Part shown: one piece after another, positions 1 through 63,084 of the stretch
Numbering within the stretch: position 1 is the first letter of the stretch
Layout of the letters: each line of letters starts with the position of its first letter
Assembly (NCBI RefSeq): GCF_913063425.1
Contig: NZ_CAJXYK010000036.1
Span: 1-63,084, forward strand
Origin: an uncultured Thiohalocapsa sp.
GTDB lineage: Bacteria > Pseudomonadota > Gammaproteobacteria > Chromatiales > Chromatiaceae
DNA length: 63,084 bases
Direction: 5' to 3'
The notes under the pieces: generated by a model
Database searches by the model: none
Told to the model about the DNA's origin: nothing
The model's input: only the letters and a program-made list of their open reading frames with translations
Made by a program: the position numbers and the translations under genes

Positions 1-30
1 AACAACAATCGCATCCGGAGTGAAGGGTCT

Positions 31-1083
31 ATGACCGAGACTAGCCAGCCAGCGAACGACGCCGCGCAACTCGCAGGGGAAGAAACCCTGCTGACGCCGC
101 GTTTCTACAAAACGGACTACGCCGCCATGGATCGCCTTGATGTCGGGCCCGTGCGCGAGGCATGGGATGCCTTGATGGCGGAGTTCGAGGCGGATGTAAA
201 CCGCGGGCATTTTCGCCAGGATGAAGCGTTCCAGGCGGAGGTGAAGGCGCTGCCCCCGGCTTTACGAGCGGAATTCTTGGATTTCCTGATCAGCTCAGTG
301 ACTGCGGAATTCTCTGGCTGCGTCCTCTATGCGGACATCAAGCAACGCGCCAAGAATCCGGATATCCGCCGCGTCATGGGGTATATGGCTCGGGATGAGG
401 CTCGGCATGCGGGCTTCATCAATCGCACGCTAAAAGATCTCGGTGTCGGTGTCGATCTCGCTTATCTCAAGCAAGCGAAGCACTACACGCACTTCCGACC
501 GAAGTTCATTTTCTATGCAACCTATTTGTCCGAGAAGATCGGCTACGCGCGCTACATCACCATCTTCCGACACCTCGAGCGGCACCCCGAGTATCGTTTC
601 CACCCGATCTTTCGCTGGTTCGAGCAGTGGTGTAACGACGAATTTCGACATGGCGAGGTGTTTGCACTCATCATGCGGGCGCACCCGGAATTGCTGACAG
701 GACTGAACAAGCTCTGGATTCGGTTCTTCGTGCTATCGGTTTACGCCACCATGTTCGTCCGCGATCACGCCCGCCCGGAGTTGTATCAGGCTCTCGGCAT
801 CGACCCCGATGCATTCGATGCACGCGTATTCGCAATCACCACAGAGATCACGCGGCAGGTCTTCCCGCTGACGCTCGACACTGACCACCCACGCTTTCAG
901 CGGGGTCTCTTACGCTTGAGTGATATCAGCCGACGTCTGGACGCCGCGCGCGGTGGCTGGCTGGATCCGCTGCGTCGTCTGGGGCTGCGCGCGTCGGCGG
1001 CGGTGACCTTCACCTCGCTGTTCCTGATCCCCGCCAAGCGTAACGCGCTGCCGGCACAGCCCCTGCTCGCCCCCACTTGGTAG
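31..1083 (+). CDS. acsF: Mg-protoporphyrin IX monomethyl ester oxidative cyclase AcsF
   Basis: Oxygen-dependent cyclase that forms the isocyclic ring E of (bacterio)chlorophyll from Mg-protoporphyrin IX monomethyl ester. The 350-aa protein has the usual family length and shows the two diiron half-sites of the ferritin-like fold: Glu93 followed by DEARH at 122-126, and a later Glu followed by DEFRH at 203-207. The ATG is preceded by GGAG about 12 nt upstream. The next gene, puhE, starts 9 nt after the stop, the arrangement seen in proteobacterial photosynthesis clusters. Base composition looks clearly less GC-rich than in genes after 4 kb. The oxygen-dependent cyclase implies that pigment can be made in the presence of oxygen. 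Confidence 0.94.
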
Positions 1084-1092
1084 CGTGCTGCG

Positions 1093-2061
1093 GTGATAGT
1101 GAGTTACGGAATTGCCGTCGGCTATGCGCTGTTCCTGTGGTGGTTCAGCACCGGCGTCATTCTGTATCTGGACAAGCGTCCCGAGCATACTTACCCCTGG
1201 AGCCTCGCCGGGGGCACGCTGGCCCTCGTCATCGCCTTCGGCGCGTTGGTGTGGAGCCGAGACATGGGTACGGTGGCCGGCGCCTACGTGGGCTTCACCG
1301 CTGGGGTCGTCATCTGGGGCTGGATGGAGATGAGCTATTTCATGGGCTTCATCACCGGCCCGCGCAAACTGCCTTGTCCCGAGAACTGTCATGGCTGGCA
1401 GCGTTTCCGCCTGGCGCTGTCCACGAGCCTCTATCATGAGCTTGTCATTGTCGCCGCCGCCGGTCTCATGCTGTGGCTCACTTGGGGAGCGGTGAATGCG
1501 GTGGGGACTTGGACCTATCTGATTCTGTGGTTGATGCGCTGGAGCGCAAAGCTGAATCTGTTTCTGGGCGTTCCCAACCTCAACGAAGATTGGCTGCCAG
1601 AGCGCATCCGATTCCTGACCTCCTATCTCGCCAAGCGTCCCATGAACCTGCTGTTCCCGGTTTCCGTGAGTGTGGCGACTGTCATCATGTGTCTGCTGGT
1701 GGATACCGCGGTGGAGTTGCCCGCCGGCAGCTTCACCGGCGTTGCGCTGATGCTGGCCGCTACCCTATTGGCCTTGGCGATCCTGGAGCATTGGTTCCTG
1801 GTGCTGCCGCTTACCGACGGAGCACTCTGGCGCTGGGCACTTGGGGCGGGCGCCGAGAATGGCGCCGACACCGAAACGACGGCGCATCGTGTGCAGCAGG
1901 CGTCGCCGGGCGGTGATGGTGGAGCAGGGCCGGTGGCGGCGACACGCAGGACGACACAGCGCATGGTCTCGCCCCAGCCCACCGCTGTCTTCCCAGAACC
2001 AGACTACGAGTCGGCTACCCTTCGGGCTCCGGGGGGATTGAGTGTGACACCGAGCACTTAG
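1093..2061 (+). CDS. puhE: Photosynthetic complex assembly protein PuhE
   Basis: Polytopic inner-membrane protein of the PuhE family (DUF3623), linked to assembly of the reaction centre/light-harvesting complex. The 322-aa product starts at GTG and has about seven hydrophobic segments. A conserved loop reads WGWMEMSYFMGFITGP, and a second reads NLFLGVPNLNEDWLPE, both typical of the family. It lies 9 nt behind acsF, so the two are almost certainly cotranscribed. The last 70 or so residues, after ALGAG, are low-complexity and hydrophilic and look like a species-specific tail. Function is from family knowledge; I see no catalytic motif. Confidence 0.9.
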   Translation: MIVSYGIAVGYALFLWWFSTGVILYLDKRPEHTYPWSLAGGTLALVIAFGALVWSRDMGTVAGAYVGFTAGVVIWGWMEMSYFMGFITGPRKLPCPENCHGWQRFRLALSTSLYHELVIVAAAGLMLWLTWGAVNAVGTWTYLILWLMRWSAKLNLFLGVPNLNEDWLPERIRFLTSYLAKRPMNLLFPVSVSVATVIMCLLVDTAVELPAGSFTGVALMLAATLLALAILEHWFLVLPLTDGALWRWALGAGAENGADTETTAHRVQQASPGGDGGAGPVAATRRTTQRMVSPQPTAVFPEPDYESATLRAPGGLSVTPST

Positions 2062-2618
2062 CGCCGCTCGACGGGACTGAGCGGTAGGCGCCGTTCGCAG
2101 GCAGCTTGATGTCGATCAACGACGCTGTGGGATACCTTGTCTAAGTTAGGAGTCGCGAGCACGGCGATCTTGCGTCCGTACTGGCGGGCGCTTCATGCCG
2201 CAGCGATGGGATCTTTTCGTTGCCAGACCAGCTGGCGAGTCAGTGCGCTGTTCGGTAGTAGCGATGATCGGCGCGTGGCGATGGGTCGCCCCAGGCCGGG
2301 CGGTGCGGTGGCTGACTCGGCCGCAGGCGCCGGCGCTGCAGTAGCCTTTGGCGTGGATCCATCGCACGCTGCCGCCGGGGAGTCGAGCTTGCTGCGTTGT
2401 TTCTAGACTAGGGAGGTCTTGACTTCGCCGGGGGAAAGACGCTTCGCCCCGCCCGCCGGGCGTGGCTCAGCCAGCAGGCCGTCAGCAACTGCTCGCGCCT
2501 CCCGATGCCTGCGGCCCGCGTCGGGCGCAAGTGCTCGGGCGTATCGCTCCGCCGGGGACGGTGTCCATACGCGCCCACGATTGCCATGTCACCCGGAAAT
2601 CACAGAGGCTACGCCACT
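2062..2618. other. Long leader/intergenic region between puhE and hemN
   Basis: About 557 bp with no convincing gene. An open frame at 2137-2406 has no recognisable protein character and begins at TTG. The notable content is the FNR/Anr-type palindrome at 2106-2119 with a possible -10 element near 2139-2144, which would give hemN a leader of roughly 460 nt. Confidence 0.5.
2106..2119 (+). promoter_or_regulatory. FNR/Anr-type operator upstream of hemN
   Basis: The sequence TTGAT-GTCG-ATCAA is an exact match to the FNR/Anr consensus TTGAT-N4-ATCAA. About 30 nt from its centre lies TCTAAG (2139-2144), a 4/6 match to a sigma-70 -10 box, the spacing expected for a class II FNR-activated promoter. 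Anaerobic activation of hemN by FNR-family regulators is known in other bacteria; the assignment here is inference. Confidence 0.6.
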
Positions 2619-3983
2619 ATGTCCACCGCTGCACCCGCAGAGCGCCCTCTGGAATTGGCTCGACGGTCGATGGGACGGGGGAGGCGTGTCCAATCGATGG
2701 TATACACTCCCGGCCGGGCCGGCGACTATGGTGCCGAGGACTACGCGCAAGATCTCGCCATCATCGCACAACGGCCCAGCGAGACCTTGTCATTGTATGT
2801 GCACATTCCCTTTTGTGCCGGACGTTGCCTCTATTGTGGTTGCAATACCACGGTCACCCATGACAGCGCGCGCATGGATGCCTATCTGGACGCTCTGGAT
2901 CGGGAAATGGCGATGGTCGCGGAGCGTATCGATGGCAACCGTGACGTCCTGCAAGTACATCTCGCCGGCGGCACACCCAATTACTTGAGTGAGGCCCAGC
3001 TCACGCGTCTGACGGAGATGCTGGAGCGACGCTTTCATATCGTTGCGGAAACGGAGCGCTCCATCGAGTGTGATCCGCGGCGTAGCTCGGCGGGGCAGTT
3101 GGAGCTATTGCATGCGCTTGGCTTCCGCAGTATTGGCTTCGGTGTGCAGGATCTCGATCCGGATGTGCAGCGGGCCATCGGCCGCGTCCAGTCCGAAGAG
3201 CTCATTCGCGACGTCTACTGGATGGCCCGAGAGATCGGCTTCGACAGCATCGGTTTCGACCTCATCTACGGCCTCCCCCAGCAAACCGCAGCCACTTTCG
3301 ATCGCACCGTAGACACCGTGCTGGAATTGGCCCCCGATCGGGTGGCCTGCTTCGGCTACGCCCGGCAGACCCTCAGCGGCCCGCACCAGCACGCCATCGA
3401 CGTCCATGAGCTTCCCGGTAACGCCGAGCGTGAGCAGCTCTTTCGCAACGCTGTTTCCGCCTTCGGTCAGGCGGGCTATGCCTGGATCGGGCTGGATACC
3501 TTTACGTTGGAGACCGATGACCTTGCCCTCGCCCAGGGCGAGGGTCGGTTGCACCGTAACTGCATCGGTTACACGGCCACACCGAGCGCCCATATTGCCG
3601 GGCTCGGCGCCGGTGCCGTCGGCGAGCTGCGGGGCACTTGTGTCCAAAATCAGCTCAACTTGGATGACTGGCGACATGACGTGGATGCCCGTCGCATGCC
3701 GGTGGCTCGTGGGCGCAGGCTCAGTGCGCTGGACCGCCGCCGGCGCGACGCCATCTCACATCTGATCTGTAACCTGGAGCTGCCGCAGAAGATGGCGGAC
3801 GGTTGCCTGGATGACGAATACCGCCGCCTTGCGGCTCACGCCGGTGACGGTCTGGTGGAGGCGTGGCCGCAAGGCCTGCGCGTCACCGAGGCCGGGCGTT
3901 TCTTCCTGCGTGAGCTCTGCACCGAGCATGACGCTGACTTCCACTGGGATCGCGCACGTTGGCATTTCTCACATTCCGACTGA
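2619..3983 (+). CDS. hemN: Oxygen-independent coproporphyrinogen III oxidase HemN
   Basis: Radical SAM enzyme that decarboxylates coproporphyrinogen III to protoporphyrinogen IX without oxygen, supplying heme and bacteriochlorophyll. From the ATG at 2619 the protein is 454 aa, close to the E. coli HemN length. It carries the CX3CX2CXC cluster motif at Cys66, Cys70, Cys73 and Cys75 in the context YVHIPFCAGRCLYCGC; the fourth Cys separates true HemN from HemW-like proteins. GGTPNYL follows as the SAM-binding GGTP motif. Longer in-frame starts exist at 2505 and 2586, but 2619 fits the family and has CAGAGG upstream. Its place beside bchJ and downstream of acsF/puhE points to a role in anaerobic pigment synthesis. 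Confidence 0.9.
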   Translation: MSTAAPAERPLELARRSMGRGRRVQSMVYTPGRAGDYGAEDYAQDLAIIAQRPSETLSLYVHIPFCAGRCLYCGCNTTVTHDSARMDAYLDALDREMAMVAERIDGNRDVLQVHLAGGTPNYLSEAQLTRLTEMLERRFHIVAETERSIECDPRRSSAGQLELLHALGFRSIGFGVQDLDPDVQRAIGRVQSEELIRDVYWMAREIGFDSIGFDLIYGLPQQTAATFDRTVDTVLELAPDRVACFGYARQTLSGPHQHAIDVHELPGNAEREQLFRNAVSAFGQAGYAWIGLDTFTLETDDLALAQGEGRLHRNCIGYTATPSAHIAGLGAGAVGELRGTCVQNQLNLDDWRHDVDARRMPVARGRRLSALDRRRRDAISHLICNLELPQKMADGCLDDEYRRLAAHAGDGLVEAWPQGLRVTEAGRFFLRELCTEHDADFHWDRARWHFSHSD

Positions 3984-4737
3984 GGCGCGGCATGCCCAGG
4001 CGCCGGCGAGGACCGCCGGCGGGGCAGGGCCGCCGCCGCGCCGGCCGCCGGGCCGTGATCGCCCGGCATCGGGCGCACCTGCGCAGGCGTGCCCGCCGTT
4101 GAGCGAGGCGGGCCAATCTGCGGGCGCACATGCGCCGGCGGCCGATGCGCTGCCGCGCATCGGGCCCAATGCCATCATCCGTGTCGCTGAGGTGCTCGGC
4201 AGCCGCCCGGACGATGCCGAGCGCGTGTTCGCGGCGGCGGGGCTCTGCCATCACCTGGCGAGCCCACCTGAGCAGATGGTGGACGAGCGGGATGTGATCG
4301 CCCTTCAGCAGGCGCTGCGGCGCACGCTCGGCATGGACGCGGCCCGCGCCGTGTCCTTCGACGCAGGGCTTCGCACCGGTGACTATCTGCTCGCCCACCG
4401 CATCCCGCGGCCGGCGCAGCGCGTGCTGCGGCTGCTGCCGCCGGGGCCCGCGAGCCGCATGCTGCTGAAGGCCGTCGGCCGCCATGCCTGGACCTTCTCC
4501 GGCAGCGGGGCATTCAGCTTCGTCCCCCGCAGCCTGCTGCACCGCCGGCCCGTGCAGGTGCGCATCGACGGCTGCCCCATCTGCCGCGGCAGCCATGCCG
4601 AGGTGCCCGTCTGCGATTTCTACACCGGCGCCTTCGAGCGGCTGTTCCGCACGCTGGTGAGCCGCCGTACGCAAGTGCGGGAGGTGCAGTGCCAGGCGCA
4701 GGGCGCGGACGCCTGCGTGTTTGAGATGCGTTGGTGA
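3928..4737 (+). CDS. bchJ: BchJ-like 4-vinyl reductase (V4R) domain protein
   Basis: V4R-domain protein of the BchJ type, a photosynthesis-cluster family once assigned as divinyl reductase and now thought to act in handling bacteriochlorophyll precursors. The conserved part begins at RIGPNAIIRVAEVL (about 4156) and ends with the Cys-rich V4R signature: Cys residues near CPICRG, VCDFYTGAF, VQCQA and ACVFEM. The start is uncertain: the only in-frame ATG near the end of hemN is at 3928, overlapping hemN by 56 nt, and a TTG at 4099 would give a shorter protein closer to the domain. The Pro/Ala/Arg-rich stretch between them looks like linker or non-coding sequence. GC is higher than in acsF/puhE. 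Confidence 0.8.
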   Translation: MTLTSTGIAHVGISHIPTEARHAQAPARTAGGAGPPPRRPPGRDRPASGAPAQACPPLSEAGQSAGAHAPAADALPRIGPNAIIRVAEVLGSRPDDAERVFAAAGLCHHLASPPEQMVDERDVIALQQALRRTLGMDAARAVSFDAGLRTGDYLLAHRIPRPAQRVLRLLPPGPASRMLLKAVGRHAWTFSGSGAFSFVPRSLLHRRPVQVRIDGCPICRGSHAEVPVCDFYTGAFERLFRTLVSRRTQVREVQCQAQGADACVFEMRW

Positions 4738-4771
4738 GCTGTCGGCGCCGCTGCGTCGGCGGTGGCTGGTC

Positions 4772-5215
4772 TCAGTGCAGCCGGCCGCCTGCGCTCGTAG
4801 GCTCTGCTGGGTGCTGCGGCGGCTCCACCAGCGGCAGGGTGGCGTGGTGCAGCACCATGCGCCAGCCGTCGTTGGTGCGGCGGTAGACATTGGTGGCGAG
4901 CACCCGGGTCAGGTCGTCGCTGTCGGCGTCTTGCGGGCCGATGCGCTCCTCCACCAAGTGAACGCTGAGATCGCCTGCCCCGGCGCGATGCAGCAGCCGG
5001 TGGCGGACCGTCGGCGCTGCGGCCCCGGCGAAGATCTGCCGCCAGCTCGCCAGCACGGCCCCGGTGCCGATGAGGAGGTCGCCACCCGGGTGGATGCAGC
5101 GTGCCTCGTCGCCCGTATGCCAGACCTGCGCCATGGCGCCGAGGTCCGTGCCGGCGAAGGCGCTGTAGAAGGCGGCCTCCGCGTCGTCCGGTGTGCTGAG
5201 CCTGGCTTCGGTCAT
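4772..5215 (-). CDS. SnoaL/NTF2-like nuclear transport factor 2 family protein
   Basis: A 147-aa protein with the cone-shaped NTF2-like fold pattern (DUF4440/SnoaL type): an N-terminal helix around DDAEAAFYSAFAGTDLGAM, the strand WHTGDEARCIHPGG, and C-terminal strands ending NDGWRMVLHHATL. Families of this kind bind small molecules or act as accessory domains; no substrate can be named. It is convergent with bchJ, the two stops lying 34 nt apart. The start ATG at 5215 gives the family's usual length. Confidence 0.75.
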   Translation of the reverse strand: MTEARLSTPDDAEAAFYSAFAGTDLGAMAQVWHTGDEARCIHPGGDLLIGTGAVLASWRQIFAGAAAPTVRHRLLHRAGAGDLSVHLVEERIGPQDADSDDLTRVLATNVYRRTNDGWRMVLHHATLPLVEPPQHPAEPTSAGGRLH

Positions 5216-5245
5216 GGTACTTGCCTGCGTGGCAGGGCGCGCCCG

Positions 5246-5662
5246 TCAGCGCACCACGTCGATCAGGTGCAGGTCCGGGGCCAGGTCCAGGCCGAGGAAG
5301 CTTTTGATCGCATAACCCACCAGCACCAGCAGCACCGTGACAGGTACCAGCAGGACGCCGGTCAGCAGCACCGCGCCCGCCACGGCACCGAGCAGGCGCT
5401 TGCGGCGCGCTTCCTGCTCGCGGGCATCCGTCCTGCGGTCGCGTCCCGCAAGCAGCACGTAGTACCAGCGCGTGAAGCCCAGCGGTATGGTGCCGCGCAC
5501 GTCGATGCTGTGGCGGCGGATGGGTCGGCTCGCGTCGATGGCGTCGCGGATGCTGCGGAACTGGTGCTCGGTCAGCGAGGCGAGCACGTCCGGGTCGATC
5601 CTGGCGAGCACCCCGCGGGTATAGGGGGCGAGGCTCGGATCATCCAGACTGACTTGCTTCAT
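5246..5662 (-). CDS. Small conserved membrane protein of unknown function
   Basis: A 138-aa protein starting at ATG 5660-5662 (MKQVSLDDPSLAPYTRGV). The N-terminal 90 residues are soluble, with helical character and the phrase IDPDVLASLTEHQFRSIRDAI; a basic segment (RTDAREQEARRKRLL) precedes one long or two short transmembrane segments rich in Val/Leu (LLGAVAGAVLLTGVLLVPVTVLLVLVGYAI). A longer start would run into tRNA-Leu and is rejected. I do not recognise the family. It precedes the NTF2-like gene on the same strand with a gap of about 30 bp, so the two may be cotranscribed. Confidence 0.6.
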   Translation of the reverse strand: MKQVSLDDPSLAPYTRGVLARIDPDVLASLTEHQFRSIRDAIDASRPIRRHSIDVRGTIPLGFTRWYYVLLAGRDRRTDAREQEARRKRLLGAVAGAVLLTGVLLVPVTVLLVLVGYAIKSFLGLDLAPDLHLIDVVR

Positions 5663-5706
5663 GACCGGACTGCGGTGCAGGCGCCGTGGAGCCACGGCTG
5701 GGAGGT

Positions 5707-5793
5707 TGGTACCGGGGACGAGACTCGAACTCGTAAGGTGTTGCCACCGGTGGATTTTGAGTCCACTGCGTCTACCAATTCCGCCACCCCGGC
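5707..5793 (-). tRNA. tRNA-Leu (anticodon CAA)
   Basis: Read on the minus strand, an 87-nt class II tRNA: acceptor GCCGGGG pairing with CCCCGGT, D-arm GGCGGAATTGGTAGACGC, anticodon stem GTGGA/TCCAC with loop CTCAAAA (anticodon CAA, codon UUG), a long variable arm, T-arm ACGAGTTCGAGTCTCGT, and an encoded CCA. Confidence 0.95.
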
Positions 5794-5841
5794 AGGCGAC
5801 TTGCCATAATACCCCGATGTGGCCCCGCGGCGGAACACCCC

Positions 5842-6879
5842 ATGCGACGCAGTGATTTCCAGTTCGACCTGCCTCCGGAGCTGATCGCCCAGCGACCGCT
5901 GCCGGAGCGCACCGCAAGCCGGCTGCTGGTGCTTGACGGCCCGAGTGGCCGGCACCAGGACCGGATGTTCGCGGATCTGCCGGCGTTGCTGGCCCCGAAT
6001 GATCTGCTGGTGTTCAACGACACACGGGTGCTGCCGGCGCGGCTGTTCGCGCGCAAGGAGTCGGGCGGTCAGGCGGAGATCCTGGTGGAGCGGCTGGTGG
6101 ACCCGCGGCGGGTCACCGCGCATGTGCGCGCGAGCAAGTCGCCGCGCCCCGGCACGCGGCTGCTGCTGGCGGAGGGCGAGGTGCTGCAGGTGGCGGGCCG
6201 GGAGGAGGGGCTTTTCGTGCTGGTGAGCGAGTCCGCGGATTTCGCCGCCCTTATGACCCGCCACGGCCACACGCCGCTGCCGCCCTACATCGACCGTGCG
6301 GACGATGCCCAGGACCGCGAGCGCTACCAGACCGTCTACAGCCGCCGGGACGGCGCGGTGGCCGCGCCCACCGCGGGGCTCCACTTCGACTCGGCGATGC
6401 TGGAGCGCGTTCGGGCAATGGGCATCGACATCGCCCATGTGACCCTGCACGTGGGCGCCGGCACCTTCCAGCCGGTGCGCGAGGACGATCTGACCAAGCA
6501 TCGCATGCACGCGGAATGGCTGGAGGTGAGCGAGCAGGTCTGCACGCAGGTGGCGGCGGCGCGGGCCCGCGGTGGCCGGGTGGTGGCCGTGGGCACGACC
6601 ACCGTCCGCAGTCTGGAGACGGCGGCGGCGTCCGGTGCCCTGGAGCCCTTCTGCGGTGACAGCCGCCTGTTCATCCGTCCGGGCTATCGCTTCCGCGTCA
6701 TCGACGCCATGCTGACCAATTTTCACCTGCCGGAGTCGACGCTGCTGATGCTGGTGAGCGCCTTCGCCGGCTATGGCCCTGTCATGGCCGCTTACCGGCA
6801 CGCGGTGGCCGAGCGCTACCGGTTCTTCTCCTACGGGGATGCGATGTTTCTGACCCGGGCGGAGGCTGCGGCGGACTGA
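5842..6879 (+). CDS. queA: S-adenosylmethionine:tRNA ribosyltransferase-isomerase QueA
   Basis: Transfers and isomerises the ribosyl group of SAM onto 7-aminomethyl-7-deazaguanine in tRNA to give epoxyqueuosine, the step after Tgt. The 345-aa protein has the family hallmarks [16 protein letters not shown] at the N-terminus, [22 protein letters not shown] near residue 170, [14 protein letters not shown], and [17 protein letters not shown] near the C-terminus. It lies 1.9 kb upstream of tgt on the same strand, with msrA on the other strand between, so the classical queA-tgt pair is interrupted here. The start codon is 48 nt from the divergent tRNA-Leu. Confidence 0.95.
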
Positions 6880-6952
6880 CGCGCGCGTCGGCGATGGGCG
6901 GGCCAGGGCGTCACGGATGGCGCCGAGGATGGCGGTAACGTTCTGAGCGGGC

Positions 6953-6979
6953 AAAAAAAAGCGCGGCGGGCGCCGCGCT
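6953..6979 (-). terminator. Intrinsic terminator, minus strand
   Basis: AGCGCGGC (6960-6967) and GCCGCGCT (6972-6979) form an 8-bp GC stem with a 4-nt loop, followed on the minus strand by a run of eight T. It ends leftward transcripts, either of msrA or of the small RNA proposed at 6953-7074. Confidence 0.85.
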
Positions 6980-7074
6980 GTAAGATTACCACCAAAGGAG
7001 GATGGAGGAGTGCACTGAAGAACTGCATATCTTCAGTACATCAACAGTTTCTTAAATACCGATGAAGCTGTCAA
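6953..7074 (-). ncRNA. Candidate small RNA with anti-Shine-Dalgarno-like tract
   Basis: Read leftward from about 7074 the sequence has TTGACA (7074-7069), a hairpin with arms CTGAAGA/TCTTCAG, an unpaired pyrimidine tract CACTCCTCCATCCTCC complementary to ribosome binding sites, then a strong intrinsic terminator. There is no open frame of note. A single-stranded CU-rich seed between two hairpins is typical of Hfq-type regulatory RNAs. The -10 element at the expected distance from TTGACA is poor, so the promoter is uncertain. It could instead be the structured 3' end of the msrA transcript. Confidence 0.4.
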
Positions 7075-7233
7075 CCCCTTCCTACACTTTTCTGATATGT
7101 CTCTGTCAGCCCGAAACCGACGCTCGCGTGGATCTGTCCACCCCTTAAGGGGCAGCCGGCCCGCAGCGTCCACGCCTTGACCGGGTTGCATTGACAATTC
7201 GCAATGGCGTCAGGGCAACAAGACCGTGCCCGG

Positions 7234-7878
7234 TCAGGCGGCCGCCGGATAGCGCACGCCGCAACCGCCATGCCCGCAGTAGCCCCCAGGGTTCTTGGCG
7301 AGGTACTGCTGGTGGTAGTCCTCGGCGTAGTAGAAGGTAGGCGCCGGCAGGATCTCTGTCGTGATGGCCGCATTGCGGCCGGCTGCCGCCAGCGCCTCCT
7401 GGTAGCGGGCGAGGCTGCCGCGGGCGGCGGCGAGCTGCTGGTCATCGCTGCAATAGATGCCGGAGCGGTACTGGGTGCCCACATCGTTGCCCTGGCGCAT
7501 GCCCTGGGTGGGGTCGTGGCCCTCCCAGAAGGCGGCGAGGAGCTGCTCGTAGTCGACGGTCTGCAGGTCGTAGACCACGCGCACCACCTCGTTGTGCCCG
7601 GTCATGCCGGAGCAGACTTCTTCGTAGGTGGGGTTCGGCGTGAAGCCGCCGGCGTAGCCGACTGCCGTGCTGTAGACCCCCGGCAGCTCCCAGAACAGGC
7701 GCTCGGCGCCCCAGAAGCAGCCCATACCGAACAGGGCCTGCTGCATGCCGTCGGGAAACGGCGGCTGAATAGGGTTGCCGCTGACGTGATGGCGGTTGGT
7801 CACCGGCATGGCGGTGTCCCGGCCCGGCAGGGCCTGCTCGGCACTCGGCATTTCGGTCTTCTTGCGGAACATGAACAT
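7234..7878 (-). CDS. msrA: Peptide-methionine (S)-S-oxide reductase MsrA
   Basis: Repairs methionine-S-sulfoxide in proteins and free methionine with thioredoxin as reductant. The 214-aa protein has the catalytic motif GMGCFWGAE with Cys54, followed by the family blocks [28 protein letters not shown], and [12 protein letters not shown]. The C-terminal CGHGGCG supplies candidate resolving cysteines. The extra 40 or so N-terminal residues resemble those of E. coli-type long MsrA; there is no signal peptide, so it should be cytoplasmic. It stands alone on the minus strand between queA and the HAD/tgt pair. The intrinsic terminator at 6953-6979 is about 255 bp downstream. Confidence 0.95.
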
Positions 7879-8094
7879 GGCGGATCTCCCCTGGTGTCCT
7901 GCGGGTCGCGCGCCCCCGAACGGGCGCGGCGGCTGGCCGGCCGCGGTTTCGCCGGCCCGGGCGTGGGTGCAGAATTGGGCGCCATGCCCTGGTTACCAAG
8001 CACAGGCGAAGCCATGCCTTCTCATGCCCCTGCCCCCGCCGGCCATCCTCTCAGCGCCGAGGATGATGCCCGCCACTCAGTCGCCGTCGAGACC

Positions 8095-9922
<1,828 letters not shown>

Positions 9923-9952
9923 ACTCGCCGTGTCGGCCTCCGGGATTGCTCC

Positions 9953-10333
9953 ATGACACTCACCCAAGACGACATCGATTTCATCAAGACCAACATGGCT
10001 GACTGGCTGGTCGAGCAGAGCCTCGGCAAGCCCGCGGCGGTCTATGAGATCGAGCTGCGTGAGCGCATGGTGCGGGTCGAGGAAGAGCTCAAGCACCAGC
10101 GCGAGCTGATGCGCCAGGGCTTCGCGCAGGTGGAAAAGCGCTTCGAGCAGGTAGACAAGCGCTTCGAGCAGGTGGACAAGCGCTTGGAGCAGGTGGACAA
10201 GCGCTTCGAGAGTGTGCAGCAGGACATCCGCGAGCTGCAGCGGCGCATGGACCGCTTCATGGTCTGGTCCTTCGGCTCCACGGTTGCCGTCGGCGGGCTG
10301 GTTGTGATACTCGTCAAGTTCTGGAATCCGTGA
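9953..10333 (+). CDS. Tail-anchored coiled-coil protein with heptad repeats
   Basis: A 126-aa protein. Residues about 40-95 form a continuous coiled coil in which VDKRFEQ-type heptads recur four to five times; at DNA level this is a 21-bp tandem repeat (about 10129-10210), so the count can vary by slippage without breaking the frame. A single hydrophobic helix (VWSFGSTVAVGGLVVILVKF) lies at the very C-terminus, giving a tail-anchored topology. Similar short coiled-coil proteins are widespread and uncharacterised. It starts 30 nt after tgt and could be translated from the same mRNA. Confidence 0.75.
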   Translation: MTLTQDDIDFIKTNMADWLVEQSLGKPAAVYEIELRERMVRVEEELKHQRELMRQGFAQVEKRFEQVDKRFEQVDKRLEQVDKRFESVQQDIRELQRRMDRFMVWSFGSTVAVGGLVVILVKFWNP

Positions 10334-10572
10334 CGCGCCAGTCCTGGCAGCTGCGCCGGGGCCTGTTCCGACACCTACAGGTCACGTAAGGCGTGCCGGG
10401 GCAGGAGCAGGTCTTTGCCATGCTGCGAACCGGGGCGACGCCGCCGCCGCGGCGAGTGCTGCCGAGCGCGTCCTCACCATCGAGGCCATACCGGCGCCGT
10501 TGTTGGAGCGGATCGGGGAGTAAGGCGCGGCGGGACGGAGAAGAGCTGCCAGACTGCGCTGCGGGTACCGGC

Positions 10573-11010
10573 TCAGGCGTCCGGCCAAAACGCCGTCGCG
10601 AGCACCTCATCGAGCGCGAAAGGACATACCTCCGGAAAGGCATCTTCCTCCAGCGGCGTCTCCTTCACCGCTTTTTGCACGGCGCTGAACCAGCTCGCCT
10701 CGAAGGCATCGGGCAGCTGGGACTTCAGCCCCGGATTCCTGCTCAGCAGACGCGCGATGCGGTAACGCTGCTCCTTGATGGTCGCGCGCCAGCTTTTTCC
10801 CTGCCGCTCGGGCTGGTAGCGCCATTGCAGAAGATGGGCAATGAGCACCGCCAGACGGCTTTCCAGCTCTCGTTCCTGGCTCGCGCCCATGTCCATCAGC
10901 TCCTCGATCAGGTGCTCCGCGTCCAGCTCGTCCAGGCGGCGCTCCCGCAGCAGCGTGGCCGGCTCGTGGGTCCAGCTGTAGAAATCGGCGTCGTGGAGGG
11001 GGGTGCTCAT
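10573..11010 (-). CDS. DUF29 family protein
   Basis: A 145-aa protein matching the DUF29 pattern: N-terminal DADFYSWTHEPATLLRERRLDELDAEHLIEELMDMG, then a helical region with LIAHLLQWRYQPERQGKSW and a C-terminal PFALDEVLATAFWPD. DUF29 proteins are common in cyanobacteria and proteobacteria, often as scattered paralogues, and have no known biochemical function. The start at 11010 (MSTPLHDADFYSW) is the family start; a longer frame to 11043 adds only a basic leader. It is divergent from yajC, leaving about 160 bp for both promoters. Confidence 0.8.
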   Translation of the reverse strand: MSTPLHDADFYSWTHEPATLLRERRLDELDAEHLIEELMDMGASQERELESRLAVLIAHLLQWRYQPERQGKSWRATIKEQRYRIARLLSRNPGLKSQLPDAFEASWFSAVQKAVKETPLEEDAFPEVCPFALDEVLATAFWPDA

Positions 11011-11169
11011 GGGCGGCGCGCTCGGTGGTGCTCTGGTCCGCATTCCAGGCGAGCCGGGCCGGTGACGCGAAGGCGGGCGCAGGCAGCGAAGTTGGCGCCG
11101 GCTATGCCATAATGCGCGGCTGTATTCGCCGCTGAGCCGCGCGGACCGCGCTGCAACCGAGGACTAAAC

Positions 11170-11499
11170 ATGAGCTTTTTCATCTCCGACGCCATGGCCC
11201 AGGCCGAGGGCGCGCCCGCCGGTGACCCGCTGCTCGGGCTGCTCTTCCCGGTCGGTCTCATCGTCATCCTCTACTTCCTCATGATTCGCCCGCAGATCAA
11301 GCGCCAGAAGGAGCACAAGAAGCTGGTGGAGGGCCTGAGCAAGGGCGACGAGGTGGTCACCATGGGCGGTGTGGCCGGGCGCATCGTGGAGCTCGGCGAG
11401 AACTTCGCCCAGCTGGAGGTGGCCGACAACGTGCGCATCAAGATCCGCCGCTCCGCCGTCGAAGTGCTGCTGCCCAAGGGCCAGCTGAAAGAGCTTTGA
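11170..11499 (+). CDS. yajC: Sec translocase accessory subunit YajC
   Basis: Small inner-membrane protein of the SecDF-YajC complex that assists Sec-dependent export. The 109-aa product has a short N-terminus rich in Ala/Gly, one transmembrane helix (LLGLLFPVGLIVILYFLMI), the conserved RPQIKRQKEHKKLVEGLSKGD block, and the SH3-like C-terminal part GDEVVTMGGVAGRI. It heads the yajC-secD-secF cluster; secD follows after 180 bp. Confidence 0.95.
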   Translation: MSFFISDAMAQAEGAPAGDPLLGLLFPVGLIVILYFLMIRPQIKRQKEHKKLVEGLSKGDEVVTMGGVAGRIVELGENFAQLEVADNVRIKIRRSAVEVLLPKGQLKEL

Positions 11500-11679
11500 G
11501 CGCTGCCGCCGCGGCGGCACGCCTGACCTGAATCCAGCCCGGCCCGCGCGGTACGAGCCCGCCGTGGGCCGACGCCTGCCGCGCGCGCCGGTTGCTGCCC
11601 GTGCCTGCGGCCTGCGCCCGGTCGGCGTCGGCGCTGCGGAGCGCGCAGCCCCCAAGGAAGCCTCCGGGAGACCCCCATT

Positions 11680-13536
<1,857 letters not shown>

Positions 13537-13563
13537 CCCGCGCCAATCGACGGAGACTTGACC

Positions 13564-14520
13564 ATGGCCCCTGCCCAGATTCTCAAGGAGCTCGACATCG
13601 ACTTCATGAGCAAGCGGTACATCGCCGCCGTGCTCTCGGCGGTCGTGCTGCTCATCTGCCTTGCGTCGATGCTGTTCCGCGGCTTCGAGTTTGGCCTCGA
13701 CTTCACCGGCGGCACCGTGATCGAGCTCGGCTATCAGGAGCCGGTGGAGATTGCGGAGGTCACCGGCACCCTCGCCGACAACGGCTTTCCGGACGCCATC
13801 GTCCAGTACTTCGGCTCAAGCACGGATATTCTGATTCGCCTGCCGCCGGTGGAGGAGGGCGAGGCCGCGAGCGCCCAGCGCAGCGATGAGGTGCTGCGCA
13901 TCCTGGGTGAGGCCGCCGCCGGCGACGTGGAGCTGCGGCGGGTGGAGTTCGTCGGCCCGCAGGTGGGTGAGCAGCTGCGCGAGCAGGGCGGGCTCGCCGT
14001 GCTCTTCGCGCTCATCGGCATCCTGATCTATGTCGCCGTGCGCTTCGAGTGGCGCTTCGCCCTGGGTGCCGTGGCGGCCCTGGTGCACGATGTGCTCTTC
14101 ACCCTCGGCATCTTCTCCATCTTTCTCATCGAGTTCGATCTCACCGTGCTCGCGGCGGTGCTGGCCGTCATCGGCTACTCGCTGAACGACACCATCGTCA
14201 TCTTCGACCGCATCCGCGAGAACTTCCGCAAGATGCGCAAGGGCTCGGTGATCGAGATCTGCAACCGCTCCATCAACCAGACGCTGTCGCGCACCATCAT
14301 CACCTCCGGCACCACGCTGCTGGTGCTGCTGGCGCTGTACTTCCTCGGCGGCGCCGCCATCGAGGGCTTCTCGCTGGCGCTCATCATCGGTGTGCTGGTG
14401 GGCACCTATTCCACCATCTACATCGCCACCGCCATGGCCGTGTGGCTCGGCATCAGCAAACAGGACCTGCTGCCGACGCCGGTGGTGAAGGAGGGGGAGG
14501 TGGTCGACGACAGGCCTTAA
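13564..14520 (+). CDS. secF: Protein translocase subunit SecF
   Basis: Partner of SecD in the SecDF-YajC complex. The 318-aa protein shows GLDFTGGTVIELGY near the first transmembrane helix, the small periplasmic domain, and the conserved motif GYSLNDTIVIFDRIREN in helix 4. The ATG at 13564 has a GGAG about 10 nt upstream; a TTG two codons earlier is less likely. The stop is followed almost at once by the GGGCTGA hairpin at 14531-14601. Confidence 0.97.
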   Translation: MAPAQILKELDIDFMSKRYIAAVLSAVVLLICLASMLFRGFEFGLDFTGGTVIELGYQEPVEIAEVTGTLADNGFPDAIVQYFGSSTDILIRLPPVEEGEAASAQRSDEVLRILGEAAAGDVELRRVEFVGPQVGEQLREQGGLAVLFALIGILIYVAVRFEWRFALGAVAALVHDVLFTLGIFSIFLIEFDLTVLAAVLAVIGYSLNDTIVIFDRIRENFRKMRKGSVIEICNRSINQTLSRTIITSGTTLLVLLALYFLGGAAIEGFSLALIIGVLVGTYSTIYIATAMAVWLGISKQDLLPTPVVKEGEVVDDRP

Positions 14521-14530
14521 GATGAAGCAA

Positions 14531-14601
14531 GGGCTGAGGGCTGAGGGCTGTGGGCTGAGGTTCCGGCCGCCCCCTGTCCTCAGCCCTCAGCCCTCAGCCC
14601 G
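14531..14601. repeat. Heptamer repeat forming a 23-bp inverted repeat
   Basis: Left arm 14538-14560 and right arm 14579-14601 are made of GGGCTGA units and their complement, giving a 23-bp stem with one mismatch and a 17-nt loop. It lies between secF and the start codon of the NRDE gene (14609), so it would fold in the leader of that mRNA. The same heptamer occurs at about 23994-24011 and 45034-45066. Confidence 0.75.
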
Positions 14602-14608
14602 CTCCGCT

Positions 14609-15418
14609 ATGTGCACCCTCATCATTCTTCGGCGCCCCGGTCATGACTGGCCGCTGCTGCTGGCGGCCAATCGCGACGAGCTGCGCTCGCGCCCCTCGCA
14701 GCCGCCCGGCCGGCACTGGCCAGACCGCCCGGATGTCGTCGCCGGGCTGGACGAGCTGGCGGAGGGCAGCTGGCTCGGCGTCAACGACCACGGCATGGTC
14801 GCCGCGGTGCTGAACCGCACCGGTACACTGGGGCCTCAGCCCGGCCGGCGCAGTCGCGGTGAGCTGGTGCTGGAGGCGCTCGACCACGCCGAGGCCAAGG
14901 CAGCCGCCGGCGCGCTTGCGGACCTCCACCCCGAGGCCTACCGGCCCTTCAATCTGCTGGTGGCCGACCCCAGGGACTGTTACTGGCTGCGCCACGGCGG
15001 CGACGGCGAGATCCGCGTGCACCCGGTGCCGCCCGGGCTGCACATGCTGACGGCCGGTGACCTGGACGACACCGCCGAGCCGCGCATCGCGCGCTTCCTG
15101 CCGGCCTTCCGCGCCGCAGCCGAGCCGGCACCTGCCGCCGACGGCGGTGACTGGCGGGCCTGGGTGGAGCTGCTGGGGGAGCGCGCATCGGACGACGCGC
15201 CGCGGGAGGCGCGCTTCGCGGCCATGAGCCTGGACGGCATCCGGCTTGACGGTGGCGACTATGGCACCGTCGCCAGCAGCCTGGTGGCGGTGCCGGCGTA
15301 CCCCGGCTTCGATGCGCTGCCGGTGCTCCTGCACGCCGACGGCCCGCCGGAGCGCACGCCCTTCCGGCAGGTGGCCATGACCACACCCGACGTGACCAAG
15401 GCTGGAGACGACCCATGA
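14609..15418 (+). CDS. NRDE/TANGO2 family protein
   Basis: A 269-aa member of the NRDE (TANGO2) family, structurally Ntn-hydrolase-like, whose eukaryotic members have been linked to heme or lipid handling; bacterial function is not settled. The start is chosen at MCTLIILRRPGHDWPLLLAANRDE because family members begin Met-Cys, the Cys2 being the candidate N-terminal nucleophile, and NRDE itself is the naming motif (here ANRDE). WLGVNDHGMVAAVLNR and PFNLLVAD are further conserved blocks. The stop overlaps the start of the next gene in ATGA, so the two are translationally coupled. Confidence 0.88.
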   Translation: MCTLIILRRPGHDWPLLLAANRDELRSRPSQPPGRHWPDRPDVVAGLDELAEGSWLGVNDHGMVAAVLNRTGTLGPQPGRRSRGELVLEALDHAEAKAAAGALADLHPEAYRPFNLLVADPRDCYWLRHGGDGEIRVHPVPPGLHMLTAGDLDDTAEPRIARFLPAFRAAAEPAPAADGGDWRAWVELLGERASDDAPREARFAAMSLDGIRLDGGDYGTVASSLVAVPAYPGFDALPVLLHADGPPERTPFRQVAMTTPDVTKAGDDP

Positions 15419-16029
15419 GCCGCCTCGACCCCGACCGCCCCATTCCGCCCCTGCCGACCCTGCGTGAGCTCGCCCCCGGCAGCTTCGTCTTCGCGCGCCC
15501 GGGCGCCCTGCCGCCCAGCTTTTGTGATGAGGTGGTGAGTCGCTTCGAGGCCAACCCGGAGCACCAGTACGCCGGGCGTGTGGGCCAGCTGCGCGAGGAG
15601 ATGGCCTCCATCAAGCAGACCACGGATCTTGTGGTCAGCAACAAGGACGCCTGGACGGACGTGGACCAGATGTTCTTCCGCTCGCTCGCCGCCGCCATGC
15701 AGGAGTTTCGCGAGACCTATCCCTACTTCAAGGGGCCCTTTAAGGACCTGGGCTATCAGGTGCAGCGCTACCTGCCCGGGCAGTTCTACCACTGGCACGT
15801 GGACGGCGGCAGCCACGAGCTGAGCCAGCGCCAGCTGGTGGCCATCTGGTACCTGAACGACGTGCCCGGCCCCGGCGGTGAGACCCAGTTCCTGTACCAG
15901 GACCTGAGCGTACGCCCCGAGCGCGGCAAGCTGATCCTCTTCCCGCCCTTCTGGACCCATGAGCACCGGGCGAACCGACTGGAGGCGGGTGTGAAGTACA
16001 TTGCGACGACTTGGATCGTGTTTGCGTAG
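15415..16029 (+). CDS. 2-oxoglutarate/Fe(II)-dependent oxygenase, prolyl-4-hydroxylase type
   Basis: A 204-aa double-stranded beta-helix oxygenase. The iron triad is visible as HWHVD (His128 and Asp130) and a distal His182 in FWTHEH; a basic residue for 2-oxoglutarate follows in the GVKYIATTW strand. Members of this group hydroxylate proline or other residues of proteins, but the substrate cannot be read from the sequence. The N-terminus is Pro-rich with no signal peptide. The ATGA overlap with the NRDE gene suggests a functional pair. Confidence 0.85.
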   Translation: MSRLDPDRPIPPLPTLRELAPGSFVFARPGALPPSFCDEVVSRFEANPEHQYAGRVGQLREEMASIKQTTDLVVSNKDAWTDVDQMFFRSLAAAMQEFRETYPYFKGPFKDLGYQVQRYLPGQFYHWHVDGGSHELSQRQLVAIWYLNDVPGPGGETQFLYQDLSVRPERGKLILFPPFWTHEHRANRLEAGVKYIATTWIVFA

Positions 16030-16083
16030 GAAGTACTCAACCGATCCACCGACGCTGCCTGCTGAGCTCGAACCCGTCATCCC

Positions 16084-16494
16084 ATGACCCGAGACGCCGC
16101 CCGCCAACCCCACCTCCTCGCCATCATCGAGCTCGGCGGGTATCCGAACTTCACGCCGCTGTACAAGCGTCTCGGATTCGATGCCGAGCTGGTGAGCTCC
16201 CAGCGCAAGGCGCAGGCGGCCCTGAAGCGGCGGATGCCGCAGGTGATCGTCGCCGAGTACAACTTCCAGTCCGACTTCCGGGACCGCACCAGCAACCTGG
16301 AGACCCTGATGGCGCGGCTTCAGAAGCACCCCGAGGTGCGCGTCATCTGCATCTACCAACCCGAGTACCAGCACAAGCTCGATGCCCTGCGCGAGCGTTT
16401 CCCGGTGTTCGCGGCGCTGCCGCTGCCGGTCACCGAAGCCGCCATGGAGGACGCGCTGCGGCGGGCACTGGCGGCGGCGAACGACGCGGGCTGA
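16084..16494 (+). CDS. Conserved protein with receiver-like fold pattern
   Basis: A 136-aa soluble protein with alternating strands and helices: LLAIIELGGYPNF, MPQVIVAEYNFQSDFRDRTSNLETLMARL, VRVICIYQPEYQHKL, and FPVFAALPLPVTEAAMEDALRRAL. The order resembles a CheY-like receiver, but the phospho-acceptor Asp position is not convincing, so it is probably a pseudo-receiver. I do not recognise a named family. It lies 54 nt after the oxygenase gene on the same strand. Confidence 0.6.
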   Translation: MTRDAARQPHLLAIIELGGYPNFTPLYKRLGFDAELVSSQRKAQAALKRRMPQVIVAEYNFQSDFRDRTSNLETLMARLQKHPEVRVICIYQPEYQHKLDALRERFPVFAALPLPVTEAAMEDALRRALAAANDAG

Positions 16495-16620
16495 TGCGCC
16501 GAGGTGATCGGCGCCCATGTCACCCAGGTGACGTGGGCTTCTCAAGCGCGCCCGGGCCATCTCCGGGATAGTTCAGTACACCGTCCCCACAAATACCTTG
16601 GGGTCAGGTGCCGGCTTGGC

Positions 16621-18465
16621 TCAGGGGTTGTGTCTGTGCGAGTGCCCGTGCCCGTCTGGCTTGGCATCGCCGGTGGAATACGCTGCCTTCCTGCGCTCCG
16701 GGCTTTGGTGCCGGCCACCGTGCAGCCGCCACAGCAGATACGCCAGGAGGGCGTAGAGCGGTGCCTTGCTGGCGTCGTCGAAGATCAGGCTTATGACGGC
16801 CATCAAGCCCGCGACGGCGGCGAGGGCCAGGTCAACGTGGCGCAGTCGCAGCCGCAGCCGGGTTGGGGCCTCGGCCGGGCGGCTGGGCACCTTGCGCATG
16901 GTTGCCTGCGGCCGGTGTGTCCGCCTGGCGCTGATGCTGCGCGGGCGCCGCCGGCCGGCGGGCGGCCTGACCAAGCGGCGCCCGTCCACCACCGCCACCA
17001 ACAGCAGGTACAGGGCGAGCAGCAGGCTGCCGGCGACGACGGGATGCCAGCCGAGCGTACCCGTCAGCCAGCGACCGGCCACAAAAAGGCCCAGGCCCAA
17101 GCCGATGTAGCCGAAGACCCGCAGCACCTCGTAGGGCACCGGATAGAAGCGCCGACCCAGGCCGTAGGAGAGCATCACCATGGCGCTGTAGCAGATGAGA
17201 TGCGCCCAGGCGGCGCCCTCGTAGCCGTATTCCGGCACCAGCAGCCACAGCGACACCACCGTGATGGCTGCTCCCGTGAGCGCCACCCAGGCCCCCATGA
17301 GCGTGCGGTCCGTGAGCTTGTACCAGATGGACAGGTTCACGTAGACGCCGAGCAGCAGGTTCGCCACCAGCAGCACCGGCACCACGTGCAGCCCCTCCCG
17401 GTAGGCTGCGCCGATGAAATACTGGAACAGGTCGATGTAGAGCGTGACCAAGAGAAAAATGAACACGCAGAAGATCACGAACCAGGTCAGCACCAGGGCG
17501 TAGATCTCCTTCGCGTCCCGCTGCTTGGCATAGCTGAAGAAAAAGGGCTCGCCGGCGTATCGGAAGGCCTGGATGAACAGGGTCATCAGGATGGAGAGCT
17601 TGTAGACGGCGCTGTAGATGCCGAGCTGCGCCATGCTGGTGGCTTCGTCGTAGGGCAGCAGGTACTTGAGCGCGGCGCGGTCGAGCATCTCGTTGACGAT
17701 GCCCGCCATGCCGATGACCACCATGGGCAGCGAGTACCGCAGCATGCGCTTGAAGAGCGCCCCGTCGAAGCCCGTCAGCGCGCCGGCGAACTGCGGCGTC
17801 AGCAGCAGCAGCTTGAGCCCGCTCGCCGCCAGGTTAGAGATAAACACATAGCCGACGCCGATCTCCGGCACCCAGAGGCGGCCGAGGACGGAGCCCGGGT
17901 CCGCCTCGTACGCCTGCCGGCAGACCACGATGAAGAAGACATTGAGCCCGATGTTGGCGCCGATCTCGATGAGCTTGATGGTGGCGAACCGCAGCGCCTG
18001 GTCCTCCGCCCGCAACCGCGCGAAGGCTGCGTTGCCCACCGAGTCCATCGCCAGGATCGCCGCCATCCACCAGATGTACTCCGGATGATCTCCGTGGCGC
18101 AGCAGATCGGCTACCGGCTGCTGGAAGACCACGGCGAGCATAAGAAAGCCCCCGTTGGCGACAATCAGGAACCTGAGCACCGTCGCCAGCACGGTCCCCG
18201 GGTCGTCCTCGCCGGCGGAGCGAAAGCGGAAGTACCCCGTCTCCATGCCGAAGGTCATGAGCACCGCGAGGAAGCCCATGTAGGCATAGAACTCCGCCAC
18301 CACGCCGTAGTCCGCCGGCACGAAGGTGTAGGTGTAGAGCGGCACCAGCAGGTAGTTCAGGAACCTGCCGAGGATGCTGCTCAGGCCGTAGACGGCGGTC
18401 TGGGAGGCGAGGCGCTTGAGGGGGTTCAAGGGGCTTTGATGGGCTCGGTTGGCGCTCGGGTGCAC
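16621..18465 (-). CDS. Polysaccharide flippase (Wzx/MATE-like) with C-terminal extension
   Basis: Inner-membrane lipid-linked oligosaccharide flippase of the MOP superfamily. The N-terminal signature (LASQTAVYGLSSILGRFLNYLLVPLYTYTF, broken here over positions 19-48) and about 14 hydrophobic segments support this. Typical members are near 480-500 aa; this one has 614. The extra 115 or so residues contain a basic linker, two more hydrophobic segments (LALAAVAGLMAVISLIF and APLYALLAYLLWRL) and a His-rich tail (GHGHSHRHNP). An internal ATG at the start of the extension (MRKVPSRP) could mark a fused small gene. The gene has no polysaccharide neighbours here; the EPS locus is 35 kb away. Confidence 0.85.
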   Translation of the reverse strand: MHPSANRAHQSPLNPLKRLASQTAVYGLSSILGRFLNYLLVPLYTYTFVPADYGVVAEFYAYMGFLAVLMTFGMETGYFRFRSAGEDDPGTVLATVLRFLIVANGGFLMLAVVFQQPVADLLRHGDHPEYIWWMAAILAMDSVGNAAFARLRAEDQALRFATIKLIEIGANIGLNVFFIVVCRQAYEADPGSVLGRLWVPEIGVGYVFISNLAASGLKLLLLTPQFAGALTGFDGALFKRMLRYSLPMVVIGMAGIVNEMLDRAALKYLLPYDEATSMAQLGIYSAVYKLSILMTLFIQAFRYAGEPFFFSYAKQRDAKEIYALVLTWFVIFCVFIFLLVTLYIDLFQYFIGAAYREGLHVVPVLLVANLLLGVYVNLSIWYKLTDRTLMGAWVALTGAAITVVSLWLLVPEYGYEGAAWAHLICYSAMVMLSYGLGRRFYPVPYEVLRVFGYIGLGLGLFVAGRWLTGTLGWHPVVAGSLLLALYLLLVAVVDGRRLVRPPAGRRRPRSISARRTHRPQATMRKVPSRPAEAPTRLRLRLRHVDLALAAVAGLMAVISLIFDDASKAPLYALLAYLLWRLHGGRHQSPERRKAAYSTGDAKPDGHGHSHRHNP

Positions 18466-18588
18466 AGCCGCCGGGATTGTCGCATGCGATCATGGCTCGT
18501 CGGCGGTCCGTTGGCCGGCTCATGCCTTGACGGCACCGCGCACGACATTTAGGGTGGCTCCGAATTCGGTCTGAATATGGTGTTTGCC

Positions 18589-18888
18589 ATGAGCGACGAT
18601 GTTCTGAGCCTGAGTCAATTCAAGTCCGACGCGACGAGGCTCCTCGACCAGGTGCGGGACGAGCCCAAGACTCTGGTGCTGACGCAGAACGGCCGCGCCC
18701 GGGCCGTGGTGGAGGACTACGCGCAGTACCAGGCGCGTGAGCGCGCCATGCTCATGCTCAAGCTGCTGGCCGAGGGCGAGCGGGACGCGAGCCGGGGCGA
18801 TACCGTCCCGCAGGCGGAGGTCTTCGCTGCGCTGCGGCAGCGCCTGCAAGCGCAGCGGGACGAGACCGCCAGTGGCAAGGACAGCTGA
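18589..18888 (+). CDS. Phd/YefM family antitoxin
   Basis: A 99-aa antitoxin-like protein. The N-terminal part (VLSLSQFKSDATRLLDQVRD, then KTLVLTQNGRARAVVEDYAQYQ) is the Phd/YefM DNA-binding fold that represses its own operon; the charged C-terminal half would wrap and neutralise the toxin. The parE-like gene starts 6 nt after the stop, the standard order. The ATG at 18577 would add four residues; neither start has a strong ribosome binding site. Confidence 0.88.
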   Translation: MSDDVLSLSQFKSDATRLLDQVRDEPKTLVLTQNGRARAVVEDYAQYQARERAMLMLKLLAEGERDASRGDTVPQAEVFAALRQRLQAQRDETASGKDS

Positions 18889-18894
18889 GCGCTC

Positions 18895-19221
18895 GTGCCT
18901 GCTCGCGAGGTCCGCTGGATGCGAACCGCAACCCGCGATCTGAACGCCATCGTCAGCTGGATTGCAGAGGACAGTCTGGACAATGCGCTGGCCGTGCTGG
19001 ACCGGCTGGAGGCGCGGGCAGATACCCTCTCAGCGCAAGCGGAGCGCGGTCGCATCGTCCCGGAGCTGCGCGCCGCGGACGTCTACCATTATCGCGAGCT
19101 GATCGAGCGGCCCTGGCGGCTGGTCTATCGCATCGAGGCCGACGCTGTGCTCGTTATGGCCGTGCTGGATGGTCGGCGGGATCTGCGGTCCGTGCTGCTG
19201 GAGCGGCTGGTGGCCCTCTGA
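18895..19221 (+). CDS. ParE/RelE-superfamily toxin
   Basis: A 108-aa toxin with the compact RelE/ParE fold: helical N-terminus VRWMRTATRDLNAIVSWIAEDS, central strands RIVPELRAADVYHYRELIERPWRLVYRIEADAVLVMAVLDGRRD. ParE members poison gyrase and RelE members cut mRNA on the ribosome; the RELIERPWRLVYRI block is more ParE-like. The start is GTG, 6 nt behind the antitoxin, so translation is coupled. A palindromic repeat array begins 90 bp downstream. Confidence 0.87.
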   Translation: MPAREVRWMRTATRDLNAIVSWIAEDSLDNALAVLDRLEARADTLSAQAERGRIVPELRAADVYHYRELIERPWRLVYRIEADAVLVMAVLDGRRDLRSVLLERLVAL

Positions 19222-19310
19222 GCAGGGGTCCGGCGGCGTCGGGCAGGAGCGGCGGGCAGCTGTTGCCGTGCAGGCTCTTTGGCGTGAATTGGCCGATGAC
19301 CTTGCCTGTC

Positions 19311-19412
19311 GCCGACTGGAAGTCGGCGGCCCTGAGAGGGCCGACTGGAAGTCGGCGGCCCCAGAGAGCCGACTGGAAGTCGGTGGCCCCAGAGGGCCGA
19401 CTGGAAGTCGGC
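19311..19412. repeat. Array of four REP-like palindromes
   Basis: Four copies of GCCGACTGGAAGTCGGC (19311, 19340, 19368 with a final T, and 19396) spaced 28-29 bp apart, each able to fold as a 7-bp stem with a GGA loop and separated by short GGCCCC-rich linkers. They lie in the gap between convergent genes (ParE-like toxin and SPFH). The same arms with a TC loop recur at 27430 and 50941. Confidence 0.88.
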
Positions 19413-19422
19413 GGCCCCAGGG

Positions 19423-20397
19423 TCAGCGCAGCACGCCCTCGTCGATCTGGAAGCGTGCCAGCCGACCCGATGCGCTGCTGTCGCCGGACGCGGGCGGCGT
19501 GGCGGACGACTCGCCGCCGCCCGCCAGCGACACCAGCACTCGCGCCTCCGGCGGCAGCACGTCCACATCTGCACCGGACTCGATGAGCTGCTCGGCCTCC
19601 ATCACCTGCATCAGGGCGTCCAGCACTTCCGGGTCGTCGGCGGCGATCTCGTTCAGCGTCTCGCCGACCACGGCGGGGCGGGGGGCGGCGGCCTGGGCCA
19701 GCTGCTCGGAGACCTTGTAGGCGGTCTGGCTCTTGATGAGGCCGACGCGGTTCTCGCCGTCCTGCTTCATGGCGCTGGTCACCTGCACCAGGCGCTTGAC
19801 CACCTTGTCGGTGATGTTGTCCACCATCTCCCGGTCCGTGAAGGCCACCTTGCGGATGTAGACGGAGCCCAACCGAAAGCCCCACTTCTCCGACAGCGGC
19901 GACACCGTGGCGCGCACCTGGCGGCTCAGCTGATGGCGATCCTCCAGCAGCTTGTCCATCTCCAGGTTGCTGAGTGTACTGATGGTGGCGCTGGCGACAT
20001 TCGCCTCCAGCGAGCCCTCGGGGTCCGCGTTGTTGAAGAGATAGGCCACCGGGTCGCTCACCTGCATCTCGTACCAGACGCCGACGCTCATGGGCGTGCC
20101 TTCCTCGGAGTTGACCATTTGGTTGCGCAGGTAGCGCTGGCGCAGCTTCATGTTCACCGGCTGGCGGGTGCCGAACAGCGGCACCAGGATGGCCTTGGGG
20201 CCGAAATGCACCAGCGGCCATTGCAGCCCCGGCTCGTCCAGCACACCCATGACCTTGCCGAGGAAGGTGTAGACCACCGCTTCCTGCTCGTTGACGATGG
20301 TGTAGAGGCTCAGGAAGCGGGCGATGCCGAGCAGGATCGGTATGGCCAGCAGGCCGGCGAAGAACGCCGGGATGAGCGTGGCGGGATCATTGGGCAT
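19423..20397 (-). CDS. SPFH/Band 7 domain membrane protein (second of pair)
   Basis: A 324-aa SPFH protein: an N-terminal transmembrane segment (PAFFAGLLAIPILLGIARFL), then the stomatin/prohibitin fold with NEQEAVVYTFLGKVMGVLDEPGL, VNMKLRQRYLRNQ and VSDPVAYLF, a coiled region, and a low-complexity acidic/Ser tail. Such proteins form large membrane-bound oligomers and usually act in pairs. It overlaps the upstream SPFH gene by 11 nt, and the pair probably makes a hetero-oligomer as HflK/HflC do, but neither sequence has the HflK N-terminal Gly-rich motif and no hflX or purA neighbour is present. Confidence 0.85.
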   Translation of the reverse strand: MPNDPATLIPAFFAGLLAIPILLGIARFLSLYTIVNEQEAVVYTFLGKVMGVLDEPGLQWPLVHFGPKAILVPLFGTRQPVNMKLRQRYLRNQMVNSEEGTPMSVGVWYEMQVSDPVAYLFNNADPEGSLEANVASATISTLSNLEMDKLLEDRHQLSRQVRATVSPLSEKWGFRLGSVYIRKVAFTDREMVDNITDKVVKRLVQVTSAMKQDGENRVGLIKSQTAYKVSEQLAQAAAPRPAVVGETLNEIAADDPEVLDALMQVMEAEQLIESGADVDVLPPEARVLVSLAGGGESSATPPASGDSSASGRLARFQIDEGVLR

Positions 20398-21421
20398 GGC
20401 GGCCTCCGTCGATGGTGGCGGGGGCGGCGGAGGTGGTGTTGGTCACCTGCACGATGCGCTTGGCGCGGGCGAGCAGCGGGATGCGCATGTTGCGGATGTA
20501 GGCGGCCAAAGCCGCTGGCCCGCCCTTGGTCTTGATGCCCTTGAGCGTGCCGGCCAGCTCCTTGAGCGGGGCCACCTCGGCCTGGGCGTTGTTGCTTGCG
20601 ATCTCCACCGCCCGCTTGCTCATGGTGATCTGCTGCTCGGCGTCGGCGCGGGCGGTGCTGATGTCCGCCGCCACCTGGTTGCGGGTGCTGTTGATGGCCG
20701 AGAGCGCTCGGTCCACCGCCGGCGGCGGGTCGATCTGGGTGATCAGCGCCGCGTCCAGCTCGATGCCGTAACGGGCGCCGGTGGCCCGGCACTGCTGTTC
20801 CATGTAGTCGTTCAGCAGCGGCAGGTTCTTGCGCAGGTCGTTGATGGAGACCCCCTCGGAGAGCTCTGCCGCCAGCTCCGGGCCGCCGCCCTCGGTGCCC
20901 GCCAGCTCGCCGCCGTCCACCAGGCTCTGGCCCTTCGGGTCCACGAAGTTGGCCACGCGCTCACGCAGCACCGAGACGAAGTAGCCCATGACGTGCTCCA
21001 GCGGGCTGTCCACGCCGAAGCAGTACGCATAGAAGTTGCTCTGGGCCACCCGCCAGCGCAGCTGGCCGTCGATGCCGGTGGTGAGGTTGTCTTTGGTGAC
21101 CGCCTCGATGGTGGACTGGCTCTTGGTGGGGTCCCAGGTGATGTCGATGGAGCGGGTGGCGATGTCCTCCACCACCGGCTTCTGCCAGGGCCACTTGAAG
21201 TGCCAGCCCGGGCCGAGGATCTTGAGCAGCGGATAGCGGTAGCGCCGGCGCTCGTCTTCGTTGAGGTTGGGGTCGTCCACGTATTGGTCGCGCAGGCGCT
21301 GGGCGCGGCCCAGGGAGACGAGCACCGCGCGCTCATTGGGCTTGACGACGAACCAGGCCCGGATCAGTACGGCGAAGCCGACGTACAGTGCGAGCCCGGT
21401 GAGAAAGGCCAGGACGGTCAT
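20387..21421 (-). CDS. SPFH/Band 7 domain membrane protein (first of pair)
   Basis: A 344-aa SPFH protein starting at MTVLAFLTGLALYVGF, which is a membrane anchor. The domain shows VVKPNERAVLVSLGRAQRL, LLKILGPGWHFKWPWQKP, and RSIDITWDPTKSQSTIEAVTKDNLT, followed by a long helical segment (INSTRNQVAADISTARADAEQQITMSKRAVEIA). An insertion near residues 90-190 around the second strand pair is longer than in HflC. Translationally coupled to the next SPFH gene by an 11-nt overlap. Function unknown; membrane microdomain or protease regulation is the family theme. Confidence 0.85.
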   Translation of the reverse strand: MTVLAFLTGLALYVGFAVLIRAWFVVKPNERAVLVSLGRAQRLRDQYVDDPNLNEDERRRYRYPLLKILGPGWHFKWPWQKPVVEDIATRSIDITWDPTKSQSTIEAVTKDNLTTGIDGQLRWRVAQSNFYAYCFGVDSPLEHVMGYFVSVLRERVANFVDPKGQSLVDGGELAGTEGGGPELAAELSEGVSINDLRKNLPLLNDYMEQQCRATGARYGIELDAALITQIDPPPAVDRALSAINSTRNQVAADISTARADAEQQITMSKRAVEIASNNAQAEVAPLKELAGTLKGIKTKGGPAALAAYIRNMRIPLLARAKRIVQVTNTTSAAPATIDGGRHAQ

Positions 21422-21584
21422 GCTGCACTCCGTTGTGTGGGCCGCGGTGGCCGCGGCATGCTCGTGGCGGGCCGATGGTAGCGCGGGAAACCGGCGCAAA
21501 CTGTGACGGGTGCGGCTGCCGGCTGCGGCCGATGGCTGCGTGCACGCGTCACTGTCCTACCCTGTCTCGCCGAGGCCGCCCGCC

Positions 21585-22199
21585 TCAGCCCCGGGCCTTG
21601 CGGGCGTTCACGTACTCCACGGCGGCACCGAAGACGCCGTGGCGGACCCGGCTCACGCCGGCATAGTCGATGGCCATGCGGTACCAGGCGGCGTCCTCGG
21701 CCCCCAGCACGTGTCCGAGCACGGCCCGTGTGACGCCGGCATGGCAGACGATGAGCAGGCGGTGCCCCGGCCAATGCGCGAGCTGGCGCTCATAGGCCCG
21801 GGCGATGCGCCGGCGAAAGTCCGCCAGCTGCTCGCCCCCCGGCGGGCGGTGGGCGACGGGGTCGCTGCGGAAGGCGTGGAAGGCGTCGGGCTCCGCCACC
21901 GCCACCTCGGTGGGCCGCCGGCCCTCCCAGGCGCCCATGCCGATCTCCCGCAGCTGCGGCTCCACGGCCAGGGGCAGGCCGAGATGCCCCGCCAGCTCCA
22001 CCGCAAAGGCATGGCAACGGCGCATGGGCGAGGTCACGATCTGCTGCCAGGGGGCCTTCCCCTCCGCCGCCGGCGCCACCGCCGGACGCATCTGCGCCCA
22101 GCCCGTGGTGCTCAGCGGATGGTCACAGCCGTTGCCGCGGATCATGCGCCCGCCCGCCGGCTCGCCGTGGCGGATCAGGTCGACGACGGTTTCCTGCAT
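21585..22199 (-). CDS. Histidine phosphatase superfamily protein (PGM/CobC-like)
   Basis: A 204-aa protein with the phosphohistidine motif RHGEP (LIRHGEP, His11), PLSTTGWAQ, the second catalytic block (VTSPMRRCHAFAVELA), the acid Glu in EIGMGAWEGR and the distal histidine in LLIVCHAGVTRAVLGHVLG. This is the broad-specificity phosphatase/CobC branch; it could be alpha-ribazole phosphatase or a sugar phosphatase, and no cobalamin genes are near to decide. The ATG at 22199 (MQETVVDLIRHGE) is preferred over the longer frame to 22265. Confidence 0.87.
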   Translation of the reverse strand: MQETVVDLIRHGEPAGGRMIRGNGCDHPLSTTGWAQMRPAVAPAAEGKAPWQQIVTSPMRRCHAFAVELAGHLGLPLAVEPQLREIGMGAWEGRRPTEVAVAEPDAFHAFRSDPVAHRPPGGEQLADFRRRIARAYERQLAHWPGHRLLIVCHAGVTRAVLGHVLGAEDAAWYRMAIDYAGVSRVRHGVFGAAVEYVNARKARG

Positions 22200-22325
22200 G
22201 GTGAGTATCGAGGGGCGAGGATCGGGGGCGTGGAAGCAGCTGCGACGGGGCGTATTGTCGGGCACGGATGGTCAAAGGGCCGCGGTTTCGCGACAATCGC
22301 GCTATTCAATCACAGGAGTCGCGTC

Positions 22326-22631
22326 ATGCGGCAGCAACAAAAGACCTACGCAGGACTGGACGACGACAGCTACGGCGGCATGACGCCCACGGGCAACATC
22401 GTCCGCGATGCCCAGGTGTTCGGCCTGATCCCGGAGGAAGAGACCTGCGCCGGCTGGTCCGTCGCCGCCATCCAGGACCTTTACGACAAGGTAAGCGACG
22501 CCTGGCGACCCTACGGGCACATGGTCTCGAACCTGCCCGATGACCTCCGCGAGCGCCACAAGCGCATCTACGATGTCGCCATCGCCCGTGCGCGCGAGCG
22601 CGGCTGGAGTCCGGACCTTTATCCGGACTGA
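22326..22631 (+). CDS. Small conserved hypothetical protein
   Basis: A 101-aa protein beginning MRQQQKTYAGLDDDSYGGMTPTGNIVRDAQVFGLIPEEE (positions 1-39, quoted in part), followed by TCAGWSVAAIQDLYDKVSDAWRPYG and a helical C-terminus. I recognise this as a conserved gammaproteobacterial type without assigned function. It is soluble, acidic at the N-terminus, and its gene lies 17 bp before the membrane hydrolase gene on the same strand. Confidence 0.72.
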   Translation: MRQQQKTYAGLDDDSYGGMTPTGNIVRDAQVFGLIPEEETCAGWSVAAIQDLYDKVSDAWRPYGHMVSNLPDDLRERHKRIYDVAIARARERGWSPDLYPD

Positions 22632-22648
22632 CCGGGCGCCGGGCAGCC

Positions 22649-23347
22649 TTGGCGAATTTCCGCACCCATCTCACCGGCGGCGCCGTGGTGGCGGCGGTTG
22701 CCGCCTTCGCGAGCTTCGGCGAAGGTCTCAGTAACGCGGCCGAGACCCAGGCACTCTTTGCGGTCGGTACCGCGGCGAGCCTGCTGCCGGATATCGACGC
22801 CGACGACTCCAGGCCGCTGCGTGCGGTGTTCGACATCGCGGGCCTGGTGCTGGGCTTCCTGCTGGCCTTTGCCTTTGCCGAGCGCCTTGGGGTGCTGGAG
22901 CTGGTGGGTATCTGGGCGGGCACCTGGGCGTTGGTGCGCTGGCCGCTGCGCTATGTGTTCGCGCGCTTCACGGTGCACCGGGGCATCTGGCATTCGCTGC
23001 TGATGGCGGGTGTGGCGGCGCTCGCGGCGGGCATTGCGGCGGAGCTCTGGCTCAAGCTCGGCGCCACCCTGGCGTGGCTGGTGGCGGGCTTCGTGCTGCT
23101 CGGCTATGTCACGCACCTGGTGCTGGACGAGATGGCGAGCGTGGACCTGTTGGGCCGGCAGGTGAAGCGCTCCTTCGGCACGGCGCTGAAGCCGCTGAGC
23201 CTCCGGTCCTGGCCTGCGTCCCTGCTGCTCGCGGGTCTCGCGGTGGCGCTGGCGGGGCTGGCGCCGGACCCGCAGCCGCTGTTCGCGCTGCTGGGCCGGG
23301 TCGGACTTGAGACCGAGCTGCTTGCCGCCCACTGGCCGCGGTGGTGA
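22649..23347 (+). CDS. YdjM-like membrane-bound metal-dependent hydrolase
   Basis: A 232-aa polytopic protein of the DUF457/YdjM family. Conserved polar residues in membrane context are the first His (FRTHLTGG), LLPDIDADDS, HRGIWHSLL and GYVTHLVLDEM, which form the putative metal site. In E. coli YdjM belongs to the SOS regulon; no LexA box is evident here. The start is TTG at 22649, giving MANFRTHLTGG, as expected for the family. Six or seven hydrophobic segments are visible. Confidence 0.8.
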   Translation: MANFRTHLTGGAVVAAVAAFASFGEGLSNAAETQALFAVGTAASLLPDIDADDSRPLRAVFDIAGLVLGFLLAFAFAERLGVLELVGIWAGTWALVRWPLRYVFARFTVHRGIWHSLLMAGVAALAAGIAAELWLKLGATLAWLVAGFVLLGYVTHLVLDEMASVDLLGRQVKRSFGTALKPLSLRSWPASLLLAGLAVALAGLAPDPQPLFALLGRVGLETELLAAHWPRW

Positions 23348-23523
23348 GCCGCGGCGGCGCCCGGCTGCCCGGAGCCGAGGTGGCTGCCCCCAAGGCAGCG
23401 GTGCGGCCCAGGGGCAGGCGCTCACCGGGCGTGGGTGACTGACATCCGCTCCCGATCCCCCCACCGTGCGGGCGGCGGCCGGTCGCCGGTCGTGCCCGTG
23501 CGACTGAGCATGACAATGAGCAT

Positions 23524-24009
23524 ATGAAAGGCAACCAACGCGTCCTGGCACATCTGCAACGACTCCTGAACGGGGAGCTGGCGGCGGCGGATCAGTTCCT
23601 GGTTCACGCACGGATGTTCGAGGACTGGGGCTACAGCGGGCTCGCCGCCCACACCGATGCCGGGCTGCAGGACAGCCGCCGGCACATCGACCTGCTGCTG
23701 CGGCGCATGCTGTTCCTCGGCAGCGCACCGGACCTGGCGCAGCGGGAGGTCATGTCCACCGCCACCGCCGTGCGCGAGATGCTGCGCAAGGACGTGGAGA
23801 TGCAGTACCGCCTGGTGGAGCACCTGCGCGTGGCCATGGCCTGCTGCATCGAGGAGCACGATTTCCAGACTCAGGCCCTGCTCGCCGAGATGCTCTGCGC
23901 CTGCGAGGAAACCCATGTCAATTGGCTGGAGCAGCAGCTCGCGCAGGTGGAGGCCATGGGGCTTGAGAATTATCTGGCGCGGCAGGTTGAAGGAAGGGCT
24001 GAGGGCTGA
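23524..24009 (+). CDS. Bacterioferritin-like protein lacking heme ligand and part of the ferroxidase site
   Basis: A 161-aa ferritin-fold protein that aligns without gaps to E. coli bacterioferritin through residue 124 (MKGNQRVLAHLQRLLNGEL, ARMFEDWG, C-terminal MGLENYLARQ). Of the six ferroxidase ligands, Glu18 and His54 and the C-terminal ExxH pair (Glu128, His131) are kept, but Glu51 is Ser and Glu94 is Gln. The axial heme ligand Met52 is Arg. It should therefore still assemble, but cannot bind heme in the usual way or oxidise iron at a normal diiron centre. Two-subunit bacterioferritins with one degenerate partner are known; no second copy lies in this window. Its stop codon falls inside a GGGCTGA repeat. 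Confidence 0.85.
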   Translation: MKGNQRVLAHLQRLLNGELAAADQFLVHARMFEDWGYSGLAAHTDAGLQDSRRHIDLLLRRMLFLGSAPDLAQREVMSTATAVREMLRKDVEMQYRLVEHLRVAMACCIEEHDFQTQALLAEMLCACEETHVNWLEQQLAQVEAMGLENYLARQVEGRAEG

Positions 24010-24011
24010 GT
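23994..24011. repeat. GGGCTGA heptamer repeat overlapping the bacterioferritin stop
   Basis: Two adjacent GGGCTGA units (23997-24010); the TGA of the second is the stop codon of the bacterioferritin-like gene. Same unit as the hairpin at 14531-14601 and the array at 45034-45066. Confidence 0.6.
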
Positions 24012-24088
24012 GGGCAGCTGTACGGTACGCTGCCTGCCCGGTCGCAGCCGGTTCGCATGCCGGCTTCGGGTTCACCCCGTGCTCGGGC

Positions 24089-26083
<1,995 letters not shown>

Positions 26084-26302
26084 GGGTCGGCGCGGCCTGA
26101 GCGCTCAGGATACCGCAGCCCCTGGGCCGCCGGGTGCCGCCGCCGTGCGCCGACTGCGAATCCACGTCGAATGCGCGGATGTGTGCCCTTATACTGACGA
26201 GTTCCGCGGCTCAGGTCGCCTGCTGTTGTCATCGCCCGTGTGCCCGGCACCGGGCAGCCCACACCGTCCCTGACGACTTCCCTGCAACGAGGCTCCACAC
26301 CC

Positions 26303-27316
26303 ATGGATCACGGCACCACCATCACCCAGTTCATCAGCGAAGAGCAGCGCAAGGCGCCCGGCGCCACCGGCGAGTTCACGGCGCTGCTGAACGACATCGT
26401 CACCGCCTGCAAGATGATCAGCAACCAGGTGAACCACGGCGCGCTGGTGGGCGCGCTCGGCAGCGCCGGCAGCGAGAACGTGCAGGGTGAGACGCAGAAG
26501 AAGCTGGATGTGCTCTCCAACGAGATGTTCATCCAGTGCAACGAATGGGCCGGCCACCTGGCGGCCATGGCCTCCGAGGAGATGGACGATGTCTATCAGA
26601 TTCCGGACCACTACCCGCGCGGCAAGTACCTCCTGACCTTCGACCCGCTGGACGGCTCCTCCAACATCGACGTCAATGTGTCGGTGGGCACCATCTTCAG
26701 CATCCTGCGCTGCCCGGGCGGTGTGGACAGGCCCACGGTGCGGGACTTCCTGCAGGCCGGCACCCAGCAGGTGGCGGCGGGCTATGCCCTCTACGGCCCC
26801 TCCACCATGATGGTGCTCACCACCGGCCAGGGCGTGAACGGCTTCACGCTGGACCAGAACATCGGCGAGTTCATCCTCACCCATCCGAACATGACCATCC
26901 CGGCGGACACCGCGGAGTTCGCCATCAACGCCTCCAATGGCCGCTTCTGGGAGGCGCCCATCAAGCGCTACGTGGACGAGTGCCTCGCCGGCAAGGAAGG
27001 CCCGCGGGAGAAGGACTTCAACATGCGCTGGATCGCGTCCATGGTGGCCGAGGTGCATCGCATCCTCACGCGCGGCGGTGTCTTCATGTACCCGATGGAC
27101 GCCAAGATGGCCGCCAAGGGCCAGGGCGGCAAGCTGCGGCTGCTCTACGAAGCCAACCCCATGAGCTACGTTGTGGAGCAGGCCGGCGGCGGCTCCATCA
27201 CCGGCACCCAGCGCATCATGGACCTCCAGCCCGAGGACCTGCACCAACGCGTGCCCGTCATCCTGGGCTCCCGCAACGAGGTGGAGCGCATCCAGGGCTA
27301 CCACAGCGAGGGCTGA
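26303..27316 (+). CDS. fbp: Class I fructose-1,6-bisphosphatase
   Basis: Hydrolyses fructose-1,6-bisphosphate, needed for gluconeogenesis and for the Calvin cycle in an autotroph. The 337-aa protein begins [15 protein letters not shown] and shows the metal motif [12 protein letters not shown], the EEMDD region, and PMDAK and [14 protein letters not shown] near the active site. Length and motifs are those of the tetrameric class I enzyme. The start at 26303 is the family start. A palindromic repeat lies about 110 bp downstream. Confidence 0.96.
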
Positions 27317-27429
27317 GCCCCTGCTGGAAGCGCCGGCGTCCCCACCGGCAACGGGGGCAGCCGGCGTGCCCAATCCGGCGTGCCCAATCCGGGGTGCCCA
27401 AGCATCGCAGGCCAGCCCCTCCTGGGTAC

Positions 27430-27473
27430 GCCGACTTCAGTCGGCACCCTGGGGCAGGCCGACTTCAGTCCGC
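27430..27473. repeat. Two REP-like palindromes downstream of fbp
   Basis: GCCGACTTCAGTCGGC at 27430-27445 and an imperfect copy with one inserted C at 27458-27473. The arms are identical to those at 19311 and 50941. Just upstream (about 27363-27402) the phrase GTGCCCAATCCG recurs with small changes as a short direct repeat. Confidence 0.8.
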
Positions 27474-27541
27474 CGATGACGAAGTGATCGCCTGGCTCCT
27501 TTTTTTCTGCGGCGCTGCGCTCGGTTGTCGTCGCGATCTTC

Positions 27542-27724
27542 CTACGGCGGCCCGCCCGCGTCGGTCTCCCCGCCGAGCATGTAGTCCAGATCCAGCTCGA
27601 TTGCCTCGAACGGCGGCACCCGCGCCCGGCGCTGGTCCTTGAGCGTCGCCACCACCCGCCACTCGTCGCCATCCAGCGCGTGCGCGACCAGTATCCGATC
27701 CTCCGGCCAGCTGTGCCCGTGCAT
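27542..27724 (-). pseudogene. Remnant of a Uma2-like endonuclease-family gene
   Basis: A 60-codon open frame (MHGHSWPEDRILVAHALDG...) whose last part, EWRVVATLKDQRRARVPPFEAIELDLDYML, resembles the C-terminal strand-helix end of the Uma2 (DUF820) family. The N-terminal catalytic domain of about 130 residues is missing upstream, so it is read as a truncated relic. The similarity is from pattern only and could be wrong; the alternative is a short unknown protein. Confidence 0.35.
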
Positions 27725-27781
27725 GATGAGCGCGTGTCATCGGCCGGCGCACAATCTCGCCGCCGATGGCGGCTGCGCAAC

Positions 27782-28624
27782 CTAATGCACGGCCGGGCCG
27801 CTCTGGGCCGGTGCTGAGAGCTTGCCCCACAGCTCCCAGGGCCGGCCCATGACGCCGATGAGCGCCCGGCTGTAGGCGAGGGCGGTGAGGAAGGTGAAGC
27901 CCACCAGGGTGCTGTAGCCGACCCAGAGCATCACGGACTGGGTCGGGTCATTCGCGACCCGGGCGCCGTTCTGCACGGCCCAGATGGCAATGGCCTGGCC
28001 GGTGACGAAGATGCGGGTGGCGGTCTCGATGACCCCGCAGGCGGCGTCCGGCACCGTGAGGTTGTAGGTGACCACCTCCTGCCAGCGCATGCCCGTGTAG
28101 TCCGCGGGCGGGTAGAGCACCAGCGACATCACGGCCTCCAGCCACAGCACCAGCAGGCTGATCCAGACGGCCCATTGCCGGGCCATGGCGAAGCGATAGG
28201 CGCTGCGCACCTCGGTGCCCAGCCCCCGGGCGAGCCTGGGGATGAGCAATGTCAGCAGCAGCAGGTCCGCAAACAGCAGGGACCACTGCTGGGGTGCGAA
28301 GGTGAGCGCGCTCGCCAGCAGCACCACCGCCAGCAGCACGGCGACGAGGCTGTCCCGGAAATTGATGAGCAGGCCGTTGTAGGCGAGGCGCAGCAGGCGG
28401 CCCTCGTGCTGCGTCGTTTCATTGAACAGCGCGCGCCGATGCAGGTGCGAGCGCTCGCTGCCGGCGACGAACACGGCGCCCGCCACCAGCGCCAGCACCC
28501 CGGCGCTGACGCCGCAGCCGGCACGGTAGGCATTGAAGACCCACACCAGGAGCGTGAGCCAGACAATGGACATGGTCAGCAGCCGCATGATGATGGCGTA
28601 GGACATGAAGCTCGGTCTTGGCAT
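27782..28624 (-). CDS. Polytopic membrane protein of unknown function
   Basis: A 280-aa protein with about seven hydrophobic segments, for example LTMSIVWLTLLVWVF, VLALVAGAVFVAG, LVAVLLAVVLLASAL, LLFADLLLLTLLI and AVWISLLVLWLEAVMSLVL. Between the second and third segments lies a basic loop (GSERSHLHRRALFNETTQHEGRLLR, quoted in part). I do not recognise a family or catalytic residues. The ATG at 28624 is followed within six codons by another (MPRPSFM), so the exact start is open. Confidence 0.6.
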   Translation of the reverse strand: MPRPSFMSYAIIMRLLTMSIVWLTLLVWVFNAYRAGCGVSAGVLALVAGAVFVAGSERSHLHRRALFNETTQHEGRLLRLAYNGLLINFRDSLVAVLLAVVLLASALTFAPQQWSLLFADLLLLTLLIPRLARGLGTEVRSAYRFAMARQWAVWISLLVLWLEAVMSLVLYPPADYTGMRWQEVVTYNLTVPDAACGVIETATRIFVTGQAIAIWAVQNGARVANDPTQSVMLWVGYSTLVGFTFLTALAYSRALIGVMGRPWELWGKLSAPAQSGPAVH

Positions 28625-28796
28625 GTCGGCTGGCCCCTGTGCGTGCGGCGTTGGTTTTTGTCCGTGCGACGACTGTTGTTGTGTCCGACCGGATTCTAAC
28701 GACTCGCGCTGAAGCGTGACTGCGACTCAGTTGGCTGCATCGGCGCCGGCGTTGTGTCTCGCCGCCGCCGGTGTCGGTGGGTTTCTTCACAACCTC

Positions 28797-30104
28797 TCAG
28801 TCCTGTGGCTTGGTGCCCGGCTCCAGCATGGCTGCCACCAGGCTCAGGTCCGCGCCGCCGTGCGCGGCGTCGATGTCCATGTTCGGGTCTGCGGCAGGCT
28901 CGCCCAAGCTCGGGGGCGGATAGACGCAGTTGCCGCCGCTGCGCTTGGCCTCGAACAGGGCGAGATCCGCATTGGCCAGCAGCGTCGCCTGGGTGTCGCC
29001 GCGGTGGCCGAGGGCAGCGATGCCGGCGGAGCAGGTCATGGGCACGGCGATGTCCGGCTGCTCGCCGCGGTCCAGGCTGGCCACCGCGGCGCGGATGGAC
29101 TCCGCCGTGGCTGCGGCCTGGCCGATGGCAGTCTCCGGCAACAGCAGGGCGAACTCGTCGTCGCCGAAGCGCGCGAAGGTGTCGTTGCCGCGGGAGCAGG
29201 ACTCGACGATCTCCGCCATCGCCACCAGGGCGGCGTCGCCGGCGCCGCGACCGTAGCTGTCGTTGATGGCACCCAGATGGTCGATGTCCAGCAGGATCAC
29301 ACTGAGCGGCAGGCGATTCGGCTTGTGGAACTGAAGCTCCACCTCCAGCCGCACCGTGAAGGCGCGGCGGTTGTAGGTGCCGGTGAGGCTGTCGCGGTCG
29401 GCGAGGTTGCTGAGGCGGCGGCTGACACGGGAGTGGTCACTCTCCGCGCGAATGAAGTCCAGCAGCGGGAAGCACAGCGCCTGGGCCAGCGCGCAGACCA
29501 GGTTCACCAGGAGGGCCGTGTAGACCAGCTGCTCCAGGAACGCCTCCGGCACCCGCTCGGGCACGACGCTGGCATACAGCAGCACGCCGGTGCGGGCGAT
29601 GAACACGGCGCCGATCAGGACATTGGCGCCGATGATGGCGCCCACCACGCTGCCGCGGGGATAGCTGTAGCGGCTGAAGATCCAGGCCGTGCCCAGGTAC
29701 ATGGCCCCGTTGAGACTGGAGGTGAGCGCCCCGGGGATGATGGCGTGGTGCATGGTCTCCGCCAGCACAAAGAACAGGGTCACCACGATGGGTGAGGCGA
29801 AAATCAGCGCGAAGCCTATCCCCGGCAGGCGCAGGAACTCCAGCGACGCACAGATCAGCATCACCGGCAGCAGCAGCAGGAAGAGGCTCGACAGCGGTAC
29901 CGTCACCCAGCTCACGCCGATGACGTGCTCGGCCGCAGCCAGCGCCCAGCCCACCGCGAAGGCCAGATTGCCGGCGGCGAGCCAGACATAGGCCAGCTCC
30001 TGGCGGATCCGGTGTGCCAGCGCCATGAACAGGCCTGTCACCGTGAACACCCCGATGGCGGTGAGCATCAGGGTGTTCGGGTCGATGACGGAAAAGGGAT
30101 ACAT
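28797..30104 (-). CDS. Membrane-bound GGDEF-domain protein with degenerate active site
   Basis: A 435-aa protein: about seven N-terminal transmembrane helices form a sensor region, followed by a GGDEF domain. The start at 30104 (MYPFSVIDPNTL) is preferred over a long basic leader reaching 30257. The domain keeps the fold landmarks (LADRDSLTGTYNRRAF, DIDHLGAINDSYGRGAGD) and an RxxD inhibitory site (RGND) five residues before the catalytic loop. The loop itself reads RFGDDEF instead of RYGGDEF, and GH of the NDxxGHxxGD motif is GR. It may therefore be a weak cyclase or a c-di-GMP sensor. The C-terminal tail after NCVYPPP is low-complexity. Confidence 0.85.
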   Translation of the reverse strand: MYPFSVIDPNTLMLTAIGVFTVTGLFMALAHRIRQELAYVWLAAGNLAFAVGWALAAAEHVIGVSWVTVPLSSLFLLLLPVMLICASLEFLRLPGIGFALIFASPIVVTLFFVLAETMHHAIIPGALTSSLNGAMYLGTAWIFSRYSYPRGSVVGAIIGANVLIGAVFIARTGVLLYASVVPERVPEAFLEQLVYTALLVNLVCALAQALCFPLLDFIRAESDHSRVSRRLSNLADRDSLTGTYNRRAFTVRLEVELQFHKPNRLPLSVILLDIDHLGAINDSYGRGAGDAALVAMAEIVESCSRGNDTFARFGDDEFALLLPETAIGQAAATAESIRAAVASLDRGEQPDIAVPMTCSAGIAALGHRGDTQATLLANADLALFEAKRSGGNCVYPPPSLGEPAADPNMDIDAAHGGADLSLVAAMLEPGTKPQD

Positions 30105-30328
30105 GCGTCCGGCGGTCGTCTTGTTGTGCCGTAGCCGGCGGCGGGGTCGCGAGCCGGAGCCCGGCGGCCTCAACCAGGCAGGTTCTTCCTGTGGGCAGGC
30201 GGCTGTCGGCGTCCCGCCGCGGCGTCTCCGCAATGCCCCTACCCCGAGTTGGCGCATTGCAGACCCGGATTAGGCTATCCGTCAAGAAACTATAGGCAAT
30301 ATCCGCGAGTCCACCGGTTACTTATCCG

Positions 30329-31579
30329 TCATTCTGCGCGCAGGTTCTCGATGTTGTCGAACAAGTAGAACCGTTGCGCGAGGATGGGCTCGCCGAACAG
30401 GCTCACCTCCATCTGCAGCGTGACGCCGTGCCTGCTGATGCCCATGAGCTTACCGGCGTGGCGCCCGCCCTTGACGTCGGTGACCACGACGTCCCGGTCC
30501 AGTAGATCCCGATAGCGCGCCATGGGGCTGTCCGGGCGCCGTTGTGAGCGCGCCGACAGCGTGGTGTGCTCCTGCACCGGCGGTGCGGAGGCCGCGCCCG
30601 GTGCTCCCGGTGGTGGTGATTGTGCCGCCATGCCTGCGGCGGGCGGGGCCACCGAGGATCCGCGCATGGGCATCCCGGTCGTGGCGCCGTCCGCGGGCTT
30701 CGTCGCTGGCTCGGCTGCGAGGTCCGATGCGGGTGCCGGCGGGAGCCGCGTTGCGCCACCACCCGGCGTCTCGCCCAGCCACCAGAAGGCGATGGGGCCC
30801 TCGTTTCCCGTTGCATCGGCGTCTTCGGGTGCATCTGCGCTGGATATCTCGGTGCCGGCCGAGGCCCCTGCGTCCGCCTCCGGCCCAGAACTGGATGCTG
30901 CACTCATGCTTGGCGGTGGCGCGCCCCAGCCGCCGGCGGCGAGCTGTGGGCGCAGCGTCATGCGCGTCTGCAAGGCCCAGCCGCCGGCGACCAAGGCGAA
31001 TACCAGCGACAGCGCGGTGAGGGCCGATCCGCCGCTGCCGCGTACCACGAAGCGACGCCACAACAGCACCACCCCCAGTGCGAAGAGTGTGGATGAGCCC
31101 GTGAGCAGCCAGCTCGCCACGGAGCCCGGCTGAAAGTGGGCCTGGATCTCCAGGTAGCCGGCATAGCTCAGGGCGCAGATGCCGAGGATGCCGAAGAGCT
31201 GTTGGTGAGGATGGGCAAAGAACCCGCGCTTAGGCCCGCGCCCCTGCGCAGCAGCGCCGCCCCCGACCTGCCCGACCTGCGCAGCCGGCCTGGCTGCGGC
31301 GGGCGGCGGTGCGGAGAAGGTCGCCGCCGGCAGCTGCTCCAGCTCCGCAGAAACGCCGGCGATGGCCACCGCCGCGTCCACGTCACCGGCCTGTGCCGCC
31401 GTCTGTGCCAGGCTGTTGGCAATGGCCATCGCCTGGGCGTGCTCGAGATGGGGCGCCCGGCCGTCGCGCACGGCCTCCAGCGCGCGCAGCAGGGGGGTCA
31501 TCAGCACAGCAATGTCTTCTTGGCTGCGCTGCTCGATCTGCTTGAGCTCGCCGAGGATGGCGGCGACGGAAGCGGGCAT
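30329..31579 (-). CDS. Membrane protein with C-terminal Sm-like domain pattern
   Basis: A 416-aa protein of unusual build. Residues 1-80 are helical and soluble; two hydrophobic helices (LFGILGICALSYAGYLEI and SWLLTGSSTLFALGVVLLW) and a third (ALTALSLVFALVAGGWAL) follow. A long low-complexity stretch rich in Ala, Pro, Gly and Ser spans roughly 210-350. The last 65 residues (ARYRDLLDRDVVVTDVKGG, KLMGISRHGVTLQMEV, ILAQRFYLFDNIENLR) alternate strands like an Sm/LSm or SH3 barrel. I know no named family for the whole. The gene is preceded by a 680-bp gap and diverges from queC. Confidence 0.6.
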   Translation of the reverse strand: MPASVAAILGELKQIEQRSQEDIAVLMTPLLRALEAVRDGRAPHLEHAQAMAIANSLAQTAAQAGDVDAAVAIAGVSAELEQLPAATFSAPPPAAARPAAQVGQVGGGAAAQGRGPKRGFFAHPHQQLFGILGICALSYAGYLEIQAHFQPGSVASWLLTGSSTLFALGVVLLWRRFVVRGSGGSALTALSLVFALVAGGWALQTRMTLRPQLAAGGWGAPPPSMSAASSSGPEADAGASAGTEISSADAPEDADATGNEGPIAFWWLGETPGGGATRLPPAPASDLAAEPATKPADGATTGMPMRGSSVAPPAAGMAAQSPPPGAPGAASAPPVQEHTTLSARSQRRPDSPMARYRDLLDRDVVVTDVKGGRHAGKLMGISRHGVTLQMEVSLFGEPILAQRFYLFDNIENLRAE

Positions 31580-32261
31580 GTGCGTCGGTGTGAGTCGTTT
31601 TGTGTACCTCGTCGGCGATACCGTTCGCGACGTTGCGGCGGTGGCTGCCGCGGTCGTTCATACACCGTTAGCGTAGCCGGTTTCTGCGTCCGACGGCAGG
31701 GCAGAGTACGCGTTTCGCGCGCCGCGGCGCCCTGCAACAGTCGGCAATCCGCTGCGGCCGCTGCGCCGGCCCGCAGCCGCTGCCGCCGACCGGACATCGG
31801 GCGGCTCCAAGCGCCGGCGGGTGGAATCGGCTTGGTGTCGGTCGTGCCGAGACCGAGGGTACACGGCCCGCGGGCTTGTGTGTGCGAGCACGGCCGCCGC
31901 ACAGCTCGCGTGTGCGCTGAGATCCATTGCAGCACAGGCCGGGTGCCCAAGGGCGGTTGTCCCGGCAACGGCGGCTGCCGCGATGCGCGCGCGCACCCGC
32001 CGCCGTCGTCGCGCTCGGGACGCGGCTTGCCGTCGGCTGCGGGGCGGTTAGACTGCCCGTGGCCAAGGGGCAGCGCACAGCGGCCGCGCGGCCCTGCCTC
32101 AGCGACGCTGCGCCGCCGGCCGGCCCAAGGGGCATACTGGCCTCGGCCGCCGCCCGGCCGGGGTACAGCGGCCTATTGGTCCGCAAGCGCATGGCGTGAG
32201 CCGAACGGCCTGCCGCCATCGAGCAGCAGCGCGCCCACCACGCACCGAGGACCGCGCCGAT
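31580..32261. other. Intergenic region upstream of queC
   Basis: About 680 bp between divergent genes. Several open frames exist on both strands because of high GC, but none has protein-like composition or a credible start. It must hold the promoters of queC and of the Sm-like membrane protein gene; I see no well-formed -35/-10 pair or operator. Confidence 0.4.
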
Positions 32262-32945
32262 ATGTCCAGCCCCGACGCTCAGAACGCCATCGTCCTGCTT
32301 TCCGGTGGCCTCGACTCCGCCACCGCCCTGGCCATGGCCCGCGGTCAGGGCCTGCACTGCCACGCGCTCAGCATCGATTATGGCCAGCGTCACCGGGCCG
32401 AGCTGGACGCTGCCCGCGCCGTGGCAAGCCAGCTCGGCGCCGCCGCCCACACCATCGTCCCGCTGGACCTGCGCCTCATCGGCGGCTCCGCCCTCACCGA
32501 CCCCGGCATCGCCGTCCCCGAGGCGCCCACCGACGGCATCCCGGTCACCTATGTCCCGGCGCGCAACACCCTGCTGCTGGCCCTGGCCCTGGGGCTCGCC
32601 GAGGTGGCCGGTGCCGGTCGCATCGTCATCGGCGTCAACGCCCTCGACTACTCAGGCTACCCAGACTGCCGACCCGCGTTCATCGACGCCTTCCAGCAGC
32701 TTGCGCAGGTCGCCAGCAAGGCCGGCGTGGAAGGTCACGCCCCCGGCATCGACGCACCCCTCATCCACCTCAGCAAGGCCGAGATCATCCGCCGCGGCAA
32801 CGACTTGGGCGTCGACTACAGCCTCACCGTCTCCTGCTACCAGGCGGACCACCAAGGCCGCGCCTGCGGGCGCTGCGACTCCTGCCGCCTGCGCGCCCAA
32901 GGCTTCCGCGCCGCCGGCCTGCCGGACCCGACCCGTTACGTCTGA
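32262..32945 (+). CDS. queC: 7-cyano-7-deazaguanine synthase QueC
   Basis: ATP-dependent enzyme converting 7-carboxy-7-deazaguanine to preQ0 in queuosine synthesis. The 227-aa protein has the PP-loop SGGLDS near residue 16, the conserved [19 protein letters not shown], and the C-terminal zinc site CYQAD..CGRCDSC with four cysteines. The ATG at 32262 has CCGAGG upstream. queC directly before tRNA-Lys is a recurring order in gammaproteobacteria; here queD and queE lie about 13 kb away, beyond the integrated element. Confidence 0.96.
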
Positions 32946-33058
32946 CCCAAAAGAAGGGCGTCGGACCGGGCCGCCGGCGTGCTTCTCAGCCGAGCCGCAC
33001 CAAGCTATACTTGGCGATTACCCGCGGCGAAGCGAAAATCTCAGCCTGCGGGCTCCAA

Positions 33059-33134
33059 GCGCCCTTAGCTCAGTTGGTAGAGCATCTGACTTTTAATCAG
33101 GCGGTCGTTGGTTCGAGTCCAACAGGGCGCACCA
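33059..33134 (+). tRNA. tRNA-Lys (anticodon TTT)
   Basis: A 76-nt tRNA with acceptor GCGCCCT pairing with AGGGCGC, D-arm GCTCAGTTGGTAGAGC, anticodon stem TCTGA/TCAGG (one G-T pair) with loop CTTTTAA, T-arm GTTGGTTCGAGTCCAAC and encoded CCA. Its 3' 48 nt (33087-33134) serve as attachment core for the element to the right; integration regenerates a complete tRNA. Confidence 0.97.
33087..33134 (+). repeat. attL core (3' end of tRNA-Lys)
   Basis: 48-bp direct repeat from the anticodon stem to CCA of tRNA-Lys. It matches 41989-42036 except for C at 33102 against T at 42004. The next bases differ on the two sides, so the repeat ends at CCA. Confidence 0.95.
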
Positions 33135-33141
33135 TAAAATC

Positions 33142-33174
33142 AAGGGCTTAGGGGGATTTCTCCTAAGCCCTTTT
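33142..33174 (+). terminator. Intrinsic terminator supplied by the element after tRNA-Lys
   Basis: AAGGGCTTAGG (33142-33152) pairs with CCTAAGCCCTT (33162-33172), extended inward by two pairs, followed by TTTT. It replaces the native terminator of the tRNA gene, which integration moved to 42046-42077. Confidence 0.85.
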
Positions 33175-33178
33175 CATT

Positions 33179-33199
33179 TGAGCAACCAATGAGCAACCA
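33179..33199 (+). promoter_or_regulatory. Two presumed integrase arm-type sites (left)
   Basis: Two direct copies of TGAGCAACCA at 33179-33188 and 33190-33199, 11 bp apart. Three more copies in the same orientation lie at 41836-41870, inside the other end. Short direct repeats flanking the core on both sides are the expected form of integrase arm sites; the role is inferred from position. Confidence 0.7.
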
Positions 33200-33291
33200 G
33201 CCGGGGCAAGATTCACCGGCGGGCGGTGCCGGGCGATGCTCGACGGGGTGTCGCTCAATGGCGCCGACGTGGTGCGGTCCGCCGGCCGGCA

Positions 33292-34048
33292 GCGCGGGCA
33301 GGGCCTCGGGCGCGGTGCCCTGGGGCGGGTCCGGGACCCGGCCGCCAGCTCGGGCAGGTCCTCGACCCGGTGGGCTCGATCCTGGGGCATGCCGCCAGCG
33401 CCGGCAGCTCGGGTAGGTCCTCGGGCCGGTCGCGACCCTGAAGGCGAAGTGGACCCGGCCGGGAGCTTCAGCAGGGCCTCGGGGCGGTCGCGACCCTGAG
33501 GGCGAAGCCGGACCCGGCCGGGAGCTCGGGCAGGGCCTCGGGCGCGGCGCCCTGGGGCGGGTCCGGGACCCGGCCGCCAGCTCGGGCAGGTCCTAGACCC
33601 GGTGGGCTCGATCCTGGGGCATGCCGCCAGCGCCGGCAGCTCAGGCAGGTCCTCGGGCCGGTCGCGACCCTGAGGGCGAAGCCGGACCCGGCCGGCAGGG
33701 TCTCGGGGCGGTGCCCTGGAGCGGAGTCGGAACCCGGCCGGCAGCTCGGGCAGGGCCTCGGGCGCGGTGCCCTGGGGCGGGTCCGGGACCCCGGCCGCCA
33801 GGTCCTCGACCCGGTGGGACTCAACACTAAGGCGTCAGGCGGTGTCGGCAAGGTCTCGACTCGGTGGGCTCGATCATGGAAGCGGCGCCAACGCCGGCAG
33901 CTTCAGCAGGGCCTCGACCCGGCGGGCCTTCATGCCGGGGCGTCACCATCGCCGACGGGTCCGCGACCTCGGTCCTCGATGCTCGGGCGTCACCTGCTCC
34001 GGCAGGGCCTAGACCTCGGGGTCTTCACCCTGGGGCCGTTCCGTTGAC
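33292..34048. repeat. Degenerate minisatellite with higher-order organisation
   Basis: About 14 tandem units, most of 56-59 bp with some shortened to 45-50 bp, each starting AGCTCGGGCAGGKCCTCG or a variant. Four unit types (A 56, B 59, C 58, D 59 bp) follow each other and the A-B-C block then repeats at about 233 bp. The unit lengths are not multiples of three, so no frame stays open across the array. Read on the minus strand, short phrases such as ALPELPAG and LPAGSGFALRV resemble leucine-rich-repeat units of 20 residues, so this may be a decayed LRR gene. It fills the element between attL and the iterons. Confidence 0.85.
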
Positions 34049-34130
34049 GGGATGCAGGGCGGCAGGCAACGCCAATGCCGCGGTTTCGCCGGCAGGCGCG
34101 GGCTTGCTTGCGCGCGTCGCCGGAACCAGC

Positions 34131-34521
34131 GTAACAGGGCGTAACTCGGCGTAACGTTGTCCCCATTGTCCCCAGTTTGTCCCCATGCACCGGGGACGGT
34201 TGGTCGTTTGCAAGGTTCTGTTTCGTCGTCCTTTTCGGAATTGTCCCCGGTGTCCCCAGTGTCCCCGCTCGATTTGCAGGAGTCAGGGAAAACAGCAGGG
34301 GCGGAAGCTGGGGAAGTGCGTACACGGGGGGTATAGCTTTGTGTCTTTCGGGAGAACACACAGAGGGGCGATGGGGACTTGGGGACGTGCCCGGCGTTTT
34401 CCTCAACTCATGCAAAATAGCTGGGGACAGCGGGGACACTGGGGACAATCCCTGAAAGTGTAATTGAAACAGCGTGTTAAGGTGTCCCCGCGCGTCCCCA
34501 AAAGGTGGGGACACTGGGGAC
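34131..34521. other. Candidate replication origin: mirrored GTCCCC/GGGGAC iterons
   Basis: Three 10-bp repeats starting GTAAC (34131, 34141, 34151) are followed by 16 copies of a hexamer. GTCCCC occurs at 34159, 34168, 34179, 34243, 34252, 34261, 34483 and 34494; the complement GGGGAC at 34192, 34373, 34381, 34423, 34432, 34441, 34507 and 34516. Spacing within groups is mostly 9 bp, with 8 or 11 bp in places. The intervals between groups are relatively AT-rich. This is the form of a Rep/helicase-bound origin and lies at the end of the element's replication operon. It could also be an operator array for the AlpA-like or TerS-like protein. Confidence 0.75.
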
Positions 34522-34545
34522 AAAACCGCGATGCGTTGCGGTGGG

Positions 34546-34959
34546 CTACGGCTCGACCGTCGAAGGCGGGGCCGCGGGGCCTCGGGGGGCGCAGTCGGCG
34601 GGGGTGTCGGGTGCCGTGGCCGCGGCTTCCTGAAGATGAATCGCGGCCGCGAATCTCAGCAGGGCATCGGCCGCCGCGATCTTCACGGCCGGGGCTGCTG
34701 TTGGCTCGGTCAGTGCCGCTTGCAAGGCGTCAAGGGCCTTCGGCGTCAGGGCCTCGACGCGCGCGCGGGTGTCGCCGGTCTCGGCAAGTGCCACCAGGCG
34801 CCGCAGTTCTTCATCGAAGCCCGGAACGCGCCGCCAGTGCGAAACGGTCTCGGGTCTGACGCCAACCGCGCGGGCCGCGTCGGCACCAGTCGCGCCGCGG
34901 GCCAAGTGCCGCGCTGCTTCAAGCTGCTGCGGTGTCAGCGGGCGATTAGGGCGGCTCAA
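34546..34959 (-). CDS. Terminase-small-subunit-like helix-turn-helix protein
   Basis: A 137-aa protein with an N-terminal HTH (LTPQQLEAARHLARGATGADAARAVGVRPETVSHWRRVPGF, residues 8-48), then a helical dimerisation region (LVALAETGDTRARVEALTPKALDALQAAL) and a Pro/Ala-rich tail. This HTH-plus-helix plan is that of phBC6A51-type phage proteins and of some terminase small subunits, which bind pac/cos DNA. In satellites such a protein redirects packaging to the satellite genome. It is last in the leftward gene series and its stop lies 25 bp from the iteron array. It may equally be an iteron-binding regulator. Confidence 0.65.
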   Translation of the reverse strand: MSRPNRPLTPQQLEAARHLARGATGADAARAVGVRPETVSHWRRVPGFDEELRRLVALAETGDTRARVEALTPKALDALQAALTEPTAAPAVKIAAADALLRFAAAIHLQEAAATAPDTPADCAPRGPAAPPSTVEP

Positions 34960-35196
34960 GGGTCAATTCTCCGCATTGCCGCGAGCAAAGTTCACCGATG
35001 GTTGACTATGACGGGGCGACGGAACCTAGAGCAACTTCGCGGCTTCGAGTATCGCAACGCGAATCGGCGGAAAGGACCCGCACCGATTGCAGGCAATTCG
35101 ACGCAAGGTCAACCGAAGCTCAACCCCACAGGTCAACCACGCGCAAACCGAGTGCCGCCGCGCCCAACCGCGCGCCGTGGGTTCAGTTTGCTGGAT

Positions 35197-35601
35197 TCAA
35201 AACGGGGGCACGGGATCGTCGAAGGGCGCCGCGTCGCTGTTGCTGGGCTTCGGCGGGCCGGTCGTGCCCTGTCGGTTGCTGCGGGCGCTTCCGGGGCGAA
35301 CGGTGCGGGCCGATACCAGGGCATCGGCAATCAGTTGCCAGGACTCCCGCGCGGTGCCGTCTTCGGCTGTCCATTTGGACAGTTCCAGCCGGCCGCTTGC
35401 CGACAGGGTTTCGCCTTTGGCGTGCTTCGCCAGTTGGTCGGCCAGCTTGCCGAAGGCGATAACACGAACCCATAGGGTCGATTCTTGGTCGCGCTGGCTC
35501 ACGTCAACCGCGACACTGGCCGCCGTCATGGGCTTCCCGGTGCGGGTGTTGATCGGCTGCGGGTCCTTACCGAGCCGGCCGTGAATGCTGGCTTGCATCA
35601 T
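35197..35601 (-). CDS. ssb: Single-stranded DNA-binding protein
   Basis: A 134-aa OB-fold protein: MMQASIHGRLGKDPQPINTR at the N-terminus, VAVDVSQRDQESTLWVRVIAFGKLADQLAKH and LSASGRLELSKWTAEDG as the core strands. The C-terminal tip DAAPFDDPVPPF keeps the acidic-proline-phenylalanine signature (compare DDDIPF) that docks partner proteins such as primase. The start overlaps the stop of the preceding gene (ATGATG/TGA). An element-coded SSB supports autonomous replication. Confidence 0.85.
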   Translation of the reverse strand: MMQASIHGRLGKDPQPINTRTGKPMTAASVAVDVSQRDQESTLWVRVIAFGKLADQLAKHAKGETLSASGRLELSKWTAEDGTARESWQLIADALVSARTVRPGSARSNRQGTTGPPKPSNSDAAPFDDPVPPF

Positions 35602-36062
35602 CGCGAAAGGTCCTCGGGGTTGTCGCGGGTGGCTTGGCCGCGCCGGGCGCGAATGCGGGCGCCGTCGGGACCGCGGTCCAGGGCGCGGGCAAGGGCCGCC
35701 AGCACGCGGGGTTGATGGCACACATCCGGCCAGTCGGGGCCGGCCGCGCGCTTCAGGTCCTCGACGGTAAAGCCGAGCCAGGCCGCGGGCGGATTGTCCG
35801 GGTCCGGGTGCAGGACTTCGGCCGCGCCGTCGGCATCGGCTCGGGTCAGGCCGCCGTCGTGTTGCATGATGGCCGCGCGTTCGTCGCGGGCTTCCTGCCA
35901 GGGCGCGGGCGCCGCCGGGGCCTCGGGTATGGGTGCAGCCGAGCCGGCTTGCTGGGGGCCGGCAGGGGGCGCCGGGGGCGATGCGGGCGCCGGGTCCTCG
36001 GGTTGGCGCCGCCGCCGTTGGGCGATGCGTCGCGCGATGCGGTCAAAGTCCATCGTCGCCAC
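35598..36062 (-). CDS. Element protein of unknown function
   Basis: A 154-aa soluble protein: a basic N-terminus (MDFDRIARRIAQRRRRQPEDP), a Pro/Ala-rich linker, and a C-terminal part with WLGFTVEDLKRAAGPDWPDVCHQPRVLAALARAL. No family is recognised. It overlaps the DUF927 gene upstream by 20 nt and the ssb gene downstream by 4 nt, so it is part of the replication operon and probably works with it. The true start may be the second Met at 36053. Confidence 0.6.
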   Translation of the reverse strand: MATMDFDRIARRIAQRRRRQPEDPAPASPPAPPAGPQQAGSAAPIPEAPAAPAPWQEARDERAAIMQHDGGLTRADADGAAEVLHPDPDNPPAAWLGFTVEDLKRAAGPDWPDVCHQPRVLAALARALDRGPDGARIRARRGQATRDNPEDLSR

Positions 36063-37956
36063 CTCCGCCTAGGTCGCTCCCGAACACATAGACCCGTTGG
36101 GGGTTTGCGAAGCCCGGGAGCCTGACCTTCTGGGTCGGCCGGCCGTCGTCGCCGGGGCGCAGCAGGCCGCGCCGCACAAGCACGCGCGCGGCATCGCGGT
36201 AGTCGTGGCCTTCGCACAGCTCGCGTTTGAAGGTCTCACCGAACACGTAGTACACCAGGCCGCCGGCTTCGTCGCCGGGGTCGTGCTTGAAGCCGGCTTG
36301 CCGGGGGACCTCGGGGGCGTGGTCGTCTAGGGCGCGGTCCTTCCATCGCAGGCGGTTGCTGTGCTGCTCGAACCAATGCCGAACCTGGGACAGCAGGTCG
36401 CGCTCCTCCGCCGGGATCGGGCCGCCGCGGGCCTTCAGCCAGTCACCGAAGCAACGCAAGGCCGCCTCATAGGCCGCGTCCTCAGCCCATCCGGTCAAGC
36501 CGGCATGGGTCGCCAGCTCGCCGGCAACTCCAACCAGGCCGAAGCGGGCCGCTACGCGCCGGACTTGACCCGGTGGGCTCTTGATACCGGACAGGGCATC
36601 GGACACGAACAGGTCTCGCAGCTCTTTGACGCGGGCCGGCAGGCGGGCGCGTTGGGCTTGTACGGCTTCTATCCAAGCGATGAAGGGGGCGCCGTAGTAG
36701 GTCGCGGCCGCCTCGGTCAGCCGGACCGCGAAGGCCGCGCCGTCGGGTTCGCCGTGTAGGTCCTCGAAGCAGCCATAACCCGCGCCGGCGTCGGCAGGGA
36801 TTTCGGCCATGCGGACTTCCTGACCCGCGCGGGCGCGCTTGTTCGCGCTGGCCATGTGTTCGGCAAGGCCGATCTCGCCGCTGCTCAGGAACAGCACGCG
36901 CCAATGCTTGACCGGGCGCGCGTCGCCGGTGCGTGCCGCGCGGGCCTTTCCGCTGCCGTTGGCGAGCATGTAACCCGCTTCGCCGGCCGCCTTCGGGTCC
37001 ATCTGGCCGAACTCGTCTAGGATCAGGGGCGCGTCGTTCGATAGCTCGGCGGTTGCCTCAAGGGCGTTATCGGTGGTCCGCCAGCGTTGCAGGTAATCGG
37101 GGGCGCCGCAGACACTCGCCGCGACCCGCTGACACGTGGTCTTGCCGCTGCTGCTGGCGTCAGTGCTGGAACCCTTCAAGTGGAAGCCGCCGGACTCGCC
37201 GCCGATCAGGTGCAGCAGGGGCGCCGCGAAGGCGACGGACACACAGAACAACAGCCGGCTGTTGCCGATGCACGGCAAGCCGACATGCCGCCGCCAGTCC
37301 TCGACCGTGCCGCGAACCGCGAACGCGGGCGGTTCGGCCAGCTCGCCGGCCAGGATCACGGGCTCGGCTTCGTCGCCGATAACGCGGTCCGGCAAGACAA
37401 AGGCGCCGCCGTCGGTCCAGCCGGTTCGGGTGGTGGATCGGGCGCGGGCCTCGGGCCGCCAGCGTTGCAGCAGCTCAAGGAAGGCGCGCCGCGCCTCGGG
37501 GTGCGTGCTGACCTCCAAGCCGAGCCGAGCCAGGCGCGCGCGTAACGCTTCACCGGACCCTTGCAGGTCGGCGGCAGGGATGGCCAAGCGCCGCGGGTTG
37601 CCGTCCGGGTCCTCGAACTCGACAAGCCGTCCGAAGTCGTCCCCGCGGGCGTCGCGGGTGAGGGCGATCACTCGCAGTGGGCTGCATATCCATACAGGCG
37701 GGGCGTCGTCGCCGCTTCGCCGCTTGGCGCCGGGCTTCGCGTAGTAGATGCCGCCGGGCCGGGCCTCGAACGGGAACGGCAAGCCGTCGGCATCGCCGGC
37801 AGGTGGGGCCGGGGCTTTGGTCGGCTTCGCGGGCGCGGGGGCCTCGATGGGCCGCCAGCGGGCCGCCGCCGCGAAGGTCGCCGCGGTCCAGCCGGCCGCC
37901 AGGGCGTCGGCGGCGTCATAGCCTTTCGGCAGTGGCGCCGGGGTCTGCTCAGGCAT
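36043..37956 (-). CDS. DUF927-domain helicase-like ATPase
   Basis: A 637-aa protein from the ATG at 37956. The DUF927 region begins near GGIYYAKPG and contains the P-loop STDASSSGKTT, a Walker B motif PLILDEFGQMD, and later RPVKHWRVLFLSSGEIGLAEHM. DUF927 proteins are found with primases on phages, satellites and plasmids and are taken to be replicative helicases. The C-terminal 150 residues (WFEQHSNRLRWKDRAL, YRDAARVLVRRGLLRPG) resemble the winged-helix end seen in such proteins. Its start overlaps the primase stop by 8 nt. A longer frame up to 38070 lies wholly over the primase gene and is rejected. Confidence 0.85.
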   Translation of the reverse strand: MPEQTPAPLPKGYDAADALAAGWTAATFAAAARWRPIEAPAPAKPTKAPAPPAGDADGLPFPFEARPGGIYYAKPGAKRRSGDDAPPVWICSPLRVIALTRDARGDDFGRLVEFEDPDGNPRRLAIPAADLQGSGEALRARLARLGLEVSTHPEARRAFLELLQRWRPEARARSTTRTGWTDGGAFVLPDRVIGDEAEPVILAGELAEPPAFAVRGTVEDWRRHVGLPCIGNSRLLFCVSVAFAAPLLHLIGGESGGFHLKGSSTDASSSGKTTCQRVAASVCGAPDYLQRWRTTDNALEATAELSNDAPLILDEFGQMDPKAAGEAGYMLANGSGKARAARTGDARPVKHWRVLFLSSGEIGLAEHMASANKRARAGQEVRMAEIPADAGAGYGCFEDLHGEPDGAAFAVRLTEAAATYYGAPFIAWIEAVQAQRARLPARVKELRDLFVSDALSGIKSPPGQVRRVAARFGLVGVAGELATHAGLTGWAEDAAYEAALRCFGDWLKARGGPIPAEERDLLSQVRHWFEQHSNRLRWKDRALDDHAPEVPRQAGFKHDPGDEAGGLVYYVFGETFKRELCEGHDYRDAARVLVRRGLLRPGDDGRPTQKVRLPGFANPQRVYVFGSDLGGGGDDGL

Positions 37957-38941
37957 CGCCGGGCGCCTCCGTGATGCTCGCCAGGTCCAGCACTTCCACC
38001 GATGCAGCGCCGGCCGCGGTCGCCAGGTCGGCGACGATGCGGGCATAGCGGGCGCCGGGGTCGTCGGCATCGGGCCAAATCTTGACGTGCCGGCCGGCCA
38101 GCGGGGACAGGTCCGCCAGGCCGGCCGCGTTGGCGCCGTTCATGGTCGCGCTCGTCACCATGTCCGGCAGCAGTTCGGCCGCGGCGTCGGCCGCCTTTTC
38201 GCCTTCGCAGACACAGACCGGGGCATCAGGCCGGGTCGCGAGGGCTTGCAGGCGGTACAGGGGCCGGGGCTTCGGCGGGGCTCGCCACTGCCAGCCGTCG
38301 GCCGCGGTCCATGTCTGCGGGCTGAACACCTTTCGGCCGCGGTCCGGGTCGAAGCGGTGGACATACGCGACGGGGTGTCCGTCGGCGTCGGTATAGGTCC
38401 AGGTCTGCGAGGGGGCGCCGTGCTTGGGATGCTCGGTCGGGCGCGTCGCCAGGGCATCGGCCGGGATCGGCGTCAGTGTCGCCGGCCGCGGGGGCTCGGG
38501 GTCAGACTTCGGCGGGCTGGACCTCGGGGGCGGGGCCGCTTGGGCGGTGCCGGGCTCAACGTGGTAGCGGTCGGCGAGGGCCGCGCAGGCGTCGTCGAAG
38601 CTCAAGCCGTCGGCCATCATCGCGAAGTCGATGATGCTTCCGCCGTTGGCGTCGCAGCCGAAGCAACGGAACGCGCCGGTCCGAAGGTTGACCCCAAAGC
38701 TCGGGGTCGGGTCCTCGTGGAAGGGGCAGCGGATGTTCTGGGACCATTGGTCGCGAACCGCCTTCAGGGTGGGCGCGCCCGGCAGCTCGCGCGTGTAGAA
38801 GGCCACCGGGGGAATGCTCGCCTTCAGGTGGTCCGCGCGGGGCAGGCGCCGCGGTTGCCGATCCTCGGGCCGGGCGCTATCGTCGGCGGTGTTCTGATCT
38901 TTGACCCGGCCGCCGCGCCGGGTCTTTTCTTTTGGGGGCAT
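37949..38941 (-). CDS. CHC2 zinc-finger and TOPRIM primase
   Basis: A 330-aa primase-like protein. The CHC2-type zinc ribbon (CPFHEDPTPSFGVN, then FRCFGCDANGGSIIDF) occupies residues 70-110, as in the N-terminal domain of DnaG. After a Pro-rich linker comes a TOPRIM module with CVCEGEKAADAAAELLPD (the catalytic Glu) and HVKIWPDADDPG (the DxD). No helicase motif is present; that part is the neighbouring DUF927 protein, so the primase-helicase found as one chain in P4-type satellites is split here. It starts 7 nt after the AlpA-like gene. Confidence 0.87.
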   Translation of the reverse strand: MPPKEKTRRGGRVKDQNTADDSARPEDRQPRRLPRADHLKASIPPVAFYTRELPGAPTLKAVRDQWSQNIRCPFHEDPTPSFGVNLRTGAFRCFGCDANGGSIIDFAMMADGLSFDDACAALADRYHVEPGTAQAAPPPRSSPPKSDPEPPRPATLTPIPADALATRPTEHPKHGAPSQTWTYTDADGHPVAYVHRFDPDRGRKVFSPQTWTAADGWQWRAPPKPRPLYRLQALATRPDAPVCVCEGEKAADAAAELLPDMVTSATMNGANAAGLADLSPLAGRHVKIWPDADDPGARYARIVADLATAAGAASVEVLDLASITEAPGDA

Positions 38942-38948
38942 GCGGGGC

Positions 38949-39188
38949 TCAGGCCGCCGCGGGGCCGGTGGTGTTGGAGCGGGTCTGTTCCTCGATCCAG
39001 GTTGCCAGGTCGTCGGGGTGGTAGCGGACCGCGGAACCGAGCTTGAGATACTTCGGGCCGCCGCCGCGCACGCGCCACATTTGCAGCGTGCGTGGGGAAA
39101 AGCTCAACAGCGCCGCGGCTGCCTTTTCATCAAGTAGGGCGCTCGTGAGGGCGCGGGGCGCGGGGTTGGTTTCGGGGCGCGTCGTCAT
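38949..39188 (-). CDS. AlpA/excisionase-like helix-turn-helix protein
   Basis: A 79-aa MerR-like winged-helix protein: LLDEKAAAALLSFSPRTLQMWRVRGGGPKYLKLGS (residues 19-53, quoted in part elsewhere) followed by VRYHPDDLATWIEEQTR. This is the standard AlpA/excisionase pattern. In P4-like elements AlpA activates the integrase, and in Gram-negative PICIs it is the master regulator located between int and the replication genes, exactly its place here. The ATG at 39188 is the family start. Confidence 0.85.
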   Translation of the reverse strand: MTTRPETNPAPRALTSALLDEKAAAALLSFSPRTLQMWRVRGGGPKYLKLGSAVRYHPDDLATWIEEQTRSNTTGPAAA

Positions 39189-39280
39189 TCGTCGTTGGCC
39201 TATGTTGGGTTGCGATGTGCGGGCATCGTCACCCAAGGCAGGCCGCGCGCGCTGGAACAACCGCGGGGCGTTGTGGGGTC

Positions 39281-40096
39281 TCAGTTGTTCCGGTCTTGCC
39301 GCGCGCGGGTCTCTGCAACTGCTTTGCGGGTGACGGGGAAGCCAAGCGCCGCGGTCAGCAGGCGGGCGGCGTCCTCGGCACCGATGCTCAGGGCGGGGCC
39401 TAGCAGGCTGTATTGCAGGCGGGCTAAGTGCCGGTCGAAGTGCCGAACCCAAGGGGCAACGCGGGCCGCTTCGCGGTCGCTGGCGTGTTCGCCGCCGGGG
39501 GCGTTGCAGGTGGGTTCATGCTCGGTAAAGGCGTCGGCGAGGGTCTGCACCAGGTGCAACGGGTCCGGCAGGGCCTCGACGTTGCAACCGGGTGCGTTGC
39601 CGGTGGTCAGGTACGGGGCGCATCGCTCGGCGAACCGATGCGGGTGCAGGGTGAGGGGCGCCGCTTCGGTCAATAGGGCCTCGGTCAGCAGCGACGCATC
39701 GGGGGCGCTGATTCGGTGGCGTTCGGCGGTTGCCAGATAGGCCGCCAGCTTGTCGGCAAGGGCGTCGGCAAGGTCGGCAATCTCAGGGGCCAATCGGCGG
39801 CAGTCTTGCAGCGCCGCGCGGGCGTCCCGGTCCATGGAATCGGGCAGGGTCCAGAGGGCGTCAAAGATCAGCCGCCAGTCCGTCCAGCAGCGCCAATCTT
39901 TCGCCAGTCGCCGCCAAGTGCGGGCAATCTCGGGGGCGCCGGCATGGTCGCGGGGACAATCGGGGGAAATGCCGAGCAACCGGGGCGCGGCTGCCTTCAT
40001 CGCGGGGCTGTCGAAATGCGGGCGGTCTCGCAGCTCAAGCCAGCACTCCCAAACAGGCGCCGGGATGAAATCCGGCCGGGCGGGGGCGTCATGCAT
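39281..40096 (-). CDS. Element protein of unknown function
   Basis: A 271-aa soluble, helix-rich protein (FIPAPVWECWLELRDRPHF at the N-terminus, several Trp residues in TWRRLAKDWRCWTDWRLIFDALW). Seven cysteines are scattered without a clear metal motif. No family is recognised. It lies between the integrase and the AlpA-like gene, a slot often used by accessory or anti-phage genes in satellites, but nothing in the sequence supports a defence role directly. Confidence 0.65.
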   Translation of the reverse strand: MHDAPARPDFIPAPVWECWLELRDRPHFDSPAMKAAAPRLLGISPDCPRDHAGAPEIARTWRRLAKDWRCWTDWRLIFDALWTLPDSMDRDARAALQDCRRLAPEIADLADALADKLAAYLATAERHRISAPDASLLTEALLTEAAPLTLHPHRFAERCAPYLTTGNAPGCNVEALPDPLHLVQTLADAFTEHEPTCNAPGGEHASDREAARVAPWVRHFDRHLARLQYSLLGPALSIGAEDAARLLTAALGFPVTRKAVAETRARQDRNN

Positions 40097-40222
40097 GTTC
40101 GCGCACCTTCAACGCGCGAAGCCTTCAAGGGGGGAACCGAGCCGGGGGCGGTGAAGGTGCCGCCCGTTCGGGGATCAGCCTAGGCTCGGTCTGCGCAGTG
40201 TAGCAGTCGCGGGCCGGGCCGA

Positions 40223-41821
40223 TCAGCCGGCCGCGGTACGGGTGGACAGGTCCGGGGCTTCGTCGTCGTGGGCGTAGCGCCGGCAGGCTTCGGCGAGGGC
40301 GCCGCGGTTCTTCTTGAAGTACGGGGACCGCTGGGCAATGCACAGGCCGCCGGGGGCGTTGCGGTGGTCCTCCGCCCAAAAGGTGCAGGTGCCGCAACGG
40401 TTGACGGGCGCCGGCAGGTGGGCAACGTCCGCCGCGGGTGCCAAGCCGGCGGAGCCTAGGATGCGGGCGCCGTGCTGTTCCAGGGCCGCCCGTACCGTGT
40501 CTTCACCGAAGCGGGCGTATACCTGGGTTGTGCTGGCGTTGCTGTGATTCAGAACCCGCCCGATCAGGTGCAGGCTGTTGCCGGCTTGGGCGAGCCAGCT
40601 TCCGACCGTGCGCCGCAGGTCGTGCAAGCGCACGTCGTCGATTGCCGGGGGCAGGTCTACACCTTCGGCCGCGGCTGCTTCGCGAATGTCGGCAAGGCTC
40701 GGGGCCGGGGTCCAATCCTTCGCCGCGTGCTTGGACTTCGCCGCCGCGCGGGCCGCGGTCAAGCGGTCGATCAGGGCCGCGACCTCGGGCACGTCTCGCC
40801 ATCGGGCCAAGGTCGCCGCGGTGCGGACCCGGTTCCAGGGCTTGGAGATGTTGACCAAGTGGGCCGGGGCCTTCGCCTTCTCCACCGCGGTAGCGCCGCG
40901 CGGGCCGTGACCCGGCAGGATGTACGGGTTGCCGGGTTGCCGGGGCAGCTCCCGCAGCAACGCCAGCGCCGGACCGCTCAAGGGGATGTAGTGGGTCCGG
41001 CCGGCTTTGGTGTCGGCAAGCCGCAGGGTGCCGCGGGCCTCGTCAACGTCTTCCCATCGGGCTTGCAGCAGCTCGGACTTTCGCGCGCCGGTCAGCAGGT
41101 AGAGCCACAGGCCGAAGCGGGCCGATTCGTTGGGCTCGGCATTGATGGCCGCTGCCAGGTGGGGCAGTTCCTCGGGCGTTATCCAGCGGTCGCGCTTCTG
41201 TTCCTTGAAGCGGTCAATGTCGCGGGCCGGGTTCACGTGGTCCTCGGGGACATAACCCCAGCGCCGGGCCAATTCGAACAGCTTGGACAGCAGGGCAAGA
41301 ACCCGGTTGGCTTCGTAGGGCTTGCCGGCTTTGCCGATCTTGGAGTGCAACGCGGCAACGTCCGCGCGCTTCACCGCCTTCGCCTTCAGGTTTCGCCAAC
41401 GGGGCAGGATGTAGGTTTCGAGCCGCCGCCGGTCGTCGGCGCCGCTTTTCTTCGTGCTGGCGTGCCGGTCCAGGTAGGCCGCGGCAAGGTCGGCCATGGT
41501 TTCGCCGCGGCGTTCCGCTTCCTTGGTCGCCGCGGGGTCTTGGCCGCGCGCGGCATCGCCTAGGGCCGCCTTCGCCGTCTTGCGGGCTTCGTCGGCGGTC
41601 ATGTCCTTGCCGAAGGTCCCAAGCGTGAAGAACCGGCGCCGGCCGTTGCTGCGGTAGCTCACAAGGAAAGACTTTCGGCCGCTGGGGAACACGCGCACGC
41701 CAAAGCCTTTCAACTGCGAATCCCAAACGTACCAAGCGCCGTTGTTCGTCCCTTGGTAGGTCAGGGCTTCAACGGCTCGCTTCGTCAACTTGACCGCGTT
41801 GGTAGGTGTTCCGGTGTCCAT
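40223..41821 (-). CDS. Tyrosine-type integrase with catalytic-domain insertion and Cys-rich tail
   Basis: A 532-aa P4-type integrase. An N-terminal arm-binding domain (DUF4102 type, KLTKRAVEALTYQG, FGVRVFPSGRKSF) precedes the core-binding domain and the catalytic domain with Arg247 (TGARKSELL), His400 and Arg403 (HDLRRT), His426 (LNHSN) and Tyr435 (VYARF). Two oddities: about 60 extra residues between 333 and 395, before HDLRRT, and a 60-residue tail with Cys476, Cys479, Cys494 and Cys513, suggesting a zinc knuckle. The start codon is 168 bp from attR, and three presumed arm sites lie between. Confidence 0.93.
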   Translation of the reverse strand: MDTGTPTNAVKLTKRAVEALTYQGTNNGAWYVWDSQLKGFGVRVFPSGRKSFLVSYRSNGRRRFFTLGTFGKDMTADEARKTAKAALGDAARGQDPAATKEAERRGETMADLAAAYLDRHASTKKSGADDRRRLETYILPRWRNLKAKAVKRADVAALHSKIGKAGKPYEANRVLALLSKLFELARRWGYVPEDHVNPARDIDRFKEQKRDRWITPEELPHLAAAINAEPNESARFGLWLYLLTGARKSELLQARWEDVDEARGTLRLADTKAGRTHYIPLSGPALALLRELPRQPGNPYILPGHGPRGATAVEKAKAPAHLVNISKPWNRVRTAATLARWRDVPEVAALIDRLTAARAAAKSKHAAKDWTPAPSLADIREAAAAEGVDLPPAIDDVRLHDLRRTVGSWLAQAGNSLHLIGRVLNHSNASTTQVYARFGEDTVRAALEQHGARILGSAGLAPAADVAHLPAPVNRCGTCTFWAEDHRNAPGGLCIAQRSPYFKKNRGALAEACRRYAHDDEAPDLSTRTAAG

Positions 41822-41835
41822 CGTGGGGCCTCACT

Positions 41836-41870
41836 TGAGCAACCAGATTTGAGCAACCAATGAGCAACCA
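41836..41870 (+). promoter_or_regulatory. Three presumed integrase arm-type sites (right)
   Basis: Direct copies of TGAGCAACCA at 41836, 41850 and 41861 in the int-attR gap, in the same orientation as the two copies near attL. They lie just upstream of the integrase start and could also let the integrase repress its own promoter. Confidence 0.7.
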
Positions 41871-41988
41871 CGACGAAGCGTAATGCAGCGTTGACGAACG
41901 GGCAAGGGCGTATGCGGGGCGAAACGTAAGGGTCTGTTTTAAAGTGAAAAACCGTAAGGCGTCGTTTTCCACCGTAAAGCCGGTTTCG

Positions 41989-42036
41989 TGACTTTTAATC
42001 AGGTGGTCGTTGGTTCGAGTCCAACAGGGCGCACCA
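41989..42036 (+). repeat. attR core
   Basis: 48-bp direct repeat of the 3' end of tRNA-Lys, differing from attL at 42004 (T for C). No 5' half of a tRNA precedes it, so it is an attachment site and not a second tRNA gene. Confidence 0.95.
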
Positions 42037-42045
42037 ATAAAGACA

Positions 42046-42077
42046 GGGGCTTACGGGAAACCGAAGCCCCTTTTCTT
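42046..42077 (+). terminator. Native tRNA-Lys terminator displaced by integration
   Basis: GGGGCTT (42046-42052) pairs with AAGCCCC (42064-42070), with an inner CGG/CCG pair, followed by TTTTCTTT. Its position just after attR shows it was the original terminator of the host tRNA gene. Confidence 0.85.
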
Positions 42078-42660
42078 TGCCCGCTGGCCCGATTGGGTAA
42101 CGTCCTGGGTAACAACGGCGCTCGGTAGGCAACAGCAGGGCCGGGCGGGCATTCCCGAGCCGGCGCGAAGGTCCGGTGGAATCAGGCGGGCCGGCGGCTT
42201 GGAGTCAGGTGCACCAGCAGCCGGCGCCCCCTGGTGCCCAGTCCCCGATCCCCTCCACCACCTCCGCCAGCCGCCCGAGCAACGGCGCCCAGGCATAACC
42301 ACACGGCGCGGTGGGTCTATAGACGGAAAGCGGCCGAGGCAATTCTTGATCCCTCGAATCCCGTCGAGAGGTTGATCGGCGGGCGGGTTATTCCGCCGCG
42401 GCGCTGCTGCCCCTGGCGGTCGGTGCAGCGGCAGGGGGTCGGCGGCGAGCGCCCCAGCCCCACCAACGGCCCACAGCGGCGCTGGTCGGTGCCGGGGTGC
42501 GATGGCACAGGGTCAGGGCCGGCGGCGCGCTGGTGGATCGCCGGGCATGAAAAAGCCCGCGCGCGGCGGGCTCGGGGCGGGCCTGGTGGTGATCACCGGA
42601 CGCGGATGGTCCGGGTTTCGCCCTTCAGGCTCGGCGAGTCACCGACATATTGCTGTTGCC
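42078..42660. other. Gene-free region right of the element
   Basis: About 580 bp with no credible gene. It contains a minus-strand hairpin terminator at 42550-42572 (arms AGCCCGC and GCGGGCT with a run of five T on the minus strand), which would stop transcripts from the decayed genes to the right. Confidence 0.5.
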
Positions 42661-42987
42661 CTGTCGGCGACGGAGGACGGGGCTGAGCTCACCGAGCGGC
42701 TGCTGAACTTCTCGCGCAGGCAGCAGACGGAGCCCAGGCTCGCCGATCTGCGCAGGCCGCTCACGGACTGCCATGGCCTGCTGCGCCGTACCACCCGCGA
42801 GGGCATCGAGCTGCGCATCCGGCCCGGACCGGTCGCCCTGCGGGTGCGGGTGGAGGCGCAGCAGTTCCAGGACGCCCTGCTGAACCTCGCCATCAATGCT
42901 TGCGATGCGATGCCCAGGGGCGGTGTTCTCACCATCGCAGCGGTACGACGACGGCTGCCCGCCGCCACGGTGCTGGTGGTGGACGGT
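42661..42987 (+). pseudogene. Internal fragment of a sensor histidine kinase
   Basis: About 109 codons showing the HisKA end (GAELTERLLNFSRRQQTEPR) and the N-box region of HATPase_c (QFQDALLNLAINACDAMPRGGVLTIA). It lacks the phospho-acceptor His helix upstream and the G-boxes downstream; after GVLTIAAV the frame passes through ATVLVVDG, perhaps a shortened receiver start, and then meets the next relic at about 42987. A broken remnant of a hybrid kinase. Confidence 0.75.
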
Positions 42988-43379
42988 TGTATTCGTCCGG
43001 AATCTCGCCTGCCACGAAGGGAATGCAGCGGGCGTCCACGCCCTGGACGAAGTAGCCGGCGTCCTCTTCCACGGGCTCAAGGGCGTCGAAGCTCAGGGGG
43101 CAATCCTCCTTTGGGCCGAGCATGATCGGCTGCGCCACCTGCATCCACTTGTCCCGCGGCCCCCAGGCCGAGCGTGGTGATGGGCACGCCGTTGACGTCG
43201 CGGTCGATGACGACCATGTCGCCGAAGACTTCGGCGGTGGGCTTGCCGCCGCCGTGACCGCCGCCGCCATTGCCGCCGCCATTGCCGCCGCCGACACCAT
43301 CGGGCCGCCCGACCCCATCGGGGCGGGCCGCTCCCACACCGGCGCTCACCATCATGCCGGCGAGTGCCGCGATGATCAT
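42986..43379 (-). pseudogene. Frameshifted and truncated exported protein
   Basis: The frame starts at 43379 with a signal peptide (MIIAALAGMMVSAGVG), a Gly/Asn-rich linker and EVFGDMVVIDRDVNGVPITTLGLG. A one-base shift in a G run near 43160 moves the continuation to the next frame: DKWMQVAQPIMLGPKEDCPLSFDALEP to AGEIPDEYN. The coding similarity ends exactly where the kinase fragment on the other strand ends. The family is a small exported protein of unknown function, as far as I can tell. Confidence 0.65.
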
Positions 43380-43863
43380 GATCCGGAATATTCGTGTATT
43401 GCGCGAGCTTTTGTGCCAAACCCCTGGGGGCTCGGCAGTTCCGGACGTTGATCCAGCACGGGACTGGTGCCCCCCGTGGCGAGGGGGCGCGGTTGGTTGA
43501 CCGGCGTGGCGGATCTGTTCGTCTCGCGGCACCGCTCCAGCGATGTGGCGCATCGCTGGGCGCTCTGCGCCCTGTTGCCGGGCAGGCGCAGGGAGCAGCC
43601 ACCCGCCCCTGCGCAGAACGCCGGGACGACGTGATCCTCAGCGCTGCAGGCCGCGGAGCGGCCGGCGAAGCGTCACACCGCAGAGCGGTGTGGGGAGGAG
43701 CGCATCGGGTCAGTCGGCCGCGATCGGGAACTGCGGCATCAGTCAGCTCACTGCGCAGCGTTGACAGGCCCTGGGCGCGCGGGCTCGCGGAGTGGCGCTC
43801 GGCGCCCCCGGGCGTGTGTCGGTGTTGGCGAGCCGGGCATCCGGGGGCAGTCTGTGGCAGCGC
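43380..43863. other. Gene-free region
   Basis: About 480 bp. Short frames on both strands lack protein character. Nothing regulatory is recognisable. Confidence 0.4.
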
Positions 43864-44193
43864 TCACGGACTGAGCTGGGCGATGACGCAGTCGATGGCA
43901 GCGCGGTTGTTGCCGGTGGGGTAGAAGCCGTTGATGGCCTGGCGGTAAGTGTCGGGGTCGATCTCGCCGGTGCCGAGCTTGGCGGTCTCGTCGAGGAAGC
44001 TCACGTCGTCGTTGCTCACGTCCAGCATGTAGTTGATGGGCTGCATGCCGATGCTGAGGTGCCCGCAGGCGGCATCCACCTTGTTGATGAACGCGTTGCT
44101 GGCGGCGCCCTCGGGGGCGATGAGGTCACCGCCGCAGCCGGCGACGGCGATGAGCAGCGGCAGGACGATGGCGGCGCGGGTGGGGCGGTGCAT
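43864..44193 (-). CDS. Small lipoprotein of unknown function
   Basis: A 109-aa precursor with a type II signal peptide: MHRPTRAAIVLPLLIAVAGC, lipobox AVAGC with Cys20. The mature part (NAFINKVDAACGHLSIGMQPINYMLDVSNDDVSFLDETAKL, positions 33-73) contains two more Cys that could form a disulfide. Gly residues after Cys20 do not suggest inner-membrane retention, so outer-membrane location is likely. AGGAG lies about 12 nt before the ATG. No family is recognised. Confidence 0.75.
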   Translation of the reverse strand: MHRPTRAAIVLPLLIAVAGCGGDLIAPEGAASNAFINKVDAACGHLSIGMQPINYMLDVSNDDVSFLDETAKLGTGEIDPDTYRQAINGFYPTGNNRAAIDCVIAQLSP

Positions 44194-44454
44194 GCTGGTG
44201 GGGCTCCTGTGGGCGTTGTGAGCGGCGACGATCGCCGTGTACTTTGGCGCTGTCCGCCAGCATAGCCGAGGGCGCGGTGCAGTGCCGTGGCCGTGTCCGG
44301 TTGCACACGGCTCGTGCGGGCCGCGGTGTCTCCCGTTGTGCCGGCGCTGCCGGAAGGCCCGGCAGGTCTGTTTGCTGGACCGTCGGCCGGTGGGTCGCGC
44401 ACGTGGGTGCCGTCTGCCATCGTGCGGCGGCCCGGAATCGGCGACAATCAGGAC

Positions 44455-45003
44455 ATGGCACAAGACCACGAGATCGATGTCAGTCAGGCGCCTGAGGACG
44501 CGGCGGCCGAGGGCGCGGAGGCGCTGCCCAGCAAGAGCGCGCGCAAGCGCGAGCGGCTGGCGCTTCAGGAGCTGGCGGAGGAGCTGCTGGGGCTGCCGCG
44601 CGCTGAGCTGACGGGTCTCGGCTTCGGCGCCGACACCTGGGCGGCCATCGACGAGACCGCCCGCATCAAGGATCGCCGGGCCCTGCGCCGGCATGTGAAG
44701 CGTGTCGCCAACTGCCTGGCGCGGGAGAACACCGAGCCGCTGCAGGCCCTGCTGGATGCGCGCGCCGAGCTGGCACGGCAGGCCACGGCCCGTCATCACC
44801 AGGTGGAGCGCTGGCGGGCGCGGCTCATCGAAGAGGGCGATGCGGCACTGACGGAGCTGCTGGACGCCCACCCGAACGCCGACCGCCAGCAGCTGCGCAC
44901 CCTGGTGCGCGCGGCGCAGCGGGACACCGAGCGCGGCCGGCCGGAGGCGCCCCGCAAGCTCTTCCGCCATCTGCGGGAGCTGCTGGACGCCGCGCATGAG
45001 TGA
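44455..45003 (+). CDS. darP: Ribosome biogenesis factor DarP/YjgA
   Basis: A 182-aa protein of the DUF615/YjgA family, which associates with late 50S ribosomal particles in E. coli. The family pattern is clear: SKSARKRERLALQELAEELLGLPRAEL, then RIKDRRALRRHVKRVANCLARE, ARHHQVERWRARLIEEGD, and LRTLVRAAQRDTERGRPEAPRKLFRHLREL. The ATG at 44455 follows AATCAGGAC and gives the usual length; longer frames reach into the upstream gap. The GGGCTGA repeat array begins 30 bp after the stop. Confidence 0.9.
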   Translation: MAQDHEIDVSQAPEDAAAEGAEALPSKSARKRERLALQELAEELLGLPRAELTGLGFGADTWAAIDETARIKDRRALRRHVKRVANCLARENTEPLQALLDARAELARQATARHHQVERWRARLIEEGDAALTELLDAHPNADRQQLRTLVRAAQRDTERGRPEAPRKLFRHLRELLDAAHE

Positions 45004-45033
45004 CCCAAACCCACCGCAAGGGATGTCACCATC

Positions 45034-45066
45034 ACTCAGCACTTAGCACTCAGCCCTCAGCCCTCG
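45034..45066. repeat. AGCCCTC/AGCACTC heptamer repeat
   Basis: Four to five heptamers, AGCACTT, AGCACTC, AGCCCTC, AGCCCTC, between darP and queD. Complement of the GGGCTGA unit at 14531 and 23994. Confidence 0.6.
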
Positions 45067-45096
45067 CCTCTAGGCCCCAGCTCCTTATCCGCAGCC

Positions 45097-46227
45097 ATGC
45101 CACAGCAACTCTTCCATATCGCCGCCGCCCCCTTCGAGGCCGCGCTGCGCGTGCCGGTGCTGCCGACGGAGCACCGTGCCGCACGCCTGCACGGCCACAG
45201 TTACCGGGCCCGGGTGCGGGCGGCGCTGCCGTCGGGCTGGTCGCCGGTGGGCAGGGGCTTCGCCGGCGGCGAGACGGATGCGCTGCAGGCGGCGCTGGCG
45301 GCGGCCGTCGCGCCGCTGGACTATGCGGACCTGAACGCGCGGCTGCCGGTGCCCACGGACGAGAACCTGGCGCGCTTCGTCCACCGCCGGCTGGCGGACG
45401 CGGGCGTGCCCGGCATCGCCACCGTCGGCATCCGCAGCACGGCGGACACGGGCGCGGACCTGGCGCCGGACGGCCATGCTCACCTCTGGCACCGGTTCCG
45501 CTTCGAGGCCGCGCATCGGCTGCCGCATGTGCCGGACGGCCACCCCTGCGGGCGCATGCACGGGCATGGCTTCGAGGTGATCCTGCACCTGGATCAGGAC
45601 CTGGGCGGGGCCGCATCGGGCGGCGCGGACATGGGGGTGGACTTCGACGCCATCGCCGCGCTCTGGGCGCCCCTGGATGCGCAGCTGGACCATGCCTGCC
45701 TGAACGACATCCCGGGCCTCGAGAACCCCACCAGTGAGCTGCTGTGCCGCTGGCTCTGGGCGCGGCTCAAGCCGCAGGTGCCGGCGCTGTCCTGGGTGAC
45801 GGTGTACGAGACGGCCACCGCCGGCTGCCACTTCGACGGCGGGCATTACCGCATCTGGAAGGAGCTGCGCTTCGAGTCCGCGCTGCGCCTGGAGCAGGCC
45901 CCGGACGGCGACCGCCGCCGCCGGCTGCACGGCCACAGTTACCTGCTGCGGCTGCACCTGAGCGCGCCGCTGGACGACGTGCTCGGCTGGACCCTGGACT
46001 ACGGCGACGTGAAGGCCCTGTTCAGACCCGTCTACGACCGGCTCGACCACCACCGCCTGGACACGCGTACCGGCCCCGCCGGCGCCGATCCCGCCGGGCT
46101 CGCGGGCTGGATCCGCGAGCAGGCCGCGGGCGGGCTGCCGTGGCTCGAGCGCATCGACCTGCAGCAGACCCCCGGCTGCGGCGCGGTGCTGTGCTGGGGT
46201 GACCTGGGGCCGGCGCTGCCGGCATGA
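45097..46227 (+). CDS. queD: Three-domain QueD (6-carboxytetrahydropterin synthase)
   Basis: Converts dihydroneopterin triphosphate to 6-carboxytetrahydropterin, the first committed step to 7-deazaguanine. QueD is normally one T-fold domain of about 120-140 aa; this protein has 376 aa and three in tandem. The middle domain (about 128-250) keeps the full set: zinc His140, His155 and His157, catalytic Cys151 (HPCGRMHGH), Asp198-His199 and Glu238. Domains 1 (1-118) and 3 (252-376) keep an HGHSY zinc pair (32-34 and 278-280) but lack the Cys and the Glu. Domain 3 retains LDHH. The flanking domains probably serve assembly, since T-folds oligomerise into barrels. queE follows after 150 bp. Confidence 0.9.
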   Translation: MPQQLFHIAAAPFEAALRVPVLPTEHRAARLHGHSYRARVRAALPSGWSPVGRGFAGGETDALQAALAAAVAPLDYADLNARLPVPTDENLARFVHRRLADAGVPGIATVGIRSTADTGADLAPDGHAHLWHRFRFEAAHRLPHVPDGHPCGRMHGHGFEVILHLDQDLGGAASGGADMGVDFDAIAALWAPLDAQLDHACLNDIPGLENPTSELLCRWLWARLKPQVPALSWVTVYETATAGCHFDGGHYRIWKELRFESALRLEQAPDGDRRRRLHGHSYLLRLHLSAPLDDVLGWTLDYGDVKALFRPVYDRLDHHRLDTRTGPAGADPAGLAGWIREQAAGGLPWLERIDLQQTPGCGAVLCWGDLGPALPA

Positions 46228-46379
46228 CGGCGGGTGTCGGCGCGGTGCGGTCCGGTCGGGTATCCGCTGCCGGTGTGCTTTGGGCGGCGTGACTCGACGC
46301 TCGACATGACCTGTGAGACTGTGATGGTCGGGTCACGCTGGCGCTGAACCGACCTACGTTGCCACCCGGACCTGCTGCC

Positions 46380-47018
46380 ATGTCCAGCCGCTACAGCGTC
46401 AAGGAATGCTTTCTGACCCTCCAGGGCGAGGGCGCCCGCAGCGGGCGGGCGGCGGTGTTCCTGCGCTTTGCCGGCTGCAACCTCTGGTCCGGCCGGGAGC
46501 AGGACCGGGCGACGGCCGTCTGCGACTTCTGCGATACGGACTTCCGCGGCACCGACGGGCCGGGGGGTGGGCGCTTCGACACGGCCCAGGCGCTGGCGGC
46601 GCACGTGGCTGAGACCTGGCATGGCGCCGACACCGGCCGCTACCTGGTCTGCACCGGTGGCGAGCCGCTCCTGCAGCTGGACGCGGCGCTCATCGAGGCG
46701 CTGCACGCCCGCGGCTTCGAGATCGCCGTGGAGACCAACGGCACCCTGCCGGTGCCCGCGGGCGTGGACTGGATCTGCGTGAGCCCCAAGGCGGATGCGC
46801 CCCTGACGCAGCGCACGGGCGACGAGCTGAAGCTGGTCTACCCGCAGGCCAAGGCGCCGCCGGAGCGCTTCGCGGACCTGGACTTCCGGCACTTCTACCT
46901 TCAGCCCATGGACGGCCCGCGGCGGGCGGAGCACACCGCCGCGGCGGTGGCTTACTGCCTGGCGCACCCGCGCTGGCGGCTCAGCCTGCAGACCCACAAG
47001 CTGATCGGCATCCCATGA
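46380..47018 (+). CDS. queE: 7-carboxy-7-deazaguanine synthase QueE
   Basis: Radical SAM enzyme that contracts 6-carboxytetrahydropterin to 7-carboxy-7-deazaguanine. The 212-aa protein starts MSSRYSVKECFLTLQGEG; the cluster motif is the long form CX14CX2C (CNLWSG...CDFCDTDF), typical of the E. coli/Burkholderia-type QueE. CTGGEPLLQ and VETNGTLPVP follow. It sits directly after queD, and the downstream membrane-protein gene overlaps its stop as ATGA. Confidence 0.95.
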   Translation: MSSRYSVKECFLTLQGEGARSGRAAVFLRFAGCNLWSGREQDRATAVCDFCDTDFRGTDGPGGGRFDTAQALAAHVAETWHGADTGRYLVCTGGEPLLQLDAALIEALHARGFEIAVETNGTLPVPAGVDWICVSPKADAPLTQRTGDELKLVYPQAKAPPERFADLDFRHFYLQPMDGPRRAEHTAAAVAYCLAHPRWRLSLQTHKLIGIP

Positions 47019-48523
47019 GCCGGCCCGGGACGCTCGCCGGGCTCGCCGGCGTGGACGGTCGCCGGGCCATGGACCTGTGGCTGCTGGCGCTGGCGTTCGG
47101 CTACACCGTGGCCGCGTTGGTGGGGCTGCCGCTCTACGGCGACGGCGCCTACTACTGGTTCAAGCTCGCGGCGGACGAGCGCTTTGTGGTGCCGAACCTG
47201 CGTGTGGGCGCGCTGCTGCCGCAGCTGCCCGGCATCCTCGCCGGCCGCTTCACGGACGACCCGGTGCTGCTGCGCCACGCCTTCTCGCTTGGCTATGTGG
47301 CGCTGCCGGTGCTGTCGCTCGCCGCCTGCTGGCTCATGGTGCGGCGGGTGGCGCCGGCGCTGGTGCTGTTCCCGCTGCTGTGGCTCACGGTGCACCAGAT
47401 CAACTTCTCCGGCGTCTCGGAGCTGCTGTCTTCGGCGCACCTGGCCTGGCCCTTCGTGCTGGCGGCGGCGCTGTGGCCGGCGGCGCGTGCCGGGCGGCTC
47501 TATGGCTGGCTCCTCGGCGCCTTGTTCCTGGTGCTGCATCCCATGGCCTTCGTGCCGGCGCTTGGGCTTGCGGTGCTGGCGGCCTGGCTCGGCTGGTCGG
47601 CGCCGCGGGCGGCCTGGGGGCGGCAGCAGGACGGGACGGCGCAGCGCTGGGCCTGGCTCACGCTGGCCGCCTGGCTGGCGCTGACGGGCCTGCTGCGCTT
47701 CGGCTGGACGCTGGTGGGCGCGAATCGCTACGAGCGCTCGAACTTGAGCGGGGACGCTGCCCTGCACTACCTGTTCCCGTCCACGCCGGCCCAGGATGCC
47801 CTGCTGGCGGCGGCGGTGCTGGCGGCTCTGCTCGGTGCCCTGGTGCTGCTGCGCGGTGGGCGCGGCGCCGGGCCGGGCTGGCTCGCGCCTGTGTCCGGGG
47901 TCCTGCTGGCGCTGCTGGTGGGGCTGGCCCTGTGGATCGGCGGTGAGTTTCTGTTCGGCCAGGGTATCAAGCTCAAGGCGGCGCTGACCTTCGTGGCCGG
48001 GCTCGGCTTCATGGCGCTGGCGGCGCTGGTGGGGCAGGTGCTGCTGATGCGGGCCGGGGCCACCGACGTGCCTGCCCGAGCGCCCGAGGGCACAGCGGAC
48101 GGGGCGGCGGGCGTCGGGTCGGTGCCGCCGGTGTGGGTGCCCACGGGCTGGCTCGCGGCGCCCGCAGCGGCCGTGCTCATCATGCTCACGGCCAAGTCGG
48201 CGGGCTGGTGGCTCGCCACCAACGAGCTGGGGCGCATGGTGGCGGAGGCCGACGCTCCCTGCATCGCCCGCACGTCGGAGCAGCCGCCGTCGCTGCAATG
48301 GCGCTGGATGGTGATGCTGGATGCCTGGCCGGTGGGGATGAACGCGCTGGCGTTCCGACCCCGGGCGCCGGCGGCGCCGGAGGTCTCGCTGCTCCTGCCG
48401 AACGACGGCTGCGAGATCCTCGCCGCCACGGGCGAGGCGCGGCTCCAGTCCTGGATCGTGCGGCCCTGGTCGCAGCTCGAGGCGCGCTTCGGGCCGCTGC
48501 GGCGCTTGCCGAATTGGCAGTGA
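47015..48523 (+). CDS. Polytopic membrane protein of unknown function
   Basis: A 502-aa protein with about ten hydrophobic segments and a soluble C-terminal domain of about 120 residues after AKSAGWWLATNELGRM. The first loop (LYGDGAYYWFKLAADERF) carries acidic and aromatic residues after helix 1, as in GT-C glycosyltransferases of the ArnT/PMT type, but a clear DxD or EE motif is not visible. The C-terminal part has two Cys (DAPCIARTSEQPP and NDGCEILAA) that could pair in the periplasm. Translationally coupled to queE by ATGA, with no obvious functional link. Confidence 0.6.
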   Translation: MSRPGTLAGLAGVDGRRAMDLWLLALAFGYTVAALVGLPLYGDGAYYWFKLAADERFVVPNLRVGALLPQLPGILAGRFTDDPVLLRHAFSLGYVALPVLSLAACWLMVRRVAPALVLFPLLWLTVHQINFSGVSELLSSAHLAWPFVLAAALWPAARAGRLYGWLLGALFLVLHPMAFVPALGLAVLAAWLGWSAPRAAWGRQQDGTAQRWAWLTLAAWLALTGLLRFGWTLVGANRYERSNLSGDAALHYLFPSTPAQDALLAAAVLAALLGALVLLRGGRGAGPGWLAPVSGVLLALLVGLALWIGGEFLFGQGIKLKAALTFVAGLGFMALAALVGQVLLMRAGATDVPARAPEGTADGAAGVGSVPPVWVPTGWLAAPAAAVLIMLTAKSAGWWLATNELGRMVAEADAPCIARTSEQPPSLQWRWMVMLDAWPVGMNALAFRPRAPAAPEVSLLLPNDGCEILAATGEARLQSWIVRPWSQLEARFGPLRRLPNWQ

Positions 48524-48562
48524 GGCGGGCGACGGCGCGGGCGCCGTCGGCATCCGCCGCCG

Positions 48563-49363
48563 TCAGCGCCCGGCCGCCGCCGCGGGCTTCTCGAACACCA
48601 TGAAGTGCTGGCTCGGCAGGAAGCCCTTCGTCTGCACATGGGTGAGCCCCACCGCCGCCATCTCCCGGCGGGCCTGGGCCTCGGTCATCTTGTGCAGGGG
48701 CTTGATGGGGATGCGCGGGTCCTCGCCGCGGTACTCCACCAGGAACACCCGCCCGCCCGGACGCAGCGCTGCGACGATGGCCTGCATCATCTCCCGCGGG
48801 TAGGCGAACTCGTGGTAGGCGTCCACCAGCAGCGCCGCGTCGATGCTGTTCGGGGGCAGCTCGGGGTCGTCCTCCCGGCCGAGCACCAGGTCCACATTCT
48901 CGACACCCCGCTCCTCCATGCGCTCGCGCATGATGGCCAGCATCTCCGGCTGGATGTCCACGGCGAAGACGCGGCCCGCCGGCACCTGCTCCGCGAGCCG
49001 GAAGGCGAAGTAGCCGGTGCCGGCGCCGATGTCCGCCACCTCGGCGTCGGCGGCGAGGTCCATGGCCGCCACCACGCGCTCCGGCAGCTCCTCGCGGATG
49101 CGGCTCGGGCGCTCCAGCCAGCGGGCGCCGCGGTGGCCCATCACCTGCGAGATCTCCCGGCCCATGTAGACCTTGCCGATGCCGTCGCGGCTCGGCGCCT
49201 TGGTCTCGTAATGCGGCGCGCTGTCCGCGAGTGCCGGCGCTGCCGCGGCGGCCAGCAGCAAGCTGCCGAGCAGCGCGGCCGGCGCCAACGGCCGGCGAGC
49301 CGGTCCGGGTCGGCCGCGCCAGGCCCGGCTCAATGGCCTGGGAATCCACAACTTGTGCAACAT
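48563..49363 (-). CDS. Exported class I SAM-dependent methyltransferase
   Basis: A 266-aa protein. The N-terminus (MLHKLWIPRPLSRAWRGRPG, then a hydrophobic run LLGSLLLAAAAAPALA) is a signal peptide ending near ALADS. The rest is a Rossmann methyltransferase: motif I EVADIGAGTGYFAFRLAEQV, motif II VFAVDIQPEML, DAALLVDAYHEF and GGRVFLVEYRGED. SAM is not known in the periplasm, so an exported methyltransferase is odd; the family does exist, often beside the same YMGREIS..MGHRGARWLERP motif. The start at 49363 is fixed by the signal peptide; a longer frame only reads into the 30-bp repeat array. Confidence 0.82.
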   Translation of the reverse strand: MLHKLWIPRPLSRAWRGRPGPARRPLAPAALLGSLLLAAAAAPALADSAPHYETKAPSRDGIGKVYMGREISQVMGHRGARWLERPSRIREELPERVVAAMDLAADAEVADIGAGTGYFAFRLAEQVPAGRVFAVDIQPEMLAIMRERMEERGVENVDLVLGREDDPELPPNSIDAALLVDAYHEFAYPREMMQAIVAALRPGGRVFLVEYRGEDPRIPIKPLHKMTEAQARREMAAVGLTHVQTKGFLPSQHFMVFEKPAAAAGR

Positions 49364-49468
49364 GATCCGCTCCGGTGTGCTTGCGATCTCTCCCTCGACA
49401 GCAGACCGGAGCCGGGGTTTCCATGCCCAAGGCAGCCCACGACAACCGGCCAGGCGCAGCGCCGGAGC

Positions 49469-49830
49469 GCCAAGCTCCACTCGCCTAAGCGCGGGACCGC
49501 CAAGCTCCACTCGCCCCAGCCCGGGACCGCCGAGCTCCACTCGGCCCAGCCTGGGGCCGCCGAGTTTCACTCGGCCCAGCCCCGGGGCCGCCGAGTTTCA
49601 CTCGGCCAAGCCCGGGACCGCCAAGCTCCACTCGGCCCAGCCCGGGGCCGCAAAGCTCCACTCGGCCCAGCCTGGGACCGCCGAGTTTCACTCGGCCAAG
49701 CCCCGGGGCCGCCGAGCTCCACTCGGCCCAGCCTGGGATCGCCAAGCTCCACTCGGCCCAGCCTGGGGCCGCCGAGTTTCACTCGGCCAAGCCCACCGCC
49801 GCCAAGCGTCACTCGCCCCAGCGCAGCCCC
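49469..49830. repeat. Twelve-copy 30-bp tandem repeat
   Basis: About twelve units of 30 bp (a few with one extra base), consensus GCCGAGCTCCACTCGGCCCAGCCTGGGGCC in two halves: a 17-bp hairpin GCCGAGCTCCACTCGGC (arms GCCGAG/CTCGGC) and a GC linker. CTCCA and TTTCA alternate in the loop. As 30 is a multiple of three, several frames stay open through it on both strands, but translation gives simple Pro/Ser/Arg repeats and is unlikely to be real. The array ends 70 bp before the patatin start codon. Confidence 0.88.
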
Positions 49831-49900
49831 CCACACCCCAGCACCCACCGGCCCCCGGCGGTATCCTGAGCCCCCCATCACCGCCACGAGGTATCCGCGG

Positions 49901-50920
49901 ATGAGCCAAGCGCAAACCGATGCACATGCCCAGTCGGACCCGGCCACCAGCGTCTCCCTGGTCCTCGGCAGCGGCGGCGCCCGCGGCCTCGCGCACATCG
50001 GCGTCATCCAGTGGCTCACGGCGAATGGCTACCGCATCGAGTCCATCGCCGGCTGCTCCATGGGCGCGCTGGTGGGCGGCATCTACGCCGCCGGGCGCCT
50101 GTCGGACTACCGTGACTGGATCTGCGCCCTGCGCCGGCCGGACGTGCTGCGCTTTCTGGACCTCGCCTGGTCCCGCAGCGGCCTCATCAAGGGCGACCGC
50201 ATCATCGAGACCCTGCGCGAGCTGGTGGGCGAGCACCGCATCGAGGACCTGTCCATCGCCTACACCGCCGTGGCGACGGACATCGAGCGCCAGCGCGAGG
50301 TCTGGATCTCCAAGGGCCCGCTGTTCGACGCCATCCGTGCCTCCATCGCCGTGCCCACGGTGTTCATGCCCCACGAATACCTGGGCCACAAGCTGGTGGA
50401 CGGCGGCCTGCTGAACCCGGTGCCCATCGCGCCCACCTTCCGCGACATGACCGACCTCACCATTGCGGTCAACCTGAACGGCAATGACGACGGCGCCCCC
50501 TGGCCGCCGCAGGCACCGCCGACGCTGCCTGAGCCGGGTGCCAACGGCGGCGATGCGCCCGACGCCGACGGCGACAGGGCCTCGAAGGAGGCGCGCGCAG
50601 CGGAGCCCAAGGACCTGCACGGGCGCATCCTCGCCTTCCTTGACGAGGTCGCCGAAGGCTTCAAGGGCAAGCCCAACGGCGAGGACACAGAAGCGGGCGG
50701 CCTCGACGTGTTCGAGCTGGTGAGCCGCTCCATCGAGACCATGCAGAACGCCATCGCCGCCGTGAAGCTCGCTGCCTACACCCCGGATGTGATCGTCAAC
50801 ATCCCCCGCGATGTCTGCCAGGCGCACGAATTCCACCGTGCGAAGGAGCTGATCGAGATCGGCGAGCAGATTGCCGAGCAGGAGCTCGGCGCCTACGCAC
50901 AGCGGCGTGCAGCGGACTGA
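49901..50920 (+). CDS. Patatin-like phospholipase (RssA family)
   Basis: A 339-aa serine hydrolase. The oxyanion motif GSGGARGLAHIGVI and the nucleophile elbow GCSMGALVGG (Ser of GxSxG) lie in the first 70 residues, and the dyad Asp is in KLVDGGLLNPVP. These are the markers of bacterial patatins of the RssA type, cytoplasmic or membrane-associated lipid acyl hydrolases. Residues about 205-260 are an acidic, Pro/Gly/Ala-rich insertion (DDGAPWPPQAPPTLPEPG onwards) not found in short RssA proteins. ATG at 49901 follows ACGAGG. Confidence 0.88.
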   Translation: MSQAQTDAHAQSDPATSVSLVLGSGGARGLAHIGVIQWLTANGYRIESIAGCSMGALVGGIYAAGRLSDYRDWICALRRPDVLRFLDLAWSRSGLIKGDRIIETLRELVGEHRIEDLSIAYTAVATDIERQREVWISKGPLFDAIRASIAVPTVFMPHEYLGHKLVDGGLLNPVPIAPTFRDMTDLTIAVNLNGNDDGAPWPPQAPPTLPEPGANGGDAPDADGDRASKEARAAEPKDLHGRILAFLDEVAEGFKGKPNGEDTEAGGLDVFELVSRSIETMQNAIAAVKLAAYTPDVIVNIPRDVCQAHEFHRAKELIEIGEQIAEQELGAYAQRRAAD

Positions 50921-50940
50921 GCCGCAGCCGGCTTGAGTAC

Positions 50941-50956
50941 GCCGACTTCAGTCGGC
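50941..50956. repeat. REP-like palindrome downstream of the patatin gene
   Basis: GCCGACTTCAGTCGGC, identical to the copy at 27430, between the convergent patatin and glycerate kinase genes. Confidence 0.8.
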
Positions 50957-50973
50957 TGGCGTGGCCCCGGGAA

Positions 50974-52110
50974 TCAGCGGCCGGCAAAGAAGGCGCGGAC
51001 TGCCTGCTCGGCGGCGTCCGCCAGCAGGGTCTCGGCGTCGCGCTGGGCTTCATCCAGGGTCATGGGGCCGCGGCAGAGGCTGAAGACGGCGTCGATGCCG
51101 ATGGCGTGCAGCGCGTCGATGTCCGCGCCGATGCCGCCGGCGATGGCGATGCAGGGGATGCCGCGGGCCTTGGCGCGGGCGGCGACGGCGGCGGGGGCCT
51201 TGCCGTAGGCCGTCTGGGCGTCGATCTGGCCCTCCGCCGTGAGGACGAGATCGGCGCCGGCGAGGTGGCGGTCGAGGGCCAGCAGGTCCAGCACCAGATC
51301 GGCGCCGGGCCTGAGCGCGGCGCCGGCGAAGGCGACCAGGCCGGCACCGCGGCCGCCGGCAGCGCCGGCGCCGGGGAGGTCGGCAATCTCGCGCCCCAGC
51401 TCGCGCGCGATGAGCGTCGCAAGATGGGCGAGGCCGGCGTCCAGGGCCGCCACCTGTGCCGGGCTCGCCCCCTTCTGCGGGCCATAGACGGCGGCGGCGC
51501 CGCGCGGGCCGGTGAGGGGGTTGTCCACGTCGCAGACGGCCTCGATGCGCACCTGATCCAGCCGCGCGTCCCGGGCCGTGCCGTCGATGCGGGCGATGTC
51601 GGCGAGCCGCGCGCCGACGGGCGCCACCGGCTGGCCTGAAGCATCCAGGAAGCGCCAGCCCAGCGCCTGGGCCATGCCGATGCCGCCGTCGTTGGTGGCG
51701 CTGCCGCCCAGGCCCACGATGATATGCCGGGCGCCGAGATCCAGCGCCGCGCGCAGCAGCTCGCCGGTGCCGAGCGTGGTGGTGGCGGTGGCGTCCTGCT
51801 CCGGCCCGGCGAGCAGCGCCAGGCCGCTGGCGAGCGCCATCTCCACCACCGTGGTGCGGCGGCCCGGGCTCCAGACGAGGGCGGCGTCCACCGGTGCGAA
51901 GCGCGGGCCCGTGACCCGGACGCTGCGCCGCTCCCCGTGCAGCGCGGCCGTCAGCACCTCGGCGAGCCCGTCGCCGCCATCGGCCACGGGCAGCTCCACA
52001 AGCTCGGCCTCCGACAGCGCGCGGGCGCTGCCCCGGGCCATGGCCGCCGCCGCCGCCGCTGCGGTGCAGCTGCCCTTCAGGGCGTTGGGGGCGAGGATGA
52101 TCCTGGGCAT
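50974..52110 (-). CDS. Glycerate kinase (GlxK/GarK family)
   Basis: Phosphorylates glycerate, normally to 2-phosphoglycerate, as the end of glyoxylate/photorespiratory glycerate salvage. The 378-aa protein starts MPRIILAPNALKGSCTA and shows the family blocks PVADGGDGLAEVL, GLGGSATNDGGIGMAQALG, CDVDNPLTGPRGAAAVYGPQKGA, LTAEGQIDAQTAYGKAP and IAIAGGIG. Length is typical. In a Calvin-cycle organism it may recycle photorespiratory glycerate; no neighbouring glyoxylate genes are present. Confidence 0.92.
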   Translation of the reverse strand: MPRIILAPNALKGSCTAAAAAAAMARGSARALSEAELVELPVADGGDGLAEVLTAALHGERRSVRVTGPRFAPVDAALVWSPGRRTTVVEMALASGLALLAGPEQDATATTTLGTGELLRAALDLGARHIIVGLGGSATNDGGIGMAQALGWRFLDASGQPVAPVGARLADIARIDGTARDARLDQVRIEAVCDVDNPLTGPRGAAAVYGPQKGASPAQVAALDAGLAHLATLIARELGREIADLPGAGAAGGRGAGLVAFAGAALRPGADLVLDLLALDRHLAGADLVLTAEGQIDAQTAYGKAPAAVAARAKARGIPCIAIAGGIGADIDALHAIGIDAVFSLCRGPMTLDEAQRDAETLLADAAEQAVRAFFAGR

Positions 52111-52951
52111 GCGGTTGATGACGGCGTCGGTGGTGCTCGGCTGCTGCACGGATCATGGCATTGGACGCCGGTGGCGCGCACGTGTCGCTTTGTGCGCCCG
52201 ACACGCCGCCGAATCGCCCGAGGCTTGGAGCGACTCCGCCGGCGTGGCCCCATGGCAGCGCTGCGGGTCGTGAGCCGTGGAGAGGCCATCCAGGCTCCCC
52301 CTATTCGGCATGCAAGGGGAAAGCCTGATGATCCGGATGGGCGACGCTGCCGGCAACAATACGGCAACGCACTATTCATCATGCACGGCATTTTGTGGAC
52401 TCTAGTTGACGCCGGTAATCGGGCACGCAGCGCCTGCGATGACGACCCTGTTTGCCATGCGGACGGGGTCCGACCGATGCGCTGCCCTTGCATGTTGGCT
52501 GCGATGGGGATGACATCTCTCTGCAGATCAATGGCATAGCACTGTTGTGCGCATGCCGATTTGCAGCGAAGGCAATAGATCGTCATCCGCAGCCCCGCCT
52601 CTGCGAGCAGCTCCGTCCGGGCATCGGCTCGGCACGTGAGCGCATCACGTTGTCAAGCATGACAGACTCAGCCCGTATCCAGCGCAAAGCCGCTTCGAGC
52701 CAGGCGCTGTTCCGGCGTCTACCGACGCTTCGGCGCTTGAGCTGCCAATAAGAGAACAGAATGGGCGCGCACATGGGGATGAGTCTGCAAAGAAAAGCGC
52801 ACCGCGTACCGGCGCACGTCTCGGGCGTTCGACAGGCAACCGGGTCGCAGCTGCGCCGCGCGGTCTGTTCTGAGCCGGACGGCGCCGCACCAGATTGGAC
52901 GACACGCACCCGAGCATGGCGTGCGCCATGTGGATTGCCGAAGTCGTGCCG
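52111..52951. other. Gene-free region before the sigma-54 activator
   Basis: About 840 bp of lower and uneven GC. No open frame looks coding and I see no RNA gene. It probably holds the promoter of the activator gene and perhaps decayed sequence. Confidence 0.4.
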
Positions 52952-54385
52952 ATGACGGCAGAGCAATCCCATCCGGTCGATGCTCATGGCGACGACCCTG
53001 TCGCCATGCATCCAATCCTCGGTCGTCGCGCGGGCATCGGTGCGTTGCGCCCACTCCTTGTGCACGGGCGCCGCGCGCTTGACGCGCCGGCAGCCTTGGC
53101 GTTGCGCGAGAGCAGCTGGACCCTGCACCACTGCGCCAGCCTGGAAGACGCCGGAGCGCTCTGTCGCCGCCTCAATATCCTGGCCGGTCTGGTTCTGTTT
53201 CCGGAACCGGTGAGCGACGCTGAGCTTCAAGAAATACGGCTTTTTGTCAGAGGCTTGCCGGATCTGGAGTGGGTGGCGCTGCTGCCGCGCGAGGCCCTGG
53301 AGCGTGCCGACGTCAGGCGCTTCATCGTCTCGGAGCTCCGTGATTACCAGCTGCTGCCGGTGGAGCCTGCTGGGCTGACCTATGCATTGGGTCACGCCTG
53401 GGGCGTTGCGGCCCTGTCCGAGGCGGACCGGGCCGCCGACAGCGGCCTGGAAGCCGGCCGCTTCGGCCTGATCGGCACGAGCGCGCCGATGCGCAAGCTG
53501 CACGACGCCATCGAGCGCGTTGCCGAAACCGATCTGCCCGTGCTGATCACCGGAGAAACAGGTACCGGCAAGGAGCTTGTGGCGCGTGCCATCCATGCGC
53601 TGTCGCAGCGTGCCGCGGGCCCATTCGTTGCGGTCAACTGCGCAGCCGTGCCGGCCTCCCTGATGCAGGCGGAGCTGTTCGGTGTCGAGAGGGGCGCCTT
53701 CACCGGGGCGTCGTCGGCCAACAGCGGCCTGATCCGAACGGCCCAGAACGGCACCCTGCTGCTCGACGAGGTGGGCGAGATGCCGCTGGAGGCGCAGGCC
53801 AGTCTGCTGCGGTTCCTGGACGACAAGGTCGTGATCCCCGTGGGTGGGCGACGCGGCGTCAGGGTGGACGTGACGGTGCTCGCGGCCACCAACCGCAACC
53901 TGCATGACGAGATCCATCAGGGCCGCTTCCGCCAGGACCTGCTCTATCGGCTGGATCTCTTGTCCATCAGGACGCCGCCGTTGCGGCAGCGACGCTCGGA
54001 CATCCAGGCGCTCGCCGAGCATTTCCTGCGGGCGGAAGCGCACAGGCTGCCGCGCGGCCTGCGGGGCTTTTCCGCCGACGCCCTGGATTGGCTGCGGGAT
54101 CAGGACTGGCCCGGCAATGTGCGGGAGCTGCGTAACTGCGTCATACAGGCCAGTCTGCATTGCGATGGGGGGCAGATCACCGCGGAGCATCTGGTGCGCC
54201 TGCGGTGGGCGTCCGACGTGCCCGAGCAATCGCTCGACCAGGCCCTGCAGCGTGCGGAGAAGACCGCGCTGCAACAGCAGCTCAGGCGTCACAGCGGCAA
54301 CGTCAGCAAGACCGCGCGCGCGCTCGGGATCTCCAGGATGACCCTGTACCGGCTCATGGCGAAGCACGACATTGGGCGGGGCTGA
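52952..54385 (+). CDS. VpsR-like sigma-54-dependent transcriptional activator
   Basis: An enhancer-binding protein of about 477 aa. The N-terminal 150 residues ([37 protein letters not shown]) follow the VpsR-type degenerate receiver. The AAA+ domain has Walker A GETGTGKE, an intact GAFTGA loop for sigma-54 contact, Walker [11 protein letters not shown], and [14 protein letters not shown] Fis-type HTH ([21 protein letters not shown]) closes the protein. VpsR-type proteins control exopolysaccharide genes, in keeping with the locus to the right. The start is uncertain: ATGs at 52916, 52952 and 53006 and a TTG at 52895 are in frame, without a clear ribosome binding site. Confidence 0.88.
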
Positions 54386-54496
54386 TCCGGGCTCAGGCGG
54401 GGTGTGCTGCGGTGAATGCCGTGCTGCGTTGCCGTGTCACCGCCGGGATGGGCGATCAACCCGTGCAGACCCCGGGGGTCAGGGCCGCGGCGCCGG

Positions 54497-55417
54497 CTAG
54501 GGCTTCGGCCCCAGACGCGGGCTTACCGGAGTGCCGCGCCGGGCGGGATTGAGGGCGGGATCGATGCCGGCGCGGATGCCGCTGCCCCGCCTCGGGTGCC
54601 CCTGCGCCGGCACCTGTCCCTTATCCTGCCCCTGCATCACCCGTCTGCTGCGGTCCCGCAGCGGCGACATGGCATTCAGCGGCGCCTTCGGCAGCCCGGC
54701 CCGCAGCCGGGGGCTCGTGGCGGGGAGTACGCCGACGCCGTTGCCCTGGTCCTGATGCTCGCCGCCGCCGGTGATTGCCGCGCCGACGGGCTTGCGCAGT
54801 GCGGAGACCTTCCGCAGCACGTGCTGCAACGGCCTGGTGCCGCCGAGCGCACGATAGCGGCGGATGACCGCCTCTGTATAGTCGAGCGTCTCTGGATAGC
54901 GCACCTTGCTGTCGGTGCGGTCCACGACACCTTCACCGGCGTTATAGGCCATGATGACCCGGCCGTAGTCCCCCCGGTATTTCCCCAGCAGGCGCTTCAG
55001 GTGGCGTACGCCGGCGTCAATGTTGATGGACGGCTCGAACAACGCCGCGCGCGAGTGTACGCCATAGTCGGACGCCGTCGCGGGCATCAGCTGCATCAGG
55101 CCGATGGCGCCGGCGGGCGACACCGCACGCGCATCGTAAGCGGACTCCGCGGCGATCACCGCATGTACAAGGGCCGCCTCCACCCCGTGGCGTTGGGCGG
55201 CGCGGTGAATGAGGCGATGGATTTCCGCGCTGCTGTGCTGCTGTGGCGCGGCGGCCTTCGCCTGCGTGCTGCGCTCGCTGCTTACGACCATGCCGGTGTC
55301 GCTGTCCGAGCCATGGACATCGCGGCTCTCGAAGGCGGGAGCATTCCCCGGCGCGACCAGCAGTGCAACAGCGGCGACGCAGACCCGCGTGAGCCCGAGC
55401 AGCGTGGCTGGAGACAT
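54497..55417 (-). CDS. Lytic transglycosylase (SLT domain), exported
   Basis: A 306-aa peptidoglycan lyase. A signal peptide (LLGLTRVCVAAVALLVAPGNAPAFE, positions 6-30) precedes the SLT domain: AAQRHGVEAALVHAVIAAESAYD with the catalytic Glu in AAES, AVSPAGAIGLMQLMPATA, NIDAGVRHLKRLLGKY and VIMAYNAGEGVV. The 100-residue Pro/Arg/Gly-rich C-terminal tail is not part of the domain. Small lytic enzymes of this type often sit in exopolysaccharide/secretion loci. It is convergent with the sigma-54 activator, 111 bp apart. Confidence 0.87.
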   Translation of the reverse strand: MSPATLLGLTRVCVAAVALLVAPGNAPAFESRDVHGSDSDTGMVVSSERSTQAKAAAPQQHSSAEIHRLIHRAAQRHGVEAALVHAVIAAESAYDARAVSPAGAIGLMQLMPATASDYGVHSRAALFEPSINIDAGVRHLKRLLGKYRGDYGRVIMAYNAGEGVVDRTDSKVRYPETLDYTEAVIRRYRALGGTRPLQHVLRKVSALRKPVGAAITGGGEHQDQGNGVGVLPATSPRLRAGLPKAPLNAMSPLRDRSRRVMQGQDKGQVPAQGHPRRGSGIRAGIDPALNPARRGTPVSPRLGPKP

Positions 55418-55798
55418 GGCAGGCCTGTCGTCTGGTGCGCCGCAACGGCGCTCGCGAGAGAAACCGAGCCATCGTCCGCGGAGGAAGAGCGCCGTGTCCG
55501 TCCCGGCTTGCCTGTCACGGGGGTGTTGTCTGTTGATCACGGCCAGAGTCCGAGCACCGTCCTGACGAGCCTGTCGACCCTCAGGATCATCCTGTTGGAC
55601 CTGCACGGGCTTGCATGGCGACAGCAAGACCGATGGCGCTGGCATAACAGCAAGAACATGTGTCAGCAACCTGAGTCCGTTGGCTACGGACCGGTTTGCC
55701 GGTCTGCCGGTTTCCGAGTTTCCCATCGAGAGCCAAAAACCGATTGGTGGCCCGGGCCGACCTAATCCACAGGCACCGGTTTCCTGCGATTGTAGTCG
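55418..55798. other. Gene-free region
   Basis: About 380 bp between the transglycosylase start and the PrsT remnant. Open frames continuing from either side carry no domain signal. It should contain the transglycosylase promoter, not recognisable by eye. Confidence 0.4.
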
Positions 55799-56240
55799 TT
55801 AGAGCGACCCAAGAGCCTTCCGGGCGACTTCGATACCGACGAAGGGTTGCGCCGCATTTGCCGCGGCGGTCAATAGTGGTCTCGCCTCCTCGATTCGGCC
55901 CAGCTTGAGATAGGTCATACCCAGGTGGAACTGTCGCTGCGGCGTGGACTCCTCGCTGGCTTGCGCCCGCTCCAACACCTCCGCCGCACGCTGGTATTCG
56001 CCCCTGCGATAGTAGACCCAGCCGAGGGTATCCAGGAAGGATGCGACGCCAGGTTTCCTGGAGCGGCTGCATGATCTCCAGGGTCCTGGCCAGGCTGCCG
56101 GCATCGCTCTGCCGGTGGTTTGCCAGGAGCATGGCCAGATCATTGGCGGCGGCGGGCGTCTCGGGATTCGCCGTCAAGACATCTTCATAGGCGTCGATGG
56201 CCTGATCGACTTGGCCTGTCTGCGCCAGCAGGGACAGTGG
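55799..56240 (-). pseudogene. Frameshifted C-terminal remnant of a PrsT-like TPR protein
   Basis: Two adjoining frames together match the last 140 residues of the intact PrsT at 58007-60403. Frame one reads LLAQTGQVDQAIDAYEDVLTANPE to NDLAMLLANHRQSDAG; after a shift near 56045-56060 frame two continues ASFLDTLGWVYYRRGEYQRAAEVLERAQ to PQRQFHLGMTYLKLGRIEEARPLLTAA. The N-terminal three quarters are missing. It lies in opposite orientation to prsT, so it is the relic of an inverted duplicate or of a second locus. Confidence 0.8.
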
Positions 56241-56529
56241 CGAGGTCGAGTAATCACTGAGTTGATGTCTCCGCTCTCGCGCTCGACCCTTGCGGTTTGC
56301 GCCTGCCATCTGCGATATGAGCGACTAGGCGTCGGAAAACTATAGATGAAAGCGCGGATCAATATCGGTGAGGGAACGCAACCGTTCGTTGGGTAAACTG
56401 GTTAGAGCGGTCCGGGCATTCGCATGCTCGTACCCGCGTGCTCCGTTGGAGCGCTTATAAACGACATGCGCGCGTAAAGAACGCGCGCCGTAGGGTCCGC
56501 GACACGCATTCAACAGGGTGAGCCGAGAC

Positions 56530-57290
56530 TCAGCTGCGGCGGCTGCGCCTGTAACCGACACCGGCCATGCCGATCAGGGCGGAACCGAACAGCCATGCTG
56601 CGGCTGGGATGGAGACAACCCTCAGCTGGACCACATTGCTCCAGACGTCTGGTAACCCGTTGTCGTCAACTGCTGCAACGCCATCCTTCAACATAGATAC
56701 GTCGGCAATTGTATCGAGTGTGAAGAATACGTACCAACCAGCCTGATTAGCGCTATAGGTGCCTGGACCTAAGGTGATGGTGGCCTCTAGTGCAGGATCT
56801 GTATCGGAATCTGCTGCCAGTGCTCCGCTCACCCTATCGGACGACACACCGATCAAATTGGCGAAGAAGGCCGCGCGAACCTCCGGACTCGCGTTGGCAA
56901 GACTGGAATAAGCGGTCGCGCTCGTGTCGTCAAGCGTCGCCGTGTTTTGAAAGGAACCCGTGCCCGCGCCATCGTCCAGGTAGCCATCGATATCGCAACC
57001 TCCTGTTGCTGCACACTCCAGGCTGTAACCGTCTTTAGCCCCGGGAAAGAGTTGAGGATCACCGTTGGGGTGTAAACTTTGCGCTCGTGCGTCTGAGGCA
57101 AACGGTCAGGAAGCAGCGGTCATCGACGCCGGGGGACTCCTTATGAAGAAGAAGGCGTAAGTGCCCGGGGTATCTCTTCTCGTCAGATGCTTGTCGGGGC
57201 TTGGGCATCAATTGTGGTGAACGATGAGCGTGTTGAGACGCCGTCGGGGACGTCAGCGCGGCAGCCAAAGCAAGGTCAATATCCACGTCT
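56530..57290 (-). pseudogene. Frameshifted PEP-CTERM-type exported protein
   Basis: The frame 57105-56530 is open without a start codon and ends in an exosortase sorting signal: VVSIPAAAWLFGSALIGMAG followed by YRRSRRS. This is the VPLPAAAWLFGSGLLGL-type PEP-CTERM. Upstream pieces of the same protein lie in other frames: deleting one C from a C4 run near 57069 joins SAKFTPNGDPQLFPGAKDG, and further shifts join GTYAFFFI and GDVDIDLALAAAL, back to about 57290. At least three frameshifts make it a pseudogene unless the assembly is at fault. The mature part is acidic and Gly/Ala/Thr-rich, as is usual for such surface proteins. Confidence 0.72.
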
Positions 57291-58006
57291 CCGTTCCGGT
57301 GGGATACGCAGCCTCCGCCTTAAGGCCCTCATAAGCTGTGGAGTCTGGGCTTTCTTGCGGCGCGTTGACGCTCTGAGCAAGGCAAGTAAGAACATGTTCC
57401 GGTTTGGCCCAGGCTTCCTACCCTCCGCACCTGCTCCTCCTGCCGTGCGCTGTTAAAAATCCTGACACTGCCTGTCCGCTGACGGTGAAGATCGGCAATG
57501 GACTCGACTCTCTTGCGCAGCTCTCAACGAGCGTCGGGAAGGGCCTCTCAGGGGCCTTCTGGCGAACGTCCTGTATTGGTGGATAAGCGGAAGGCTGTTG
57601 TTCTGCTCGGGATTAACCTTAATTGGCGCCGTGTTTAAGGATGCTGGCGGGTTACACGGTACTGCGCGCGTTCCAATCGTCCTAGAACGTGGTCGTGCGC
57701 AATGCCGTGCAGGTGATCAGGGTCGAGCATATCGCCACCCGCCCCGGGCACAAGCTCTCGGCGAACTACCAATCAGCCGAAACCGGGATGCCCCGATGTT
57801 CGTGGGCGCTGGCGCAAGTTAGCGTATCTGGCGTACTCGGTGCGTGTTGCAGGCTCCATCATCAGACGGTCTGCATGCCGCACACCTCGGCACCGCATGC
57901 CGCACGCTTGGGCATCGCATGCCCAGTACCTACTCGCGGCAACAACAAAACAATAAAGCACCTCGCCGCCGTTTCGGATGATTCCGATCGACCCTGAGGA
58001 CGGGAC
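57291..58006. other. Region upstream of prsT
   Basis: About 700 bp of mixed composition with short open frames and no confident gene. A GG-N10-GC arrangement at 57829-57843 (TGGCGTACTCGGTGC) is a weak candidate sigma-54 promoter for prsT, about 165 bp upstream of its ATG. Part of the stretch may be decayed coding sequence from the pseudogene to the left. Confidence 0.4.
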
Positions 58007-60403
58007 ATGATCGCCAGATGCACACCCATAGCCGCCCTCATTGTGGCACTTGCAGCGGTTTCGATGAGCGGCTGCAGCGCAGAAGACCGCGCCCGCCGCT
58101 ACCTGGAGCGCGGCCTCGCCCTGTACGCGGAGGGTGACCTGGTCAAAGCGCGGCTGGAGTTCCGCAATGTGCTCCAGATCGACCCGAAGTCCCCGGAAGC
58201 CTGGTTCCGCCTGGCCAGGATCGCTGAAGAACAGGAGGACTGGCGGGGCGCCTACTCGGCCTACGAAAAGACGGTCGAGCTCGACCCTGAAAACCTGGAA
58301 GCCCGCATCAAGCTCGGCACCCTGCTGCTGGCCGGCAACAGTCCGGACGAGGCTCTGGCGCAGGTGCAGGCCGTGCTCACGGCGAAACCCGATGATCCGG
58401 CGGCGCTCGCACTGCGCGGCGCCGTGCGCCTGCGCCAGGGCGACCCGGATGCCGCCCTGACCGACGCCGAGGCGGCCCTCCTGAAGGACCCGACGCTGCG
58501 CGAGGCGCTGGCCCTGCGTGCGCAGGTGCGCATTCAGCAAGCCGACCTGCCCGCCGCGAAGGCGTCGTTGCAGACGGCGCTCGCCGCCCATCCGGACGAC
58601 CTCCCGCTGCTCCTGGCGCTCGCGGGCATCAGCCAGCAGCTCGGCGACACCGAGGGCACGCAGTCCATCCTGCGGCAGATCATCGAGCGCGAGCCCAGGG
58701 TGCTCGATCACCGCGTCCGTCTGGCGCAGTATCTGAACGCCCGCGGCGACGCTGAGGCCGCCGCGCAAGTGCTGCGTCAGGCCGTCGCGGAGCTGCCGGA
58801 GGACAATGACGCCAGGCTCGCGCTCGTGGCTCTGCTGGAGGCGCAGCAGGGGGCGGCGGTCGCCGCCGAGCAGCTGCAGGCATTTATCGCCGAGCGGCCG
58901 GACGACAACGCGCTGCGCTTCGCACTCGCGCTACGCCGCAGCAACGCGGGCGAGATGGAACAGGCCGAGGCCGTCTACCGCGAGATCATTGCCCGCGACG
59001 GTGACGGACCCGACGGTCTGCGCGCGCGGGCCAAGCTCGCCGCGCTCGCGCTCTCCGGGGAGCGCCTCGACGAAGCCCGCACCCTGGCCGAGGCCGTCCT
59101 GACCAAGGATGCGGCGAACGGCGACGCCCTGCTGGTGCGGGCGGCGCTGGCCCTGCAGGACCAGGACGCGGATCAGGCCATCGCGGATCTGCGCAGCATC
59201 CTGCGCGACAACCCGGACGCCACCGGCGCGTTGCGCATGCTCGCCACCGCCCACGAGGCCCGCGGCGAGCCGGCCCTGGCGGAGGATGCCCTGGAGAAGA
59301 CCATCGAGCTCGCGCCGGATGACCCAGCCGGCTACCTTCAGCTGGCGGGCCTGCGCACCCGCTACGGCAACGTGGAGGGTGCGACCCTGGTGTTGGACAG
59401 GCTGCTCGCCCGCGACCCCGCGAGTCCCCTTGCGCAGACCGCGCTGGCGAGCGTCCAGCAACGCCAGCCCGACACCGAGGCCTTGGCGGAGACCGCGACC
59501 CTGGTGCTCGAAACCCGTCCCGAGCATCCGCTGGGCCATTATCTGAGCGGCCTGGTCAAGCAACGCCGCGGCGAGGTCGAGGCCAGCGTCGCGCCCTTGC
59601 GCACGTCGCTGGAAAAGAAGCCGGAGGCGGCCCAGCCGCTGGTGGCCCTGACCCGCAGCCTGCTGGCGTTGGAGCGCTTCGACGAGGCCGAGCAGCAGCT
59701 GCTGCGGGCGCTGGAGCAGGGTGCCGACGAGATCGTCGCGACCAATCTCCTGGGCGAGGTCTATGTGGCCGCCGGTCGCCTCGATGAGGCCCGCGCCCGC
59801 TACGAGCAGGCCATCGACGCACGGCCCGGCGCCCCGCTTGCCTACGAGCGCCTGGCGGGGCTGCAGCGCGCCGCCGGCGATGCGGACGCCGCGGTCGCGA
59901 CACTGCGCGCCGGCATCGAGGCGAGCAGCGGCAGCCCGCTGCTGGTCACGGCCCTGCCGCTGGTGTTGGAGCAGGCGGGGCGCATCGACGAGGCCATGGC
60001 CGCCTACGAGGCGCTGCTGGCGGCAAACCCCAACGCCGACTGGGCCGCCAACAACCTGGCGATGCTGCTCGCGAACCATCGCGCTGACGATGCCGACGGC
60101 CTGGCCCGGGCGCTGACGCTGGCGCAGCGCTTCGCGGGCAGCGACCAGCCCGCCTTTCTCGACACGCTGGGCTGGGTCCATTACCGCAGCGGCGAGTACC
60201 AGCGCGCGGCGGAGCTGATGGAGCAGGCCAGGGCCGCCGGTGAGCCGACGCCCCAACGGCAGTTCCACCTCGGCATGGCCTACCTGAAGCTGGGCCGCCC
60301 GGACGAGGCCAAGCCCCTGTTGACCGCCGCCGCGGCGGCGGAGCAGCCCTTCGACGGTCGCGAGGACGCAAGGGCGGCACTGGCGTCGCTCCAGTCCCGT
60401 TAA
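58007..60403 (+). CDS. prsT: PEP-CTERM system TPR-repeat lipoprotein PrsT
   Basis: A 798-aa periplasmic or outer-membrane TPR protein of the exosortase/EPS system. A lipoprotein signal peptide (MIARCTPIAALIVALAAVSM, lipobox SMSGC with Cys23) is followed by roughly twenty 34-residue TPR units, the first at RRYLERGLALYAEGDLVKARLEF and the last at PQRQFHLGMAYLKLGRPDEAKPLL. PrsT proteins occur with PEP-CTERM proteins and an EPS cluster and are taken to be scaffolds for polymer export. The ATG at 58007 has GAGGACGG upstream. The glycan-initiation gene follows after 108 bp on the same strand. Confidence 0.9.
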   Translation: MIARCTPIAALIVALAAVSMSGCSAEDRARRYLERGLALYAEGDLVKARLEFRNVLQIDPKSPEAWFRLARIAEEQEDWRGAYSAYEKTVELDPENLEARIKLGTLLLAGNSPDEALAQVQAVLTAKPDDPAALALRGAVRLRQGDPDAALTDAEAALLKDPTLREALALRAQVRIQQADLPAAKASLQTALAAHPDDLPLLLALAGISQQLGDTEGTQSILRQIIEREPRVLDHRVRLAQYLNARGDAEAAAQVLRQAVAELPEDNDARLALVALLEAQQGAAVAAEQLQAFIAERPDDNALRFALALRRSNAGEMEQAEAVYREIIARDGDGPDGLRARAKLAALALSGERLDEARTLAEAVLTKDAANGDALLVRAALALQDQDADQAIADLRSILRDNPDATGALRMLATAHEARGEPALAEDALEKTIELAPDDPAGYLQLAGLRTRYGNVEGATLVLDRLLARDPASPLAQTALASVQQRQPDTEALAETATLVLETRPEHPLGHYLSGLVKQRRGEVEASVAPLRTSLEKKPEAAQPLVALTRSLLALERFDEAEQQLLRALEQGADEIVATNLLGEVYVAAGRLDEARARYEQAIDARPGAPLAYERLAGLQRAAGDADAAVATLRAGIEASSGSPLLVTALPLVLEQAGRIDEAMAAYEALLAANPNADWAANNLAMLLANHRADDADGLARALTLAQRFAGSDQPAFLDTLGWVHYRSGEYQRAAELMEQARAAGEPTPQRQFHLGMAYLKLGRPDEAKPLLTAAAAAEQPFDGREDARAALASLQSR

Positions 60404-60511
60404 CGGCGCGGCGTCCTCTGCCGCGATGCCCGGGCGTGCGCACTGCTGAGCACGCGCCCCGGCGAGCGGCCGACGACGCCTGCGCCGGCGCAGCCCAACG
60501 AGCCGCAGCCG

Positions 60512-62137
60512 GTGGAAGTCAGAGCCGCATACGCCTTTCTGTTGGCGCTGTTCCTGGCGATGGTGCTGATCCCGCCCCTGGTGCATGCCGCCGGGCCGCT
60601 GGGGCTGATGGACAGCGGCGGCGGGCGCAAGGTGCATGCGGGGCGGATTCCGCGCATCGGCGGCGTCGCTATTTTCGTCGGCTTTCTCGTGCCGGTGCTG
60701 GTCTGGACGCCGCTGCGCGACGGCATCGGCGCCTTCGTCGCCGCGCTGGCGGTGCTGTTCGTGTTCGGGCTGCTGGATGATCGCTTCAACCTCGACTATC
60801 GCCTGAAGCTGCTCGGGCAGCTGCTGGCGGCGGCCATCGTCGTCATCGGCGGCGCGGTGCTGATCCAGCGCGTGCCTTACTGGCCGGGCGGGCTGCTGCC
60901 GGTGCCGCTCGCGCTGCCCCTCACGCTGCTGGTGCTCGCCGGGGTCACCAACGCCGTCAACCTGTCCGACGGCCTGGATGGGCTCGCCGGCGGCATCAGC
61001 CTGCTGGCGGTCTGCTGCCTGCTGGTGCTGGATGCCGGGGGCGCCGCCAGCCCGGCGTTGATCCTGCTCGCCGCGCTGCTCGGCGCCGTGCTCGGCTTTT
61101 TGCGCTTCAACACCTACCCGGCCCGGCTCTTTATGGGCGACGCGGGCAGCCAGCTCCTGGGGTTCAGCGTCGGCGTGCTGGCCATCATGATCACGCAGCG
61201 GCCCGCTGCCGGACTCAGCCCGGTATTGCCCTTGCTCGTGCTCGGCGTGCCCATCCTGGACATGCTCACGGTCATGGCGAGGCGCATTGCCCGTGGGCGC
61301 TCACCCTTTCATGCGGACCGCACGCACCTGCATCACCGCCTCATCGCCGCCGGGCTGAGCCAGGCGGAGGCCGTGAGCCTGATCTACGGGCTCCAGTTCC
61401 TGCTGCTGGTGCTGGCTTACCTGCTGCGCGATGGGCCGGATGGGGTGATCCTGCTGGTCTACGCCGTCTTCTGTCTGTTGGTGCTCCTCGGCGAATGTGC
61501 CCTGGAGCAGTACCGCGTTGACCTGCATGCACGGCCCCTGCAGGGCCGACCCCTCACCCGCGTCATGCGGCGACTGCGGCGCACCGGCATCACCGTGCGC
61601 TTGCCGTACAGCCTGCTTCGGCTTGTCGTGCCACTGTGCCTGGTCATCGGTGCCCTGGGCGCCCCCTCGGTGGGCACCGATATCGGGCTGCTCGCGGCCT
61701 CGCTCTGCGTTCTGTTGCTGCTGGCGCTCTGGGTCAGGCGCTGGCCGGTCCTCGCCATCGAGCGTCTCAGCGCCTATACCGCGGCGGCGGCCGTGTGCTA
61801 TCTCCTGGCGGCGGCGCCGGTGACGACCGCCTGCCCGCAATGCCTCCCGGTCTTTTTCGGCGTGGTCGCAATTGCGGTGGCGCTCTGGGTGCGGGTGTCC
61901 AGCGCCGGCTTCCAGGTGAGCACGCTCGATGTGCTGATCCTGCTCGGCGCCCTAACGGCACCCATGCTGCGTGACCTCGGCCTCAAGGACATCGGCATTC
62001 TGGTGCTGCAGGCCATCATCCTGTTCTATGCCATCGAGATCCTGCTGCAGGCCCGCGAGCGGTGCTGGGACGCACTGCGGCTCGGCACCCTCGCCGCGCT
62101 CATGACACTCGCGGCCCGCGGCCTGGTGCCGTTCTGA
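60512..62137 (+). CDS. WecA-like undecaprenyl-phosphate sugar-1-P transferase with extra membrane domain
   Basis: Integral membrane enzyme that starts a glycan on undecaprenyl phosphate. The first 330 residues have the MraY/WecA/TagO signatures: KVHAGRIPRIGG, LLDDRFNLDYRLKLLGQ, NAVNLSDGLDGLAGG, RLFMGDAGSQLLGF and HADRTHLHHRL. WecA is about 360 aa; this protein has 541 because of a further C-terminal block with about six hydrophobic segments of unknown function. The start is GTG at 60512. Its position after prsT indicates initiation of the locus exopolysaccharide rather than peptidoglycan or O-antigen in general. Confidence 0.9.
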   Translation: MEVRAAYAFLLALFLAMVLIPPLVHAAGPLGLMDSGGGRKVHAGRIPRIGGVAIFVGFLVPVLVWTPLRDGIGAFVAALAVLFVFGLLDDRFNLDYRLKLLGQLLAAAIVVIGGAVLIQRVPYWPGGLLPVPLALPLTLLVLAGVTNAVNLSDGLDGLAGGISLLAVCCLLVLDAGGAASPALILLAALLGAVLGFLRFNTYPARLFMGDAGSQLLGFSVGVLAIMITQRPAAGLSPVLPLLVLGVPILDMLTVMARRIARGRSPFHADRTHLHHRLIAAGLSQAEAVSLIYGLQFLLLVLAYLLRDGPDGVILLVYAVFCLLVLLGECALEQYRVDLHARPLQGRPLTRVMRRLRRTGITVRLPYSLLRLVVPLCLVIGALGAPSVGTDIGLLAASLCVLLLLALWVRRWPVLAIERLSAYTAAAAVCYLLAAAPVTTACPQCLPVFFGVVAIAVALWVRVSSAGFQVSTLDVLILLGALTAPMLRDLGLKDIGILVLQAIILFYAIEILLQARERCWDALRLGTLAALMTLAARGLVPF

Positions 62138-62390
62138 GTGACGCAGCGTGCGGCCCATGGGTGTGCGGCGACTCATGCCGCTGGCCCACTCGGGCACCGG
62201 GGAGTGTGCGATCTCGAAATGGGGTGAAACATAGGTCCGAGCAGCGGGCCGGCGCTCGCTGTCACGCTCCAGCTTGGGAGCAGGGGCCGACGCTTCGCGT
62301 CCCGGGTCCATTCCCGCAACATGGTCGAAGCACGATCAAGGCCAGCGCAGGCAAGGGGCGAGGACCCCGCGCTTGTGCCGAAAAATGGTG

Positions 62391-62520
62391 TCGCGCAGAG
62401 ACGCAAAGGCGCAAAGGCGCAAAGGGAAGAAAGCGGGAATGTCCTCGGCAAAGCTCCGCGGATTCCACTCTACTTGCATGGTTTCTCTTCTCCTCTGCGT
62501 TTTTGGGTCTCTGTGCGAGA
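62391..62520. repeat. MITE-like imperfect inverted repeat
   Basis: Left arm 62391-62425 (TCGCGCAGAGACGCAAAGG with GCGCAAAGG units) and right arm 62490-62520, whose complement starts TCTCGCACAGAGACCCAAA, pair imperfectly over about 28 bp. The left arm has one more GGCGCAAA unit. Between them is a smaller hairpin with arms GGAAT/ATTCC. No transposase is present. The rest of 62138-63067 holds no gene. Confidence 0.65.
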
Positions 62521-62926
62521 GATCTTTGACGAATGCCTGCACCTGCTGGACAGCATGCCCAGGTCGCACCCACTGGGTGGAGCATCCGGATATCCGGAGA
62601 ACAGCGTTTACACCATACGCGCCTCGGTCAATCAACCGATCCACCGGAACGGCGATCGGATCGAATGCCCGCTGAAACGCGGTGCGCGTTGCGCTCATGC
62701 CGGTTCTGTGACCATGCGTCGTCGTCACCCCCGCCAAGTGTCAGTTTTCTTTACAGTCACCGCGCTGCGCCTCTCCTTGTAAGTGCCTTATTGTTCTTCG
62801 GTTTTTTCGGATGTGAAGCGGTGTTGCCGTAACCGGCCTCCGGAGTGTCACAGGACTGAAACAACGGTGGCAGCACCGAGGCGGTCACTGGGGTCCTAAG
62901 TGACTGATTCAATGTTTTCCGGCAGA

Positions 62927-62943
62927 TTGGCGCGGTTCGTGCC
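62927..62943 (+). promoter_or_regulatory. Candidate sigma-54 promoter
   Basis: TTGGCGCGGTTCGTGCC has the invariant GG and GC dinucleotides exactly 10 nt apart and agrees with TGGCACG-N4-TTGC at most positions. It lies about 125 bp upstream of the gene starting at 63068. A sigma-54 activator is encoded 9 kb to the left. Confidence 0.45.
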
Positions 62944-63067
62944 CCTTAATTCTGGACAGATCGCGGTCTGTCGGAACGGCCCTCGGGCGCTGTAGACCAT
63001 CGGCCGGTGGTGGCGTCCCAAGGCAGACTTGATCAAGTGCAAAGCTCAGATAAGGAGCTGCGAAACG

Positions 63068-63084
63068 ATGAAACACATGATGAA
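63068..63084 (+). CDS. Start of a gene cut off by the window end
   Basis: ATG at 63068 preceded by AAGGAG at 63052-63057, ten bases upstream, with an N-terminus MKHMM. Only five codons are visible, so the product is unknown. The basic start and the possible sigma-54 promoter would suit an exported protein of the EPS/PEP-CTERM locus, but that is a guess. Confidence 0.5.

What the first reader, a model, noticed from the sequence alone, without database searches (positions are those of the whole stretch)
33087..42036. An 8.9-kb satellite-like element in tRNA-Lys with its own replication module and no structural genes
The borders are exact: 48-bp repeats with one mismatch, a regenerated tRNA and a displaced host terminator. 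The gene set is integrase, unknown, AlpA-like regulator, split primase and helicase, unknown, SSB and a TerS-like protein, all leftward into an iteron array. Known Gram-negative PICIs carry int, alpA, a primase-replication gene and a packaging module. A version with separate CHC2/TOPRIM primase, DUF927 helicase and SSB in a phototrophic gammaproteobacterium may be a new satellite family.
Basis: partly seen in the sequence, partly recalled or inferred. Interest (0 to 1): 0.88.

Follow-up and report, generated by a model that had tools for sequence, protein, structure and literature searches.

The report
Phage-satellite-like island in a tRNA gene
A purple sulfur bacterium carries a small DNA element, inserted cleanly in a tRNA gene, that looks able to cut itself out and copy itself but has no recognisable particle genes of its own; it most likely travels by borrowing a virus's shell, and related elements sit in several related bacteria.

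Summary
An 8.95-kb element (33087-42036) sits in tRNA-Lys between 48-bp repeats with one mismatch. The tRNA half at attR matches congeners' tRNA-Lys; the half at attL is element-borne. Eight leftward genes: tyrosine integrase, unknown, AlpA-like, CHC2/Toprim primase, DUF927 helicase, unknown, SSB, and an HTH protein weakly TerS-like. No structural, relaxase or lysis family matched.

I add: seven further tRNA-bounded elements from the same bacterial family (one supported only by a 23-bp repeat, one with a different replicase); doubled, element-specific arm motifs at both ends of all eight; and an iteron origin at 34158-34522 (12 GGGGACA in opposed sets around an AT-richer core).

It is not a new kind. 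The proven PICI EcCICFT073 has int-alpA-primase-small gene-SSB (SSB 44% identical). phiAH14b, whose DNA was packaged in another prophage's capsids, has separate primase and DUF927 helicase with similar iterons. Some Gram-negative PICIs are reported to encode TerS. Best reading: a PICI-like satellite lineage of Chromatiaceae, a variant of a known kind. Packaging, helper and induction are inferred; no TerL or portal Pfam match (three models) was found in the host genome.

The parts
33059..33134 (+). tRNA-Lys(ttt), restored on integration; attL repeat is its last 48 bases (33087-33134), element-borne
   Evidence: position 44 C versus T in 9 of 9 other copies
33142..33174 (+). terminator-like hairpin with T run carried by the element after the tRNA
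   Evidence: sequence, (read by eye)
33179..33199 (+). doubled arm-type motif TGAGCAACCA x2 (tRNA side)
   Evidence: only 5 copies in the whole window, 2 here and 3 at the other end; geometry and control
33282..33801 (.). GC-rich tandem array, about 59-nt unit, about 9 diverged copies (232-nt super-unit), no gene called; function unknown
34158..34522 (.). putative replication origin: 12 GGGGACA/TGTCCCC iterons, mostly 9-nt spaced; AT-richer core 34267-34422 (57% GC, element 69.6%)
34546..34959 (-). HTH protein, 137 aa, TTG start; weakly terminase-small-subunit-like
   Evidence: inconclusive
35197..35601 (-). single-strand DNA-binding protein
   Evidence: PF00436 E 5e-15; 44% identical to EcCICFT073 SSB, E 2e-37
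35598..36062 (-). unknown protein (up to 154 aa), conserved after the helicase in relatives
36043..37956 (-). DUF927 AAA+ initiator/helicase
   Evidence: PF06048 E 1e-79; PDB 8tch E 1.5e-14, 5dgk E 8e-7
37949..38941 (-). CHC2/Toprim primase; overlaps the helicase gene by 8 nt
   Evidence: PF01807 E 8e-16, Toprim E 0.085; PHROG primase/helicase 1.5e-15
38949..39188 (-). AlpA-like HTH_17 regulator/excisionase
   Evidence: PF12728 E 6e-9; PHROG_66 E 5e-8
39281..40096 (-). 271-aa unknown, int-adjacent gene (position of PICMI iolg)
   Evidence: no Pfam, PHROG, NCBIfam or PADLOC match; homologues A1
40223..41821 (-). tyrosine integrase
   Evidence: PF13356, PF00589; 70% identical to L049's integrase, also in tRNA-Lys
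41836..41870 (+). arm-type motif TGAGCAACCA x3 (int side)
41989..42036 (+). attR: original host tRNA-Lys 3' half
42095..42113 (+). doubled GGGTAAC outside attR: possible end of an older or neighbouring element
   Evidence: 83% match over about 131 bp beside tRNA-Thr in the same genome

Best explanation
A PICI-like phage satellite integrated in tRNA-Lys. Shown by sequence: the integrase exchanged the 3' half of tRNA-Lys; both ends carry the same doubled arm motif; primase, DUF927 helicase and SSB genes lie together with an iteron origin. Inferred: a helper phage triggers the AlpA-like protein; the integrase (perhaps with the 271-aa neighbour, by analogy with PICMI iolg, reported essential for excision) excises the circle and restores the tRNA; the DUF927 helicase binds the two iteron sets and opens the AT-richer core; primase and SSB support replication to concatemers; the DNA is packaged in helper particles, perhaps directed by the TerS-like HTH protein.
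For: att and tRNA. Doubled arm motif at both ends of 8 of 8 elements with 8-mers (7 of 8 with 9-mers); 6 of 56 and 4 of 56 mismatched pairs, 15 of 400 and 1 of 400 random pairs. Origin: 12 iterons versus at most 6 of any 7-mer in 60 shuffles and at most 3 GGGGACA in 300; same place with altered iterons in L002 and L042. Integrase and replication modules assort separately: L049 integrase 70% but helicase 37%; L002 57% and 73%. Comparators: EcCICFT073 (phage-mobilised; PMC6092414 section 8) with the same order and 44% SSB; phiAH14b (packaged; PMC4936722 passages) with DUF927 helicase 33% identical and 9-nt iterons; E. coli element L137 with 45% helicase and two Psu-like genes.
Against: No helper found: PF03354, PF05876 and PF04860 gave 0 matches in the host genome (draft of 117 contigs; a virulent helper is possible). 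phrog_2, taken from memory as TerL, gave one weak match, not followed. No viral contig matched the helicase or the HTH protein. Against EcCICFT073 only SSB and a 37-residue integrase stretch matched; the window's primase, AlpA-like and 271-aa proteins matched neither comparator set by BLASTP at E 0.01. The TerS assignment is weak: better PHROG hits are to sigma factor and DNA-binding protein, no solved TerS by sequence, fold hits E 0.2 or worse in PDB. The origin is not immediately 3' of the helicase as in Gram-negative PICIs. Excision, replication and packaging untested.
Confidence: 0.75

Rival explanations
1. Integrative mobilizable island that replicates after excision and rides a conjugative helper through an oriT, as IncC-mobilised MGIVchHai6 islands do, which also carry an HTH gene and a DUF927 gene.
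For: MGIVchHai6-like islands have a conserved HTH-DUF927-xis region (PMC7449626, passages). Plasmid records hold DUF927 relatives: 62 records.
Against: No relaxase or Mob family among the eight proteins; the gene order and iteron origin match satellites instead; oriT was not searched for specifically.
Confidence: 0.1
2. Remnant of a temperate prophage that lost its structural genes.
For: Phage-type integrase, AlpA-like and SSB genes; L056 and L133 carry capsid genes; TerS-like protein.
Against: Compact, intact, same-direction genes with matching ends; the same small size (about 7.9-11.2 kb) and arm design recur in seven other elements; L002 has the same order.
Confidence: 0.07
3. Integrated plasmid-like replicon without any transfer helper, maintained by replication and site-specific integration only.
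For: Complete replication module; some relatives are listed as small plasmids (L136 has DUF927 plus RepM; L138 is a 12-kb circle).
Against: Spread over several genera and tRNA sites implies transfer; phiAH14b and EcCICFT073 analogues are phage-packaged.
Confidence: 0.06

Closest known systems
EcCICFT073, Gram-negative PICI (PMC6092414; CFT073 1377930-1388654, identified by its capsid c1499 and decoration c1500 genes)
   Same: int, alpA, primase, one small gene, SSB, regulator in this order; two iteron sets around an AT-rich region; SSB 44% identical
   Different: Its primase/rep is not a BLASTP match to the DUF927 helicase or the primase; origin directly after the primase; has capsid and decoration genes and cos sites, no TerS (paper); not in tRNA-Lys
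phiAH14b of Pseudomonas sp. ANT_H14 (PMC4936722)
   Same: int, unknown, AlpA, separate Toprim primase and overlapping DUF927 helicase, 9-nt GGGGAACA-type iterons after the helicase; no structural genes
   Different: 16.8 kb; helicase 33% identical; primase not matched by BLASTP; no TerS found by its authors; no SSB annotated; origin right after the helicase
PICMI115 of Vibrio (PMC10803314)
   Same: Small; int, int-adjacent unknown gene, alpA, primase; no capsid remodelling genes (sections 6 and 10)
   Different: Integrates at fis, which the authors call a hallmark; single primase; no SSB or TerS listed; sequence homology not tested here
P4-like satellites (PMC8628076)
   Same: int, AlpA, primase-helicase and iteron origin logic
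   Different: No Psu, Sid, delta, epsilon or P4 alpha match; integrase lies at the end opposite the tRNA-side origin as in P4's circle, but core set differs

Membership tests
Gram-negative PICI (PMC6092414, section 6) | int, alpA and pri/rep genes | tested here: met
   AlpA-like by HTH_17 and PHROG_66, not by a Pfam Phage_AlpA hit
Gram-negative PICI (PMC6092414, section 6) | unidirectional transcription from int | tested here: met
   eight of eight genes on the minus strand, int first
Gram-negative PICI (PMC6092414, section 6) | origin with two iteron sets flanking an AT-rich region | tested here: met
   core GC in the lowest 3% of the element (L042 control only lowest 14%)
Gram-negative PICI (PMC6092414, section 6) | origin immediately 3' of the replication initiator gene | tested here: not met
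   three genes (about 1.5 kb) lie between helicase and iterons; hence 'PICI-like', not filed as a strict member
Gram-negative PICI (PMC6092414, section 6) | phage-dependent induction, packaging and interference | not testable with these tools
   needs bench work; no helper identified
Gram-negative PICI (PMC6092414, section 6) | attachment site never used by prophages; PICI-exclusive genes | not tested
   other, unidentified sequences follow tRNA-Lys in congeners; not classified
P4-like satellite (PMC8628076) | Psu, Sid, delta, epsilon, alpha set | tested here: not met
   no such Pfam or PHROG match among the eight proteins
PICMI (PMC10803314) | integration at fis | tested here: not met
   tRNA-Lys site
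Terminase small subunit (HTH protein 34546-34959) | TerS homology or fold | tested here: inconclusive
   PHROG TerS E 1.3e-4 (window), 4e-6 (L002), 4e-5 (L042); 2e-7 and 3e-8 for distant homologues L117, L118; PDB fold hits not significant, BFVD best E 6e-4 unnamed
Mobilizable island (IncC type) | relaxase or MobI gene with oriT | tested here: inconclusive
   no such family among the eight proteins; oriT not searched

The most novel reading that the evidence does not exclude
A satellite lineage of purple sulfur bacteria in which the DUF927 replicon, SSB and a TerS-like packaging factor form one cassette, while integrase and its doubled arm code are swapped freely between tRNA targets, so that elements stack at the same tRNA gene; the TerS-like protein would redirect an unknown Chromatiaceae phage.
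Probability: 0.3. Interest if true: 0.6.

Novelty: new variant of a known kind. Interest (0 to 1): 0.45.

Why it matters
It extends PICI-like satellites, best known from Enterobacteriaceae, Pasteurellaceae and Vibrionaceae, to anoxygenic phototrophs whose phages are little known, and gives sequence handles (attP arms, iterons, TerS-like gene) with which to find the helper phage. Among the 15 papers listed of 89 that held at least three of my terms, none mentions Thiohalocapsa or Chromatiaceae; the other 74 were not seen.

Tried and rejected
New kind of satellite: rejected on EcCICFT073 and phiAH14b. The 59-nt array as a TerS-linked pac site: not supported. Arrays lie at the same place in L002, L003 and L039, but L042, which has the TerS-like gene, has none, and no homologue of that gene was found in L039. 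The array as the origin: rejected for the iteron cluster. TerS by neighbours: distant homologues in L117, L118, L120 and L122 have no TerL among the few neighbours scanned (most neighbours not scanned). Structure of the 271-aa protein: model too poor (mean pLDDT 46), not searched. Whole-element empty site: not found. Stacking: shown for L049 only (a third tRNA-Lys fragment and second integrase); none in the extensions of window, L052, L055, L002 or L042; the doubled motifs outside attR in five of six elements were read by eye without a control. L049 and L133 have no iteron cluster above shuffles.

Full report
Observation. The element lies exactly at 33087-42036. ARAGORN calls one tRNA-Lys at 33059-33134; its last 48 bases recur at 41989-42036 with one difference. 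That difference is informative: position 44 is C in the intact tRNA and T in the distal copy, and T in 9 of 9 other full-length tRNA-Lys compared; the rebuilt host tRNA equals that of three congeners. So the distal copy is the host's and the tRNA now in use carries an element-borne 3' half. In congeners a different sequence follows tRNA-Lys; a clean empty site was not found.

Host. The closest named relative of the helicase is Thiohalocapsa halophila DSM 6210 (L002, 73%). The genome search puts its contig-size match G081 in the window's genus; that G081 is this strain is inferred from the equal contig length, 82798. The element lies between queC and yjgA-queD-queE (gene names recalled from the sequences).

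Genes. Eight leftward genes were called and no others within the element. Pfam, PHROG and NCBIfam give integrase, HTH_17, CHC2/Toprim primase, DUF927 and SSB; the 271-aa and 154-aa proteins are unassigned, the last weakly TerS-like. PADLOC gave nothing for four of the eight plus six proteins of relatives. The helicase matches PDB entries 8tch ('Pathogenicity island protein', E 1.5e-14) and 5dgk ('Active helicase', E 8e-7); that these are SaPI Rep and SCCmec Cch is recalled.

Relatives. The helicase has a match in 40 of 194 genomes of the bacterial family, the 271-aa profile in 6 of 210 and the HTH profile in 21 of 210, own genome included. I inspected 22 loci with the eight proteins. L002 has all eight in the same order. 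Among 15 loci with a tRNA or tmRNA tested, the window included, a second tRNA 3' copy was found in 8: window, L002, L042, L049, L052, L055, L056 (46-57 bp) and L058 (23 bp, 91%). L056 lacks the DUF927 helicase and has an AAA_25 protein and a capsid protein. Sizes run from about 7.9 to 11.2 kb. Primase and helicase are one ORF in L042, L049, L052, L055 and two overlapping genes in the window and L002.

Attachment arms. TGAGCAACCA occurs five times in the 63-kb window, all inside the two ends of the element. Measured from the anticodon centre the copies lie at +87/+98 and -159/-145/-134. A doubled motif, different between elements but shared by the two ends of each, was found in 8 of 8 elements with 8-mers and 7 of 8 with 9-mers, against 6 and 4 of 56 mismatched pairs and 15 and 1 of 400 random pairs. 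Helper-embedded PICIs have a doubled motif 81 and 132 bp from the attP centre, which their authors did not see in other PICIs (PMC10111431, section 19).

Origin. Twelve GGGGACA lie in 34158-34522, in opposed sets around a 57%-GC core (element 69.6%). No shuffle reached this. L002 has TGTCCCACC and L042 TGTCCCCGG units at the same place; L003 and L040 also have strong clusters (15 and 13). Similar 9-nt units occur in EcCICFT073 (TGTCTACC), L137 (TGTTCCACC) and phiAH14b (TGTTCCCC). Against this, L049 and L133 show no cluster above shuffles, and L052, L055 and L138 have different units.

Comparison. EcCICFT073, moved by helper phages at up to about 1e6 transductants/ml (PMC6092414, section 8), has int-alpA-...-primase-85 aa-SSB-regulator; its SSB is 44% identical to the window's, but its primase, AlpA and small gene gave no match. 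phiAH14b has int-318 aa-AlpA-...-primase-DUF927 helicase; its DNA was packaged with virion proteins all assigned to phiAH14a (PMC4936722, passages). In E. coli, L137 joins int-212 aa-AlpA-primase/DUF927 with two Psu-like genes. The gene beside int recurs in unrelated forms: the 271-aa family (4-nt overlap with int in L056, L130, L044), PHROG_30524 in L137 and L138, and iolg in PICMIs, reported essential for excision (PMC10803314, section 10). The window's gene is 126 nt from int and L002 has an 80-aa ORF between, so overlap is not general.

Judgement. A PICI-like satellite is the best reading (0.75). The origin is not directly after the initiator gene, and induction and packaging are untested, so I do not file it as a strict Gram-negative PICI. 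No helper is known: TerL (PF03354, PF05876) and portal (PF04860) models gave no match in the host genome.

Noticed in passing
L128 (G000:C37), 9851-17872: Same genome: second related element or remnant at tRNA-Arg(acg), with doubled GAGTCACCA, an unk154-like protein, an 883-aa primase/helicase-like protein and a 58%-identical AlpA-like protein; no integrase match to the eight elements and no second tRNA copy beyond 16 bp.
   Followed up: partly
L056, 2243-11722: 9.5-kb element in tRNA-Leu with a Phage_capsid_4 protein, an AAA_25 replicase and a 271-aa-family gene overlapping int by 4 nt: looks like a capsid-carrying satellite.
   Followed up: partly
L049 plus L142 (G028:C1), locus coordinates 7500-27662: Two elements stacked at one tRNA-Lys: three 3' fragments and two integrases.
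   Followed up: partly
L117, L118, L120, L122: Lone chromosomal homologues of the HTH protein; L117 and L118 match TerS PHROG_2538 at 2e-7 and 3e-8.
   Followed up: partly
L002 13596-13956; L003 3686-4583; L039 12989-13608; window 33282-33801: Tandem arrays of about 30-122-nt units, unrelated by eye, between origin and tRNA end; function unknown.
   Followed up: partly
window 49453-49822: Another GC-rich tandem array (30/91/121-nt units) in host DNA.
   Followed up: no
L133 (PP003922.1): 10.2-kb 'Pseudomonas phage vB_Pae_U10' has int, AlpA-like, primase, DUF927 helicase and one capsid gene: may be a satellite rather than a phage.
   Followed up: no
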